Positions 1 through 64,000 of a DNA stretch of 64,000 bases are shown here, one piece after another. Under the pieces are notes generated by a model that was not told where the DNA came from, made no database searches, and worked only from the letters and a program-made list of their open reading frames with translations. Source of the DNA: Agapetus fuscipes. Taxonomy: Eukaryota; Arthropoda; Insecta; Trichoptera; Glossosomatidae. Location of the stretch: assembly GCA_951799405.1 (NCBI GenBank), contig OX637344.1:4526001-4590000 (forward strand). Direction: 5' to 3'. The position numbers and the translations under genes are program-made. Position 1 is the stretch's first letter. Each line of letters opens with the position of its first letter.

Positions 1-312
1 TTGTGGGACGGCCTTGTTGAGCTGCGTGACTACATGTTGGAGGATCAGCAGGCGCGTCTGGCAATACCGAAGATGGGTGGCGGCCGCGCTAATCGAGACT
101 GGCGGATAATCCGGAGTATGATTGAAGCAGTGTTCTCGGGAGTCGGCATCAGCGTCATGGTGTGCTGCGAGCAAGCGCAGCCGAGAGCCAGTGGGGAGAA
201 ATCCGTGGACTGCCACTTCTTCCTGACCACAGGGTGTCGACGTGGATCAGCATGCCCCTACCTACACAGAGTCAAGACTGTTCCGGGACGAAACAGTCTA
301 GGTGGGGGGTAG
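1..312 (+). CDS. 3' end of LTR-retrotransposon ORF with CCCH zinc finger (partial)
   Basis: The frame is open at the window edge, so the true start lies upstream and the TTG at base 1 is not a real start. It encodes about 103 residues and stops at the polypurine tract just before the LTR. That position makes it the last ORF, or the C-terminus of the polyprotein, of an LTR element. Residues C71, C79, C85 and H89 form a C-X7-C-X5-C-X3-H pattern, the CCCH zinc-finger spacing known from RNA-binding proteins. The rest is basic and unremarkable; no protease, RT, RNase H or integrase motif is visible in this piece. A CCCH finger at this place is not the CCHC knuckle usual for Gag. Exact element clade is unknown. 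Confidence 0.6.
   Translation: MWDGLVELRDYMLEDQQARLAIPKMGGGRANRDWRIIRSMIEAVFSGVGISVMVCCEQAQPRASGEKSVDCHFFLTTGCRRGSACPYLHRVKTVPGRNSLGGG
301..312 (+). other. Polypurine tract of LTR retrotransposon
   Basis: A G-rich run (GGTGGGGGGTAG) abuts the TGTTATG start of the LTR. This is the expected position of the plus-strand primer for reverse transcription, and it confirms that the LTR is a 3' LTR with internal sequence to its left. Confidence 0.6.
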
Positions 313-400
313 TGTTATGTAAATATAAATATTGAAATAAGTATGGGTAGTTATAGTGTTATGTAAATATAAATATTGAAATAAGTATGGATAGTTATAG
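313..400 (+). repeat. 44-bp tandem duplication at LTR start
   Basis: Bases 313-356 and 357-400 are the same 44-bp unit with about one difference. The second TGTTATG begins at 357. The solo copy at 49482 has a single unit, so the duplication arose in this copy or its lineage. Confidence 0.8.
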
Positions 401-829
401 TTATAAGAATCCTCAAAAGTATTGGTAGGTAAGATCGATAATTATGTATAAGTGTAGAATTCTCTAGGCTAAGTAGGTATTTGTTATAATTATAGGAATA
501 CTGTGTTACATTTGTAGGTAGGATTTTGGTTGTATCTCTAGGTAGTACGTGAAGCGTCGAGAAGTAATAATTACTCTGGAACCGTCTGGCGACTTTAGTT
601 CTGGATCATACTGCTCTGAAGAGTATAAAGGTGCGAATGGCCTGCAGAGCGGGCCAGTATCGTAGCGACTAACAAACACATCGAAGCCATCTGATCAGTG
701 AACCGAAACCAATGGAATAATCGAGAAAGTAGTGTGAAAATAAATTTTGTAACTGTGTAAAATAAATAACTATTGAAGAAGACCTGTGTATTTTTAATTT
801 GAAGACAATTGAACCCTAATTTCGTAACA
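313..829 (+). mobile_element. 3' LTR (LTR-1 family)
   Basis: The LTR starts TGTTATGTAA and ends TTCGTAACA, with TG...CA ends. A TATA-like box (GTATAAAGG) near 627 is followed by sequence suited to a transcription start. It matches the solo LTR at 49482-49953 nearly end to end, which fixes both boundaries. The base after it reads ATAT, the same tetranucleotide that flanks the solo copy. Its first 44 bp are duplicated in tandem. Terminal sequence and 4-bp ATAT target suggest a Ty3/gypsy-type element; this is inference. Confidence 0.8.
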
Positions 830-927
830 ATATGTAACCATTGAAAAAAGTAATTTTCTCATTTTTGGAGAAACCGATCGATTGCCGTGTTTGATTCTAT
901 CCGACTCATTACGTATACATTATTGTC

Positions 928-1211
928 AGTCGATAGCTCAGTCTGTAGAGAGTTTGCTTTTCATGCCGAGAGCTCGGGCTCGAATCCCAATGAATCCGTT
1001 TCGGTGTTTATTTCAAAAACCCAAAATATAATACCGACTAAGCTTACCAGCTTTCACAATAAATAAGTAACAGCATCCTCGGGAGCTGGGAAACCTCCAC
1101 TTCAACTGAATGTGTTGGCGTAAGACCAGTCCCCAGGTTCCACTCGCCACATGCGATCCCTTTGGAAAAACACGGCAAGAGGTTACACTATATGTGTAGG
1201 TAAGTAGCGTA
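928..1211 (+). mobile_element. SINE-I copy
   Basis: A tRNA-like head (A box near 934, degenerate B box near 972) is followed by the SINE-I body and the 3' end that contains the GTTACACTATATGTGTAG motif. The post-head segment is shortened relative to the copy at 7126. It is diverged, so probably old. Confidence 0.75.
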
Positions 1212-1831
1212 TTTTTAATGTGCTAGTATACCTACATATTTGCCATTAATAGCAGGTAAATTTATTACGAAGTTACGTTCAATCACAAAATTCAAATATC
1301 AACCCAGATAAGTATCCGAGTTTTTACGTCGTTAAATTGAACGTGATTTCTCACACAAACGTTTACTTTCGGATACTTTACTTAACTCTCTTTCACACTC
1401 CACTGGTTCCTTCAGCACCCCTATTAAAGCTGTTGAAGATTGTTCAGTGTTCACACCAAATAAGTGCGAGTAACTTCATTCGAATTGTATGTTTTTTTTT
1501 TTAGATTTTGCCTTACGTTCATTTTGCTTTACGATTTTGAATTACGTTCCTTATTCATTGACTTTTGGATTGGTATGAGGCTGATCACTCTTTCTGTCAA
1601 CAATGTTAAACTTTGCCAATTTCACCACTGTTTAAAAAATGTCAGGGTTTACACTGCAAATTTTTCTTACCTTCCCTGAAATAGGAATGAATTGACAAAG
1701 TGAACCATTTTTTACAGCATGGAATAAAACATGACGGCGTATCAATAGCTGATCCTTTTTTTTATATAACAACGATCAGCTGTTCAGGTACCGCCATGTT
1801 GTATTCCGTCCTAGTTTCAAATATATACAGT

Positions 1832-1959
1832 GGCCCGGTATTTTCAACGTTAACATAGCGACTTAATACTGTATGAAAAGGACGCACTTATGGCAATCGT
1901 GTGGGTAGTTTTTATTATCAGCTTAAAGTCACGTATGCTAACGTTGAAAATACCGGGCC
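1832..1959. mobile_element. MITE-6, 128 bp, inverted repeats
   Basis: Left end GGCCCGGTATTTTCAACGTT is the reverse complement of the right end, giving about 25-30 bp of imperfect terminal inverted repeat with a GGCCCGG tip. There is no coding capacity. The target duplication is not clear. Confidence 0.7.
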
Positions 1960-1995
1960 TAAGATCCATCATTGATCGACAAGACTTCTACTCCA

Positions 1996-2165
1996 GGGCT
2001 GGAAGTCTCATCACCACGGTAATCCTTACCTACCGAATATCGGTAATATTTATATGAAAACTTATCAGCTGTTTAATTGCGGCTATCTTGGATTGATGGG
2101 TATTCATACAAATATTACCGATATTCGGTAGGTAAGAGTTACCGTGGTGATAAGACTTCCAGCCC
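1996..2165. mobile_element. MITE-8, 170 bp, 56-bp inverted repeats
   Basis: The ends GGGCTGGAAGTC... and ...GACTTCCAGCCC pair over about 56 bp, with a spacer of about 58 bp. The right arm resembles internal sequence of MITE-1 near 11868-11930 (shared ATTCGGTAGGTAA), so the two families are related. Confidence 0.75.
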
Positions 2166-2690
2166 AGGACTGTCGAACTTACGGTGATGATGTTGATTCT
2201 CTTTTTGCTCGCTTCTCTCCACTTAAAAGCTCCAATCGTTGGTACAATTCAACCTCTCACGACTCATCCACGCGTCCCAGGATATTTTATAATCTAACAT
2301 TGCAAATAACCCTATTTCGGATTAAGCCGTAAGTCCGTCTTATCAAAATATTCCAACACTCGGAATGTAAGGCTTGTGGTCTGTGGGTAGCATCCCAAGT
2401 TTTAACAAAAAATATTTGCATAAGATATTAATCTATTTAGCAAGGATGTTGAAAGATATGTGGTAGCATTTTCTTTGAAGAGTGAAATTGTAAAAGAAAC
2501 ACAGTTTGGGAAATCAAAGCAATAAATCAGTAGAACCCTTCGCAGACCAATGATAACGGTTTACTCAGTAATGCAGAATTTTATTCTTGTTTGAATTGAC
2601 ACAGATTGGTGACGAGTGAGCTCTTATAGGGCCATAGAATACTGATTCACATAAAAACGATGGACAAAAATAAATCACCTTTACTATTTT
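2166..2690. other. No recognised feature
   Basis: I see no repeat family, RNA gene or convincing exon here. Short ORFs show no recognisable domain. Confidence 0.4.
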
Positions 2691-2789
2691 TTTTAGAAAA
2701 AAAAACAATTATATTAAAGCAGTGTTTTATTTTCCCTCAATTTCTTAATATGCACACCCAGTTTTTATTTCTCACGATCAATTTATATA

Positions 2790-2840
2790 GATATTTTTTT
2801 GTACCTGAGGATGATCGTGAGATATTGAAAATCACGTGAA
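2790..2840 (+). ncRNA. Eroded hammerhead-like core
   Basis: CTGAGGA, which fits the CUGANGA core, is followed by a possible three-pair stem II and then GAAA. Stem I and stem III are not convincing. It resembles the PLE-associated motifs elsewhere in the window but is probably a relic. Confidence 0.25.
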
Positions 2841-2949
2841 AGAAATTCTCTTTGCATCGACAGCACGAAACCAAGCAAGTCTGCTTGAGTTTTTTTTTCT
2901 GTATGCCATAAATATAACAAGCCCTTTTCGTCGTCCATATTGACTTGAG

Positions 2950-3790
2950 GGTTCCACGACTAGATGCCCATAGACATATTGTCCAACGACACAATATTCA
3001 CAGACAAAATGTCCACCCGACACAATATCCACGCGATATAATGCCCACCAATATAATGTCCACCCACATAATACCCACCGATATAATGTCCATCGACAAA
3101 ATGTCCACGCGACATTATGTCCAGAGACAAAATGTCCACGCGACATTATGTCCAGAGACAAAATGTCCACGCGACATTATGTCCAGAGACAAAATGTCCA
3201 CGCGATATTATGTCCAGAGACAAAATGTCCACGCGACATTATGTCCAGAGACAAAATGTCCACGCGATATTATGTCCAGAGACAAAATGTTCACGCGACA
3301 TTATGTCCATAGACAAAATATCCACGCGACATTATGTCCAGAGACAAAATGTCCACGCGAAATTATGTCCAGAGACAAAATGTCCACGCGATATTATGTC
3401 CAGAGACAAAATGTCCACGCGACATTATGTCCAGAGACAAAATGTCCACGCGACATTATGTCCAGAGACAAATTGTCCACGCGACATTATGTCCAGAGAC
3501 AAAATGTCCACGCGATATTATGTCCAGAGACAAAATGTTCACGCGACATTATGTCCAGAGACAAAATATCCACGCGACAAAATGCCCACCGACATAATGG
3601 CCACGTGACAAAATGTCCACGCCACAAAATGTTCACCGACGAGATATCCAAGACCAAAATGTCCACGCGACAAAATGCCCTACAACATAATGGCCACGCG
3701 AAAAAATGTCCACCGACAAAACGTCCATCGTCTAAATGCCCACCCGATAAAATGTACACCGACGAGATGTCCAACGATCATTTCTGATCG
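2950..3790 (+). repeat. 31-bp minisatellite (about 16 central copies)
   Basis: From about 3086 to 3600 a 31-bp unit repeats. Each unit is two related halves, about GACAAAATGTCCACGC (16) and GACATTATGTCCAGA (15). Units are nearly identical in the centre and degenerate at both edges (2950-3085, 3600-3790). Because 31 is not a multiple of three, all frames stay open, which creates a 280-codon ORF at 2945-3787 and others on both strands. These are translated repeat, not proteins. Confidence 0.9.
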
Positions 3791-4194
3791 GTGGCCATTT
3801 TGTCGTGACACGTAGTTGAGTCGCTGTCACCCCACTACCCTTACTACGAGGAGGGAGGGCAAGGGCGTCGTTATCCAAATTTTCCTGCACAATCCAACCC
3901 TGCGAAGGGCGTAGGAGTTGCGCCCGGATTTCGACAAACGATAAGTATCAAAAAAGCTTTTGAATGTCTCAAACCGGAAATATCGGATTGACCATTACAT
4001 TCATCTCGAGTGAGAAATAATTTCAAACTTGAAAAATACTTGTAGATTCCCATCGAGATTTTTTTTTTTTTTTACTTATTTGTAAGATTTCAATGTTTCT
4101 TACATTTTTAGATTTGATATTTTCTCCTTCTATTTTTTTTTTTTTTTTTTTTTTTTCTGTATTTAAACTTTTCGATTTGTGATTCACAAGCCAA
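3791..4194. other. No gene seen; poly(T) tracts
   Basis: Two T tracts lie near 4060-4075 and 4132-4157. Otherwise no feature is recognised. Confidence 0.4.
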
Positions 4195-4400
4195 TTTTGT
4201 ATCTTCAGTGCTTGTTTGGCTTATCTAGCATTTGATTCAAAGATGACCTTTCAATGACATTGTCATAGGAATCACATTCTGCACAATCTGAGCATAGAAA
4301 GAAACGTAAAACACGATAGTGTAAGAGTTGTTTTTAATATCTAAAAAATCTGTTTCCAGTTTTTATAAGACACATTGGTCCAGTACACATACAACCATTG
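4195..4400. mobile_element. MITE-2 fragment
   Basis: Shared with 24005-24230, 47206-47462, 56740-56935 and 62704-62965, including an internal block that contains AAGACACATTGGTCCAG. The terminal inverted repeats seen in the 47206 copy are missing, so this is a partial copy. Confidence 0.6.
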
Positions 4401-5055
4401 ATCATGTGAAATTACCTCTGATGTATCTGAGATATCATAAATCTTATTTTTCAAAATACCTTTGCAATTCAGATTAACGGTTTAAATTTTATAAACGTTT
4501 TTCTTTCAACATGGCTCATTTTTTTTCAAATCCTCGTTTTTTTTAAACGTTTTTTTATGGTAATCAGTTTCTTTTGGAATATCAATTGTTTTCTGATACG
4601 AAAGGCAGGAGGAATTGAAAGCAAGGAGAGACTTTGCATGTGAAAGGGTGGTACCATCTAGCGAATACAATTTTCCCTGGTTTATGTTGCATTTTCAATA
4701 TAAGATTACAATATGAAAGAGACACATTTCTCAATTTCTCCCGCCTTTGTGTATCCAATATGAACATATATTGTGAAACATTCCAGAAACTATGTATTGT
4801 AGATAGGATATACCTAAGTCTTTTGAAGGCTAGGGTTCGAGACCCACCAAGAGTGTTAGTAATATCGATACCTAAAAGTAAAACTGAATAACTAACAAAT
4901 TATGCTAACATTCTGCACATTTTTTCTACGACAAACGTTTGTTCATGAGCCATAATTCCTTATATTTAGCTCACTGACTATAAAAAGTTACTCCCTCTAA
5001 AATGTTTTTTCCATAATTTCTCAAAACAGAACTTACTCAGTTTTACCTGTAAGTA
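4401..5055. other. No gene; tiny SINE-I relic
   Basis: At 4828-4860 a short piece resembles the SINE-I B box and following bases (GGGTTCGAGACCCACC). The sequence near 4871-4935 resembles 18505-18580. Nothing else is supported. Confidence 0.35.
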
Positions 5056-5627
5056 GGCTATAATCTATAATCTATAATCTAAGTTGCAAGGATATATTCA
5101 TTCAAAGCTCTCAGATGTATGCCCACAAACAAACACGTGTAGTTCGCGCTTACAAATGCTGATTGTGTACTTACAAATAAAAATCAAACCTCAAATGAAC
5201 ATAAGCCCTGCAACTCTTGCTGACATTCCCTGAAACAGGGGTGACATTGGCAAAGTGAACCATTTTTTACAGTATGGGTGGTCAGCCTCATACCAACCTA
5301 TAAGTCAAGGAATACGAGTAATAAATAACATTTAAGTATAAAAAAAAACAACAAAATCTTAAATATAAATCTATACAAAAAAAGTCAAAAATTTCTTATG
5401 CAAAAAATGTAGCAAACTAATAAACCAACATTACAAATCAGCATTGCAGATTAGCCGCCACTTCTTTCTGTCCTTGCATACTTCTTTCATTTCATCCAGA
5501 GTCATAACCTTTTTCATACAAGTTCTCCTTTTATTATGACTCTGGATATCCCATTCACTCGCTATTTCGAAAATTTGGTCCATCCATACCTTTCTCGGTC
5601 TTCCTCTTCCACGACATCCATCAAAGA
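5056..5627 (-). mobile_element. LINE-A 3' end with ORF terminus
   Basis: Read on the minus strand, an ORF end (5431-5627) encodes RGRGRPRKVWMDQI and then CKDRKKWRLICN before a stop. This basic, RPRK-containing tail is typical of the C-terminus of endonuclease/reverse-transcriptase proteins of non-LTR elements. A 3' UTR of about 350 bp follows and ends in an (AGATTAT)n tail at 5056-5085. No RT or endonuclease domain remains, so the copy is truncated. The adjoining 5' piece is inverted (next entry). Confidence 0.8.
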
Positions 5628-5718
5628 AAAGGAACAAAACGATGTGATGAGATGGTTTGGACATTTAGAAAGAATGGATGATGAAAGATTTACAAAGTGT
5701 ATTTACAGAAATTTTGCG
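5628..5718 (+). mobile_element. Inverted 5' piece of the LINE-A copy
   Basis: The plus strand encodes QNDVMRWFGHLERMDDERF, which in intact LINE-A lies immediately upstream of the RGRGRPRK segment found here on the opposite strand. A 5' inversion of this kind is the product expected from twin priming during LINE integration. Confidence 0.7.
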
Positions 5719-5757
5719 AGTCCGAAGAGCTAATCAGTAGACTACGGACCGGTCGTT
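5719..5757 (-). mobile_element. SINE-II head fragment
   Basis: The reverse complement carries the ACCGGTCCGTAGTCTACTG head and CGGACTCG of SINE-II. It is joined directly to the inverted LINE-A piece. Confidence 0.6.
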
Positions 5758-5789
5758 TGTTTCGTATTTTGCCTCTACACACTCCTACA

Positions 5790-5860
5790 CTTTGTGAAAA
5801 TGCGTATGATGCGAATCCCCAATGTTACATATTTTTGCAACTTAGATTAGATTAGATTAA
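5790..5860 (+). mobile_element. LINE-A 3' terminal fragment, (AGATT)n tail
   Basis: The last about 70 bp of LINE-A 3' UTR end in TTGCAACTT and AGATT repeats. Confidence 0.65.
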
Positions 5861-5949
5861 ATAGCAAAAATATAATTGTAAGAATATTTCTGTATTATAT
5901 AAAAATGGATTAAAAAAGAGTCGTCTTTAATTTTTAATCTGATTTGAAT

Positions 5950-6190
5950 ATTTAAGTAACATTTAAGATTCATATAAAATGCATGCCCGCCGTATACAAA
6001 AACATAAGTTTCCGCTTACAAATGCTGCATGTGCACATACAAAATAAAGACCTAAATCTCTGCAACTTTTGCCGACCTTTTTTGAAACGGGTGGACATGA
6101 CAGTGATGGAAAAGTGAACCATTTTAGTATTAGTCACTCTACATACCAACATTATTGGAGTTCTGGAAATTTCTAGATATTCAAGGAATA
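5950..6190 (-). mobile_element. LINE-A 3' UTR copy
   Basis: Diverged 3' UTR with the CACATGCAGCATTTGTAAGC block and the AAGTGAACCATTTT block on the minus strand. No ORF is left. Confidence 0.7.
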
Positions 6191-6413
6191 ATAAGATGGC
6201 CAATATTACGATGAGAAGTAATCTCCATTATCCAATACCAAAATTCTAGGTAAGGAAAAATATATTTCTGCATTATTCCGTGAAAGATTATCGGTAGATG
6301 ATGGTATGTTAATCTTAATTTTAAGTAACCAAAGAAGGGTCACATTGAAATTCTACCCTTCCAATTCAAAGGTTCTATAATATTATGTTGTATGTATCAA
6401 CACGCCTTAAAAA

Positions 6414-6930
6414 TGCCGGCAAGGTTAACTTAAGCTTCGCAAGAATTGAGTACCAGCCCGCTCGGGAGCTGGGAAACCCCCACTTTGTTTAAAATAAGTC
6501 CGATCGATAGCTCAGTTGGTAGAGTGCTTGCATTCCATGCTGTGAGCTCGGGTTCGAATCCCGCCAAGGGTGTCAGAAATGATTTCCCGTTTCGGTGTTT
6601 ATTTCAAACCCAAAATAAAATACCGGCAAGATTTATTCAGCCTTCACAAGAAATGAGTACCCTCAGGAGCTGGGAAACCCTCACTTTAATTCAAGTGGTT
6701 GGCTTAAAGCCGGTTCCACTCGCCACGTGCGAAACCCTTCGGGGATAACGCAGCAAGAAGTTACATTATATTTTGTGTAGCTAAGTTGTTTTTTTTCAGT
6801 TGCGTTGCGTAATTGAAGTAGTTGGCGTAAGGCCGGTTCCTCAACTTTAAAACTAAAAAAGGTTCCACTCGCGACATGCGGCAAGAAGTTACACTATATG
6901 TGTAGCTTGGTCGCGTTTTTTTTATTGGTT
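6414..6930 (+). mobile_element. Tandem SINE-I cluster (partial, full, partial)
   Basis: 6414-6486 is the middle of a SINE-I. 6496-6795 is a full copy with A box TAGCTCAGTTGG and B box GGTTCGAATCC. 6811-6921 is a 3' half. All lie in the same orientation, so this is either a local duplication or repeated insertion at one site. Confidence 0.8.
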
Positions 6931-6964
6931 CCTATATCGGATCCCACGTATCACTCTTCAAAGG

Positions 6965-7035
6965 AATCTAACCGGAAGAAGACCCATCGTGGAATGCAAA
7001 CACTCTAACAACTGAGCTATTGACAGAACTTTTTT
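6965..7035 (-). mobile_element. SINE-I head fragment
   Basis: The reverse complement shows AGCTCAGTTGTTAGAGTG and GCATTCCA, the SINE-I tRNA-like head, without a body. Confidence 0.6.
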
Positions 7036-7125
7036 TCGGAATGTTCCAAATCACGACCGGAATTATTTTTTCACTAATTTGAATAAACATTTCAGTAACA
7101 AATAAAAATAAATGAAAGTGTAAAT

Positions 7126-7452
7126 AGTCCGGTCGATAGCTCAGTTGGTAGAGTGCTTGCATTCCATGCCGTGAGCTCGGGTTCGAACCCCACCGAGGGT
7201 GTCAGAAATGATTTCCCGTTTCGGTGTTTATTTCTAGCCCCAAAATAAACTTCCGGCAAGGTTTACTCAGCCTTCACAAGAAATGAGTACCAGCTCTCTC
7301 GGGAGCTGGGAAACCCCCACTTCACTGACGTGGTTGGCGTAAGGCCGGCCCCCTTACCTGTAAAAATAAATAGGTTCAACTAGACCCCTTCGGGGATAAC
7401 GCGGCAAGAAGTTACACTATATGTGTAGCTTAGTTGCGTTTTTTTTTTTTGC
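7126..7452 (+). mobile_element. SINE-I, full-length reference copy
   Basis: Best full copy, about 325 bp. Pol III A box TAGCTCAGTTGG is at 7137-7148 and B box GGTTCGAACCC at 7180-7190, at tRNA-like spacing. The body includes GTCAGAAATGATTTCCC, a GAGCTGGGAAACCCCCAC block and the 3' end GTTACACTATATGTGTAG, closing in T-rich sequence. The head is derived from a tRNA; the amino-acid type cannot be set confidently. It is not a functional tRNA gene because the acceptor stem does not pair. Confidence 0.85.
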
Positions 7453-7689
7453 GTAAAGTGTAGGTATAAATTTGAATAAAAAAAACATTTACGGAAAGAT
7501 GAAATGAATTTTAAGTAAACGGATATCAATTTTAAATTGATTTCTGTTTATCAAATTAAGTAAATATTTGCAAATATTTTCGAGTAAATAAAATTGATGA
7601 TCTTATATTTTATTTAGATGATTATTTTTTTGTTTTATTTTTAAATGTATATATTTTAAACAAAATATTCATTTCTGTGCGTACATCTA

Positions 7690-7797
7690 AAATAATCTAT
7701 AATCTATCGGTGCTATTCTTAGACATTTTAGTCGTCCGTTGAGCCCACGCATTGACAAACTAATGATGCATTTGTATGAAGACCTGTCAATCAAAGG
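7690..7797. mobile_element. MITE-1 left-end fragment
   Basis: Shares GGTGCTATTCTTAGACATTT and GAGCCCACG with the intact MITE-1 copies at 11746 and 22922. The right end is missing and LINE-A sequence follows. Confidence 0.65.
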
Positions 7798-8232
7798 TGA
7801 CATTTAAGACTCATATTAAATGCATTCCCGTAAGCAGACACGTCTAAGCTTACACGTGCCGCATGTGGACTTGCGACATCAAAACCCAATCTCAATTCAA
7901 CATAAGCCATGCAACTCTTGCCAACCTGCCCTAAAACAAGGGTGACACTAATGTCAATTGCCAACAAAATGAACTTTTTTTACAAAATGGGTGGTCAGCC
8001 TCATACCACCCTTGCTGTAAAAAAATGCTTCCTTTGTCAATCTCACCTCTGTTTCAGGGAAGGTCGGTAAAAGTTGCAAGGCTTATGTTCACTTGAGGTT
8101 TGGTTTTTGAATTGTATGTACATTTGCAGCATTTGTAAGGGCGAACTTACACGTGTCTGTTTGAGGGCATGCATTTCATATAAATTTCAAATGTAAATAT
8201 ATGCTTGCAGCTTAGATTATAGAGATTATAAT
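7798..8232. mobile_element. Head-to-head pair of LINE-A 3' UTRs
   Basis: 7798-8012 is LINE-A 3' UTR on the minus strand and 8013-8232 is the same region on the plus strand. The arms of about 215 bp meet near 8012, forming an imperfect palindrome. Confidence 0.75.
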
Positions 8233-8788
8233 GGCAATACATTGCGTTATGTTATACTATTAAGATATTTGAATATACTCCTATGATATTTTGTTAGATG
8301 TTAGCTCCATGAATTACTTCTGTACTATAACATGTAGGTTAAATATCGAGTCTTGAATATTTCTCTACTTCAAATATAAAATTTACGTTTAAACTCAACT
8401 ATTGAGTCTTACCAAAATTTCTTTACAGACTTAAACGCACACTAGAAATGCTATTTTAGTTTCCATACATATTTGTGGTAATCTCTACGTTTGAGCCTAA
8501 GCGACACGTCCTACTCTACAATGTACATACAATGTTGCCTCTTAAAATTTCTGAACGATTTTCCGCCATGCTTTGTGACTACAAATATGCAAGAGAGAAA
8601 TGTGCATTGAGTAATAACATAGAGGAGCGGAAACTAACTTACTGCATTGATACATACTATCTACCACTGTCGCCTCTGTCCTGTCAAACGTTGCAGTTGG
8701 TAGTCATACAAACATGTTTTTACGTGTCAACTTTTATGTTTTCTTGCTTTTTCCATTTTGGGTTTTGACACTCAATTATAACACATGC
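8233..8788. other. No recognised feature
   Basis: The 97-codon ORF at 8475-8768 has no recognisable domain and lies in otherwise anonymous AT-rich sequence. Confidence 0.35.
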
Positions 8789-9046
8789 CATAATCTAAAT
8801 CTAAATCTAAGCTGCAAAGATATGTATCATTTGAGATTCATATTAAATGCATTCCCACAAGTAGACACGCATAATTTCGCGCTCACACATGCCGCATGTG
8901 GACCTACAATATAAAAAACCCAATCTCATATGAACATAATCTCTGCAACTCTTGCCGAACTTCACTGAAACAGGGGTGACATTGGCAAAGTGAACCATTT
9001 TTTACAGTATGAGTGGTCAACCTCATTCCAACCTATCAGTCAAGAG
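8789..9046 (-). mobile_element. LINE-A 3' UTR, (AGATTT)n tail subfamily
   Basis: A full 3' UTR of about 255 bp, from the TTGACTGATAGG start to the tail of three AGATTT units. It carries the GACACGCATAATTTCGCGCT variant block shared with 35440 and 61699. Confidence 0.8.
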
Positions 9047-9560
9047 CCTTAAAATAATGCCTCTTTCCTTTAAAATTCGTCAATTTTATCCATCACAAGA
9101 ATTATACCGCATGCGTCTTCGTTCGGACTGCTTCTACAATATTGCCACACGTGGCAATGCTGCCACCTTTCCAGAATCATTTTTACATTCGCCCGATTTT
9201 TTTTGATCATATGGAAACGCAACTGTGAAGTTCTTTCTTCTATTTCTTACTAATGACCATTTTCGTAAGTAGATTGAAACAGATATATAATGTCTATTTT
9301 CGTTAAAATGATTTCTAGTCCACAGATAATGTGTATTAATATTTAACTTGTTGCTCTAAAAATATAACTACATAAATATTCAAGTGACAAGTTTAAATAT
9401 AATTTAATATGAAAATAGTATTTTATAACAGGACATATTCAGAATATATCAAATTTCTGAACGGAAGTCGTGTATTTAAATACCATATTACGCTAACGCT
9501 AAAGCTATGCATATAGTGTCATTTCTTGCTTCATTTATGACGAATGAGACTGATTTGTCC
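9047..9560. other. No recognised feature
   Basis: AT-rich, without recognised repeats or genes. Confidence 0.35.
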
Positions 9561-9566
9561 AAAACA

Positions 9567-9989
9567 CTTCAGTTGAAGTGGAGGTTTCCCAGCTCTCGAG
9601 GGTACTGGTACTCATTTTTCGTGAAGCTGAGTACACCTATTTTATTTTGGGTTTTGAAATAAACACCGAAACGGGAAATCATTTCTGACGCCCTCGGTGG
9701 GATTTGAACCCTGAGTACACGGATGGAAAGCAAGCATGCTACCAACTGAGCTATCGACCGGACTTTTTACGAGCTTGGTTGTCGCTACAAAGTGCCAATT
9801 CTCAAGCAAGACCCAGTTGCTGTACGGCTGGATGGACCTTTGGTGACCGATCTGTGGTAAATGGATATGATTTTTTTAATCCAACGAAGAGCATATTTGA
9901 AAACATAAAAAGTATTTTTTTTTACCCAACTGATATTCGAATCCTTCCTTTTACGAGTGCTAATCGTTACTAGTAGACTACGGACCGGT
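9567..9989 (-). mobile_element. SINE-II/SINE-I composite
   Basis: On the minus strand a SINE-II (9763-9989; head ACCGGTCCGTAGTCTAC at its 5' end) runs through AAGCTCGTAAAA directly into a SINE-I head with A and B boxes (9567-9762). This order and joint recur at 14898, 16749, 17030, 41435 and 53721. The copy keeps the GTCAGAAATGATTTCCC segment that some composites lack. The SINE-I 3' end is truncated. Confidence 0.8.
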
Positions 9990-9996
9990 CAAAAAT

Positions 9997-10860
9997 TTGA
10001 CGAAAAAAACTCTTACAGCTTGTTCACACGACAACGCATTCTGCCCGGATTGTTTATGGTGTGTCTATGGCACATTGATACCGACTTTGATGTATGTAGG
10101 TGAAGCATGGACAATGAATGATAGCGAAGTAAGTAAAATATGTACGGTGGAAATGAAGCATTTGAGAAGCATGACAGGAAAATAGAGTTAGGAATAAAAA
10201 GGTAAAAAAAGAATGTAATTTTAAAGAGGATGTGAAAGTTAAGGTACAAAAGAATTTGATGAGACGGTTTGGGCATGTGGAAAGAGTGAATGATATAGAC
10301 TGACAAAGTATGTATACCGAGGTAGTGTGAAAGGAAAAAGAGGTAAGGGACGATCGAGAAAATTATGGAGTGATCAGATTGTGGAGATTGTGAAAAAACG
10401 GGATGTACAAAGTGAGCGTAAAAGAAGAAAATGCATGAAAAAGGTGATGGATATGAATGAATTGAAAGAAGTAAGTAAGGATGACTTGGACCGGTCCGTA
10501 GTCCGTAGTGGCAACACTTCGGACTCGTAAATGGAAGGTTGTGGATTCGGATCCCGGTGGAGCACAAAAATATACCATTTATATCTCGAATGTGCTCTTC
10601 GCTGGGTTGAAAAATTCATAAAAACCTTTACCAATGACCGGTCACCATAGGTCCATCCAGCCTTACAGCAACTAGGGTCTTGCTTGAGTATTGGCGCTTT
10701 GTAGCGACGACCAAGCTCGTACCCCTCTGCGGCACTACAACAAATGTCATAGACCCCTAGAGTCTTTAGAATCTAGGGAGTCTCCCGCACAGGATTTCTT
10801 AAAAAAAAAAAAAAAAAAGGGTAGGAAAAAATGGAGGCAGCTTTGCAGAGGCTCGGAATG
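9997..10860 (+). pseudogene. LINE-A ORF C-terminal part, split by SINE-II
   Basis: The frame encodes TLIPTLMYVGEAWTM, then EMKHLRSMTGK, a FGHVERVND segment (after frame changes) and KGKRGKGRSRKLWSDQI, followed by RRKCMKKVMDMNELKEV. These are the C-terminal signatures of endonuclease/RT proteins of non-LTR elements. The ORF breaks at about 10488, where a SINE-II begins, and resumes at about 10822 with RKKWRQLCRG. The order matches intact LINE-A, so the SINE inserted into an existing copy. Several frameshifts show that it is dead. The catalytic RT domain is absent. The overlapping minus-strand ORFs at 10013-10634 are antisense shadows. Confidence 0.8.
10487..10818 (+). mobile_element. SINE-II with LINE-B tail, full length
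   Basis: A tRNA-like head (A box GTAGTCCGTAGTGG, B box GATTCGGATCCC) is followed by the SINE-II body with TGTGCTCTTCGCTGGGTTG and CCATCCAGCCTTACAGCAAC. After CCAAGCTCGT it changes into CTCTGCGGCACTACAAC... and GGGAGTCTCCCGCACAGG, the 3' end of LINE-B, and closes with poly(A). It is nearly identical to 38055-38386, so recently active. Confidence 0.85.
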
Positions 10861-10964
10861 GCGACGGAGTTACAGTTACTATGGATTACCGGGTCAAAAG
10901 TTTAGTAGCATATGGGGCTGTATGAAAACTTTCACATTGTCTGTCCGGTAATGTATAGACTCAG

Positions 10965-11073
10965 CGAAGAGCAGATTTGAAAATATAAATATATATTTTT
11001 TTCTCTGTCGGGATTTGAACTCACATCCTTTCATATACGAGTCCGAAGCGTTACCACTAGACTGCGGACCGGT
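10965..11073 (-). mobile_element. SINE-II 5' fragment
   Basis: The reverse complement shows head, A box and B box (GAGTTCAAATCCCGAC) and the beginning of the body to CTCTTCGCTGAG. Confidence 0.7.
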
Positions 11074-11094
11074 CTGTCTGAAGGCAATGAGCGC

Positions 11095-11365
11095 TAACCA
11101 AAAATGTTTGGAAATGTCGGTGTTATGGCCAAGTAAGCCGATCGTTCAAGCGAGCTTGGAATGGAAAAACATTGGTTCGATCCCCGCTTGGGTCATTTGA
11201 TCATACCTTTGACTCTGAATCAACAGATCTAATTGGGTAATTATTAATATAATTAATTTAAAAAAACAATAATGAACCATTAATTGAGGATATTAATACC
11301 TGTTTCTGGCCAGGCAGAATATGTTGGTGAATTATATTCCTCTTCACAAATCTATAAAAAAAAAA
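11095..11365 (+). mobile_element. SINE-III copy
   Basis: Contains a B-box-like GGTTCGATCCCCGC, the sequence GGGTCATTTGATCATA, an ATTAAT-rich middle, and the 3' block CCTGTTTCTGGCCAGGCAGA, ending in A9. The same order occurs at 29341-30192 and 45991-46253. The 5' head is tRNA-like but diverged from both other SINEs. Confidence 0.7.
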
Positions 11366-11714
11366 TGAGACTAAATCAGCGCCTGGAATAATCGTTATAT
11401 GTAGTTGAATTCATGTACATTTGGTATGATGTTACGGTTGAGCTTTAACTGAAAGTTGTATGCTTGGTTGACGTTTATATGGCGCTTCCACTTTTAAGAG
11501 CCGTCCTGTTGGCTGCAGTTACCCTTTGACAATTATTGTAATTTGCCCGCCATATGCGCATTACAGTCCTACATGATCGTATAATATAACAACCTAGTAC
11601 CTCTGCAAATTTCCCCCATTAACTTGCGATAACTGTGGACTAGAAACTATTTTAAAAAAAAGACACTTCGTCTGTTTCAACTCACTTAACTGTAAATCCT
11701 TTCACTAAGTCCTT
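11366..11714. other. No recognised feature
   Basis: No repeat family or gene recognised. Confidence 0.35.
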
Positions 11715-12258
11715 TTTTTAAGGAATTCTGTGTGGGAGACTCTATCGGGGCTATTCTTAGACATTTTAGTCGTCGGTTGAGCCCACGCTTTGACAAACTA
11801 ATGATGCATTTGTATGAAGATCTGTCAATCCAAGATGGCCGCAAGTGAACAGCTGATTTGTCTTCATACAAATATTACCAAATTCGGTAGGTAAAAATGA
11901 CCGTGGTGATGAAATTTTCAGACCGGGCACCATTTGTTTGTCAAAGCGTGGGCTCAACAGACGACTAAAATGTCTAAGAACAGCCCCGTATGGGTCTATG
12001 ACACTTGTTGTATTTCCGCAAAGGTGTTGGGGATGTGGTGGTTGATGTCCTGATCCTTTTTTTGCTGGACTGTTCAGTGGCTGTATAGTGCTGTAGTGTG
12101 TGTTGCGCTGTGTTGCCTTTGTTTTGAGACACTGAAAGGAAGTGGCGATTGATGTTGGTTTAGAATAGGGCTAGGTTAAATTGAGGTGGAAACACAGATA
12201 CAGGTAACTCGTTCCATAAGCGGGCAGTTTGGCAAAGGAATGAGTCGTGTCCTTAGTC
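11715..12258 (-). pseudogene. LINE-B C-terminus and 3' UTR, split by MITE-1
   Basis: On the minus strand the coding end reads DSFLCQTARLWNELPVSVFP, the TARLWNxLP motif found near the C-terminus of many non-LTR polyproteins, and stops soon after. The 3' UTR runs to CAACAAGTGTCATAGACCC, is interrupted by the MITE at 11746-11988, and ends in the LINE-B terminal block and a short A run. It shows that the 3' end borrowed by SINE-II belongs to a LINE. Only the last part of the ORF is present. Confidence 0.75.
11746..11988. mobile_element. MITE-1, 243 bp, 3-bp target duplication
   Basis: Ends CGGGGCTATTCTTAGACATT and its complement form inverted repeats of about 55 bp. TAT lies on both sides (11743-11745, 11989-11991). 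A second copy at 22922 has TTA on both sides. Three-base targets are typical of PIF/Harbinger elements; no transposase is encoded. Confidence 0.8.
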
Positions 12259-12502
12259 AAAAAGAGAATAAATATCAAAATATTTTCACCCGAAACTACG
12301 AATTCTTTCCAGTTTCAGAATGTTGGTATCTTATCTAGATATAATCTCACGCCGACGCGAACGTTCCGCGTACGCGTTACAAATGTTTTGATCAGTAAAT
12401 TTGACAATTCTTATAGGAAAAATGTATTATTTTAAGACATTATCGCATGTGTGATTATTAGATGTCGATCGAAACAGGCGCGTGATTGCCAAAATAATAT
12501 TT

Positions 12503-12618
12503 CATCACAAGAAAGCCGTCGAAATGGGGGGGGTGGGGGGGGGGATGAAAGTAGGCACAGGTTTCAAAGAACTTGCGTCCCCTAAGAGGCCGAATCGCTC
12601 CCAGTTTGGAAACCACTG
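12503..12618. mobile_element. hAT-like MITE end
   Basis: The right end, read in reverse, is CAGTGGTTTCCAAACTGGGA, the CAG-led terminal sequence common to hAT elements. A G-rich run is at 12526-12546. The left terminus and target duplication were not found. Confidence 0.5.
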
Positions 12619-12884
12619 TCCTTGAGCTAACTCATTATTGAAGAATTGAATGAAAACAAAGTAACATGTATGTAAAAACAAACCATTCAAATACTTACAT
12701 AAACATAATTCCAGGATTGTCACGAAACAGAGTCTTGTGTTGTACATTAAAATTCGTATCTACGCAATAAAAATATATATTTGTACAACGCGTTTATTGT
12801 AGTTTAAAGCTTTTTCTCAACTTCTACGCTCTTCAATTTATTTTTATCTCAAAAGTATTTTTACAAAACATATTTCCTTCATAC

Positions 12885-13294
12885 TGTTATGTAAATAGTC
12901 AAAGTACAAATACATATTTTAGGTAGGTAGATAGGTATAGGAAATAATTATGTTGGTAGGTACTCGTAGTTTTTGAAATCTTCTGGATCATAATAAATTT
13001 CTACCTACTGGAAGGTGATAGAACAGTCTAGCAAAAATATGTTCTGCATAGTTCTACCTCCCCAGTATAAAAAGGCGCAAATCGTTTGTGACGCAGGAGT
13101 ATTCCTTCAACCTCTTACCAATACAGTCAACAAATTATATCAGTGAACCAAAGCCAGTAAAAATAAATCAAAGTGTAATGTGAGTTCTAGAAATAAATTA
13201 AAGTGTAAAAATAAATCTAATTGTGTAAAATAAATAGGTAAAAAGAAGAATAGAGTTTCATTTGAAAAGTTTTCGAACTCCAAAAATCGTAAAA
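12885..13294 (+). mobile_element. Solo LTR (LTR-2), ATAC target duplication
   Basis: Starts TGTTATGTAAATAG and ends ATCGTAAAA. ATAC is at 12881-12884 and again at 13295-13298, a 4-bp target duplication. A TATA box (GTATAAAAAGG) is near 13066. It is related to LTR-1 at both ends but diverged in the middle. No internal region remains, so it is a recombination remnant. Confidence 0.8.
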
Positions 13295-13579
13295 ATACAG
13301 TTGAGAACTGGATCTCGCGGTGTTCACAGAAAAATATATAAATTGGACACACATGCAAAAATGACAGGTATGAGTGACCATAATTATGTGCATTTTTACC
13401 ATAACTACCACAAAATGATGTACCATGCCACAACCACCATACCTTACCGTGGTAACAGTTAGTACCCACTTTAATGACGATACTTTCGTACTATGGTTTA
13501 ACAGGGTTCCAGTTGGTTTCAAAAGTTCCTCGGGGGATGTTAATGAAACCATAAAGCTTGTAGCCTAACTACGAGGTAA

Positions 13580-14090
13580 TTAATCCCGAACCAGTACTTA
13601 CTCTAAGTTTTAAACTTCAACCATAGCACTTAAACTGTAATCCATGTAAAGTAAAACGCTCTCTAGATGCACTGCTTAATTTTTCATACATTTTCTGGTA
13701 AACTTGCCGGATTAGTATGACAGTAAAGTGGAAGGGCATTCCGCTGAGAGTCAGCGCTTTAAATATTACGTTTAGACTTGACCATAGCGTAAAAACTAAA
13801 ATGAATGTATGCTTAAACGTTCAATAGATGCACTGCTTTGCTTTTCATACATTTTTTTGGTAAAATTAACAGATTAGTATGACAGTAAAGTGTTATACTG
13901 GAAGGGAACTCCACTGAGCATCAAAGCTTTAAATATTACGCTAAGACTTGACTAAAGCGTTTTTTCAAAAATGTATGTATACTAAAACGCTCAATGAAGG
14001 CTCTGCTTCACTTTTGATACATTTTTTGGTACACTGTGTTGTACCCACTAGAAATATGGTCTACTGAGATCGTCACAGCTTTAAGAATTA
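13580..14090 (+). repeat. About 165-bp tandem repeat, three copies
   Basis: Blocks such as TTTTCATACATTTT, GATTAGTATGACAGTAAAGT and CTTTAAATATTACG recur near 13671, 13832 and 14002. Units have diverged by perhaps a quarter. No coding sense is visible. Confidence 0.7.
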
Positions 14091-14164
14091 GTGGAATCAT
14101 AAGCATAAAACATACATAATAAATGTATGAAATTAGTCATATTTTTGCATACTGTAAAAAATTA

Positions 14165-14368
14165 TTCACTTTGCCAATGTCACCACTGTTTCAGGAAAGG
14201 TCGGCAAAAGTTGCAGGGCTTCTGTTCATTTGAGATTGGGTTTTTTATACTGTAGGTCCACATGCGGCATGTGTGAGCGCGAAATTATGCGTGTCTGCTT
14301 GTGGGAATGCATTTAATATGAATCTCAAATGATACATATCCTTCCAGCTTAGATTTAAATTTAGATAA
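14165..14368 (+). mobile_element. LINE-A 3' UTR, AGATTT-type
   Basis: 3' UTR from TTCACTTTGCCAATG to AGATTTAAATTTAG. Carries the GAAATTATGCGTGTC variant of the AGATTT subfamily. Confidence 0.75.
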
Positions 14369-14427
14369 TAAAAATGGTTGAGTAATTTTGGTTAAAACCT
14401 TCACTAGGGTAAATACGTTCATTGTTC

Positions 14428-14604
14428 ACCCATACAGTCAAAATTGGTTCACTTTGCCAATGTCACCCCTATTTTTGTAACCCAATCTGTGACATTGTAA
14501 ATTTGCGATTTGGGTGTTTATTTTATAAGTTCACATGTAGCATATGTAAGCGCAAACTTACAGGTCTCTGCTTGCGGGAAAGCATTTAATATGAATCTAA
14601 AATG
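14428..14604 (+). mobile_element. LINE-A 3' UTR with internal deletion
   Basis: Has the TTCACTTTGCCAATGTCACC block and the GCGCAAACTTACAGG block, but the sequence between is rearranged and the tail is missing. Confidence 0.6.
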
Positions 14605-14897
14605 CCATTCTGTTTACTGTTCACGCTAATAAGCTACACAATATTTATGGCTTATTGCCGGAGCGTAGCCTTTCTGAGATGCAACTATGGCTTTAATTTT
14701 GGTAGTTTTCCGTTTCCATTCACATCCCATGCCGTTGACCAAAAGAGTACTCCCACCTTAAGAGATAATTTATTTCTTCAGGCCAATAGTTTGTTTTACT
14801 GTTTCGCCACCTTAAAGGTAAAATTGAATACGTGCTGATTCACTGATTTGAGAAATCGTAGATAATTTCCTCCACTCCTCCAATCCTCTCGCAACTT
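14605..14897. other. No recognised feature
   Basis: The 78-codon plus-strand ORF here has no recognised domain. Confidence 0.3.
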
Positions 14898-15260
14898 GAA
14901 AAAAAACGCAACTAAGCCACACATATTGTGTAACTTCTTGCCTGCATTATCCCCGAAGGGGTCGCATGTGGCGATTCGGGACCTATTAATTTTTACGGGT
15001 AAGGGGGCCGGCCTCACACCAACCACTTTGAGTTGAAGTGGGGGTTTCCAGGCTCCCGGGGGACTGGTTCTCATTTCTTGTGAAGGCTGAGTACACCTTG
15101 GGATCGAACCCTTGCTCTCGGCATGGAATGCAAGCATTCTACCAATTGAGCTATCGATCTTTTAACGAGCTTGGTCGTCGTCGCTACAAAGCAAGACCCA
15201 TTCATTGTAAGGCTGGATGGACCTTTTGATGAGCGGTCTTTGGTAAAGGTTAATGAATAG
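14898..15260 (-). mobile_element. SINE-II/SINE-I composite, deletion subfamily
   Basis: SINE-II body (15162-15260, 5' truncated) joined by CTCGTTAAAA to SINE-I. After the B box the sequence jumps to AAGGTGTACTCAGCC, so about 75 bp, including GTCAGAAATGATTTCCC, is missing. The same joint is in the 41435 and 53721 copies. Confidence 0.8.
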
Positions 15261-15261
15261 T

Positions 15262-15383
15262 TTAGAAATAGGTTCACATGAGGCATGTGCAAGCGCGAAC
15301 TTGTACGTGTCTGGTTGTGGGAATGCATGTAATGTGAATCTCCAATGGGACATATCTTTGCAACTTAGATTAGATTAGAAAGA
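15262..15383 (+). mobile_element. LINE-A 3' end, AGATT tail
   Basis: The last about 115 bp of the 3' UTR: GGTTCACATGAGGCATGTGC through TTGCAACTT and AGATT repeats. Confidence 0.75.
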
Positions 15384-15454
15384 ATAAGACATTTATCCTA
15401 TAATAAGTCTTGGGGATAGGTAGATAAAAAGTTGTATGAAGTCTCGTTTGGTTT

Positions 15455-15500
15455 GTCATGTGTCGTTTTGCCATTGTGCCGTTCTATGCTGTCACGTGTG
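15455..15500 (+). repeat. Degenerate copy of the 34680 minisatellite unit
   Basis: TGTCATGTGTCGTTTTGCCA and GTGCCGTTCT match the unit of the array near 35100-35230. Confidence 0.5.
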
Positions 15501-15780
15501 AGAGGTCGTCATATTCTCGTCAGCGGCTTGTAAGACCCAAGTGGCTGACGAGAGGGAAGCTTTTCAAGTGTTTTTACAGATTCGCAAGCGAAAATCACAA
15601 AACCGAGTGCTACGTAATTTTTATAAGCGGATCGTGAAGGGTCGCTGAAGGAATGAAGGTATAAAATACAAAAGGGTGACGTATGCGAACGCAAAAAATA
15701 TGCGAAATTCATGTAACCAAGAATAAGCTGTGTTTGTTTTGATTAGTAAATTGCATTTACAGAAAATATGTAACTGTGTT

Positions 15781-15935
15781 CTTTGACTTCGCATAGGGAA
15801 CTGGATTAATTGGAGAGACCATTTAAAAGAAGTCTCAAGACTCACCTCTTTGTCCAATTATATGGAAAAGCGCCTTTGTAGTGACACACTGTCATAAAAG
15901 GCGCTATTTTGTATTATTATAATTTTGGTTGATAT
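15781..15935 (+). mobile_element. LINE-C 3' end with hairpin
   Basis: A short coding end reads FKRSLKTHLF, the LKTHLF motif near the C-terminus of L2/CR1-like elements. The 3' end forms a hairpin: GCGCCTTT pairs with AAAGGCGC, and inside it TGACA pairs with TGTCA. An ATT-rich tail follows. Confidence 0.65.
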
Positions 15936-15958
15936 AAGACTGATACGATAATAATAGT

Positions 15959-16225
15959 AGGATGATTTGATGAGCGTTTTTGTTCTCTGAATGATACCTC
16001 AAGAGCCCTCTGTGAGCTTGGTAGTCGCAATAAGAATCGCCAATTACCTACCAAACAAGACCTCAGTTTCTGTAAAGCTGGATAGACCTTTGTGGACCAG
16101 TATTTGGTAAAGGTATATGAATATTTAACCCAAAAAAGAGCATGTTTGAAGCCATATTCACGCCAGGATTCGAAACCACGACCGTCGATTTACGAGGCCG
16201 AAGCATTACTACTAGATGGACCGAT
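15959..16225 (-). mobile_element. SINE-II with LINE-C tail
   Basis: Diverged SINE-II. Its 3' end, at the left, reads GAGGGCTCTTGAGGTATC and then the LINE-C terminal region ending near CAAATCATC. Confidence 0.7.
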
Positions 16226-16748
16226 TTACGCTTCATACAAACTACTTCCATCATCATCATCACAAACTACTTCTTTCTTTTGAAAATATCTCCCCTGTTT
16301 CAGGAAAAGTTGGCAAGAGTTGCCAAGGTTAAATACTGTCTTTTGTTTCGCAAATATTCATTAAAGTTTTAAGCTATGTATTATTTTATACATAGCTATA
16401 ATTTGGGACGATTTTTGTTTTCAGACTCAAAAATATTCCAGAAAAATTATCAATTGATCCATATATATGTATGATTAAATATTTTTTAACGCACAGAATA
16501 TCGAAAAATTCAGGGGTTTGTCGATAAGGGTTCTTAATGGAGAAAAAAATATAAAAAGCCCGGGTTGTTTTTTTTGCTGTTGTCTTTTATTGCGGCGCTG
16601 TATGGACATTTGAATAAATGGGGAATAAAAAGATAAAGAATTTTAAGTACGCTGATATTATTTTTGCGTAAAAAGGGTTTGTGGATTAAAAAAAAATCCC
16701 TTCTGCATATTTTGTTTTCTTTTAAATTGTTTATGAAATACCTCTGAA
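16226..16748. other. AT-rich; one LINE-A scrap
   Basis: 16290-16340 resembles the LINE-A block CCCCTGTTTCAGG. Nothing else is recognised. Confidence 0.35.
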
Positions 16749-17462
16749 CTGGTCCGTAGTCCAGTGGTAACACTTCCGACTCATGAATGGAAGGTTATGG
16801 GTTCAAATCCCGGGGGAGCACAAAAAATATACAATTTATATTTTCATAAATGCTCCTTGCTGGGTTGGAAAACTTGAGCTTTACCAAAGACCGGTCAAAA
16901 AAGGTCCATCCATCCTTGCTTGAGAATTGGCGCTTTGTAGCGATGACCAAGCTCGTTAAAAGTCCAGTCCATTGCTCAGTTGGTAGAATGCTTGCATTCC
17001 ATGCCGAGAGCAAGGCAACCATTTTCAGTTGAGGTATGAGTTTTCCTTCTCCCGGAAGGCTGGTTCTCATTTCTTGTGAAGGCTGAGTACACCTTGCCAG
17101 TATTTGTTTTAGGTTTGAAGTAAACACCGAAATGGGAAATCATTTCTGACACCCTCGGTGGGGATCGAACCCGTGCTCTCCGCATGAAATGCAAGCATTC
17201 TACCCACTGAGCTATCGACCGGACTTTTTACAAGCTTGGTCGTCGCTACAAAGCGCCAATTCTCTCGTAAAACTCAGTTGCTGTAAGGCTGGATGTACCT
17301 TTTGTGACAGGTTTTTGATAGAGGTTCATGAATTTTTCAACGCAACGAAGAGCATATTAATATGAAAATATAAATGATATTTTTTTTGTGCTCCGCTGGG
17401 ATTCGAACCCACAACCTTCCATTTTTGAGTCCAAAGTGTTACCACAGGACTACGGACTGGTC
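16749..17462. mobile_element. Palindromic pair of SINE-II/SINE-I composites
   Basis: 16749-17025 is SINE-II joined to a SINE-I head on the plus strand. 17030-17462 is a SINE-I body and head followed by SINE-II on the minus strand. The two composites face each other with SINE-I in the middle, giving an inverted repeat of about 700 bp. A LINE-A tail starts exactly at the right edge. Confidence 0.75.
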
Positions 17463-17670
17463 TATAATCTCTATAATCTATAATCTATGTTGCAAGGATA
17501 TATTCATTTAAAGCTCTCAGATGTAAGCCCACAAACCAACAAGTGTAGTTCGCGCTTACAAATGCTGAATGTGTACTTACAAATAAAATCCAAACCTCAA
17601 ATGAACATAAGCCCCACAACTTTTGCCGACCTTCCCTGAAACAGGGGTAACATTGGCAAAGTGAACTGGT
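17462..17670 (-). mobile_element. LINE-A 3' UTR, AGATTAT tail
   Basis: 3' UTR whose tail is built of AGATTAT units. Carries the GTGTAGTTCGCGCTTAC variant. Confidence 0.8.
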
Positions 17671-17700
17671 GTTCTTCTTATTTACCGGTAAAATTCAAAC

Positions 17701-18137
17701 TATTATGTAAATAGCATATGCATACAAATATTTAGGTAGGTAGATATATCATTAATTCAGCTGATGGGAGCTTTATAATATAAGAGTAGGATTAATTATT
17801 ATTAAGTTCCTAGCGTACCTAAAGAAATATTATAAGGAAGTTACTTGAAATTATCATAATTATTTTACTCGAAGTCTTTTCGAGAAGGCTCTGACAAAAT
17901 TAACCTCTAGAAGCCTCTATCTTCATAGCTATTTAAGCCGCGGCTTGCAAGAGTTAGTCATCCTACGACAATCTGCTTCTAAACACTAAAACAGTATAAG
18001 TGAACCTAAGCCATCTGTAAAAAAAATCTGAATTGTGAAAATAAATGTAAACTGTACAAAAATAAATCTAACTTTTAAATAAATACACTAGAAGAAATTT
18101 TTAATTTGAAGACTATTTTAACCCTAAAAACATAACA
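17701..18137 (+). mobile_element. Solo LTR (LTR-3)
   Basis: Starts TATTATGTAAATAG and ends AAACATAACA, related to LTR-1 and LTR-2. ATAC follows at 18138-18141 and AAAC precedes it, which fits an ATAC duplication with one later change. GCTATTTAAGCC near 17929 may be the core promoter. Confidence 0.7.
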
Positions 18138-18255
18138 ATACTTAAACATACATGTTAGGAAATCTATAATATAATGGTAATTGTGTATTCACTTTACTTC
18201 ACGTACGTTGCGGCGTTAAGTCGGTGTTGAATTTTCAATTAGTTAATTAAGAGAA

Positions 18256-18425
18256 CAGATCCCTTAGTACAAAGCATTACGTTAAACTCATCTCGATCGC
18301 GTAAATCGAAAAAAGTATACAAACTAAATCGCCCACTAGGAGTGCCGTCTTTTATTCCATACAAATTTGATTTACGCGATCGAGGTGAGATTTACGCAAT
18401 GCTTTATACTCGGGGCACAGATCTG
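18256..18425. mobile_element. MITE-4
   Basis: Imperfect inverted repeats of about 60 bp: AAAGCATTACG...CTCGATCGCGTAAATC at the left and the complement at the right, with GAGTATAAAGCATTGCGTAA. Related pieces are at 28744-28842 and 56540-56724. Confidence 0.65.
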
Positions 18426-18504
18426 CTGAGGCTCTTGACTAGAGTTGGGAGAGTATTCATGATTTGTTTTGAAAATTGTGAATATGTATATAGATATCTT
18501 AAAG

Positions 18505-18650
18505 TTAAAACTGAATTAGTGACATATTAAGCTAACGTGGGTCTTTCAGATAATTGCAGCGTTTTTCCTATTTTCTACGAGAGAAAACACTAAAGAAAGT
18601 GTGAAAATCCTGTAGTTAAGAAGTTTTTCATGAGTATTTTCTTATTATTA
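18505..18650 (+). repeat. Dispersed repeat, empty-site copy
   Basis: Matches the sequence at 63340-63371, 63674-63699 and 63928-64000, where the same repeat is interrupted by a SINE-II and by a hAT MITE. Here it is uninterrupted. Confidence 0.6.
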
Positions 18651-18825
18651 GTTCACATACTATGAGAAGTTACACCCAATCAAATGTGTTATCCACGAGT
18701 TCTTAAAGAAGTGAACCAGTAGATACTACTTCAGTTTTACCTTTCAGGTGGTGATACGAAGGAGAAAAAATATGAAAACGTTTATTTTGTGTGACGAAAA
18801 CCCTTCATTCTTCGTCTTCGCTTTA

Positions 18826-19440
18826 GTCCGATCGATAGCTCAGTTGGTAGAGTTCTTGCATTTCATGCCGACAGCTAGGGTTCGAATTCCACCGAGGGTG
18901 TCAGAAATGTTGTCCTGTTTCAGCTTACTCAGCCTTCACAAGCAATGAGTACCTGAGTGGTCGAAACCTCATTTTAACTGAAGGAATTGTGGATGGGTGC
19001 CAGAAATTATTTCCTATTTTGGTGATTATTTCGAGCCCTGAATAATATACCGGCAAGGTTCACTCAGTTTTCATAATAGATCAGAACCAGCCTCCTCGAG
19101 AGCTGGGCAAACCCCACTTCAACTGAAGTGGTTGGCGTAAGGCCGGCCCCCATACCTGCTAATATTAATAATTTATTTAGTTTAAGGATTTAAATCAAAC
19201 ACTGTTTTATATTTTCACTTTTACAATTATTTATTTCATGTTTCATTTCATTCATGTTTGATTTAAATCCTTTTAAACTAAATAAATAATTAATGAATAT
19301 GAATTTCCACAGTGTTAATACACAAACAATACAAAATATGAATAATTCATTCTCGCCACATGCGAAACGCTTCGCGCATAACGCGGCAAGAAGTTACACT
19401 AAATTTGTAGTTTAGTTGCGTTTTGAATTGATTTTAAATG
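18826..19440 (+). mobile_element. SINE-I interrupted by a PLE foldback piece
   Basis: A and B boxes are near 18836 and 18878. Part of the body appears twice (18905-18960 and 19010-19100). The 3' half is split at about 19167 and resumes at about 19351 with CTCGCCACATGCG, ending with the SINE-I 3' block. Confidence 0.7.
19167..19350. mobile_element. PLE-type foldback element inside SINE-I
   Basis: AGGATTTAAATCAAAC and its complement near 19255-19280 form inverted arms. The right end has the terminal block CAGTGTTAATACACAAAC, followed by TACAAAATAT, shared with 27996, 36664 and 51488. The SINE-I on both sides defines the limits. Confidence 0.6.
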
Positions 19441-19684
19441 CGTTTTCGCTTCCAAAATACCCGAACTCTCCCCATTGCTAATCTAACAACCTCATCTCTT
19501 ACTTTCAACTTATGGCCCGTCAAATAAATACGCTAAGCGAGAGTTTATTTCTAATTATAAATTGTGTCTCTGTGAATTATTTGACAGTCCTCCTTCCCTA
19601 TCGCCCTGGTTTACCGAGCATAATAAAGTGTACCTACATACACTTAACTGTCAAACCCTAGCTCCTGCCGTCAGCTCACAGAAT

Positions 19685-19812
19685 CTTGTGTACCTACATA
19701 CATCTTAAATGTACATGCAAGAACCGTATGTACCCACAAGAAACAAATGTACCTACATACATCTTACGTGTACATACAAGAAACGTGTGTAGGTACCTAC
19801 GAGTACCTTATG
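19685..19812 (+). repeat. Two-copy repeat of about 58 bp
   Basis: The block TGTACCTACATACATCTTA and the following TGTACAT(G/A)CAAGAA occur twice. Confidence 0.6.
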
Positions 19813-19885
19813 TTCCAACAAGATCCATATCGACGGTTAAAAGGAATAAGGGACGCGACGTTTTGCTCAAAAATGAGTTATGAAT

Positions 19886-20265
19886 GCTATCCTACTTAAA
19901 ACTTTTCGCTCTTTCTAATGCGCCAACTCCCATAGCTCTACGAAGATTTTTTGTTGTTGTTTATGCCCAAGCAAACAACTGCGTTTTCAAAATATGGTTT
20001 TGGTGTAATCGATAAGATTTTAGCCTTCTTTGTCCTAAAAGTGCTTGTGAGATAAAAAAAATCGCAATACATCATAAAACTACTTTAATAAAAATGACAA
20101 TAAATGCCTTAATATTTTTTTTACTTTAGAGCTGTTTTGATTTTAACGATATGATAAAAAATAAAAAAGTTTTGGCATTTTTCTGCAATCTCAAACTTTA
20201 AACTGCCATCGTGAACAATTAAGTTTTGGTCGCTTATGCCCTACTTCCTTTTAACCATTAATATT
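19886..20265 (+). repeat. Unclassified dispersed repeat X, copy 1
   Basis: Collinear with 56095-56460 at about three-quarters identity by eye. Shared blocks include CTCTTTCTAATGCGCCAACT (GTTCTTTCTAATGCGCTTACT in the other copy) and AACGATATGATAAAAAATAA. It has no inverted repeats, Pol III boxes, long ORF or tail that I can see. Confidence 0.65.
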
Positions 20266-20321
20266 CCCTACAAGGACCAAATAAACGAGTACATACGTAG
20301 ATGTACCAACGCAATGAAACC

Positions 20322-20599
20322 AAGCTACACATATAGTGCGACTTATTGCCGCATTATCCCCGGCGGGTTTCGCATGTGGCGAGTGGATTTATTTTCACAG
20401 GTAATTCGGCCGGCCTTACCTCAACCACTTCGGTTGAAGTGAAGGTTTCCCAGCTCCGAAGGGGCTGGTACTCATTTATTGTGAAGGCTGAGTAAAATTT
20501 GCCGGTATTTTATTTGGAGTTTTGAAATAAACACCGAAAAGGGAAATCATTTCTGACACCCTCGTTTGGATTCCAACCCTAGCTCTCGGCATGGAATAA
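20322..20599 (-). mobile_element. SINE-I, nearly full length
   Basis: 3' block at the left (CTACACATATAGTG), body, then GTCAGAAATGATTTCCC and the B-box region. It is cut within the head near GCATGGAAT, so the A box is lost. Confidence 0.75.
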
Positions 20600-20604
20600 A
20601 AGCA

Positions 20605-20662
20605 GAAAAGAGTTTCGGAAACTTAGGAAGTCTCTTGCACAGGAATCTCTAAAAAAAAAGAT
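20605..20662 (+). mobile_element. LINE-B terminal fragment, poly(A)
   Basis: GGAAGTCTCTTGCACAGGAA followed by an A run matches the last 50 bp of LINE-B. Confidence 0.6.
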
Positions 20663-20891
20663 ACCTAGCTTCAATTTTATATAGGTACATACTAGAACAT
20701 GTAATTTACATAGTACGTAAGTAGAAGGTCTATCGTAAAATTAGGCAAATCACTACGTGACTATAAATGGCTTCATTTCCCGAAAAGGCCAGTCCAATTT
20801 ACTGTATACTTCTGGTTATACTCAATATAGTACTATCAAATATTAGCCAAGTTGTTGAGTTAGATCAATTATTGGTACGCGGAATAACCTG

Positions 20892-21134
20892 TACCCTGAG
20901 TACCAGTTGCTAAACTTGAGAAAAGTAAAGTTTACGGAAAATATTCAAGAGTGATTTCTCCCAAAATCTGCCGTTTATGTTTCTTACACTTTATGGTCTT
21001 CGCAAAAGAGTTACAGTGATGAAGAAAATCAAGTTCAAACAAACAAAAACGGCAGATTTTGGGGGAAATCACTCTTTAATAATTGCCGTAAACTTTACAT
21101 TACTCAAGTTTTGCAACTCGTACTAAGGGTGCAG
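20892..21134. mobile_element. MITE-5, 243 bp, about 90-bp inverted repeats
   Basis: The left arm has AAAGTAAAGTTTACGG and GAGTGATTTCTCCCAAAATC. The right arm carries their complements. The tips CTGTACCC and CTGCACCC differ by one base. No clear target duplication. Confidence 0.75.
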
Positions 21135-21319
21135 TAAAATTTCTGGGAAAATTAACAGCTTACACTTGCCAATGCAACTCCTTTGAGGATTAAGTGAAAC
21201 TGGATGTTGCATGTTTAAATGTGTGTCAAATTAGATTACACAGAAAACCGATTCGTCAAATATCTGGGGAAATAATAATCTGCCTGAGTTTGCAATCACC
21301 CCGTAACGTAATGTACGAA

Positions 21320-22480
21320 ATTGAACATCTTATTCAATTGTTGTGAATTCACATTTAACACAATTCTCAGTTCACACAATCACAATTCACACAGTTCCAA
21401 GAAGCATGTGAGACTTTACATAGTTGAGCCATTTGCGTTCTCTACCACGTATCAAAATGAACACAATTCACAGAAAACAATGTTCACATATTTTACAACA
21501 GACAGTATGCAAAATCCACAGTGTACAGAATTCACAGCATGCACATTTCACACAATTCAAAGTTACCAAAATTCACAGTTCTCACAGTTCAAAGTTCACT
21601 ATTTATGCCATTTCCAATTGTGCCATATTTCCATAAGCCACAATTATTTACAGTTCACACATTTCACTGTTTACACAATTCTCAGTTCAAAGTTTACCTT
21701 ACACAATTCAAAAGTTCACAGTTCACACATTTCACAAATTACCTTTCATAAAAGTCACAGTTCGCGCATCTCACATTGCGCACATCTCACATTTCGCACA
21801 AAATACAACTCGAGTCCTGTGAACATCGCGGTTGAAGGTGAGCTATTTGCCTTGCCCTGCTACTTTTCAATTTCAGTTCACAAAATTCACAGTTCACACA
21901 TTTAGCACACCAAATAATTCATATGAGTCCTGTGAATATTAAATGCGGTTGAAGGTGAGCCACTTGCGTCGTTCGGCTATTTTTAAATTACATTTCACAA
22001 AGTTCACAGGTCGCACATTTTACATTTCGCACATCACACCATTCACACAGGTCCTGGAGTCATTAGATGCGGTTGAAGGTGAGCCATTTGCCTCGCCCGG
22101 CACATTTTTAATTACAGTTCACAGTTCGCACATTTCACATTATTGTATATTGTATTCACATTACAGTATTTCACAGGGATCCTGTTGGCATAAGTTGTGG
22201 TTGAAGGTGAGCCATTTGAATCGTTCGGCCATTTTTCAATTACAGTTTACAAAACTCACAGTTCGCACATTTCACCTTTGCACACGGCACAATTCACACG
22301 GGTCCTGTTGGCATTGGATGTGGTTGAAGGTGAGCCATTTGCCTTGCCCGGCACATTTTTCAATTACAGTTCACACAGTTCACAGTTAGCACATTTCGCA
22401 CAAAACTCAATTTACAGGGGTCCTGCTGACATTAGATGCGATTGAAGGTGAGCCATTTGCCTGGCCCGCCACATTTTTTG
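21320..22480 (+). repeat. Satellite of about 120 bp with CACA-rich flank
   Basis: GGTTGAAGGTGAGCCATTTG recurs at about 21831, 21948, 22072, 22200, 22322 and 22441, spacing 117-128 bp. Between these anchors are runs built from TTCACA/GTTCGCACATTTCAC. 21330-21790 is a more irregular run of the same TTCACAGTTCACA words. The long ORFs across it (such as 21321-21905) are low-complexity translations. Confidence 0.8.
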
Positions 22481-22614
22481 GCAGATTAGAGCCGACATGA
22501 CGCGGCTTACAGCGAGTAATTGAATTTCACAATCAGGAACTAGGCGCTGCTTCAGCGAAAGCAATTTAAAGCAAGCACCTATTTATTTCATTGCCTGTAA
22601 TTTGTAATTCAATA

Positions 22615-22692
22615 CCTTCAATCTAAGTTGCAAAGATATATTAACATTGAAAATTCATATAAAATGAATGCTCACAAACAGACGCGTGTAAT
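22615..22692 (-). mobile_element. LINE-A 3' end, interrupted
   Basis: Tail ATCTAAGTTGCAAAGATAT to ACAGACGCGTGTAA. The 3' UTR continues after the nested elements at about 23154-23210. Confidence 0.65.
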
Positions 22693-22918
22693 GCTGGAGA
22701 GATATTTACCGGGATTTGTTGCCATTGTCTGTGGGAGCTGGAGATTTTGGAACGTTTCGTCCATGTCTACGAAGGGCTTCTTTATTGTTGCACTTTCACA
22801 CTGAAGAAGCCCATGAGCAAAAAGTCCGGAAGCTCTACATAGCTCCCATAGACCACGGCAACAGATCCCAGAAAACATCTCTCCAGCATCATCAGCTGGC
22901 CGTGTAAGCCTTAAACTC
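22693..22918. mobile_element. Foldback element X (hammerhead-like arms)
   Basis: Tips TGCTGGAGAGATATTTACCGGG and the complement near 22865-22895 make it an inverted-repeat element. A second copy is at 31345-31510. Inside, the minus strand near 22750-22790 has GAAGCCC...GGACGAAACGT and the plus strand near 22800 has CTGAAGAAGCCC; both resemble hammerhead cores. Confidence 0.55.
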
Positions 22919-22921
22919 TTA

Positions 22922-23153
22922 CGGGGTTATTCTTAGACATTTTAGTCGCCCGTTGAGCCCACGCTTTGACAAACTAATGATGCATTTGTATGAAGACCTG
23001 TCAATCCAAGATGACCGCAAGTAAACAGCTGATATTTTTTCACACAAATATTACCAAAACTCGGTAGGTGGCTATGAAACTTTCAGCAATGGCATCATTA
23101 GTTTGTCAAAGCGTGGGCTCAACGGGCGACTAAAATGTTTAAGAATAGCCCCG
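22922..23153. mobile_element. MITE-1, 232 bp, TTA target duplication
   Basis: CGGGGTTATTCTTAGACATT at the left pairs with the right end over about 55 bp. TTA lies at 22919-22921 and 23154-23156. It sits within a LINE-A copy already interrupted by element X. Confidence 0.85.
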
Positions 23154-23210
23154 TTAGACGCGTCTTATTTCGCGCTAACAAATGCTTCATGCGTGTACCT
23201 TTTTTTTCGC

Positions 23211-23514
23211 ATACCTTCTTACGTTTCTTCCATTTTTTTTTCAAATGGCTCTAAAGAAAACCATTTTTCTATATTTAATCATTTTTGCATAGATTACAAA
23301 TCTTTGGGTTAACTTTTTCTATGAAGTATTAAATGGCTTGCATCTTTCCCTTGCAACTCTACCACGTGGAGTCAATTTTTTTTTAAGATTCACTTATAAA
23401 TAACTAAAATAAAAACATTTAAAAATATTAATCTGTCTTTCAAAAAAGATCTTAGTTTGCCAGATTTGATTCAATCTAATTCACAACTATACTAATTTAT
23501 AATATTTTTTAGTG
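23211..23514. other. AT-rich, no recognised feature
   Basis: Nothing supported beyond homopolymer runs. Confidence 0.3.
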
Positions 23515-23682
23515 TTGATCTGTTAACACAGTGAAAGTCCATTTTTATAAATATTTAAAAATATAAATGGTAAAACATTGTTTCTTGAAGATGCCTCATT
23601 AGGCGAAAATATTCGAGCATAAACAAATAAAATAAAGTGAATTAAAACAATGTTTTACCATTTATATTTTTAAATATTTATA
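23515..23682. mobile_element. PLE foldback piece with hammerhead-like motif
   Basis: Arms 23544-23583 and 23645-23682 pair almost perfectly over about 37 bp (AAATATAAATGGTAAAACAT). A terminal block like CTTTCACTGTGTTAACA lies at the left on the minus strand. The loop carries the motif at 23582-23617. Confidence 0.7.
23582..23617 (+). ncRNA. Hammerhead-ribozyme-like motif
   Basis: Core TTGAAGA (23585-23591; CUGANGA with C3 changed to U). Stem II GCCT (23593-23596) with AGGC (23601-23604). GAAA at 23605-23608. Stem III AA/TT with loop TA. Cleavage-site base C23614. Stem I GAG (23615-23617) with TTC (23582-23584), one wobble. The layout matches a minimal hammerhead; activity is unknown. Confidence 0.5.
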
Positions 23683-24004
23683 CTAATTTATTATTCTCAT
23701 TTCAAATGCAATTTTGCTGAAAATCAATTTATTTTCTATCATCCTTTATTATTGAAGTGCATATTAAATTTCCTATGACACAGATATTTCTCTTTTATTT
23801 TTCTTAGTGTACTTTTTTATTGAAAAGTCGAGATAAGGAGAATAAAATAAGTGCCGCTTCGACGAACAATACAAAACATTATTCATTAAAATGCAGTCTC
23901 TCTGTAGAATTGAAAAATACGTAAAACGTAACTAGCAACTGAGCTGCATGGATAGGGAAACTTTTTACTGCGTTGTCAGGTAAGGGGAGCAACATTTCGC
24001 CTAC

Positions 24005-24230
24005 TCATCCCCCTAGTGCTTGTTTGCTTTATCTGCTATTTGATTCAAACGTGACCTTTCAATTATATTGTCTTAAGAATCACATTCTACAAAATCTGAG
24101 CTAAGAATAAAACGTAAAACACGATAGTGTGAGAGTTGTTTGAAATATTCTTAAAATCAATTTCTAGTTTTCATAAGACACATTGGTCCAGAACACATAC
24201 AAACATTGCTCATGTAAAATTACCTCATAT
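24005..24230. mobile_element. MITE-2 fragment
   Basis: Same internal block as at 4195, including CGTAAAACACGATAGTGTGA and AAGACACATTGGTCCAG. Termini eroded. Confidence 0.6.
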
Positions 24231-24407
24231 GGACATACGACAGATAAGCACAAAGGGGGAAAACTGTTTAAATTGAAATCGTTTTTTTTACTATTTACAT
24301 CTGATAGATTAACATGTCCTTACGAAAGACGCACCACCAAAAGTTTATCCAGTCTATAGTAATTGGGTTGATTGAGAATTATCGCTTTCTATAACAACGA
24401 CTTTGTT

Positions 24408-24440
24408 TGAAGAGGGCTCTTGAGGTGTGATTCACATATA
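24408..24440 (+). mobile_element. LINE-C tail scrap
   Basis: AGAGGGCTCTTGAGGTGTGA and ATTCACA match the LINE-C/SINE-II 3' end; nothing precedes it. Confidence 0.5.
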
Positions 24441-24639
24441 CTCTGCACTTACCAAATACAACAGTCTAATATTTATCTACATTTTTTTTAAGATGAAGGG
24501 TTTGTGTATTGCTATTGTGAAGATTCATTTTAAATTAATGATGTAAAAATAAAACACAACGTTATTCTTCACGAGTCGATTTATTTCCTCGAGCTCTTAC
24601 GATGTTATCACATGACGATTCCTTGACTTCTAGGTTGAA

Positions 24640-24741
24640 ATGTGGCTGACCACCCATGCTGTAAATAATGCTTCAGGGAACGTCGGCAAGAGTTGCAGGG
24701 TGTATGTTCATGTGAGATTTGGGTTTTTATGTTGTAGGTTG
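24640..24741 (+). mobile_element. LINE-A 3' UTR fragment
   Basis: GTGGCTGACCACCCATGCTG and GGCAAGAGTTGCAGGGTGTA with a short internal deletion. Confidence 0.65.
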
Positions 24742-27184
24742 AAAAGATTCCGCTCCTCAACATAATCCATAGGAAAATGAAGGGATCCATGGTCACGGCC
24801 CAGCTTAAATGAAACCGACCTATGGAAAAACTCCCTTCGGAGGACGGAATAATCCTTCTTCACGGTTCAACTGGAGTGAACCGGTCAATTCACTCTTAGG
24901 TGAAAATTATAAGATTATGGCCAATAATCTTTATGCATTTGTGTGATCGTCTATTTAGTGGCTATGACCCCTCGATGTGCGATAGGTAGAAACAGAACGT
25001 TGTGTCATTTTTTGTTTTACTGTCTCAAAACCTACCTTTGTAGTGGACCCAAATTCTTTAATGATGGTGAGGATGAATACAGATGTGCCTAGCTTAATAA
25101 TATTTTAATTAATTTAATTAACTAGCCCAAAGGTTACAATGCCGAATTATGCACGATTTTGCATTCGCGTAGTAGCGTGTTCGATTTTATTTCTGACAAA
25201 ATTTCCGCGAGATTCGTTTATTTAAAATCTGACGCCAGTTAATGCAGATGAATTTATTTCAAAGACAAGTACAATAATAACAGCTCAATTAAACAGGAAA
25301 TAATCAAACATCAATTGAATAATAGTTATTTGGTTAGTATTGTTTTAGCAAAATTAAAGAAAATATGGTTTGATCTTTTCTGCTTCTTTCTCTCTCCCTG
25401 CGCCGTAGTTCCAACCAGCGGTTGTAAACATTTCTCGCCCCAAGATCACTTACCTTTCGTGGATTCTCTTTGCTGTGGAAGAATTTCATTAGTGTGTTTT
25501 AGGAAGGGATTGATTTTAATAACTGGTACGACAAACCGGCCCAGTAGAAGATGACTCCCTTCACCCCAGCTTCCTTGTAAATGGGATTCCTCATTTGCTC
25601 GTAAGCAAGAGAGACCCAAAATCGAAGAAAGCTCATCTTCCTCTTTCCTCCAAGAATTTAACAGGTTGGCCCCACGGCCTGGTCCTTTCAGACCACGGGA
25701 AGGATATTTTAGAAGGGACTGGCCCTAACCTTACTCCGCGTCATGAAATAACCGAACGCCAAAAACAATGAATGGAGACTTTTTAAAACTCGAACGCCAT
25801 GTCGAGGCTCGCACTGTATTTTGGTGTCAGAATCCAGCAGGAACTAGGTGTTGTGATGTTGGAATGACGTCAGTTGACTCCAGCCCATAACAGAGGAACA
25901 ATGGAAGCTATATCCAAGTCATGATACAAGTCTGGTAGTAACCTCGTCCCTCGTTCAGTGATGATGTTGAGGACGCAGATAACCATGGCCGAAGGAGAGG
26001 TCAAGCTATGAACCAAAGGAAACATAGGACGTGCTCCGGAGCATGGCTCCTTGTCAGTCAACATTGGATTTATAGTTTTGATGGAAAGTTTTGGAAGCCG
26101 AAAGCTTTCACTTCCAACACAATGCGAACTCCTTCATAGCAGCAAAGAACCGTTAGGTTCAGGTATTTCAGATATTAAGCAAACAGCGTTCAATTCTTTC
26201 TGACACAGGTGTTCTGTGAGAGAGAAGGTGTGTTTGTTAGTAACTGCAAGGCTGTGGAAAAAGACAACAATTTATAAGCATTTCAGGACATTTGCGCCCC
26301 TTGATTGAAAGCTATGTTGAATTCACCCCTTTTGACCTGAAAGACAAACATTTTATTTACAGTACAAAATGTAATTTTTAAGATCGGAGTACTCGGCGAC
26401 AGCAGTCTCTCGGACTGAAACATAGGCAACAAATCATTTTCAAAATGTGAAGATTGAATACATTTTAGAACGCAAGTTAATTAGATTAGTTTAGTGTGTT
26501 AGAAAATAATTTGAAATCTCTCATCCTTCTGCGAAGCAGCTCAGCAAACTATGTGTTTACGCGAATTAATGGATTTTATTATTAAATAATTAAATGCGCC
26601 TTCCCGTTCAGCAACCACTGGGTTAATTTTATTTAATCCAAAATTCAATCGAAAAGTTATTTTTACGTTCGAAAGTTTGAGAATCACTGCGATTTACGGA
26701 ATTACTTATTTAGCATACTTTTAGTTTTAGACAGACACATGAAAAATACACTCCCGGAATATTATGTCGGCAGATATCTTATTATTATTAAAACCACGTA
26801 AATACTTATTCTCCCTTAAATTCCGAACGAACGATTCGCGGCGTCTTTATTAAGAGAAAAATCTTTTTAGTCTATTTAAATTATCTTCCGAATTAAAACC
26901 CGATTTTAATTAAAATATTTTGTTTCGAATTTGTTTAGCTCAGATTTAAGATCATATAAACCCGTGCTTCCCGATTGACTGTCTCGACCCGAATCCCCTT
27001 CCTTTCTCCCCGTGGTCCAGGACTCACTCCCAGTTTGACTTGCATTCCCCCACCAGGAGGTGCAATCAGTCCATAGGAAAAAATACGTATGGACAAGAAA
27101 AACTCTTCCTACGCAAAGGTGATACGCCCACATACATAGGAGCTTCAATTATTTTATTTTATATTTGATGAAAAGCTTGGATCA
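24742..27184. other. Least repetitive stretch; no gene recognised
   Basis: No SINE, LINE or MITE signature was found in these 2.4 kb. The minus-strand ORFs at 25870-26064 (64 codons) and 26906-27148 (80 codons) have mixed composition that could be exonic, but I see no domain, no clear splice-flanked exon and no second copy. If a host exon or an old transposon ORF is in the window, this is a likely place. Confidence 0.35.
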
Positions 27185-27188
27185 TCAC

Positions 27189-27302
27189 AAGGTTCACATG
27201 CGGCATGTAATAGCGCGAACTAATACGTGTCTGCTTGTGAGAATGCATATAATTTGAATCCCCGATGTTACATATCTTTGCAACTTTGATTAGGATTAGG
27301 AT
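27189..27302 (+). mobile_element. LINE-A 3' end fragment
   Basis: GGTTCACATGCGGCATGTAA through TTGCAACTT and degenerate AGATT units. Confidence 0.7.
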
Positions 27303-27868
27303 AAGCGTGTGATAATATTGTTGTCAAGCGGTTGAGGAAGAAAAGTTTAGATTTTTTTATACTCCAAGCATTTTTCAGCTGTTCGAAATGTTTTTTATGC
27401 CATACTAATGTAATGGCAAAAATAGGTTACAAAATTTAACAAAAATAATTGTGATATTTTCAAAGAGCAAAACTTTTGCAATCACAGTCATAGTCAAAGT
27501 GAATTACAAAATAAACCACAATATATGTGTGATTTAATCAATTAAAAATAATTAAACCTTTAAAATATCAGCGGACTTTTGGCGAAGATTTAATTAAGCC
27601 ATTGCTGAGCCGCAGTTTTATGCAAACATTGAGTAGTTGTACAAAGCTCGCATAATTTCATGTTATTATTTACAGCGAGCTTTAAAAGCTTATTTAAGCC
27701 AGAACAGTGACTCTCAAAGTGTTCTATATAAATTTAGAAATTATCGAAAATTTTTTATCATATGTGAAAATAAAAACCATGTGTTTTTTAAAAAAATTTT
27801 TTTTTTTAATTATTAAATTATCGAAAAAGTTGATTTTTAAGTGTTGTGGGGATAGAGTAATAATACTG
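27303..27868. other. AT-rich, no recognised feature
   Basis: Homopolymer-rich, including an A/T tract at 27787-27810. No gene or repeat family is recognised. Confidence 0.3.
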
Positions 27869-27869
27869 T

Positions 27870-28030
27870 ATACCTGATGATGATTAAAGATCGAAAACGT
27901 TTGTAAAATAGAAATAAATAATTGTATATGTGAAAATATAAAACAGTGCTTTAATTTAAATCCTAAAAAATAAATAAATTATTGAATATGAATATTCACA
28001 GTGTTAATACACAAGCAATACAAAATATAA
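27870..28030 (+). mobile_element. PLE-type 3' end piece
   Basis: Order: hammerhead-like motif, AAATAAATAA, GTGAAAATATAAAACAGTG, a short spacer, then the terminal block CACAGTGTTAATACACAAGC. The same order is seen at 51379-51525, downstream of a GIY-YIG-like ORF end. Confidence 0.6.
27871..27905 (+). ncRNA. Hammerhead-ribozyme-like motif, canonical core
   Basis: CTGATGA (27874-27880) is the canonical CUGANGA core. Stem II can form from GAT and ATC around TAAAG. GAAA spans 27893-27896. Stem III is AA (27896-27897) with TT (27900-27901) and a CG loop. Cleavage-site base T27902. Stem I GTA (27903-27905) pairs with TAC (27871-27873). Every invariant position is in place. Confidence 0.55.
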
Positions 28031-28292
28031 TAATACTATTATACTCCATAGTTGTGGGACTTTGAAAAGGAAAATAAAAAAATTGGAAATAAAAGCAACT
28101 ATGCTGCACATATAATGATGCCCTTTTCAACCGTACTATAATCAAAAAACCTATTTATTTAAACATGTAAAGATGCCAATAATTTAATTTTGAAGTGATG
28201 GTTTTTTTCGCACATTTATTGTGAAACTCACCGAGTTATTGGTTTGTCATATAAATGAACGCATACTGAAACAGGAAATGCGTTGTTTTAGA

Positions 28293-28540
28293 GTGAATCG
28301 CACCTCAAGAGCCCTGGAGAATGCTATAAAAAGCAATAATTCTCAAGCAATACCCAGTTGTTGTAAGACTGAACGGACCTTTGGTGACCGGTCTTTATGG
28401 GACCGGTATTTTTTTATGGTTTTTCAACCCAACGAAGAGCATATTAGAAAATATTAATAGTATATGTTTTGTGGTCCGCAGGGAAACGAACCCACGGCCT
28501 TTCATTTACGAAGCGCTCACCACTAGACTAGGGACCGGTC
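28293..28540 (-). mobile_element. SINE-II with LINE-C tail
   Basis: The reverse complement has head, B-box region, CTCTTCGTTGGGTTG and the 3' end CAGGGCTCTTGAGGTGCGA. The post-head region is diverged. Confidence 0.75.
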
Positions 28541-29340
28541 AAAAAAATAATGTTGCTCAATATCTGAAAAAAATATTTGAGCTTGAAGAGTTTTTTGAGG
28601 TCTATGGAGATCTAAAAAATCGGTAAAATGGTGCAAACTTTGAGAATCTCTGAGTTATAACTTATTTTAACTAGTGTCTCGAGTATAAAATATCGAGTAA
28701 ATACTGAACCAGGGCGTTAATAGAAAAAAAATATTTGAAAGATTCAAGAGCGCATCTAGTGAGTGTTTTAATTATGAATCATCTTTGTCTGTTTACGCGA
28801 TGTTCGAGTTTTCACGCAGCGTTTTGTACTCGGGGTACAGAGGTGTGGTTGTTAAAGTTAGCCAACTCTCTGCATACTTGTTTGTGATTAATTGCAACCC
28901 CAAAACGGAATAATAAATAGACTAATGCCACAGAGCGGAGTCTTCAGAAGATGGTCTAAATAATGAGCGAATTGAATGTTTAAAATTTAATTAAAGAACC
29001 TTTTGATCGCGAATCGGTTCGAGAGAAAAAAAGTTACAGTTAAAAAATAAAAGGTTATTTAAAGGTTGCCGTTTTGTGTTGTAGTCACTCCAAGGGCGCG
29101 CGCTGGTGCAAACGATGACAGAAATTTGCTTGTCTTCAGTGCGTTCCGAAACTTTCCATGGTCTTCTAGCTCTCTCACATGATGTTGCCTTGTAAATTAA
29201 AAAAAAACTGTTCCAACAAAGATTTGGTCCTAGAGACGTTGTTGAATGTATTTTTGTGCTTATTCCGAATCTGGGTTTTGTAATGATTTTGTCACGTTCA
29301 GTAAACGGCACCAAGAAAAGTTCAGCAACATCTGTCAGTG
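28541..29340. other. MITE-4 half and anonymous sequence
   Basis: 28744-28842 resembles the right half of MITE-4 (TTTTGTACTCGGGGTACAG). The remainder, including the 122-codon minus-strand ORF at 28991-29359, has no recognisable content. Confidence 0.4.
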
Positions 29341-29381
29341 TTATGGCAGAGGGGATCAAGTGGGCTGATATTTCTAGCGTG

Positions 29382-29485
29382 TTTTTTTTTTTTTTTTTTT
29401 TTTTAAGAAATCCTGTGCGGGAGACTCCCTAGATTCTAAAGACTCTAGGGGTCTATGACACTTGTTGTAGTGCCGCAGAGGTGTT
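29382..29485 (-). mobile_element. LINE-B 3' terminal fragment inside SINE-III
   Basis: T run then AAGAAATCCTGTGCGGGAGA through GTAGTGCCGCAGAG: the last about 100 bp of LINE-B with its poly(A) on the minus strand. GTGTTT on both sides is a candidate 6-bp target duplication. Confidence 0.75.
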
Positions 29486-29536
29486 TGGAATAGAACAACG
29501 TTGGTTCGATCCCCGCCTGGGTCATTTGACCATAAC

Positions 29537-30030
29537 TGTTCCTGACGACACCAACTTAGGCTTACTCGAGCCTCGCCCAGTTGGTTGCCGGAGCACCACC
29601 TTTGATTCAAGGGAAATGAAACTCCGATGATCAGTGGTCAGATGATACTGATTTATTGAGTCATTCATTACTCCTTTTATATTACAAAGTTGTACATACT
29701 TTTTCCTTATAAAGACTATAATCTAGAAACTTCTATTGCGCCACCACAAAACAGTGTCTTGACCTACATTGTCAGCAAATTCAATATATCAAGGCTGATT
29801 AATAATTATAAATCCAGAAATTTCGATACATTGCGCCATAAAATAATATCTTAACCTACATTGTCAGCAAATTCGTTCTTTATTGACAATCATAAGTATG
29901 CCAATGATGACCAATGCATGTATCCAATTATTTTAAAATAACAAACATGTAAGTACATAATGTGGCTACTTTCTGCGGTTCTGGAACAATCTATGATATT
30001 ATGGACTTATGTTAAAAAGTATTTTTAACA
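29537..30030 (+). mobile_element. Solo LTR (LTR-4), 5-bp ATAAC duplication
   Basis: 494 bp, starting TGTTCCTGACGACACC and ending TATTTTTAACA. ATAAC occurs at 29532-29536 and 30031-30035. A segment with CATTGTCAGCAAATTC is duplicated inside (ends near 29782 and 29875). Five-base targets fit copia- or BEL-type elements; type unresolved. Confidence 0.8.
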
Positions 30031-30192
30031 ATAACTTTGACCCTAATTCAACAGATGTTATTGGTTAATTATTAATTAATAATTCATTAAAATAAACCAT
30101 AATGAATTATTGATTGATGATATTAATACCTGTTTCTGGCCAGGCAGAATAGGTTGGTATTGCATTCCTCTTCACAAATCTATTAAAAAAAA

Positions 30193-30489
30193 AACATGTT
30201 AGGAGATTACTGTTGGAGTCTGAAAATGGACTTGGTGAATGCTAAATACGTAAGCAAATCCTAAGTAAGTACCCATTTCTTTAACACGCTTTTAATTCAC
30301 TACTTATTTTCTGAAGCCCCTTTGAACCCCTTTTAATCCGGTTGTTTGTGGTATAAAAAGAAAACTGAGCGTAGATTCGGAACCAGTACGAAGAAAACCT
30401 GTAGGATCACCCAACAATATGTACAGGACATAATTTGTTTTTGTTGACTAGGGAAATTAGGAATATTTATTGGAATACAACTGTTTTGT
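30193..30489. other. No recognised feature
   Basis: Nothing recognised. Confidence 0.3.
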
Positions 30490-30637
30490 GTGAATCACAC
30501 CTCAAAAGCTTTTGGTGACCGAAATTTAGTAAAAGCTTCTTCCACCCAGCGAAGAGAAGTAAGTGGTTTTTTTGTGCTTCCGCTGGAATCTAACTCACGA
30601 CCTTCCGAAGCCTTCTAAAACCATAAGAACACCGACC
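30490..30637 (-). mobile_element. SINE-II with LINE-C tail, internally deleted
   Basis: LINE-C-type end (TGAATCACACCTCAAAAGC) at the left, then the body near the B box and a diverged head; the middle of the body is missing. Confidence 0.6.
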
Positions 30638-31019
30638 AGTCAGAATGTAATACGGAAGGAATATTATCAAACGGTATATTTAGCTTAAAACACCATAATT
30701 TTTGGTTTGTGGCATCCTAGATCTGAGGGTACGATATGTTAGAGGTTTGTTAGGAGTTTGATATTCATGTATCTACAGGCTAGACTTTATTGCTAGGGTC
30801 GAATCTCCTGAGAGAAAGTTTAAATCAAAACAACGAAACCTCAGATAACCTCCTTTCTGGGATACTGATTATCGGTTATACACATACCAGAATAAAATTG
30901 TTATGTTGTTGGTTATTTTAAAGCAAAAACTGAGAAAAATTTCACATTAATTAAATATAGTTTTAAACTTCAATTTCACTTCCATGGTTGAAGTGTTTTA
31001 AAAATTTTTTTTTTTTGGT

Positions 31020-31195
31020 TAGATCATGTTCTATTTGCAGCTTTTTTTATCGCATATACGAACAGCAAGCGATCGCAAATGCAACGAAAACCATCACGTC
31101 ACTTTGATAGCTCGCCTTAAAAATGCTTTCTGCTCGTGAAAGCGAAACCTCGGCAGATAAAGAAAGCTGCAAAAATAATATGGTCCACCTAGAAA
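31020..31195. mobile_element. Degenerate foldback element, related to 58630
   Basis: ATGTTCTATTTGCAGCT at the left and AAAGCTGCAAA at the right. Inside, GCTTTCTGCTCGTGAAAGCG is identical to the stem-II hairpin of the 58630-58895 element, but the core before it is eroded. Confidence 0.6.
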
Positions 31196-31344
31196 AAACA
31201 TAAACACAGTTTCATTATTCTTTAAAACACAGAATTTATTTTACAAAAGTTTTATATTTTTTTTCAGTTTTCCCCTTCACTGTCTCACACTCAGGAAAAC
31301 TCTGAGTCTATCAAGCAAAACGCTTCTTTTTATAGGTGTATTTA

Positions 31345-31510
31345 GATTGCTGGAGTGATGTTTTCCGGGAGCTGGAGCTTCCAGACGTTTCACCCATTTC
31401 TACGATGGGCTTCTTAGCGTGAAGTATGATGATGATGATGATCAGACACACGCAACCACAGACCACGGCAACAGATCCCGGTAAAACATCACTCCAGCAT
31501 CAACAGCCGG
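31345..31510. mobile_element. Foldback element X, copy 2
   Basis: GCTGGAGTGATGTTTTCCGGG pairs with CCCGGTAAAACATCACTCCAGC in reverse. Contains (ATG)n at 31427-31440. On the minus strand near 31390-31415, CCCAT and ATGGG could form stem II before GAAACGTC. Confidence 0.65.
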
Positions 31511-31749
31511 CCGTGTAAGCCTAAAACTCTTATTGTATTTAGATTGTCAGAAAACCCATGCTTCCGATGTTAATGATGTGCACTCGTGATTGGAAGTAAT
31601 GCGTTCAATTCCCGGCGCAGAGCCAACAAAAATATTTTCAGATATGCTCTTTGTTGATTTAAAAAATGTCTCTGCTTTTAAGACCATTCATTCTAAATCG
31701 TTCCTTAACTTATAGCTGGTTAATATGAAACTTTCCACTCTTTCCTTTT

Positions 31750-31950
31750 ACAAATAGTTCACTTTTACAATGTCACCCCTGTTTCAGGGAAGGTGTGAAA
31801 GAGTTGCAGGACTTATGTTAATTTTAAATCGGGTTTTAATGTTGTAAGTCCACATGCGGTATATGTGGGCACGAACTCATACGTCTCTTTTTGTGAGAAT
31901 GTATTTCATATGAATCTTAAACTCCATATATCTTTGCTACTTAGATAAAA
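31750..31950 (+). mobile_element. LINE-A 3' UTR
   Basis: TTCACTTTTACAATGTCACC through TTTGCTACTTAGAT. Diverged. Confidence 0.7.
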
Positions 31951-31967
31951 GATTTATAAATGTTTAT

Positions 31968-32032
31968 TCAGCCTTACAGCAACCGGAGTATTTTGTGAAA
32001 TGGCGCTTTCTAAAGCAACGATTAAGCTCGAA
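31968..32032 (+). mobile_element. SINE-II body fragment
   Basis: CAGCCTTACAGCAAC and TGGCGCTTTCTAAAGC, without head or tail. Confidence 0.55.
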
Positions 32033-33160
32033 AACAATCTAGAAAAAGGCCTGAAAAATTACAAAGCATCATCTGTTTATTAATATGTGTATATTTATTA
32101 TTCAATAGAGATACTAGTATTTAAAAGTATGCGGCATACTTAAAAGTAATTAATTCGTTTTTTCTTTTAGATCTCAAGTTAATTATCCTACTAAAAGGGT
32201 TAAACCCCTGGAGGGGAGCTTTCGTTCATAACAAAGAAACCACAGCTGCCTTTTTTGGAATTCACGTTTCCATCCCTTGTTTTCTCTATTTTTCATTGCT
32301 TTTCACCAATTTTTAAAAAACTATTTTTCTTTCCCCATTTTCATTACCTTTTCTCCATTTTTATCTCAGTTTTTTGCTACTATTTCCCCAATTTACATCC
32401 CATTTTATTTTACTATTTTCCCCTACACTTTCATTATCACCTTTTCCCCAAATTTTCCTCACGTTTTTTTCATTTTACATACCATTTTGTGGTATACGAG
32501 TTTTACTTTAAGCTCACAAACCCAAAAATAAAGTAATTGAGGCATTATTTTTTTTAACAGTTAATTTGATCGTTACAAGCTTCAGACGTGCTTTTTAATG
32601 GTTTAATCTTCTCTTTTTCATTCAATCGAGGAGATTTTTCTCCTAAAATTTTTACTTTAAAAAAAAAGTGTAACATTAAAAAAAATCTATTTAGACTCAA
32701 AGCTATGTTTCCTGCAAATATTTTGTCTGAAAAGCCCTTATTTTTTTTAACTGTCCATTTCAAAGGGATTGCAAACAAAATTATTTACGTCGCTTATTTT
32801 CTGTCAAACTGTTTTGTTTTTCAGATCAAAGCTAAAAAGATATATTATTTTAAGAACACAACAATTGCTTGTTTCAAAATAAAAGAATACACTTGTCGAC
32901 ATTCATTTTCATTTTGTTTTATTTTGACACGATATTTATTTTCTGACAGAAAGATACGAAATATTGTCTTTTTCTTGTTGTTATGAGTGGAATACAAATT
33001 TATATTTTGTAATAATACAAAAATATATATACATACATAACACAAAAAAATAACATTAAAAAAATAAAAACATTGCCTGGCTTCACGATGATTTTTTTTA
33101 TAAAAGCTAATCAAATTGAAAAAAAAACTTATGCATCAATAATATTGTCATCTTTTTGTT
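32033..33160. other. Homopolymer-rich AT sequence, no gene
   Basis: C/T-rich then A/T-rich low complexity. ORFs at 32255-32536, 32588-32986 and others encode Phe/Leu- or Lys/Ile-rich strings with no domain. No repeat family recognised. Confidence 0.45.
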
Positions 33161-33167
33161 TAACGGT

Positions 33168-33360
33168 ACTTGACATCTAGGTTGGTAAAAAGTTGACCAT
33201 CCATACTATAGAAATGGTTCACTTTGCCAATATCACCCCTGTTTCAGGGAAGGTCAGTAATAGTTGAAGCGTTTATGTTCATTGAAGGTTTGGATTTTTA
33301 TTTGTGAGTACACATGCAGCATTTGTAAGTGAACTAACACGTGTCTGTTTGTGGGCATGT
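33168..33360 (+). mobile_element. LINE-A 3' UTR
   Basis: ATGGTTCACTTTGCCAATAT through GTGTCTGTTTGTGGGCATG, followed by a T tract. Confidence 0.7.
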
Positions 33361-33984
33361 TTTTTTTTTTTTTTTTAGAAAATAAAACAGTATCTGCCTT
33401 GGTTCATTGGCAAATATAGTTATTTGAATAAATTGTTTCAGAGAATATTTTTTTCATTTGATCCCTTAGAAAATTACAGGCTTTTAAACAAACAAAACAA
33501 AGGCGTATCCCATTAATATAATCTACTGTAATTGCCGAGCAAATCCGTCGATTACGCCGAAACGAATTTCACCAAACCGTTACGCTCGTGCGTTTTATTT
33601 TTTATTTTACATTATTTTCTACTATACACGATTGTTCGACATTCAACAATTTTGCGTGATGTATGTTTGAACCTTTCAGCTCCCTGACGATTGCGCGTGT
33701 GTAACAATTGTGATTGTTACATTTTTTACAAGAACATATTTTTTTTTTGTGTCAGTGCCCCATGTACCTACCTATATAAAAAAAACACATTTACTCTCAT
33801 TACTAGCAGTGAGAATATGCAGTTAGAAGTGAGAGCAAATTTCACGCGAGTATGTAGCTCGAAATTTTTCAACATTGGAGGATGTTTTCTCACCGGCAGA
33901 GTTTTCGTTGAAATCTTTTGATTTTGAAATCGGTATGGCCAATGGAAAAGTACAATTCTGTACAAAAATCAAACAACGGAAACA
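33361..33984. other. No recognised feature
   Basis: T tract at 33361-33377. The 76-codon ORF at 33691-33921 is unassigned. Confidence 0.3.
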
Positions 33985-34235
33985 AAATTAAAACAGCAGA
34001 AGTAAATAGACTGACTATGTATATATATACAGAAGAAGTGTGAAAAGAAACAGAGGTAAGCGACAGCCGAAAAAAGTATGGTGTGATCAGATTGAGGAGA
34101 TTTGGAATGAATGAGATGCACAAAGTGAGTGTAAAAGACGAAAATGTACAAAAAAGGTGATGGATATGAGTGACGTATGTAAGAATAGGAAAAAATGGAG
34201 GCAGCTCTGTAAAGGCTCTGGCCACCTCTAGTGGA
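33985..34235 (+). pseudogene. LINE-A ORF fragment, frameshifted
   Basis: After frame changes the reading gives the CTKKVMDMSDVCKNRKKWRQ-like end of LINE-A (AAATGGAGGCAGCTC at 34192). It then diverges into GGCCACCTCTAG rather than the NVGG end seen at 60295. It is a degraded copy of a variant LINE-A. Confidence 0.65.
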
Positions 34236-34679
34236 ATGGTATAAGATACTTACAATTATACTTACAGAAGTTTACTTTTAGTGAAAAATAAGACGCGAAA
34301 ATAATTTTATCAAAATGTTTTTGTGTACGTTTTGTTACGAACGTAATACTAGACTATTCTCGTATTTATCATAGGAAACAACACCATTTATAAGACAATT
34401 TTTCAATGAGTGTTACATTCGGATACCAGTGCAAAAATGTCACACATGAGTGATAGTGTGTGCCGGTTATTACAATACATACATCGACAACAAAGACCGC
34501 AAAGCTCGCAAATGGTTTTTAATATTTTTAATTTATGGCGGACGAGAACAATTTGTGTCGCGGAGATTTCCGCGGACTCCGTGACAAAAATGGAAACGCT
34601 ATTTTTTCACGACAGAAAGAGTTATATTTCATGACCGCAATTTAATGCTTACCTATAAAGTACATCCACTGAAACGTTT
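34236..34679. other. No recognised feature
   Basis: The 74-codon ORF at 34410-34634 has no recognised domain. Confidence 0.3.
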
Positions 34680-35235
34680 CCATGACAGAACGACACAGTG
34701 ACAGAACGATACAGTGACAAAACGACACACAAAAGAATGACTCATTTAAGAATTATACAGTGACATAACGACACATGACAGAACGACACAGTGACAAAAC
34801 GTCACATGATGAAACAATGATACAGTGACATAACGAAACATGACAGAACGACACATGTCAGAACGACACAGTGACAAAACGACACATGCAAGAATGAGAC
34901 ATGAATGAATGATACAGTGACATAAGGAACATGACAGAACGACACATCAGAACGACACAGTGACAAAACGACACATGCAAGAATGGGACATGAAAGAATG
35001 ATACAGTGACATAACGACACATGACAGAACGACACAGTGACAAAATAACACATGACAGAACATCACAAGAAAGCCGTCGTGTCATGTGACGTTTTTTCAT
35101 GTGCCGTTCTTTCATGTGTCGTTTTGTCACTGTGTCGTACTTTCATGTGTCGTTTTGTCACTGTGCCATTCTTTTATGTGTCGTTCTGTCATGTGTTGTT
35201 CTGTAATGTGTCGTTTTGTCACTGTTTTATTCTAA
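34680..35235. repeat. Inverted minisatellite built from ACGACAC words
   Basis: From 34680 to about 35064 the units GACAGAACGACACAGTGACA and close variants repeat with a period of about 14-30 bp. From about 35080 to 35235 the same words run on the other strand (TGTCGTTTTGTCACTGTGTC). The turn lies at about 35065-35080, so the two arms can pair extensively. Long ORFs here are translated repeat. Confidence 0.8.
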
Positions 35236-35439
35236 CTTGTCCCCCACCGAAACACACATGTTGTGTAAGCTGCCAACATAAATTCTGAAAAATCTCGCAC
35301 GAAATGTATTCCGGTATTTTTTATTGCTCTGATTGTTTCAATACTTGGTTTCCTTCTATAAAATATTCGACGTTATGCTGTCAAAATTAAATAATATAAT
35401 TAATACTTTCTGTGAATGTAACAGAGATAATGTTATCGA

Positions 35440-35702
35440 TAGTCTAAATCGAAATCTAAATCTAAGCTGCAAAGATATGTATCATTTGAGATTCATATTA
35501 AATGCATTCCCACAAGCAGACACGCATAATTTCACGCTTACACATGCCGCATGTGGACCTACAGTATAAAAAAACCCAATCTCAAATGAATATAAGCCCT
35601 GCAACTCTTGCCGACCTTCCCTGAAGCAGGAGTGACATTGGCAAAGAGAACCATTTTTTACAGTATGGGTGGTCAGCCGCATACCAACCTATCAGTCAAG
35701 GA
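35440..35702 (-). mobile_element. LINE-A 3' UTR, AGATTT tail
   Basis: Full 3' UTR; carries GACACGCATAATTTC and AGATTT units. Confidence 0.8.
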
Positions 35703-35729
35703 AATAAGGAAAAAAGGATAGTAGTCGTT

Positions 35730-35834
35730 TTTTTTTAAGAAATTCTGTGCGGGAGTCTAGGGGTCTATGACACTTGTTGTAGTGCCGCAGAGGTGTTCAC
35801 GAGCTTGGTTGTCGCTGCTAAGCGTCAATACTCA
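35730..35834 (-). mobile_element. SINE-II with LINE-B tail, 5' truncated
   Basis: T run, LINE-B end with an internal deletion, GTAGTGCCGCAGAGGTG, then the SINE-II body end GAGCTTGGTTGTCGCTGC. Only the 3' part remains. Confidence 0.75.
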
Positions 35835-35835
35835 G

Positions 35836-35912
35836 GGGTGACATTGGAAAAAAGAACCATTTTCTACAGCATGGGTGGTTAGCCGCATACCAACCTATAA
35901 GTTACGGAACAT
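35836..35912 (-). mobile_element. LINE-A fragment
   Basis: GGGGTGACATTGG and ATGGGTGGTTAGCCGCATAC: the 5' part of the 3' UTR, directly next to the SINE-II piece. Confidence 0.6.
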
Positions 35913-36359
35913 GCACAATAAATTACATTTGTAAAACCACCACATAATAATATGTTTAAACATCAAAACAAATACAAAATGCAAAATTACAATTTAAAAT
36001 AAGGGTTGATACGAGTATGTGTGGAGTTCTAAAATACATTAAACGGTTCTAAAAATACGCACTTTTCTGCTAAATTGTGGTATCTTGAAATTATGTAGAA
36101 AATTCTTACCGAAAACGGAATTTTGAAAATAAATACCACACATTTCAGTAATAGCAAATACTCTTGTGTTTACAAGAATAATCTATAGCGGGGAGCAGGA
36201 AGGGATGTGGAAAATTGGGTCGTAAGTGTAGTGTGCGTTAGGTTGATTATGCTCTGGATTCGCTGAGTTATTTGGTGTGAGGAGGCAGCAGGAATTGCCG
36301 ATAATCACGAACGCTTATGCTGTTAAGTGCGGCTCTGCTCCAGGGTGTGCCAAAATGTG
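35913..36359. other. No recognised feature
   Basis: Nothing recognised. Confidence 0.3.
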
Positions 36360-36470
36360 TGTCACACATGCAGAGAGCGCGCCAGGAGAGGTCTTGGATG
36401 CGCCAGCAAACAGAAGTGTGTGCAAAAAGTGATGGATGTTAATGGAATTACAGAGATATACAAATCTAAT
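36360..36470 (+). pseudogene. LINE-A-like ORF fragment
   Basis: GCAAAAAGTGATGGATGTTA encodes the CKKVMDVN-like stretch of the LINE-A C-terminus; preceding codons fit its basic tail. Frameshifted and short. Confidence 0.5.
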
Positions 36471-36486
36471 CTAATCGAATCTAAAA

Positions 36487-36705
36487 TAAAGCTATTTTTT
36501 GTTTAACGTAGTTTATTTTCACAATAATATTTTATATCTCGAGCACTTTCGACCATCACTATTCAGGTCATTATCAAGAGTGATGTATGTCAAATTAAAA
36601 TTATTAAGAACAAACCATAGATCAAAATTATATTAAAACTACGTTAAACAAAAAATAGCTTTATTTTAAACAAATGAATTTTCACTGTGTGAATACACAA
36701 ACCCT
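36487..36705. mobile_element. PLE foldback piece inside a LINE-A tail
   Basis: Arms AAAGCTATTTTTTGTTTAAC at 36489-36515 and their complement at 36630-36655. A hammerhead-like motif on the minus strand lies inside. The right end is the terminal block TTCACTGTGTGAATACACAA. Both outer sides are TCTAA repeats, so it inserted into the tail of a LINE-A copy. Confidence 0.7.
36538..36580 (-). ncRNA. Hammerhead-ribozyme-like motif
   Basis: Minus strand: stem I CTC (36580-36578), core TTGATAA (36577-36571), stem II GACC with GGTC, GAAA (36550-36547), stem III AG/CT with TG loop, cleavage-site C (complement of 36541), stem I GAG (36540-36538). The core has the same C3-to-U and G8-to-A pair of changes as the motif at 51379. 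Confidence 0.55.
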
Positions 36706-37505
36706 ACAAAATCTAATCTAATCTAAGTTGCAAAGATATTTTGCATTGGGGATTCACATTATATGCATTGTAAAAAGCAGACACGTCCAAGTTCGCGTTT
36801 AAGCATGCCGCATGTGGACCTACAATATTAAAAGCCGAATCTCAAATGAAAATACACCCTGCAACTCTTGCCATTCTTTCCTGAAAAAGGGATGACATTG
36901 GCAAAGTGAACCATTTTTACAGCATGGTTGGTCAGCCGCATACCAACCTATAAGTCAAAGATTAGAGAAAATGTAGGCAAATATGTAGAGATTCCTATTA
37001 CGAATCAAGGTCTATCTGTATCGATAATCGAAGTTGCTAGGAATATGTATATAAAGATTAAAAATTAATATTAAATGCATGCCCACAAGCAGGCACGTGT
37101 AATTTTGCGCTTACAAATGCTGCATGTTTATTTACAAATTAAAATGCAAACCTCAAATAAACATAAGCCCTGCAACTTTTGCCGATCTTCCCTGAAACAG
37201 GGGTGACATTGGTAAAGTGAACCCTTTTTTACGGTGTGGGTGGTCAGCCTCATACCAACCTACAAGTCAAGGTCGATTGTATCAATTGTAGGTACATGAC
37301 CTATAAGTAAAGATTGATTGTGTCAACAGTATATACAATATTATAGTCAAATCGATAATCTAAAATCTTGGTTTAAACAAATAAGTTGCAAATAAGGCTT
37401 ACAACTCCTACTGTCTCATTCCTGAAACAGGGATGGCATTAGTAAATTTAATCTAGTTTTACAAGATAAGGGGTCAGCCTTATACCAACTTTTTAGTTAA
37501 GGAAA
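36706..37505 (-). mobile_element. Row of three LINE-A 3' UTRs
   Basis: 36706-36960, 37025-37273 and 37390-37505 are successive minus-strand copies with decreasing completeness. Each shows the TGCAACT...GCCGA and ACCAACCTA landmarks (weaker in the third). They differ in sequence, so they look like separate insertions. Confidence 0.7.
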
Positions 37506-38054
37506 ACAAATATGTTTTTTTTAAATGGTGAGTGTGGACAGTAGCTACAAGTTCCTGCAAAACAAAGTAAAGTAAATATGTTTAAGATATCGTATGTCTT
37601 TTTTGCATTAGTCATTAAGTTATTCCCACCGTGATTTTTCTCGGTGTTCAGAAATTCAAGATTTTACCGACTTAATGGTAAAAATCTGTATTCTGATTTT
37701 CAAAATCCCTTTTGCAATGTTTTAGCATTGATCATGAATAGCTTTGCATGTTTTGCCATCTTTCCCTGAAACGCAGGTGGCGTTAAAAAGTTTGGCAAAC
37801 TCTACTCTATACAAACAACGGAAAACACGTGTAAGTGCAAAAATACATAAATACATATCACTTGTAGATACTACAAACATGCAGGGGTGATATTGATAGA
37901 AAAAACCTTAAAATAGATGTCTCATGTTTTCATGAAACTAGATGAGCAAGTATATATTGTCTTTCTCGCGTCCTTTACTTTAAGTTTATTTTTTCAAAGA
38001 AAAAAACATACATACAAACCAAAGTACCGCTCAGGTACACCGCGTGTCGTTGGC
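37506..38054. other. No recognised feature except a LINE-A scrap
   Basis: 37740-37790 resembles the LINE-A block TTTCCCTGAAAC. The rest is anonymous. Confidence 0.3.
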
Positions 38055-38386
38055 ATCTTGGACCGGTCCGTAGTCCGTAGTGGCAACACTTCGGACTCGT
38101 AAATGGAAGGTTGTGGATTCGGATCCCGGCGAAGCACAAAAATATACCATTTATATTTCGAATGTGCTCTTCGCTGGGTTGAAAAATTCATAAAACCTTT
38201 ACCAATGACCGGTCACCAAAGGTCCATCCAGCCTTACAGCAACTAGGGTCTTGCTTGAGTATTGGCGCTTTGTAGCGACGACCAAGCTCGTACCCCTCTG
38301 CGGCACTACAGCAAGTGTCATAGACCCCTAGAGTCTTTAGAATCTAGGGAGTCTCCCGCACAGGATTTCTTAAAAAAAAAAAAAAA
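38055..38386 (+). mobile_element. SINE-II with LINE-B tail, full length
   Basis: Starts TTGGACCGGTCCGTAGTC. Head with A and B boxes, body, CCAAGCTCGTACCCC joint, LINE-B end and A16. Near-identical to 10487-10818, with only a handful of substitutions, so both are young. Confidence 0.85.
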
Positions 38387-38394
38387 AAGTAAGA

Positions 38395-38640
38395 TAGAGA
38401 AGTTGGTATTTCTCATTTCACAAAATGTGACCGAAGTACATAAGCTTTCTCTGCTTAATGATTGGCAGAAGTTCCTTTGTGGTGCGCATACGTCGGAGGA
38501 CTTCTGCATTGGTGACATCCGAAGCATTTTTCGGTAGACTCACATTTCGAACGCTTCAATACGTCTCTCCAGTGCATGTGTGAGCGGCCATCCCTCCATA
38601 CCATATAAAGCTGTTGGGAAGACTTTTCGGTATATAATCT
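38395..38640 (-). pseudogene. LINE-D C-terminal fragment (RTE-like)
   Basis: The minus strand encodes ALYGMEGWPL, ERRIEAFEM and YRKMLRMS, then after a frame shift TTKELLPIIKQRKLMYFGHI. These are the signatures of the C-terminal region after the RT domain in RTE-type elements (RRLEAFEMWCYRRML-like). Only this section is present, and at least one frameshift and in-frame stops make it dead. It is a different family from LINE-A. Confidence 0.7.
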
Positions 38641-38905
38641 GTGATCTAATTTGCGAAGATATTGACATTAAAGATACATATAATGAATGCATACCCGCAA
38701 GCAGACACGTGCAAGTTTGTGCTAACAAATGCTGCATGTGCAGTTACAGAATTAAGAACCAAATCTCAAATGAACATAAGCCCTACATATTTTGCGTACC
38801 TTCCCTGAAACAGAGATTACATTAGAGATTACGATAGAGAGAGAAAACATTAGTAAAATGAACCGCTGGTCAGCTTCATACCAACCTATAAGTTATAGAT
38901 ACCTA
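38641..38905 (-). mobile_element. LINE-A 3' UTR
   Basis: GAATGCATACCCGCAAGCAG through ACCAACCTATAAGTTA, with a small internal duplication near 38822-38850. Confidence 0.7.
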
Positions 38906-38989
38906 CTTTGTAAAAAGTGTGTTATCTGTAAATGTACGTATGTGATATATATCCCCGTAATTCTTAAAAGCTAGGGGTGTTAAGAGCCT

Positions 38990-39045
38990 GAAGAGGTGAT
39001 TTATTAGGTGAACGGCGTTTTTGTGTGAATTACCCCCAAAATTAC
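38990..39045 (-). mobile_element. LINE-C tail fragment
   Basis: GGTGATTTATTAGGTGAACG and GTTTTTGTGTGAATTAC match the terminal region of LINE-C. Confidence 0.55.
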
Positions 39046-39229
39046 CCTTCCTCTGCAGGATCAGACCTCCCAAAAAACGTCAATTCAAGCAAGACTTAAT
39101 CTTCTGTAAGGCAAGGTAAGCATTCTTGGCCGCCATTTAATAGACACACGTATTATGTGACGTCTAAAAATACAAAATATTTTAAATTGTACGTACCCGC
39201 GTTCAAACAACACAACAAATAAAATCTGT

Positions 39230-39425
39230 AACACATGTACAGATTATGTCCCAACTATAAATTACTATTTGAGATTCATATTTCATCAACATATGTTCAT
39301 AATCAATACCTTGTAAATTCACGCTAACAATTGCTGCATGCGTCTTTGAGCTTCAATTTACTATAGGTATGCTCTACATATCTGGAAGAGTTACAGTTAC
39401 TTCAGCTTTTCCTGAAACAGGATTA
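39230..39425 (-). mobile_element. Diverged LINE-A 3' UTR
   Basis: GATTCATATTTCATCAAC, TTGCTGCATGCGTC and TTTTCCTGAAACAGG in LINE-A order. Confidence 0.55.
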
Positions 39426-39690
39426 ATAATAATAATAATAACAGGCTGATTTATTTTAAATTACACATGATAAGAGAGCGCCGTTTTTGTGTGTGTCACA
39501 CCTCAAGGGCCCTCTCCGATCATGGATAAGACTTTCTAAACAAGTGTGCCTTGAGTGCTCCTCGAAATACACCCACAGATTTGGAGTTCTTCACTCCGGG
39601 TGGCAGTCTGTTCCACTCCACCGGCCCCGCAACACGGAAAGCGCGATTAGCATTGTTAAAAGTCGACAATTGTTGGAAAGCGCTCTATAA
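39426..39690 (-). pseudogene. LINE-C C-terminus and 3' end
   Basis: The minus strand reads NRAFRVAGPVEWNRLPPG, then VFRGALKAHLFRKSY and a stop. RVAGPxxWNxLP and LKxHLF are the C-terminal motifs of L2/CR1-like elements. The ORF runs straight into GAGGGCCCTTGAGGTGTGAC, a hairpin, CGGCGCTCTC and an (ATT)n tail. It shows that the tail carried by many SINE-II copies comes from this LINE. RT is absent. Confidence 0.75.
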
Positions 39691-39694
39691 TATG

Positions 39695-39832
39695 TATATA
39701 TAATCTATAATATAAGTTGCAGAGAAATATTAACATTTAAGGCTCTCAAATGCATGCCTACAAACAAACACGTGTAGTTCGTGCTTACAAATGCTGAATG
39801 TGTACTTACAAATAAAATCCAAACCTCAAATG
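39695..39832 (-). mobile_element. LINE-A 3' UTR part, AGATTAT type
   Basis: ATAATCTATAATATAAGTTG then ACACGTGTAGTTCGTGCTTA. Truncated where LINE-C2 tail begins. Confidence 0.7.
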
Positions 39833-40085
39833 ATTAATAATAATTCTTTGATAATTAATAATAAAAATTAACTAAATTTTTATGCGCCTTTTTGTGATTT
39901 ATATCACTACAAAGGCGCATGTGGGCTCTAGCAGGAAAATATAAATGCTTTCAGCATCTTCTTGAAGGCTGTCTCATCGTCCTGGACTCTCAGCCTCTTT
40001 GGGAGAGCATTCTATGTCGCTGGCCCGGCAACACGGAAAGAGCGGTTCCCGAAGACTGTGCATGATTGTCTTTTTGGCAGTTCCA
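39833..40085 (-). pseudogene. LINE-C2 C-terminus and hairpin 3' end
   Basis: The minus strand encodes FGNRSFRVAGPAT and, after one in-frame stop, NALPKRLRVQDDETAFKKML. The 3' end forms a hairpin from GCGCCTTT with AAAGGCGC and inner GTGAT with ATCAC. The copy at 15781 pairs TGACA with TGTCA at the same place. The tail is TTAATAATT-rich. Confidence 0.7.
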
Positions 40086-40102
40086 ACCAACTGGCATACC
40101 CT

Positions 40103-40240
40103 TCACCAACCTAGTTGAAGTAGGGATTTCCCCGGCTTGTTCTCATTTCTTGTGTTGGTCGAGTAAGCCTAGGCGGTATTTTATTTCGGGTTTGAAATAC
40201 ACACTGAAACGGGAAATCATTTCTGGAACCCTCTGTATTA
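40103..40240 (-). mobile_element. SINE-I middle fragment
   Basis: ACCAACCTAGTTGAAGTAGG to GGGAAATCATTTCTGGAACC; head and 3' end missing. Confidence 0.65.
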
Positions 40241-40846
40241 CAAACGTATTTACAATCAATGCTATGAGAGCGTAAAATACTTTGTATTAATATTTTAAGT
40301 AGATGATTGGTTGCCTCAAATGCAAACGTTGATAAAAGCCGTTCTGAGCTCCGTGAACCGCATTTCTTGTTCTAAAGCACTGTTTGTACATAAATATATA
40401 ATAACTAAGGCTTATTTTATGTAATAAACCTTTCATACCAAAAACTCCTTCCAAGCAGCTTATAAATCAGTACCTTTGAGGTCTTCAATTGAACACCTTG
40501 TCGCAATTAATTTGGCAGAGTCTCTGTCTATGTCGGGCATTTGGTTAGCTCTCCTTCTAATTATTATTATTATTATTAAACCAACATAATTGGAGCAGCA
40601 ATATTGCTGAAACCGTAATTTATTGCGTTTGTAAGGACTTTGGATACCTGCGAAATATTTTAAGGACATCTCCCTTGTATATAAAATTGAACGGATGTAT
40701 GTATGTGTGGATGTTTGTCCTGTATGGACTTCTAAGCTTCTAAATAGATTACGATGAAACTTACATGAGTTACTCTTTTCATGCTAATTTAACCTTGTGT
40801 ATAAAAAAAACTAGAGCAATAAAGGAAATGAGCGCGGAAATAGGCT
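40241..40846. other. No gene; (ATT)n microsatellite
   Basis: (ATT)n at 40559-40579. Nothing else is recognised. Confidence 0.35.
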
Positions 40847-40849
40847 TAG

Positions 40850-41035
40850 GGCCTGTTGCACCAACCTCCAATAAATATTTGATTGAAACATCAAATTTGA
40901 TTGCTTAGTGCTGGTAAGGAACTCGGTTAAATATTTCTCGAAAGTTGGTAAAAATGTGATGGAATTTTAACAGGAAATATGATTCACATCAGCTGACTTA
41001 CATATATGCAATCAATTGTTTAATTTGAAAAGGGG
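40850..41035. mobile_element. MITE-7, right-truncated
   Basis: Begins GGGCCTGTTGCACCAACCTC after TTA and follows the 53165 copy in reverse order of its right half. The second terminus is gone. A SINE-I head scrap (minus, 41035-41062) follows. Confidence 0.7.
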
Positions 41036-41113
41036 AATGCAAGCACTCTTCCAACTGACCTATGCACCAGACTATGAGATAAATATAACTTTTACTTAAA
41101 ATGATATAAATGC

Positions 41114-41328
41114 TAAATGGTTCACTTTGCCAATGTCACCCCTGTCTCAGGGAAGGACGGCAAGAGTTGCAGGGTGTATGTCCATTTGAGATTTGGTTTT
41201 TATGTTGTAGGTTCACATGAGGCATGTGCAAGCGCGAACTTGTACGTGTCTGGTTGTGAGAATGCATGTAATGTGAATCTCCAATGTAACATATCTTTGC
41301 AACTTAGATTAGATTAGATTAGATTAGA
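41114..41328 (+). mobile_element. LINE-A 3' UTR, AGATT tail
   Basis: Clean copy, TGGTTCACTTTGCCAATGTC through TTGCAACTT and four AGATT units. Confidence 0.85.
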
Positions 41329-41434
41329 ATGCTACTTGAATTTATGAATTTTATCTGAAAAAGTTATGACCCTTAACCACTGAATGGTATTGTTAAGTTT
41401 TCGCGAGAAAAACTCGAGCTATCTCGAACAATAC

Positions 41435-41943
41435 GCAACGCAACTCAAACTCGCAACTAAGCTACACATATAGTGTAACTTCATGCCTGCGTTATCCCCG
41501 AAGGGGTCGCGTGTGGCGATTCGGGACCTATTTATTTTAACGGGTAAGGGGGCCGGCCTCACACCAACCACTTTCAGTTGAAGTGGGGGTTTTCCAGCTC
41601 CCGGGGGGGCTGGTTCTCATTTCTTGTGAAGGCTGAGTAAACCTTGAGATCGAACCCTTGCTCTCGGCATGGAATGCAAGCATTCTACCAATTGAGCCAT
41701 CGACCTTTTTTACGAGCTTGATCATCGTCGCTACAAAGCGCCAATTCTCAAGCAAGACCCAGTTGCTGTAAGGCTGGATGGACCTTTGGTGACCGGTCAT
41801 TGGTAAAGGTTTATGAATTGTTCAACCCAGCGAAGAGCAAATTTGAAAATATAAATGGGATATTTTTTGTGCTCCGCCGAGATTCGAACCCACAACCTTC
41901 CATTCAGAGTCCGAAGTGTTACCACTGAACAATAAACCGGTCT
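41435..41943 (-). mobile_element. SINE-II/SINE-I composite with 9-bp target duplication
   Basis: 509 bp. The minus strand gives a complete SINE-II head and body, CTCGTAAAAAAGGTCGATGG joint, then a SINE-I that lacks about 75 bp after the B box, ending in GTTGCG-type repeats. GAACAATAC is at 41426-41434 and 41944-41952. A perfect duplication around the whole composite shows that it was inserted as one unit. Confidence 0.9.
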
Positions 41944-41952
41944 GAACAATAC

Positions 41953-42580
41953 AAATCAAAATCAAATATAAATTGTTTGATTTTGGGATGTGAGATTTCA
42001 CAGATATCCAGATATACTCATACCTAGCATACAAGTATTCCCTTATTGATTTTCATTCCTAACTAGCCCTCCACAACCTAAAGGTAAAATAAGGGGGTTT
42101 AAAGGGATAAATAAATAATTAAAAGCTTAACATTGTATTACTGAATTTATTTTGGGAAATTATTAAATTAATTGGTTTGAGTATTGCGGCCCAGAGTACA
42201 ATTAAAGAAAATACTGCGTACAATGAAATTAAATTTAGTTTTTTATTTTGTTGAGTTAAATAATGAGAAATTAAAAGTGAGTAATTACAAAACGAGAAAA
42301 GCAATTAGCTCATATTATATTCAAGCTGTAACACAGACCTTAACCCTTTTTTTCAAAATGAGGCTTTGAGGAATGAGAGCGTTGAGATATTTTTACAATT
42401 ATTAAATTTTCTCAAAACGTTTTGTGGGATAAATAATTAATTTGGCATTATTTGAAATACGAAAGTAATGACTTATTCATTATTCCATCTTTAATTTAAG
42501 TTGCCAATGTGTATGAACATTTGAGAGTCAAATTTATTAATGAACTCTCATAACAAACACGTTTATACTAACTTCATGTC
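41953..42580. other. No recognised feature
   Basis: AT-rich sequence without recognised repeats. Confidence 0.3.
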
Positions 42581-42581
42581 T

Positions 42582-42837
42582 ATCTATAATCTATAATCTA
42601 AGCTGCAAGGATATGTTAACATTTAAGGTTCATATGAAATGCATGCCTACAGACAGGCACATGTAGGTTCGCGCCTACACATTCTGCATGTGTGCATACA
42701 AATAAAGAAAACCTCACATGGACATAAATCTTGCAACTCCTGCCGCCGTTCCCTGAACCGGGGTGGCATTGGCAAAAGTAAACCGATTTTTACAGCACGG
42801 GTGGTCAGCCTCGTACCAACCTATCTGTCAAGGAGCT
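42582..42837 (-). mobile_element. LINE-A 3' UTR, AGATTAT tail
   Basis: Tail ATAATCTATAATCTAAGCTG, then the 3' UTR to ACCAACCTATCTGTCAAGG. Confidence 0.8.
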
Positions 42838-42897
42838 GTAAACTTAGAAAATAGCTCAGACCTCAAAAAAACGCAATTCCTGCAACTTTTGTCGACC

Positions 42898-43010
42898 TTG
42901 ATGATGATGATGATGATGATGACTTGATATAGCGCCGTTTCGCGACGATTGTCACTCGTTATCGCGAAGAAGTAGTGTGTCTTGAGGGTTTTTTTAAGGT
43001 TTTCCCTGGA
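42898..43010 (-). mobile_element. LINE-C-like 3' end with (ATC)n tail
   Basis: On the minus strand TTCGCGATAACGAG...TCGTCGCGAA forms a hairpin before ACGGCGCTATATCAAG and then (TCA)n. The arrangement matches the LINE-C 3' ends, so the microsatellite here is probably a LINE tail. Confidence 0.5.
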
Positions 43011-43284
43011 TTTTGATGCTCGTTCTTTCCTTCCTGATACCTAACCTTCCCTGATAATGCGGTGACGTTGGTATAGAGAAGCCATTTTTTATTTTATGTG
43101 AGGTAAGCCTCATACATTCTGGCCACCCCTAGCGCAATGACTGAATTAGAGAAGTGCACTGTAATACGGAAAAGCTGTTTGTGGAAAGCGCTCGAGGAAA
43201 TAAGTCAACTTGTCAAGAAAAACATTGTGCTTTATTTTTACATCTTTAATTTAAAGACGCATTAAAAACAAGTACGTATGGACA

Positions 43285-43720
43285 GAAAAATATGGTGGTT
43301 GATCTGTCGTGTTGGCGGCTAGGGCTAGGATTTTTAATTATTTTTAAAATTAAAATTTGGGATTTGTAATTGTTTTTATATTTATATTGATTATTTATTG
43401 ATTATTATTTGCAAACTAAGTTCCATATTTTATAGGTCGGTATGCGGCTGACCACCCATGCTGTAAAAAATGGTTCACTTGCCAATGTCACCCATGTTTC
43501 AGGGAAGGTCAGCAAGAGCTGTAGGGTGTACCTACGTTCATTCGATATTTGGGTTTCATGTTGTAGGTTCACATGCTGCATGCACAAGCGCGAACTTATA
43601 CGTGTCTGCTTGTGAGAATGCATATAATGTGAATTCCCAATGTTACACACCTTTGCGACTTAGAATATATATGATAAGACTATAATATCTTAGAATATAT
43701 AAGATAAGACTATAATATGT
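43285..43720 (+). mobile_element. LINE-A ORF end and 3' UTR
   Basis: GGTGGTTGATCTGT and TTGGCGGCTAGGG are the ORF terminus (WxLICNVGG-stop in better copies). The full 3' UTR follows. The tail is replaced by a 30-bp unit containing TAGAATATATATGATAAGAC, present twice. Confidence 0.75.
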
Positions 43721-43742
43721 TATCCTATAAAGCTAGCAGGGC

Positions 43743-43940
43743 TTGATGGATTTCCCGGGCAAAGGCTCTGAAAAGAAGTTAGAATTTATTTATTCAAATA
43801 TAACCATTGACTACAGAGCAGCGGCTGATGGGGGAAATGCCAATATAAATTCACAAAGAAGCTGGACTTTAACAGGGTTGATGAATTACGTACAAAATAT
43901 TGTGAAGCAAGCGGAAGAAATGAAAAAGAGCGACACATCT
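43743..43940 (+). CDS. Unassigned ORF segment, possible exon
   Basis: About 66 codons of balanced composition containing DFPGKGSEKKLEFIYSNITI and NSQRSWTLTGLMNYVQNIVK. The frame runs straight into a LINE-A tail at about 43939, so real coding sequence, if any, ends there. An AG dinucleotide after a pyrimidine-poor stretch lies just upstream (43736-43740), but no convincing splice donor follows. I do not recognise the family. It could be a host exon fragment, a transposon ORF or chance. Confidence 0.3.
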
Positions 43941-44176
43941 AAGTTGCAAATATATGTAACATTAGGGATTCACATTACATGCATTCTCACAAGTAGACAC
44001 GTATAAGTTCGTGCTTGCACATGCCACATGTGAACCTACAGCATAAAAACCAAATCTCAAATGAACAAACCTACATCTTGCATTTGTTGCCTACCTTTCC
44101 TGAAACAGATGTGGCATTGGCAAAGTGAACCATTTTTTACAGCATGAGAGATCAGCCTCATACTAACCTATACACG
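43939..44176 (-). mobile_element. LINE-A 3' UTR
   Basis: ATCTAAGTTGCAAATATATG through GAGATCAGCCTCATACTAAC, with a short tail. Confidence 0.75.
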
Positions 44177-44362
44177 TTCAAAAAAATAAGTAAAGAGCCC
44201 CCTAATGAACGCTTAAGTTTTTTAAAGATTTGTGGTTAAAAGCATATAGTTGAGTTAACATATTGGGAGTACTGACTTAGAAATCTTAGATATCTTCGTA
44301 TGGTGCTATTCATATATAGTAGATCCATGGCATATCTGCCACCTAAAGCGATTGTTCTATAT

Positions 44363-44696
44363 TGTTACGAACAATGGATTATTAGTACGTGCGCCTCTAG
44401 GCACGCTGCCATAGTGTCGAATACTCTGGAGTTTGCGTCTGCCACTAGGAAAATCCATAATAAAAGTGTTAGTTCGTAGGCACGCTTATTGCTGGTGTGT
44501 GTGACGTCTCTGGAAAAATTCTCTAATATAATCCATTTTGGAAGCATCTACCATATTTGAGAACATGCAAGAATCGCCTCTGCCCCCCATATAAAATATG
44601 AGCAGAGGCTATGTGGACCAGTCAGAGTTTCTTTCAACATTGTACCGCGAAGTCCTTATAAGCCAGAGCGAGAAGAGTGACAGTATTGTGTAACCA
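44363..44696 (+). mobile_element. Possible solo LTR (LTR-5), ATAT flanks
   Basis: 334 bp from TGTTACGAACAATGG to ATTGTGTAACCA, with TG...CA ends and short terminal inversion (TGTTAC/GTAACCA). ATAT lies at 44359-44362 and 44697-44700. A TATA-like ATATAAAATATG is near 44592. Only one copy is seen, so the boundaries rest on the flanks. Confidence 0.5.
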
Positions 44697-44754
44697 ATAT
44701 TGCGCAAAATACATCTTTGCAGTCGATCTCAAAACTATGAGAACTTGGCGTTTT

Positions 44755-44995
44755 CATGACTCATTCCTTTGCCAAACTGCCCGTTTATGAAATGGTCTAC
44801 CAGTATCTGTGTTTCCTTCTCAATTTAATCCGGTTTTATTCAAAACCAACATCAATCACCACTTCCTTGCAACGCCTCACGACAGAAGCAACAACACAAG
44901 CAACACTTCTGCGGCACCCTTCCAGGGGGACATAGACCCCCAAGACTTTCAAGAATTGGGGAGCCTCCCGCACAGGATTCCTAAAAAAAAGTGTT
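44755..44995 (+). pseudogene. LINE-B C-terminus and 3' end
   Basis: DSFLCQTARL, a stop where Trp is expected (TGA for TGG), then NGLPVSVFPSQFNPVLFKTN. The frame continues across CTTCTGCGGCACCC and GAGCCTCCCGCACAGGATTC into poly(A). This places the block that SINE-II borrows at the 3' end of LINE-B. RT is absent. Confidence 0.8.
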
Positions 44996-44999
44996 AAAT

Positions 45000-45449
45000 A
45001 AATAAACTGCAGTTTAATTAAAAGAGCCCCAGTAGAATCATAACAATACAAAAAAGCGATGACCCATGGATGATCTATGGGTTATATGTTTTGTGAAAAA
45101 CATTGTTAGAGCTTCAGGCAAACTAAGCTTTAAACTTGAAAGCAGGTCAAACCTCAACGCTGTCTTGGGATGCACTTAGTAGAAAGCATTAAATTGCATA
45201 TAATATTGAGTAACTTTGCGCTTCCTTTCGCCAAGCTGCATCTGCAGCAGATTCACAGTAATCCTATCCTTAGTTTTCTTCTTATTATTTATTTTATTAT
45301 ATTCTTCACGTAAACCGTTCTTTTTTTGTCGAATCATAGCTTTTACTTCACGGGAATAGAAAAATAATTTGCTTTTACTAAAAACCCAGTCAACCGGTTT
45401 TACAGCAAATACGTTTTTCATGCAAAATTATTTGCTATAATGCATGCAA
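45000..45449. other. Unassigned; lysine-rich ORF on minus strand
   Basis: The 81-codon ORF at 45176-45421 (minus) contains REVKAMIRQKKNGLREEYNK. The composition could be part of a LINE ORF or an exon, but I recognise no family. Confidence 0.3.
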
Positions 45450-45645
45450 AGGGCTCTTGAAGTGTAAAAAAGGCGCACATAAAAGCATCGCTCACAAATA
45501 TAAAAAAAGAGTCCGTAGCGTTTTAACCACTAGACTACGGTCTGATCGCTAGTTTTAGTTGCAAATGAATAACGCTAAATGCTACTAAGCCACACATTTA
45601 CTGTAACATCTTACCTCGTTCTTCGTATGTGGAAAGTGGAACATC
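45450..45645 (-). mobile_element. SINE scraps
   Basis: 45450-45478 resembles the LINE-C tail, 45480-45547 a SINE-II head (minus), and 45580-45642 the SINE-I 3' block (minus). Confidence 0.5.
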
Positions 45646-45811
45646 TGCGTTTTAATTCTATGCGCATTTTTAAAATTATTTCTAAGATGCATGCATGGGG
45701 ATTTGTTTCACTTTATTTTTCTTAAAAAATATACTTCTACGTCGTACATCTTAACGGACACAATTTTCAAAAGTACAAGGCATTATTTTAAGATATTATG
45801 GCATCGCCATT

Positions 45812-45990
45812 GACCGGTCCGTAGTCTAATGGTTAACACTTCAGACTCGTGATGGGAAGGTAGTGGGTTCGAATTCCGGGAGAGCACTACAAATATCTCA
45901 TTTTTTAAATTTGCCCTTCGCTGGATTGAAAAATTAATCTGCCTTTACCAAAGACCGGTCGCCATAGGTCAATCCAGCCTTACAATAACT
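45812..45990 (+). mobile_element. SINE-II, 3' part replaced by SINE-III
   Basis: Full head with B box GGTTCGAATTCC and body to CCAGCCTTACAATAACTG, where the poly(T) of a minus-strand SINE-III begins. Confidence 0.75.
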
Positions 45991-46253
45991 GTTTTTTTAA
46001 AAAAAACATATTTGTGAAGAGTAATGCAAATCACCAACCTATTCTGCCTGGCCAGAAACAGGTATTAATATCATCAATTAATAATTCATTATTGTTTATT
46101 TAAATGAGTTATTAATTAATAATTACCCAATAATATCTGTTGAACCAGGGTCAAAGTTATGGTCAAATGACTCATGCGGGGATCGAACCAACGTTGTTCT
46201 ATTCCAAACACGCTAGAAAGGTCAGCCCACATGGCCCCCTAATAGCACCGACA
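45991..46253 (-). mobile_element. SINE-III, nearly full length
   Basis: Minus strand: head with GGGGGCCATGTGGGCTGACC, B-box GGTTCGATCCCCGC, ATTAAT-rich middle, CTGTTTCTGGCCAGGCAG and A-rich end. A short SINE-II head (minus) follows at 46270-46303. Confidence 0.75.
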
Positions 46254-46303
46254 TCTTGCTTTAGATTCAAATTCCGCAGTGTTAACCACTAGACTACGGA
46301 CCG

Positions 46304-46769
46304 TTTTCTATTTGCAGCAGAAAATAAATAAACAATGAATGACGTTTTCCTCTTATTTCAGACAAGCGACTCACATTCGTACTTCAATAATTCATTTCCA
46401 TTACTCGAGAGCTCTCTCAGTGCAACACACGTCAAGAGCAAAGCTTTAAAACAAAGTAACCAAAAAACTTATAGAAACTATTACCCTCACAAGAAGCGCT
46501 GTTTTAATGTTTGATTACTTTTTGTTAAAACACTTTGGTTGAGTTTTATACTTGCACTGAAGATATTGCTCCGCTATTGAAGAGAAATATTTTATTCGCT
46601 CAGTTGCAGGATCGTTAAATCTAAAAACAGCTCATGCGAACTTCCGGTAAAATACTCAATGCGAGTTGAGGGTGGACTTGACCATACAGTGGTACCTAGA
46701 ATCGAGATATGAACTGTCGAGCAAAGTTTTGTTTCGTAATACGAGCGAAATTAGAGATACGAGGAAAAA
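46304..46769. other. No recognised feature
   Basis: Nothing recognised. Confidence 0.3.
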
Positions 46770-47157
46770 ATAGACCGAAAAAAGTGGCGGCTGATCTGTA
46801 ATGTAGGCGGCTAAGGTCAAGAATCAATTTTCATTTTTATAGATGTTTTGTAGATTTTCTGGTGTTTGTTTGTTTGTATAACTGGATGTAATTAATTGCT
46901 TGTATTCCTTGACTTAATGGTTGGTATGAAGCTGACCACACATACTGTAAAAAATGGTTCACTTTGCCAATGTCCCCCCTGTGTCAGGGAAGGTCAGAAA
47001 AAGTTGTAGGGCTTATGTTCATTTGAGGTTTGGATTTTATTTGTAAGTACCTACACATTCAGCATTTGTAAGCGCGAACTACATGTGTTTGTTTGTGGGC
47101 ATGAATTTGAGAACTTTAAATGAATATATCCTTGCAACTTAGATTATAGATTATATA
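46770..47157 (+). mobile_element. LINE-A ORF end and 3' UTR, AGATTAT tail
   Basis: GTGGCGGCTGATCTGTAATG and GGCGGCTAAGG are the ORF end. The 3' UTR runs to AGATTATAGATTATA. It carries the GCGAACTACATGTGTTTG variant. Confidence 0.8.
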
Positions 47158-47205
47158 GGAAAATAAAAGTTGGTAGAAAAGAAATACTCCAAAAAAGTTG
47201 CAACT

Positions 47206-47462
47206 CGCTACCTCAGTTCTTGTTTATCGTATACGCCATTGAGAAAATTTTACATGAGCAATGTTTGCATGTGTACTGGACCAATGTGTCTTATGAAAAC
47301 AAGAAATATATTTAAAAAATATTTAAAGGAACTCTCACATTATCGAGTTTACGGTTTTTCTTAGCTCAGATTGTCTAGAATTTGATTCATAAGACAACTG
47401 CATGAAAAAGTCATATTTGACAAGATTGGCGTATACGATAAACAAGAACTGAGGGAGCGAAC
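47206..47462. mobile_element. MITE-2, full length
   Basis: Left end CAACTCGCTACCTCAGTTCT and right end AGAACTGAGGGAGCGAACTG pair over about 40 bp, including CTTGTTTATCGTATACGCCA. Length about 257 bp. No unambiguous target duplication. Confidence 0.75.
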
Positions 47463-47649
47463 TGTTAGTACATCGGAGCTATTTAATGACACTTGCTTTA
47501 CTTGTTTACGCAGTCTTCTGAAAGGGAGGAAGAAACAAACCTCCTTGGACCTTTTTTTGAATTCGGCGAAAAAAGAAAAGACCAGTAAACAGATAAGCAA
47601 TGACTAAAATTAAGCAAGCAGTAGCATGCAGGTTGTGTGTTATAATAAT

Positions 47650-47712
47650 ATTAGGACGATTTATTTGGTGAGCGCGGTTTTTGTTTGTATCACATCTCAA
47701 GAGCCCTCTAAA
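47650..47712 (-). mobile_element. LINE-C tail fragment
   Basis: GATTTATTTGGTGAGCGCGG and CACATCTCAAGAGCCCTC. Confidence 0.6.
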
Positions 47713-48715
47713 CGTTGCTTTAAAGTGACCAAAATACAAATACAAATCTGTATTTAACATGTACAATGTACATAAACAACGGTAGTCACATTTAGTAAAA
47801 TGTGCAGGAGACGAGTTTTAGTGAAAATGTGCACTTTTTTAAACCATCATAACTTCTAAACTAGACGAGATAGTTTTGATCTGTAAAAACTGTTTATCTT
47901 CTTTTATCGATATTTATTTAATGTGAAGTAATGTAAACAACGTATGTGGAACTTCCGTGGTTTATGCTCGCACTTTTATGTGCATCCCATATTTATTACA
48001 CTTGATATCTCAGTAACTATGAGTCCGAGGACTCCAATATTTTTACCACTTGTAGAACAGCTAATTATAATAATTTCTGCATCATTAACTCAAAAACGCA
48101 AGAAGTGGACTTCCGTTGTTTATGCTCTAAGGTACAGAAATAAATACAATACGTACACTTTTATAACAACCAGTTTTTTTTTGCTTTACATTTTCTTTTA
48201 TAATATTTATATGCAATATTTGTCTTTTATAAATAAATTTTTTTTTTAAAACCACGTAACAAAAATGATTGGGGGTAGGATTTTTGGGCTGGACCGGATA
48301 GATGGCATTTCAATTAATGTCAAATGGGAAAATTGCTTTGAGATAAGAGCAAGGTTACGGAACGAATTAAACTCGTATCTTGAGGTATCACAGTACTTGA
48401 AAACTGCATAAAGTACAGTTTTCACTCGGAAATCAAAACACCAATAATAAATAACTTAAAGCCCGCGTTATATGTATAAGTTTCGGTCCAGGTTATTTTT
48501 TCATTTTAGTATTATGTATTTTTTGCTTTTAAGTTTCATAGTACTAAAAAATATAATTGTAATTTCATTTCCTTCAGATTAACTTGTACAAAAGTTTATA
48601 ACGTTATGTTGTTCAGATTCTTTAAGTTTTTTTATAATTAAAAAAGGCGAATGAATGGGATATCTAGAGTCGTGATAAAAGGAGAGCTTGTATGAAAAAG
48701 GATGAAATAAAACGA
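47713..48715. other. No recognised feature
   Basis: One kilobase with no repeat family I recognise; the 101-codon ORF at 47944-48249 has a hydrophobic, low-complexity end and no domain. Confidence 0.35.
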
Positions 48716-48845
48716 CCGAAAAACATGGCGGTTGATCTATAATGTTGGCGGCTATGGATAAGGCTAATCAATTCTCATGTTTTTTATTGTTTGTTTTTGT
48801 TTTTGCTTAGTGTTGGTTTGTTTTATTTGTTGAATGTAATTAATT
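48716..48845 (+). mobile_element. LINE-A ORF end, truncated 3' UTR
   Basis: ATGGCGGTTGATCTATAATG and TTGGCGGCTATGG match the ORF terminus; the 3' UTR ends where SINE-I sequence starts. Confidence 0.65.
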
Positions 48846-48990
48846 GAACTGGGAAACACCAAATTAATTAAATTAATTGGCGTAAGGCCGGTGTTTTTAC
48901 ATGTGAAAATAAATAGATTCCTCGTGCGATACTTTTTGGAATTACAAGTTAAAGAGTTGCACTATATGTGCAGCTCGGCTGCGTTGTGTG
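48846..48990 (+). mobile_element. SINE-I 3' half
   Basis: AACTGGGAAACACC, TTGGCGTAAGGCCGG and GCACTATATGTGCAGCTCGG. Confidence 0.65.
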
Positions 48991-49481
48991 ATGTATAAAC
49001 AAAATACAAAAAGAATGTTATGCGTCATGAAATCTCATAATGAAATCTGTCAAGAGTTTTTATGTTGTTTTTTTCGTAAATCTTGAAAAAGGAAAATAGG
49101 TTTTATTTTCAGAACACGAGCGTGGATTGAAGCAGAAATTATTGACACAACCAGATAGGTAGAAAATGAGATTTTTTACGGCCGAAAATACTTTAAGACA
49201 TTTTGGTTTGTTACTGAAATTCAAGTGAAAATATGATACTGGATGGTATTGACAAATAATCTATAATTGAACAAATACACTTGTTTTATATTTTTTCAAT
49301 GTACTGTTAGGAATGTGTGATTTTGAGTCTGTTTGTTTTTACTTGTGTGAGTGTGTCTGTGTCTCTAGATGTAGGTACTTGTATTGCTTCGATATTGTGT
49401 GAGTATTTGTTCGAATATTCTAAATAGAATATTCTGGCATGATCTCGCATGTGCTAGAATAACTCTTATACACCTATATAT
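48991..49481. other. No recognised feature
   Basis: GTGTGTCTGTGTCTC-type low complexity near 49340-49365 only. Confidence 0.3.
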
Positions 49482-49953
49482 TGTTATGTAAATATAAATA
49501 TTGAAATAAGTATGGGTAGTTATAGTTATAAGAATCCTCAAAAGTATTGGTAGGTAAGATCGATAATTATGTATAAGTGTAGAATTCTCTAGGCTAAGTA
49601 GGTATTTGTTATAATTATAGGAATACTGTATTGCATTGGTAGGTAGGATTTTGGTTGTGTCTAGGTAGTACGTGAAACATCGAGAAGTAATAATTACTCT
49701 GGAACCGTCTGGCGACTTTAGTTCTGGATCATACTGCTCTGAAGAGTATAAAGGTGCGAATGGCCTGCAGAGCGGGCCAGTATCATAGAGACTTACAAAC
49801 ACATCGAAGTCATCTGATCAGTGAACCAAAACCAAGTGGAATAATCGAGAAAGTAGTGTGAAAATAAATTTTGTAACTGTGTAAAATAAATAACTATTGA
49901 AGAAGACCTGTGTATTTTTAATTTGAAGACAATTGAACCCTAATTTCGTAACA
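49482..49953 (+). mobile_element. Solo LTR (LTR-1), ATAT duplication
   Basis: 472 bp, TGTTATGTAA to TTCGTAACA, matching 357-829 at well over 90% by eye. ATAT is at 49478-49481 and 49954-49957. TATA-like GTATAAAGG is near 49746. A single unit replaces the 44-bp duplication of the first copy. Confidence 0.9.
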
Positions 49954-50209
49954 ATATAGAGGAGTCTTTTATCGGAGCTGACGAGCAATACAGTACAAAA
50001 AATAACTCTGTAAACGAACCAAATGAGAACGGAATCTACAAACAAATTGTGTGGAATAAATCAACCGAAGTTTTTATTAAATTGAAAGCGTAAATCATAA
50101 TAGTATATTTTTTTATTATTTTCAAATATTTTTTGGAACCATCTTCTTTGTACAAGATTCATTTTAACAGTTTCAACTTTCTCAAATCTTGAAACTAAAA
50201 TGTATAAAT

Positions 50210-50426
50210 TTATGATGCAAAGATATATTTTATTAACAGTAAAGATTCACAATTAATCTAGCCCACAAGCAGACAAGCGTAGGTTTGCACTTACACATGT
50301 GTACAAATAAATGAAAGTCCAAATCTCAACTCTTGCATTTCTTTCCTGAAACCGGAGTGACATTGGCAGAGTGAAATAATTGTTACAGTACAGGTTATCG
50401 GCGTCTTACCAACCTTTCAAAGCCAA
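50210..50426 (-). mobile_element. Diverged LINE-A 3' UTR
   Basis: GCCCACAAGCAGACAAGCGT and CCGGAGTGACATTGGCAGAG in LINE-A order. Confidence 0.65.
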
Positions 50427-50491
50427 GGAAAAATATAAACAAAAATCAATCAGCTGTGAAAAACAATGAATTAATTAATACATTAATTTAA

Positions 50492-50727
50492 CAAGTCAGT
50501 TCGATGGCTCAGTTGGTAGAGTGCTTGCATTCCATACCGAGAGCTCAGATTCGCATCCCACCGAGGGTGTCAAAAACGATTTCCCGTTTCCGTGTTTATT
50601 TCAAAACAATAAAATACCGGCAAGGTTAACTCAGCCTTCACACTGTGAAGCTCACAGGCAATGAGTACCAGAAAGCGTGGGAGCTGGGAAACCCTGCCTG
50701 CCTTCTTACCTGTAAAAAAAATAGGTT
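50492..50727 (+). mobile_element. SINE-I, 5' part (split by PLE insertion)
   Basis: A box TGGCTCAGTTGG, diverged B box, body to AAAAAATAGGTT. The 3' remainder resumes at about 51611 (AAGGTTCCCCTCGCCAC) and ends at about 51700. Confidence 0.75.
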
Positions 50728-50875
50728 GTAGGCGTGTACCGAAAAACCGTACTGATGTCGTGGCGCAACACCCTGTGACTCGGAGTATGAAGCTCTTAAA
50801 TAAGTCTAATATAGACAGTTTTGAGTGTAATTTATTAACATTTAAAAATTTTAACATAAGAGGGCTTTTAGGGGT

Positions 50876-51100
50876 TTGTCTGGTTATTCGGAGATGGCGG
50901 ACCACTGTATCGAAAATGACCACTCGTTCAATAATGACGGTGTCAGGGTTCTCCATTCCGGATGCAAGGGCAGACAACTAATTGCCCTAGAAACTTTAGA
51001 AATCCACAAACATAAAAATTCTAATTCTTACAATTTGGTCAATGTCCAAATTCCTGCTGCCTCACCTTTGTTATTAACTAAGTGTGCTTCTTTATCGTGA
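50876..51100 (+). pseudogene. GIY-YIG-like endonuclease C-terminal end
   Basis: Reads ADHCIENDHSFNNDGVRVLH, then KGRQLIALETLEIHKHKN and NLVNVQIPAASPLL before a stop. The pattern H-(I)-x-x-x-H-x-F, VLH, KGR-x-L-x-x-LE-x-LEI is what I know from the C-terminal part of GIY-YIG domains in Penelope-like elements, where the Glu of LEALEI-type motif is catalytic. The GIY and YIG strands would lie upstream and are not seen, so this is a truncated end. It lies in a SINE-I, so it is an insertion and not a host gene. Identification is by pattern only. Confidence 0.55.
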
Positions 51101-51378
51101 CTTATTAATTTGATTTCTCTACGGTTTTTGTTTTGTCAATTTTTTAATATTGTAATTATAATATGTGTCATCTCATTATTGTACCTATTTGTCATAAATT
51201 ATTATTTTTATTAAGATTTCTCTATGGTTTTTTGTTTTGTCAATTTGTTATATCATTATATAATATTGTAATTATATTATGTGTCATTTCCTTATTGTAC
51301 CTATTTGTCGTACCTAAATCATTATTTTTATTTTATTTCTCTATGGTTTTTGTCTTGTCAATTTTTGTAATTTAGTAT

Positions 51379-51418
51379 CCTCTTGATAATGACGTGAATA
51401 AGTCGAAAGTACTTGAGG
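51379..51418 (+). ncRNA. Hammerhead-ribozyme-like motif downstream of PLE ORF
   Basis: Stem I CCTC (51379-51382) with GAGG (51415-51418). Core TTGATAA (51383-51389). Stem II GAC (51391-51393) with GTC (51402-51404). GAAA at 51405-51408. Stem III AG (51408-51409) with CT (51412-51413), loop TA. Cleavage-site base T51414. Positions 3 and 8 are U and A in place of C and G, keeping their mutual pairing. Confidence 0.6.
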
Positions 51419-51700
51419 GAAATAAATACTTAATTTGTGAAAATAAAACTCTGTGTTTTTTATAATTTTTTATAAGTATTTATAAAAATGAATTTTCACT
51501 GTGTGAATACACAAACTTTAAAAAGTTTTTAAAAATCTAGCAAAAGAGTTCCTCCCAGCGTGTTGATAGCTGTGAGGGTGCACTGTAATAAGGGTGACCT
51601 GTTGTGCACAAAAAAAAAAAAAGGTTCCCCTCGCCACTTGCGACTCATATGGGGGAAACGCGGCAAGAAATTACAGTATATGTGTAGCTTAGATGCGCTT

Positions 51701-52099
51701 TAGCGTTACATAGTTAAAAAAAACTGAAAGTGAAATCTTTCTCTCCCATTTCAAGGCACCCTCCTTTAGGGAAAACTTTTTTATTTCCACGAAACTCTCA
51801 AGATGTTTCAGACCAACTTTTCCAACTTATTTTAATGTTAAATATTTTTTCCGACTCGAATATTACGCGAATATTTTTTTTCAGGTAAAAAAGTTGAGGT
51901 TTTATTAAAAAAATGCTCACAGTAATAAAAAACAAAATTGTTTATTTTTTATCTTAAAATACTTAAATATCAATATATCTGTGAAACTTTGATTGGCTAG
52001 AAAAACCGTTACTTTTCCAATATTTTAAAATTTACGCGGTAGTAGGGAGCTTGTACAATGTTTCTTACTAGCGGTTATTTCTTTATTATATATTTATAA
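51701..52099. other. No recognised feature
   Basis: AT-rich, nothing recognised. Confidence 0.3.
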
Positions 52100-52380
52100 T
52101 TTGTATTCCATGACTTATACGTTTGTATGAGGCTGACCACCCATACTGTAAAAACATGGTTCACTTTGCCAATGCCCCCCCTGTTTCCGGGAAGGTCGGC
52201 AAGAGTAGCAGGTCTCATGTTCATTTGAAATTGGGTTTTAATGTTGTAAGTTCACAGTCAGCATGTGTATTTGTTTAAGCGCAAACTTATACGTGTGCAC
52301 TTGCGGGATTGCATTTAATATGAATCTTCAATGTAATATATCTTTGCAATTTAGATAGAATATATACATGCAACTTAGGT
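52100..52380 (+). mobile_element. LINE-A 3' UTR
   Basis: GAGGCTGACCACCCATACTG through ATGCAACTTAGG, with a small expansion near 52262-52275. Confidence 0.75.
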
Positions 52381-52950
52381 TCGACCGGTCTGTCATCTAA
52401 TGGTTAACACTTCTAACTCGTAAATGGAAGGTTGTGAATAAAATACGAGTCTACCATCTATATTTTCAAATATGCTATTCGTTGAGTAAAAAAAATCCTA
52501 TACCTTTACCAAAGACCGGTCACCAAAGGTCCATCCAGGCTTACAGCCACTGGGTCTTGCTTGAGTATTGGCGCTTTTTATAGCGACAACCAAGCTCGCA
52601 TAGGGCTTTTGTGGTGTCTAATCTAATCTAATGTAATCTAATCTAATCTAAGTTGCAAAGATACGTTACATTGAAGATTCACATTACATGCATTCTCACA
52701 ACCAGACACGTACAGGTTCTCGCTTGCACATGCCCCATGTGAACCTACAACATAAAAACCAAATCTCCAATGGACATACACCCTGCAACTCTTGCCGTCC
52801 TTCCTTGAGACAGGGGTAACATTGGCAAAGTGAACCATTTTTACAGCATGGGTGGTCAGCCGCATACCAACCTATAAGTCAAGGAACAATGTGTGATTCA
52901 CACAAAAACAGTTCTCACCAAATAAATCCTTCTAACATTTTATTATTTTC
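52381..52950 (+). mobile_element. SINE-II with LINE-C tail, split by LINE-A
   Basis: Head and body 52381-52617 reach AGGGCTTTTGTGGTGT. LINE-A fills 52618-52888. The LINE-C tail resumes at GTGTGATTCACACAAAAACA and ends near 52950. Overlap of GTGT on both sides may be a short target duplication. Confidence 0.8.
52618..52888 (-). mobile_element. LINE-A 3' UTR, AGATT tail, inside SINE-II
   Basis: Tail of six TCTAA-type units (one variant), then a clean 3' UTR ending at ACCAACCTATAAGTCAAGGA. Confidence 0.85.
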
Positions 52951-52952
52951 TT

Positions 52953-53455
52953 GACTTATACGTTGGTACGCGGCTGACCCCCCATTCTGTATAAAATGGT
53001 TCACTTTGCCAATGTCTCCCCAGTTTCAGGAAAGGTCGGCAGGAGTTGCATGTAGTATATGCCCATTTGAGATTTGGTTTTTATGTTGTAGGTTCACATG
53101 CGACATGCACAAGCGTGAACTTGTACGTCTCTGCTTTTGAGAATGCATGTTATGTGAATCCTTAGGACCTGTTGCACCAAACTCCAATCAGACGAAAATC
53201 AAAATTAAGTGTGATTTCTCCCTTTCAAATCAAACAATTGATTGCATATACGTAGGTCAGCTGATGTGAATCATATTTCCTGTTCAAATTCCATCACATT
53301 TTTACCAACTTTCGAGAAATATTTAACCGATGTCCTTACCAGAACTAAGCAATTAAGTTTGATGTTTCAATCAAATATTGATTGGAGGTTGGTGCAACAG
53401 GCCCTTAATGTTACATATCTTTGCAACTTAGATTAGATTAGATTAGATTTAATGG
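52953..53455 (+). mobile_element. LINE-A 3' UTR split by MITE-7
   Basis: From TTGACTTATACGTTGGTACG to TATGTGAATCC, then the MITE (53165-53404), then ATGTTACATATCTTTGCAAC and AGATT units. Confidence 0.85.
53165..53404. mobile_element. MITE-7, 240 bp, TTA duplication (PIF/Harbinger-like)
   Basis: Ends GGACCTGTTGCACCAAACTC and the complement of GGGCCTGTTGCACCAACCTC. TTA at 53162-53164 and 53405-53407. The tip and 3-bp target fit the PIF/Harbinger superfamily. Confidence 0.85.
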
Positions 53456-53720
53456 TCAGCTTGTAAGTGTACAAAAAGAATCACATGTGGTAATATAAAC
53501 TCGCAACTTAGATTATAGATGGGGATGAAAATATGGTGGTAAGTTATAGATAGATATCAACCCCTAGCATAGACGCGCAAGTTCCCTTGATTCTGTTACG
53601 GAAATTCTGAGGTTTTTTGCGAAATTGAGGAAAGTTTTTGGAACTTGGGTACAGAGGGTATTTGCTCATTAAAAAGTGTGGAAAAGAAGCAAATCCTTAA
53701 AAAGATAAATCTAACATTGT
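53456..53720. other. No recognised feature
   Basis: A lone AACTTAGATTATAGA at 53503-53518 recalls a LINE-A tail. Confidence 0.3.
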
Positions 53721-54175
53721 ATGACCGGTCCGTAGTTCAGTGGTAACACTTCGGACTCGTGAATGGAAGGTTGTGGGTTCGAATCCCGGTGGAGCACAAA
53801 AAATATACCATTTACATTGTCAAATTTTCTCTTCGCTGGGTTGAAAAATTCATAAACCTTAACCAATGACCGGTCACCAAAGGTCCATCCAGCCTTACAG
53901 CAACTGGATCTTGCTTGAGAATTGGCGCTTTGTAGTGACGACGAACAACCTTGTAAAAAGGTCGATTGCTCAATTGGTATAATACTTGCATTCCATGCCG
54001 AGAGCAAGGGCTCGATCTCAAGGTTTACTCAGCCTTCACAAGAAATGAGAACCAGCCCCCCCGCGAGCTGGGAAACCATCACTTCAAATGAAAGTGGTTG
54101 ATGTGAGGCCGACTCCTTTATCCGTAAAAATAAATAGGTCCCGAATCGCCACATGCAGTGATTCGAGTTTATTCC
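53721..54175 (+). mobile_element. SINE-II/SINE-I composite, deletion subfamily
   Basis: Complete SINE-II (head ACCGGTCCGTAGTTCAGTGG, B box GGTTCGAATCCC), joint CCTTGTAAAAAGGTCG, SINE-I head, then a jump from CTCGATCTC to AAGGTTTACTCAGCC. 3' end truncated after CGCCACATGC. Same deletion as at 14898 and 41435. Confidence 0.85.
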
Positions 54176-54360
54176 TTATTTACTCCATAAAAAAGGCCAG
54201 AGCTGTCTGCAGCGGGAGAGAAGCGAACTGACCGTTCAATTGTGAAGGTATAATGTGACTCTGAATGTGAACCGTAGCTGAAATAAGTGGTGTCTTCTTG
54301 TTACTTCTATATATAGCTTCCTTATAAATATAACTTCTATACATTTAAAAAAAACAGTAT

Positions 54361-54741
54361 ATTAATAACAGCAGTTTCCTTAGCTCCGTGCACCCTTTGA
54401 ATACGGAGCCGGCGGGTGAGAGATTGCACTTGTGGAATCTGGAGCGACCTGTAAACTTTGTGCAGCCAGGCGAGAGCCTCCCACCTGGACGGGATCTTGA
54501 GTGGCCTGTGTGGAGAGCACTCAACAGGCTGAGAACGGGTGTTGGCAGAGCTCGCTGTAACATGAGGGCCTGGGGAATCCTTCATCAAGATGACACCACG
54601 CTCTGTGAATGCAGAGCCCAACAGTCAATGGATCATCTTCGGATCTGCCCGGCCTGCCCAACAAGCTGCTCACTGGCCGACCTAATGGAGAGTAATAGTG
54701 AAGCAGTGGATGTTGCCCGACACTGGGCAAGAGTAGTGTAG
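54361..54741 (+). pseudogene. LINE-E C-terminus with zinc-knuckle-like motif
   Basis: ORF 54388-54741 reads WRALNRLRTGVGRARCNMRA, then LCECRAQQSMDHLRICPACP, and VARHWARVV before a stop. LNRLRTGxGR and CxC...MDHLxxCP are the motifs just before the end of many non-LTR polyproteins, with a C-C-H-C metal-binding pattern (C of CEC, H of DHL, C of ICP). The preceding RT region is not present. The copy keeps its frame for about 115 codons, so it is relatively young or recently truncated. Confidence 0.75.
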
Positions 54742-55259
54742 TGTCTGACACGAAGAAGAAGAATAACATAAAATAAAAATGTAAGAAAATCTTAGCCACC
54801 GACATTACACGATTCATCTATAAATAAGTCAAAGTGGAATCAAATCAAGTATGTTTTTTTTGTCCAGACGTCTGTTTGTATGTCTGAGATTTGACGTTTT
54901 TTGCAAGAAAAATAGGGATAGCTCCTTGTCACAGAGCTTATTACGGTCCTATGTATCTAGTTTGTAGGAAAAACCGTCAGGGGTTTTTCTGAGGGAAATT
55001 ACTCAATTTGTTTTTCCTCTTTTACATTACTTACTCTGCTTATTTCTTGATACCAACTGTTTTTTTTCACTGTTTGCTAATCTTTAGTCCGGGTTAAAGC
55101 TAGGGTTTGATTCCGATCAAAGTGTTTCAGAATGATGTTTGAAAATTTAGAAATTAAAATATTTTTTATTGTTATTAAAAATAGCAGAAAGTGTTATTAT
55201 TATGTGCCAAAATACAAGATGGAGAAAGCAAGATAATATAAAATTTGACATTTGACAAG
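54742..55259. other. No recognised feature
   Basis: Probably includes the 3' UTR of LINE-E at its left; no terminal repeat or tail is recognised. Confidence 0.3.
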
Positions 55260-55582
55260 TATAGTGGATGGCTCAGTTGATAAAGTGCTTGAATTCCATT
55301 CCGAGAGCCCAGGTTTGAATCTCACCGAGGGTGTCAGAAATGATTTCCCGTTTACGTGTTTATTGCAAACCCCTAAATAAAATACCGCTAAGGTTTACTC
55401 AGTCTTTACAATAAATGAGTATCAGCCCCCTTGGGAACTGGGAAACTCTCACTTCAATTGAAGTGGTTGACGTATGGACGGCCCCTTTCCCTGCTAAATT
55501 AAATAGGTGCCACTTGACACATGCAAAACCTTTCGGCGATAACGCGGCAAGATGTCGCACTATGTGTGTAGCTTAGTTGCGT
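55260..55582 (+). mobile_element. SINE-I, full length
   Basis: A box TGGCTCAGTTGA, B box GGTTTGAATCTC, GTCAGAAATGATTTCCC and the 3' block CACTATGTGTGTAGCTTAG. Confidence 0.8.
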
Positions 55583-55592
55583 TTGCTCATTC

Positions 55593-55745
55593 ACCATCAT
55601 CATCATTGGCACGACAACTCGAAGTGGGTCTTGGCCTCCCTCAGCAACCGCTGCCAGCGCTGTCTATCCAACGTCTTCCTTCTCCAGTCCCACATTCCCA
55701 TTGCACGGCGCTTGCTCATTACCGGGTTGAAAACGTCTAATTCAA
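55593..55745 (-). pseudogene. LINE-F C-terminus with (ATG)n tail
   Basis: The minus strand reads MWDWRRKTLDRQRWQRLLRE and AKTHFELSCQ, then stop and TGATGATGATGG. RQRWxxLxxEAKxH is a known end of endonuclease/RT ORFs. The ATG-type repeat is the tail. The start of the feature is set by the loss of similarity. Confidence 0.6.
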
Positions 55746-55877
55746 TTTTAATACGGTCACTGAAGGTCCATTCCGCCGCTGGGAACTGCTTGAGAAGATT
55801 ATAAAGTTTTCTGCGTTGTTTGACAGCTCTGTGGTTGACAGGTCCGGTTGAAAGGTAAACCTCATAGTATGTGACAG

Positions 55878-56092
55878 TGCCGTAAGCATGTGCGGGGGAA
55901 ATGAAACATCTATCTGAGAAGAATGACAGGAAAAACTCTGAAGGCTAGAGTTAGGAATAAATGGGTAAAGAAAGAATGTAAGTTGAAAGAGGATGTGAAA
56001 GTTAAGGCACAAAAGAATGTGATGAGATGGTTTGAGCATGTGCAAAGAATGACTGATGATAGACTGACAAATTATATAGACGGTTAACAGGA
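55878..56092 (+). pseudogene. LINE-A ORF fragment, many frameshifts
   Basis: Pieces equivalent to EMKHLxxMTGK, RVRNKWVKKE and KNVMRWFEHVQRMTDDRLT can be read in different frames. The downstream basic tail is missing. Confidence 0.65.
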
Positions 56093-56094
56093 AG

Positions 56095-56460
56095 CATCCT
56101 ACTAAAAAAATCCGTTCTTTCTAATGCGCTTACTCCCATAGCTATACGATGATTTTTCTGTTGTTTATGCCAAAGCAGACAGCTGCGTTTTCGAAGTGCC
56201 TATAGTTTTAGTGTAACCGACAAGAGTTTAGTCTTTTTTGTCCTTAAGGCGCTTGTGACATAAAAAAAATCGTAAAATTACATTAATAGGAATGCCAATA
56301 AATGCCTTTATCTTGTTGATTTTAGAGCTGTTTTGATTTCAACGATATGATAAAAAATAAAAAAGTTATGCAATTTTTTTGCAATCTCAAAGTTTAAACT
56401 GCTCTACGGAACAATTTAGTTTATGTCGCTCATGCCCTACTGCCTTTTAACCATCAATTT
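56095..56460 (+). repeat. Unclassified dispersed repeat X, copy 2
   Basis: Collinear with 19886-20265. Shared words include GAGCTGTTTTGATTT, AACGATATGATAAAAAATAA and CATGCCCTACT. Confidence 0.65.
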
Positions 56461-56539
56461 ATATTATATGGTTACTTCTTGCAATAAGACTTTGATTCTG
56501 CAAAAGAAATAACGCGTCAACATTCCGTATTTCGATAAA

Positions 56540-56724
56540 GAGACAGCTCCCTGCTTAGTGCCCAGAGTATAAAACATTCCCATGAATTCACTTCGATCGC
56601 GTAAATTGAAAATGTATAAAAAATTACCGCGGTACACCTAGTGAGTGATTTAGTTTTTATACAAGTTTCTGATTTACGCAACCGAGATGAGTTTACACAA
56701 TGTGTTATACTCGGGGTGCAGATT
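56540..56724. mobile_element. MITE-4 copy
   Basis: CACTTCGATCGCGTAAATTG at the left and GATTTACGCAACCGAGATG at the right, flanked by AGAGTATAAAACATTC and TGTTATACTCGGGG arms. Confidence 0.65.
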
Positions 56725-56739
56725 GTTTGTCCGTAGCAC

Positions 56740-56935
56740 ATCGTCCACTTAGTGCTTGTTTGTTTTATCTCCATCAGAGGTAATTTCAAATGAGCAATGT
56801 TTCTATGTATACTGGACCAAGGTGCCATGTGAAAACTGGAAATCGATTTTGAAAATATTTAAAACAACTTTCACATTATCGTGTTTTACGTATTTTTCTT
56901 AGGTCGGATTGTGTAGAATGTGATTCTTAAGGCAA
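56740..56935. mobile_element. MITE-2 fragment
   Basis: Shares TACTGGACCAAGGTGCCATG and CACATTATCGTGTTTTACG with the other copies. A second scrap lies at 57385-57437. Confidence 0.55.
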
Positions 56936-56936
56936 T

Positions 56937-57226
56937 TTACCGGTACGTAGTCCAATGGTAACGCTTTTGACTCGTAAATGTAAGGTGTGTTCGAATTAAT
57001 ATACAAGTTATATTTTCAAATACGCTCTTCGCCGGTTTGAAAAATTCACAAACCTTTACCAAATACCGGTCCCCAAAGGTCCATCCAGCCTTGTAGCAAC
57101 TGGGTCTTGCTTGAATATTGATGCTTTCTATTTCTATATTGATGCGATGACCAAACTCGCAGAGGGTTCCTGAGGTGTAATTCACACAAAAACAGCGCTC
57201 ACCCAATAATCATCCTAATATTATTC
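56937..57226 (+). mobile_element. SINE-II with LINE-C tail, full length
   Basis: Head, diverged B box, body, a small duplication of TATTGATG, ACCAAACTCGCAGAGGGTTC joint, then GTAATTCACACAAAAACAGC and ATCATCCTAATATTATT. Confidence 0.8.
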
Positions 57227-57378
57227 CCCCACTTTAAATGAAAGTGGTTGGTGTGAGGCCGGCCCCCTTTCCCGTAAAAATAAATAGGTCCCGAATCGCC
57301 ACATGCGATCCCTTCGGGGATATCGCAGGCAAGAAGTTACACATACGTGTAGCTTAGTTGCGAGTTGCGTTTGCGTAT
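57227..57378 (+). mobile_element. SINE-I 3' half, composite type
   Basis: Carries GGTGTGAGGCCGGCCCCC and GGTCCCGAATCGCC, variants otherwise seen in the deletion composites, and ends in GTTGCGAGTTGCG. Starts exactly at the end of the preceding SINE-II. Confidence 0.7.
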
Positions 57379-57437
57379 TATTAACTTCATGGAAAGGTCA
57401 TCTTTGAATCAAATGGTAGACAAGCCAAACAAGCACT

Positions 57438-58629
57438 GGGCGGGGAGGACTGGAATATTGCTTTCTCGCGTTTTCTGCCGAGGTTATTTGTTTTTACTGT
57501 GGATTATTATAAAGCCAGGAAAATCACCGAAATGATATCGGACTAAAAGTGAAACTTGAAATGTAAACAAACTTGCTTTACGGCCTGCGAAGCGGTGTTT
57601 GTGTTGTTTTTAGTGCCTGTTATATTATAATGACGATGCTTATAATAGAGACGGCAGCTAATGAAAAGTTTTTGTTATTGTCGAAAACTCATTTTGGAGC
57701 ATAGTTTGTTGTATATTCTTGTTTGAAAATGCTGCTTTGCAAAGTCGAGGCTTGTTATATTTGAAGCGTTTTCCGACGACTATTTCAACGGTATACTTTA
57801 CAAATCTACAAAATAAAATAACAATAATTGCCCTATAAGCTATTGGAAAAAAAAAGTTTCTCTGGTAGTAATATGCATGAAGACAAAGCGCTTTCTTTGT
57901 GAAATCGGACTTTGAGTTTATAGTGTGCGGCATCTCCGAACGAACGAGTTCAACTGATTGAAGAAAGTCGCTCGCGCGGTTTTTATACACTGGCTGTGCG
58001 GTAAATTTCGGGAGGGGGCGTGGCTTGTCACTACAGTGGGAACAGGAGGTGTGGTATTATTTTTAAAATTTGTCTGTACAATAATAATGCACGTTTAATT
58101 AAACTCTAACCTTTTTACTTTTCTGTTGAAGCTAAACAAAAACAAAGTTTACAATAGCTTTATTTACTTACATAATTAATACAACTGATTTTCTGTGTTT
58201 GATCAGAACATGATATTTGAGATCTTTTGCTTTTATTGAAACTCGTTCTGTTGTGCAGTCATTTGACGTTATCCCAACATAATTTTTTCCACTCTCTTAG
58301 TTATCTGCTCTGGCAAAAAGTGTGAACGCCACACGAGAGCTGGAAGCAATTCAAAATCATTCACAGATGAACGGGGGAGAGACGGAAAATAACATATGAA
58401 ACCATCGGATAACGGGTATCCGGTTGTATCCTCGGTGTTACTCAATTAGGGATACCAAAAAGTACGAGTTCCGGAAAAAATATATTATTACGCGTGTTTT
58501 TTAGCCCCTTGAAGGTGCAAACGAATTGTTTGCGAAATCAGTCGTGGGATTTTAATATACTTGCCGTAATCGAAAACATAATTGTTTTTAAATAAAGTGT
58601 AAAACTTTCACTTTCATGGCCGGTGTTAA
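57438..58629. other. Non-repetitive stretch, no gene recognised
   Basis: About 1.2 kb without recognised repeats. The 110-codon minus-strand ORF at 57658-57990 has no domain and mixed composition. Higher GC near 57930-58060. A host regulatory or exonic segment is possible but not supported. Confidence 0.35.
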
Positions 58630-58895
58630 AAATAAATAGATCACTTTTGTGTTCTTTCGGGTTTCACCATGTTCTATTTGCAGCTCCCACATATGTCGAC
58701 GTTTCGCTTTCACGAGCAGAAAGCATCTTCAAGGCGAGTTTTCAAAGCACCGTGGTGGTTTTCGTTGTATTCGCGGATGCGGACCGCCACGGCGTTTTGA
58801 AAACACGCCTTGAAGATGCTTTCTGCTCGTGAAAGCGAAACGTTGGCAGATGTGGGAGCTGCAAATAGAACTTGAAACACAAAAGTGATTTATTT
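58630..58895. mobile_element. Foldback element with two facing hammerhead-like motifs
   Basis: Arms of about 110 bp pair: TGTTCTATTTGCAGCTCCCA at the left, TGGGAGCTGCAAATAGAAC at the right. Each arm holds a motif with a long stem II (GCTTTC/GAAAGC) before GAAAC. A degenerate relative is at 31020. Confidence 0.75.
58807..58847 (+). ncRNA. Hammerhead-like motif, right arm
   Basis: Stem I GCC (58807-58809) with GGC (58845-58847). Core TTGAAGA (58810-58816). Stem II GCTTTC (58818-58823) with GAAAGC (58831-58836). GAAA 58837-58840. Stem III AC with GT, no loop. Cleavage-site T58844. The mirror motif lies at about 58694-58735 on the minus strand. A loop-less two-pair stem III could only close between two molecules. 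Confidence 0.5.
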
Positions 58896-59372
58896 ATAAA
58901 AATTGTTCTTATTTTTATGTTTTTAGATGAACCCTCACAAATAACGATCACAAAGCTGAACAGTTAAAAAACCACTCAGTATTCGAACCATCTGTGAATT
59001 AAATAAATTAGCTGAAGTTTTTTTATTAAATGAAACCCGTAAATCATAACAATACTTACCTCATTTTCGAAAAAAACGACAGATTGCCGTCTTTGGTATT
59101 ATTCAACTTAATTGTTGACTTAATCAGACTGCATAAAGGCATATCACATTGAATTTCGATTGAAATGGAAGCAATCCCGTTATTCGGGACAACTCTAGAG
59201 ATGATAGAATGAGAGAGAGAAAGAGAGAGAGAGAGAGAGATGAATCGGCGAGAGCAGAAAGTGGGAATAAAGAAATACTTATTGGGAAACTCATATTAGA
59301 GGGATTACGCCCGTAGTCCCGTAAATGGTTTCCAATGTAATCCCACCCCGAGGCTAAAGATGCGGCTTCCAA
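58896..59372. other. No gene; (GA)n microsatellite
   Basis: (GA)n at 59209-59240. Otherwise nothing recognised. Confidence 0.4.
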
Positions 59373-59469
59373 GCCTCTTCTTCCTCTACCGAGAACTACT
59401 AAATGCGGCCTTTTCTGTATTAACTACCCAACAATATGGAGGGTTTCACAAAGCAAGATACCAAAGACC
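59373..59469 (+). repeat. Arm of local inverted duplication
   Basis: About 97 bp that recur in inverse orientation at 59634-59730, inside the adjacent SINE-II. Landmarks: TACCGAGAACTACTAAATGC and GGAGGGTTTCACAAAGCAAG. Confidence 0.8.
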
Positions 59470-59476
59470 AAACGTT

Positions 59477-59873
59477 AAAAAAAATAAAAAATTAGGCTGA
59501 TTTATTTGGTGAGCACTGTTTTTGTGTGTATCACACCTCAAGAGCCCTGTGCGAGCTTAGTCGTCGCTGTAGGAAGCGCCAATTCTCAAGCAAGACCCAG
59601 TTGCTGTAAGGCTGGATGGACCTTTTGATGACCGGTCTTTGGTATCTTGCTTTGTGAAACCCTCCACATTGTTGGGTACTTAATACAGCAAAGGCCGTAT
59701 TTAGTAGTTCCCGGTAGAGAAACAAGAGGCCTGAAGAGGTTGATGAACTTTTCAACCCAGTGAAGAGCAAATTTTAAAATATAAATGGTTTTTTTTTTTT
59801 GCTCCGCCGGGATTCGAACCCACAACCTTCCATTTACGAGTCCGAAGTGTTACCACTAGACTACAGACTGGTC
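59477..59873 (-). mobile_element. SINE-II with LINE-C tail, 7-bp duplication, inverted filler
   Basis: AAACGTT at 59470-59476 and 59874-59880 frames the element. The minus strand gives head, body and LINE-C tail, but the body is interrupted after TACCAAAGACC by about 90 bp that copy the flanking 59373-59469 in inverse orientation. Confidence 0.8.
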
Positions 59874-59921
59874 AAACGTTGTATTTCACCCGTTGGATAG
59901 AGTCTGGATTAGAAGAAGTAA

Positions 59922-60077
59922 ACCGGTCCGTAGTCTTCGTAAATGGAAGGCTTTGGGCTCGTATTCCGGCGAAGCATAAAAAATATATAATTTATGTTTT
60001 TCAAATATGATGTTCGCTGGGTTGAAAAATTCGAACTTGTAAATGGAAGGTCGTGGGTTCTAGCCTTAGCGGAGCAC
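59922..60077 (+). mobile_element. SINE-II fragments, head partly repeated
   Basis: A head lacking the A-box region, body to TTCGCTGGGTTGAAAAATTC, then a second head piece with CGTGGGTTCTAGCC and GGAGCACA. Confidence 0.65.
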
Positions 60078-60087
60078 ACAATTTAAA

Positions 60088-60236
60088 CCCATTGTATTAT
60101 TTCCTCCAGAGTCATAATTTTCTTCATACAGGCTCTTCTTTTATTATGACTCTGGATATTCCATTCATTCGCAATTTCGGATATTTGGTCCATCCATACC
60201 TTTCTCGGTCTTCCTCTGCCACGACATCCATCTATT
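60088..60236 (-). mobile_element. Inverted 5' piece of LINE-A copy
   Basis: The minus strand encodes RGRGRPRKVWMDQISEIANE and RRACMKKIMTLEE. The next residues of LINE-A (EMKEVCKD) begin on the plus strand at 60239. Confidence 0.8.
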
Positions 60237-60668
60237 CTGAAATGAAAGAAGTATGTAAGGACAGAAAGAAATGGCGGTTGATCTGTAATGTTGGCGGCTA
60301 GGGTTTATTAAATTGGAATTTGTTTTTATTTGTAAACGGATATTTTGTATTTGGATATTATTATTTAGTGATGTATAAAATGTAATTTGTCGTGTGTGTG
60401 TGTTCCTTGACTTATAGGTTGGTATGCGGCTGACCACCCATGCTGTAAAAAATGGTTCACTTTGCCAATGTCACCCCTGTCTCAGGGAAGGACGGCAAGA
60501 GTTGCAGGGTGTATGTCCATTTGAGATTTGGTTTTTATGTTGTAGGTTCACATGGGGCATGTGCAAGCGCGAACTTGTTACGTGTCTGGTTGTGAGAATG
60601 CATGTAATGTGAATCTCCAATGTAACATATCTTTGCAACTTAGATTAGATTAGATTTAGATTAGTATT
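60237..60668 (+). mobile_element. LINE-A ORF end and full 3' UTR, AGATT tail
   Basis: EMKEVCKDRKKWRLICNVGG then stop (60299-60301), followed by the 3' UTR with TATGCGGCTGACCACCCATG and AGATT units. This is the cleanest link between ORF and 3' UTR in the window. Confidence 0.85.
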
Positions 60669-61377
60669 ATCAACTGTGCTCTTTGTTAGGTACAATATTT
60701 GCTCAAACCCTCATACCCGTCATATGTTTCATGTCATGTATTTGTCAGAATGACCCACAGCACATGGACTCTTATACAAAAGTATATTTTTCTTAAGTGG
60801 CAGAGCCTTCCTGTGAATTAATAGCAACGGCACGAAAAAACAAGAACCTCAAGGTCAGACGCGTGCCCATTACTCTAAAAGTAAATGATCTGATGTTACT
60901 GAAGCTAATAGCATACCTCGGGCGGCACTCCTTTTGGGATTGTTGCTAGATCGCGGGTAGCGGATACGTTCAACAAGCACTCATTATTACAAAAAAAAAA
61001 TGATCTAAGAGAGCCTTGCAAATTAATATAATTTGTGACAAACAAAAACGGCGTCTTCGTTTTACGTTTTATAATTAAATTATGTGAATATAATATGTAA
61101 ATACAAGATCCCTTACAATGTTGTTCACTTCATCAATCCGAATGTGCACGCAAAAGGTTTTAGAAGGCATGCAAATGTATGCAAATTTCAGCGAGTAGTA
61201 TGCAAAAGGAATCGTTGTACCTAATTATGTGGAATCTTTGAAAATAAACATTGTATGGCTCGTTTTAGAGAGGTCGCTTTTAGGATTCGGGTCAGGTTTT
61301 AACATAAAATCTGTCAGACATAATCAAATATGTGTAGGTACTCAAATAACTCAAAGGCTAAAAGTTCAAATACGTTT
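60669..61377. other. No recognised feature
   Basis: Nothing recognised. Confidence 0.3.
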
Positions 61378-61657
61378 TCCAGTCGATGGCTCAGTTGGTA
61401 GATTGCTTGCATTCCATGCCGAGAACTCGGGTTCGAATCCCATAACGGTGTCAGAAATGGTTTCCTGTTTTGGTGTTTATTTCAAACCCTTAATAAAGTA
61501 CACCCAAAGATTACTCCGCCTTCACAAAAAAATGAGAACCAGCCGCCTCGGGAGCTGCGAAACCCCCAATTCAACTGAAGTGGTTGGTGAAAGGTCAGCC
61601 CTATTACCTGTAAAAATAAACAGGTTCACTCGCCACATGCGATCCCTTTGGGAAGTT
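61378..61657 (+). mobile_element. SINE-I, 3' truncated
   Basis: A box TGGCTCAGTTGG, B box GGTTCGAATCC, body to CACATGCGATCCCTTTGGG. Confidence 0.8.
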
Positions 61658-61698
61658 TTTGTAAATTCTTAATTTATTTATATTTTTACATTATTAAC

Positions 61699-61958
61699 CT
61701 AAAATCCAAATCTAAATCTAAGCTGCAAAGATATGTATCATTTGAGATTAATATTAAATGCATTATCACAAGCAGACACGCATAATTTCGCGCTCACACA
61801 TGCTGCATGTGGACCTACAGTAGAAAAACACAATCTCAAATGAACATAAGCCCTGCAACTCTTGCCGACCTTCCCTGAAACAGGGGTATCATTGGCCAAG
61901 TGAATCATTTTTTACAGTATGGGTGGTCAGCCTCATGCCAACCTATAAGTCAAGGAAA
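61699..61958 (-). mobile_element. LINE-A 3' UTR, AGATTT tail
   Basis: Same variant as 8789 and 35440: ACACGCATAATTTCGCGCTC and AGATTT units. Confidence 0.8.
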
Positions 61959-62429
61959 ACAATCATTACCCGATATTAAGTACTGACACTTTCTAGAAAA
62001 TTAAACGCTTCTTGTTTTGTGTTTCATTTCTGGATAAAGGTAGCAATACCAACATTTATCTTCGTTTTTCGATATCGTTTGCGTTGTTAAAGACAGAACT
62101 GTTTTTTTGTTTCTCGACAGTAACTAAATTCCCGAGGGACTCGTTTTACTAGCGACACAAGGCAGACAGTTTTTTTGAATAATAATATGTCCTACACAAG
62201 ACTTGTTTCGTAGTTTTTTTATTTGTCGTAAGAAGTTAAGCGGGTCAAATGTTTTTGGCAGGCATTATATGAAATGGCTTACATCTTAGAAGAGATAAAA
62301 ATAAAATGGACGAAAAAATATCATGGTTTATTGGAGAGAAAATCAATTTTCCGACGTTTTGTTGGCTTCTTACTCAACATAATCAAAAGATATGCTTTTA
62401 ACGTTAAATCCTGGATTATGCATTATCCT
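61959..62429. other. No recognised feature
   Basis: The 65-codon ORF at 62274-62471 has no domain. Confidence 0.3.
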
Positions 62430-62703
62430 TGGTCGGTCCGTAGTCTAGTGGTTAGTTTTTCGGGTTTGTAAGTGGAAGGTTGTGGGTTCGGATTCTGGCG
62501 GAGCACAACAAAAAAATTGTGCATTCATGGAGTGGAATTAATTTTTAATTTTGATTAAAAATAACTTTTTTTTATACAAAAAAAAAATGTCGTTGTGTTA
62601 GCAAATATGCTATTCGCTGGGTTGAAAAAATCATATACCTTTACCAAACACGGTCGCCAAAGGTCCATCCAGCCTTACAGCTCAAATGAGTCTTGCTTGA
62701 AAA
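62430..62703 (+). mobile_element. SINE-II, body with extra 87 bp
   Basis: Head with B box GGTTCGGATTCTGG. About 87 bp of A/T-rich sequence (62512-62598) lie inside the body. It ends at TTGCTTGAAAATTTGCC, where MITE-2 starts. Confidence 0.7.
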
Positions 62704-62965
62704 TTTGCCAGTTCGCTGCCTTAGTTCTTGTTTCCCGTATAGACCTAATTTTACATTAGCAATGTTTGCGTGCGTACTAAACCAATGTGTCTTATGAAAA
62801 CAGAAAATTGATTTACAAAATATTTAAAACAACTCTCACATTATCGAGTTTTACATTTTTTCTTAGCTCAGATTGTGTAGAATTTGATTCATAAGACAAC
62901 TGCATGTAAAAGTCATATTTGACAAGATTGGCGTATACGATAAACAAGAACTGGGGGAGCGAGTT
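62704..62965. mobile_element. MITE-2 copy
   Basis: Left CAGTTCGCTGCCTTAGTTCT, right ACAAGAACTGGGGGAGCGAG. The inner part matches the 47206 copy. Confidence 0.75.
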
Positions 62966-63078
62966 GCTGTAAGGCTGGATGGGTCTTTGGTGGCCGGTCT
63001 TGCGAAGAGCATATTATTTGAAAACTAAATAGTATATTCTTGTGCTGCGAAACGTTACCACTAGACTACGGATCGGTC
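62966..63078 (-). mobile_element. SINE-II with internal deletion
   Basis: GTTGCTGTAAGGCTGGATGG, GGTGGCCGGTC, then the head ACCACTAGACTACGGATCGG. Confidence 0.65.
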
Positions 63079-63139
63079 ATTTACCGGATGATATAACCTT
63101 ATACTAACGAAAACGGTTCGTTACTCCCAAAATAACAAT

Positions 63140-63186
63140 TTGCGTAGACCAAATGGTATTTCCAAATAACCGTTTGGTCTACGCAA
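63140..63186. repeat. Short perfect hairpin
   Basis: TTGCGTAGACCAAA (63140-63153) pairs with TTTGGTCTACGCAA (63173-63186) around a 19-base spacer. Could be a tiny MITE remnant. Confidence 0.7.
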
Positions 63187-63371
63187 GTGCTCCAGGATAT
63201 TTTGTTCACGGGTTTGTTGTGGGCTAGGGGTTCATTTGTTATTAGAAGGTCATCCAAAGGGAGCGACACCTTTCGGTTCCGAATAAATTACGCCATTTGG
63301 GTCTATGTGTGCCCCACACAGGAACAATTTCGATACTTTAAAGATAAAACGGAATAAGTGACACATTAACT

Positions 63372-63672
63372 TGACCGGTCCGCAGTCCAGTGGTTACACT
63401 TCGGACTCGTAAATGGAAGGTTGTGGGTTCAAACCCCGGCGGAGCACAAACAATATACCATTTATATTTCAAATTTGTTCTTCGCTGGGTTGAAAAATTC
63501 ATAAACCTTTACCAAAGATCGGTCATCAAAAGGTACATCAAGCCTGACAACAACTGGGTCTTGCTTGAGAATTGGCTCTTTATAAAGCAACGACCAAGCT
63601 TGCAAAGGGCTTTTGAGGTGTGATACACACAAAAACAGCGCTCTCCAAATAAATCATCCTAATTTAATTTAA
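63372..63672 (+). mobile_element. SINE-II with LINE-C tail, full length
   Basis: Head ACCGGTCCGCAGTCCAGTGG, B box GGTTCAAACCCC, body, AGCTTGCAAAGGGCTTTTGA joint, LINE-C end to ATCATCCTAATTTAATTT. TTAAC occurs at both edges and in the related site at 18530 in altered form. Confidence 0.85.
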
Positions 63673-63699
63673 GTTAACATGGGTTTCTCAGATACATAC

Positions 63700-63927
63700 C
63701 AGTGGCGAAGGGTGCCATACAAGCTGGTTTCCATCGATTTCCCGTTCAAAATGAGGCAGAAATAATAATAAAGTAGACTGCATGGTTTCAATGGGGGAAA
63801 ATACCTATTGTTTATTTGGTTTTAAATGTGTTTTTTTACTTTGTGCCTATATTTTTTAACTACTTTGTTACATCATTTTAAAAGGGAAGCCGATGGGTAC
63901 CGGCTTGTATGGCACCCTTCGCCACTG
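63700..63927. mobile_element. MITE-3, hAT-type, 228 bp, 8-bp duplication
   Basis: A perfect 25-bp inverted repeat begins CAGTGGCGAAGGGTGCCATA, extending imperfectly to about 58 bp. ATACATAC is at 63692-63699 and 63928-63935. CAG tips and an 8-bp target are the hAT hallmarks. No transposase is encoded. Confidence 0.95.
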
Positions 63928-64000
63928 ATACATACACCTTCTTTCTATTTTCTACGAGAGAAAACACTACATAAGTGTGAAAATCCTGTGGCTTAGAAGT

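What the first reader, a model, noticed from the sequence alone, without database searches (positions are those of the whole stretch)
56937..63672. One SINE body, three alternative 3' modules
The same SINE-II head and body ends in the LINE-B tail (10487, 38055, 35730), the LINE-C tail (15959, 28293, 52381, 56937, 59477, 63372), or a whole SINE-I (9567, 14898, 16749, 41435, 53721). The switch always falls just after the CAAGCTCG word. This looks like repeated tail exchange that lets one SINE use different LINE machineries.
Basis: partly seen in the sequence, partly recalled or inferred. Interest (0 to 1): 0.88.

Follow-up and report, generated by a model that had tools for sequence, protein, structure and literature searches.

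The report
One SINE family, three alternative tails
A short parasitic DNA element in this stretch of genome occurs with three different end pieces joined at the same point of its body, which looks like an unusually clear case of the known way in which such elements swap the ends by which they borrow the copying enzymes of larger elements.

Summary
A SINE with a tRNA-like head (SINE-II, core about 230 nt) ends in tail C (7 copies with a readable joint), tail B (3) or a SINE-I that starts at its own 5' end (6). All 8 exact CAAGCTCG words in SINE-II lie at the joint. Exceptions: 28540 has lost the word; 30606 joins its C tail about 70 nt upstream. Each class was inserted as a unit: empty paralogous sites for a C unit (63373) and a B unit (10489), and a 9-bp repeat around one composite (chance about 1% per unit). 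Chance insertion at the joint is not supported. Tails B and C also occur after non-SINE sequence that reads like LINE coding ends, but no family search confirmed it. Tail B has a fold partly kept by compensated changes; tail C and SINE-I folds are not proven. I and B copies share a body marker absent from C (9 of 9 against 0 of 7): two body sublineages. Tail exchange and SINE dimers are in print. The genome search did not complete, so the genome-wide test was not run. New member of a known kind.

The parts
63373..63670 (+). SINE-II with tail C (tail 63603-63670); paralogous empty site at 18493-18552
59489..59873 (-). SINE-II with tail C, body interrupted between 59661 and 59734; 8-bp repeat AACGTTTG around the whole element
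56939..57225 (+). SINE-II with tail C; followed at 57226-57382 by a 5'-truncated SINE-I with TATTATT on both sides, read as a nested insertion
52383..52935 (+). SINE-II with tail C, tail split by an S3 repeat at 52619-52888
28280..28540 (-). SINE-II with tail C; the CAAGCTCG word is lost here
15950..16223 (-). SINE-II with tail C
24308..24470 (+).
30454..30606 (-). SINE-II with tail C joined about 70 nt upstream of the usual joint (exception)
10489..10814 (+). SINE-II with tail B and poly(A); paralogous empty site at 34077-34218
38061..38385 (+). SINE-II with tail B and poly(A)
35728..35837 (-). 5'-truncated SINE-II with tail B (part of the tail hairpin missing)
41401..41942 (-). Composite SINE-II + SINE-I, beta subtype; 9-bp repeat GTATTGTTC around the whole unit
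53723..54156 (+). Composite SINE-II + SINE-I, beta subtype, 3' end cut
14907..15263 (-). Composite SINE-II (5'-truncated) + SINE-I, beta subtype
9562..9990 (-). Composite SINE-II + SINE-I, alpha subtype, SINE-I cut at its 3' side
16748..17015 (+). Composite SINE-II + first part of SINE-I, alpha-type joint; abuts the next in inverted orientation
17016..17462 (-). Composite SINE-II + SINE-I, alpha subtype (sixth copy)
39440..39660 (-). Presumed LINE-C 3' end: a 44-codon open stretch with its stop, followed by tail C (only copy seen)
44755..44990 (+). Presumed LINE-B 3' end: coding-like remnant, then tail B; 44755-44893 is 81% identical to 12249-12111
11989..12249 (-). Second presumed LINE-B 3' remnant
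29391..29484 (-). Tail B alone, inserted in a repeat whose empty paralogues are at 46155-46240 and 11208-11115

Best explanation
SINE-II is a SINE with a tRNA-like head whose 3' end was replaced as a module. Its body came to carry tail C, tail B (both probably 3' ends of LINEs), or a whole second SINE (SINE-I) with SINE-I's own tail. Each fusion then spread as a unit, most likely by target-primed reverse transcription by the enzyme that reads that 3' end. The joints most likely arose when a reverse transcriptase, having copied a 3' end (or a whole SINE-I RNA up to its 5' end), switched to the 3' end of a SINE-II RNA. Shown here: shared joints and insertion as units. Read from the sequence but not confirmed by a family search: the LINE nature of tails B and C. 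Inferred: the template switch, and which enzyme moves which class.
For: Same joint in copies with different flanks. The I copies keep SINE-I from its own 5' end (7 of 9 solo copies have a readable start like AGTCCGGTCGATAGC) after a T or TT and 4-6 A. Empty sites: C unit 63373 at 18493-18552, 80.6% over 62 nt; B unit 10489 at 34077-34218, 77.6%. A 9-bp repeat around composite 41942-41401 and an 8-bp repeat around C unit 59873-59489. Tails B and C also follow non-SINE, coding-like sequence. Tail B fold: 3 of 23 pairs changed on both sides, 5 of 500 shuffles as high.
Against: Only 2 of 15 units have a repeat of 8 or more bp abutting the start, and over the same 140-nt search space chance gives 8-mers in 554 and 9-mers in 199 of 20000 random pairs, so these repeats are modest evidence. 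All three compensated tail-B pairs come from one LINE-B sequence, which also breaks three other pairs. Tail C and SINE-I tail covariation does not clearly exceed shuffles (65 and 46 of 500 as high); for tail C a slid register does as well. The tree does not separate I from C. No Pfam match for the presumed LINE pieces. 30606 joins elsewhere.
Confidence: 0.76

Rival explanations
1. The composites began as an ordinary insertion of SINE-I into the A-rich 3' end of one SINE-II copy; read-through transcription then made the pair one mobile unit. No template switch is needed for the I class.
For: The linker is T or TT and 4-6 A, as an A-run target or A-tail would leave. The window holds an analogue: a 5'-truncated SINE-I directly after the C tail at 57226, with TATTATT on both sides. 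A published cockroach SINE, Sbg9, is a dimer of two resident SINEs (PMC9191728, passages).
Against: By eye, no remnant of tail B or C follows SINE-I in the two composites with a readable 3' end (41942, 15263). Does not explain tails B and C.
Confidence: 0.35
2. The modules are independent chance insertions into existing SINE-II copies.
For: Nested insertions are common here: S3 in the C tail at 52619, SINE-I after 57225.
Against: 15 of 16 copies with a readable joint share it within about 7 nt; empty sites lack the whole C and B units.
Confidence: 0.03
3. The shared joint arose by DNA recombination or gene conversion between SINE-II copies and other repeats at a short shared sequence, not by reverse transcription.
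For: Short shared letters near the joint (CAAGC in LINE-B at 44931, TCG near 39513), by eye.
Against: Shared stretches are 3-5 nt; module starts match the 5' end of SINE-I and lie 3-4 nt before the first helix of tails B and C.
Confidence: 0.12

Closest known systems
CORE-SINEs with different LINE tails (MIR with L2, MIR3/Ther-2 with L3, Mar-1 with RTE)
   Same: One SINE superfamily listed with 3' ends of different LINEs (table in PMC3747384, passages seen)
   Different: Different elements; here the alternatives include a complete second SINE and the joint is seen inside one 64-kb stretch. Sequence not compared.
HaSE1/HaSE2/HaSE3 of Helicoverpa armigera
   Same: HaSE1 and HaSE2 share head and central domain with different 3' ends; HaSE3 shares body and tail with HaSE1; template switching proposed (PMC3272025, passages)
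   Different: HaSE2's 3' part matches a mariner-like DNA transposon, not a LINE or SINE
Sbg9 of Blattella germanica
   Same: Dimeric SINE made of Sbg1 and Sbg8; Sbg8 and Sbg9 contain RTE-related sequence (PMC9191728, passages)
   Different: No parallel LINE-tailed forms at the same joint appear in the passages seen
Stringent-type LINE/SINE pairs (UnaL2, ZfL2, SART1)
   Same: 3' stem-loops, shown by experiment to be needed there; here predicted folds only (PMC5135761, passages)
   Different: No experiment here; only tail B has some covariation support

Membership tests
tRNA-derived SINE | tRNA-related head with pol III A and B boxes | tested here: inconclusive
   Head letters include GGTTCGAATCC, a B-box-like word (box recalled, no call). 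ARAGORN: 0 genes. Rfam: no tRNA match on SINE-II; one sub-threshold match, 26.5 bits against 29, on a solo SINE-I at 6508-6564
tRNA-derived SINE | 3' end homologous to a LINE | tested here: inconclusive
   Tails B (two remnants) and C (one) follow coding-like non-SINE sequence; no Pfam family for the pieces tried. No LINE seen for the SINE-I tail
tRNA-derived SINE | Target site duplications | tested here: inconclusive
   8-9 bp repeats for 2 of 15 units; chance 2.8% (8-mer) and 1.0% (9-mer) per unit
Stringent-type LINE/SINE pair | Conserved stem-loop at the 3' end shared by LINE and SINE | tested here: inconclusive
   Tail B: 3 of 23 pairs compensated, 3 broken in LINE-B; tail C weak
Stringent-type LINE/SINE pair | LINE enzyme mobilises the SINE in trans | not testable with these tools
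   Needs a retrotransposition assay
Dimeric SINE | Two SINEs joined and amplified as one unit | tested here: met
   Six copies with one joint and linker; 9-bp repeat around one unit
Known conserved-domain superfamilies (CORE, V, Deu, Ceph, Nin, Inv, Pln, Snail, Meta) | The named central domain | not tested
   No library of these domains at hand; the names are from PMC8010984 (passages)

The most novel reading that the evidence does not exclude
The 3' end of the SINE-II body is a natural RNA end that repeatedly accepts reverse transcriptases jumping off complete 3' domains, so that whole tails (B, C, or an entire SINE) are captured end to end at one base position; tail capture would then be a recurrent, mechanically fixed reaction rather than rare illegitimate recombination.
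Probability: 0.2. Interest if true: 0.5.

Novelty: new member of a known kind. Interest (0 to 1): 0.33.

Why it matters
It is a compact natural record of modular SINE evolution: one body, two LINE-like tails and a dimer in 64 kb, with classes of different apparent age. A genome-wide count could show whether tail exchange tracks the rise and fall of partner LINEs and whether exchange has a fixed joint. The principle itself is already in print.

Tried and rejected
Whole-genome clustering of SINE-II, the decisive test, could not be done: the genome search did not answer in any of 11 calls. An exact 24-base body pattern found nothing in viral contigs or genome contigs, collections that are not of animal genomes. 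The organism was not identified: a LINE-like fragment at 54349 had no protein relative at E 1e-5, and six translated pieces gave no Pfam family above its cut-off (one sub-threshold AT-hook). LINE clade labels (CR1/L2/Jockey-like, from a C-terminal WN.LP motif) are recalled only and are not claimed.

Rejected: chance insertion at the joint (see rivals); a single body lineage that swaps freely (the I and B marker argues for two sublineages, though the tree does not show them); a dated order of exchange from the tree (7 of 10 inner branches open); the tail C hairpin as proven (where I had left out the three outermost of the 15 pairs because they mostly do not pair). The SINE-I piece after 57225 was considered as one chimeric insertion event with the C unit; a nested insertion explains it more simply, and the outer repeat there (AATTT/AACTT, by eye) is too weak to decide. 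A match across the joined flanks of the inverted pair 16748/17462 at 39668 lies in S3 sequence and is not counted as an empty site.

Three look-ups found papers not held (Kojima 2018 once, the MetaSINE paper twice), so both were seen only as references in other papers. A search on RT-recognition wording gave no paper.

Full report
Check of the observation. A profile built from seven copies gave 29 matched stretches in the window, and the sequence after each copy with a 3' part was read. Seventeen of the 29 stretches make 16 copies with a readable joint and module: 6 with SINE-I, 3 with tail B, 7 with tail C. Dropped from that count, 12 stretches: 30606 (C tail joined further upstream), 31959 (no recognised module), and ten without a readable 3' end (5754, 11074, 31565, 45812, 55712, 59922, 60029, 62434, 62578, 63078). 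A C tail with a degraded body at 47707 is also left out. The word CAAGCTCG occurs 9 times against a mean of 0.75, and none of 100 shuffles reaches 9. Eight are in SINE-II, all at the joint.

Tails B and C outside SINE-II. Tail C at 39513 directly follows a 44-codon open stretch with its stop; this is the only such copy, and its upstream part has no second match in the window. Tail B at 44931 follows a coding-like remnant, part of which is 81% identical over 139 bases to a second remnant upstream of a tail-B piece at 12027. So the tails exist after other sequence. That this sequence is LINE coding rests on the reading frame and on a recalled C-terminal motif; no Pfam family was found for the pieces tried. 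No LINE was seen for the SINE-I tail.

SINE-I also exists alone in nine places, besides fragments. Seven of the nine have a readable start like AGTCCGGTCGATAGC (by eye). In the composites SINE-I starts at that same point, after CTCG, a T or TT and 4-6 A. Two subtypes exist: alpha (9990, 16748, 17462) keeps GTCC; beta (15263, 41942, 53723) has lost it, and its SINE-I lacks about 65 inner nt (gaps). The shared linker and start suggest one founding junction. The composites' flanks do not match each other except where S3 repeats lie next to two of them in different orientation, so they are separate loci, apart from the inverted pair 16748/17462.

Units, not insertions at the joint. Of 13 joined flanks, three found clear empty sites: the B unit 10489 at 34077-34218, the C unit 56939 together with the adjoining SINE-I piece at four places, and a tail-B-only piece 29484 at two places. 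A fourth, the C unit 63373, matches 18493-18552 over 62 nt at 80.6% with only the unit missing. The composite 41942-41401 is flanked by GTATTGTTC and the C unit 59873-59489 by AACGTTTG (15 units examined). Over the same 140-nt search space such words of 9 and of 8 arise in 199 and 554 of 20000 random pairs, so these two repeats alone would be modest evidence. The other 13 units showed no such repeat of 8 or more abutting the start.

Structure. Tail B folds with a closing helix and an inner hairpin (-25.9 to -29.5 kcal/mol for two SINE copies and the tail-only piece; -22.3 for LINE-B). On five sequences 3 of 23 pairs are changed on both sides (5 of 500 shuffles as high), but all three come from the LINE-B sequence, which also breaks three other pairs; 'further pair types' is not above shuffles. 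The z-scores use single-base shuffles and are only a guide. For tail C the LINE-C fold is shared by C 63373, while 59660, 47707 and 52383 prefer other folds, and covariation is not convincing (12 of the 15 pairs counted). The SINE-I tail forms a hairpin in most copies folded, without clear covariation. In B and C the first counted helix begins 3-4 nt after the body word, so what was exchanged may correspond to the 3' domain.

Lineages and age. All 9 I and B copies have a short form just before the joint (CTTTGTAGCGAC type) and T after the word; none of the 7 C copies has the short form (one-sided exact chance 8.7e-5 if copies were independent, which they are not). Against this, the core tree of 13 copies does not cluster the three classes beyond shuffles (5 changes, as low in 59 of 200), and only the B pair is well supported. 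Core identity within class: B 98.3% (2 copies), I-beta 92.2% (2), I-alpha 76.2-81.3% (3), C 65.5-87.4% (6). This suggests older C and I-alpha, younger I-beta and youngest B, on small numbers.

Literature. CORE-SINEs with L2, L3 or RTE tails (PMC3747384, passages), Helicoverpa SINEs with shared head and domain and different ends (PMC3272025, passages), tail exchange stated as a principle (PMC8010984, passages; PMC5729268, passages) and the dimer Sbg9 (PMC9191728, passages) show that each element of this finding is of a known kind. My paper searches were not aimed at this very family, and the organism is unknown, so whether it has been described is left open.

Verdict. A real, well-marked instance of modular SINE evolution; confidence 0.76 in the modular-unit model as a whole, less in the template-switch step. 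New member of a known kind. The fixed-joint reading is the part with novelty and needs the whole genome.

Noticed in passing
16748-17462: Two composites abut tail to tail inside their SINE-I parts, forming an inverted pair.
   Followed up: partly
15263-15379: A 5'-truncated composite and a 5'-truncated S3 repeat abut head to head at about 15268.
   Followed up: no
60400-60690: S3, a third abundant interspersed repeat ending in TTAGAT-like units; 38 further matched stretches in the window.
   Followed up: no
34681-35225: Two minisatellites of complementary units (CATGACAGAACGACA and TGTCATGTGTCGTTC) lie head to head.
   Followed up: no
3002-3727: 31-bp minisatellite, 23.5 copies, inside a 289-codon stop-free frame.
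   Followed up: no
63704-63923, 1994-2167, 20915-21108: Sub-threshold Rfam miRNA matches, possibly foldback transposons (the reading is a guess).
   Followed up: no
58670-58880: Inverted repeat with arms around CTTGAAGATGCTTTCTGCTCGTGAAAGCGAAACG (by eye).
   Followed up: no
59634-59733 and about 59371-59470: A 100-bp stretch inside the interrupted SINE-II copy recurs 92% identical in inverted orientation just outside it.
   Followed up: no
31959-32033: SINE-II 3' end with the C-type body marker but no recognised tail after CTCG.
   Followed up: partly
24009-24186, 4206-4378, 62782-62955, 47281-47420: Four copies of a further repeat family that serve as empty sites for the unit at 56939.
   Followed up: partly
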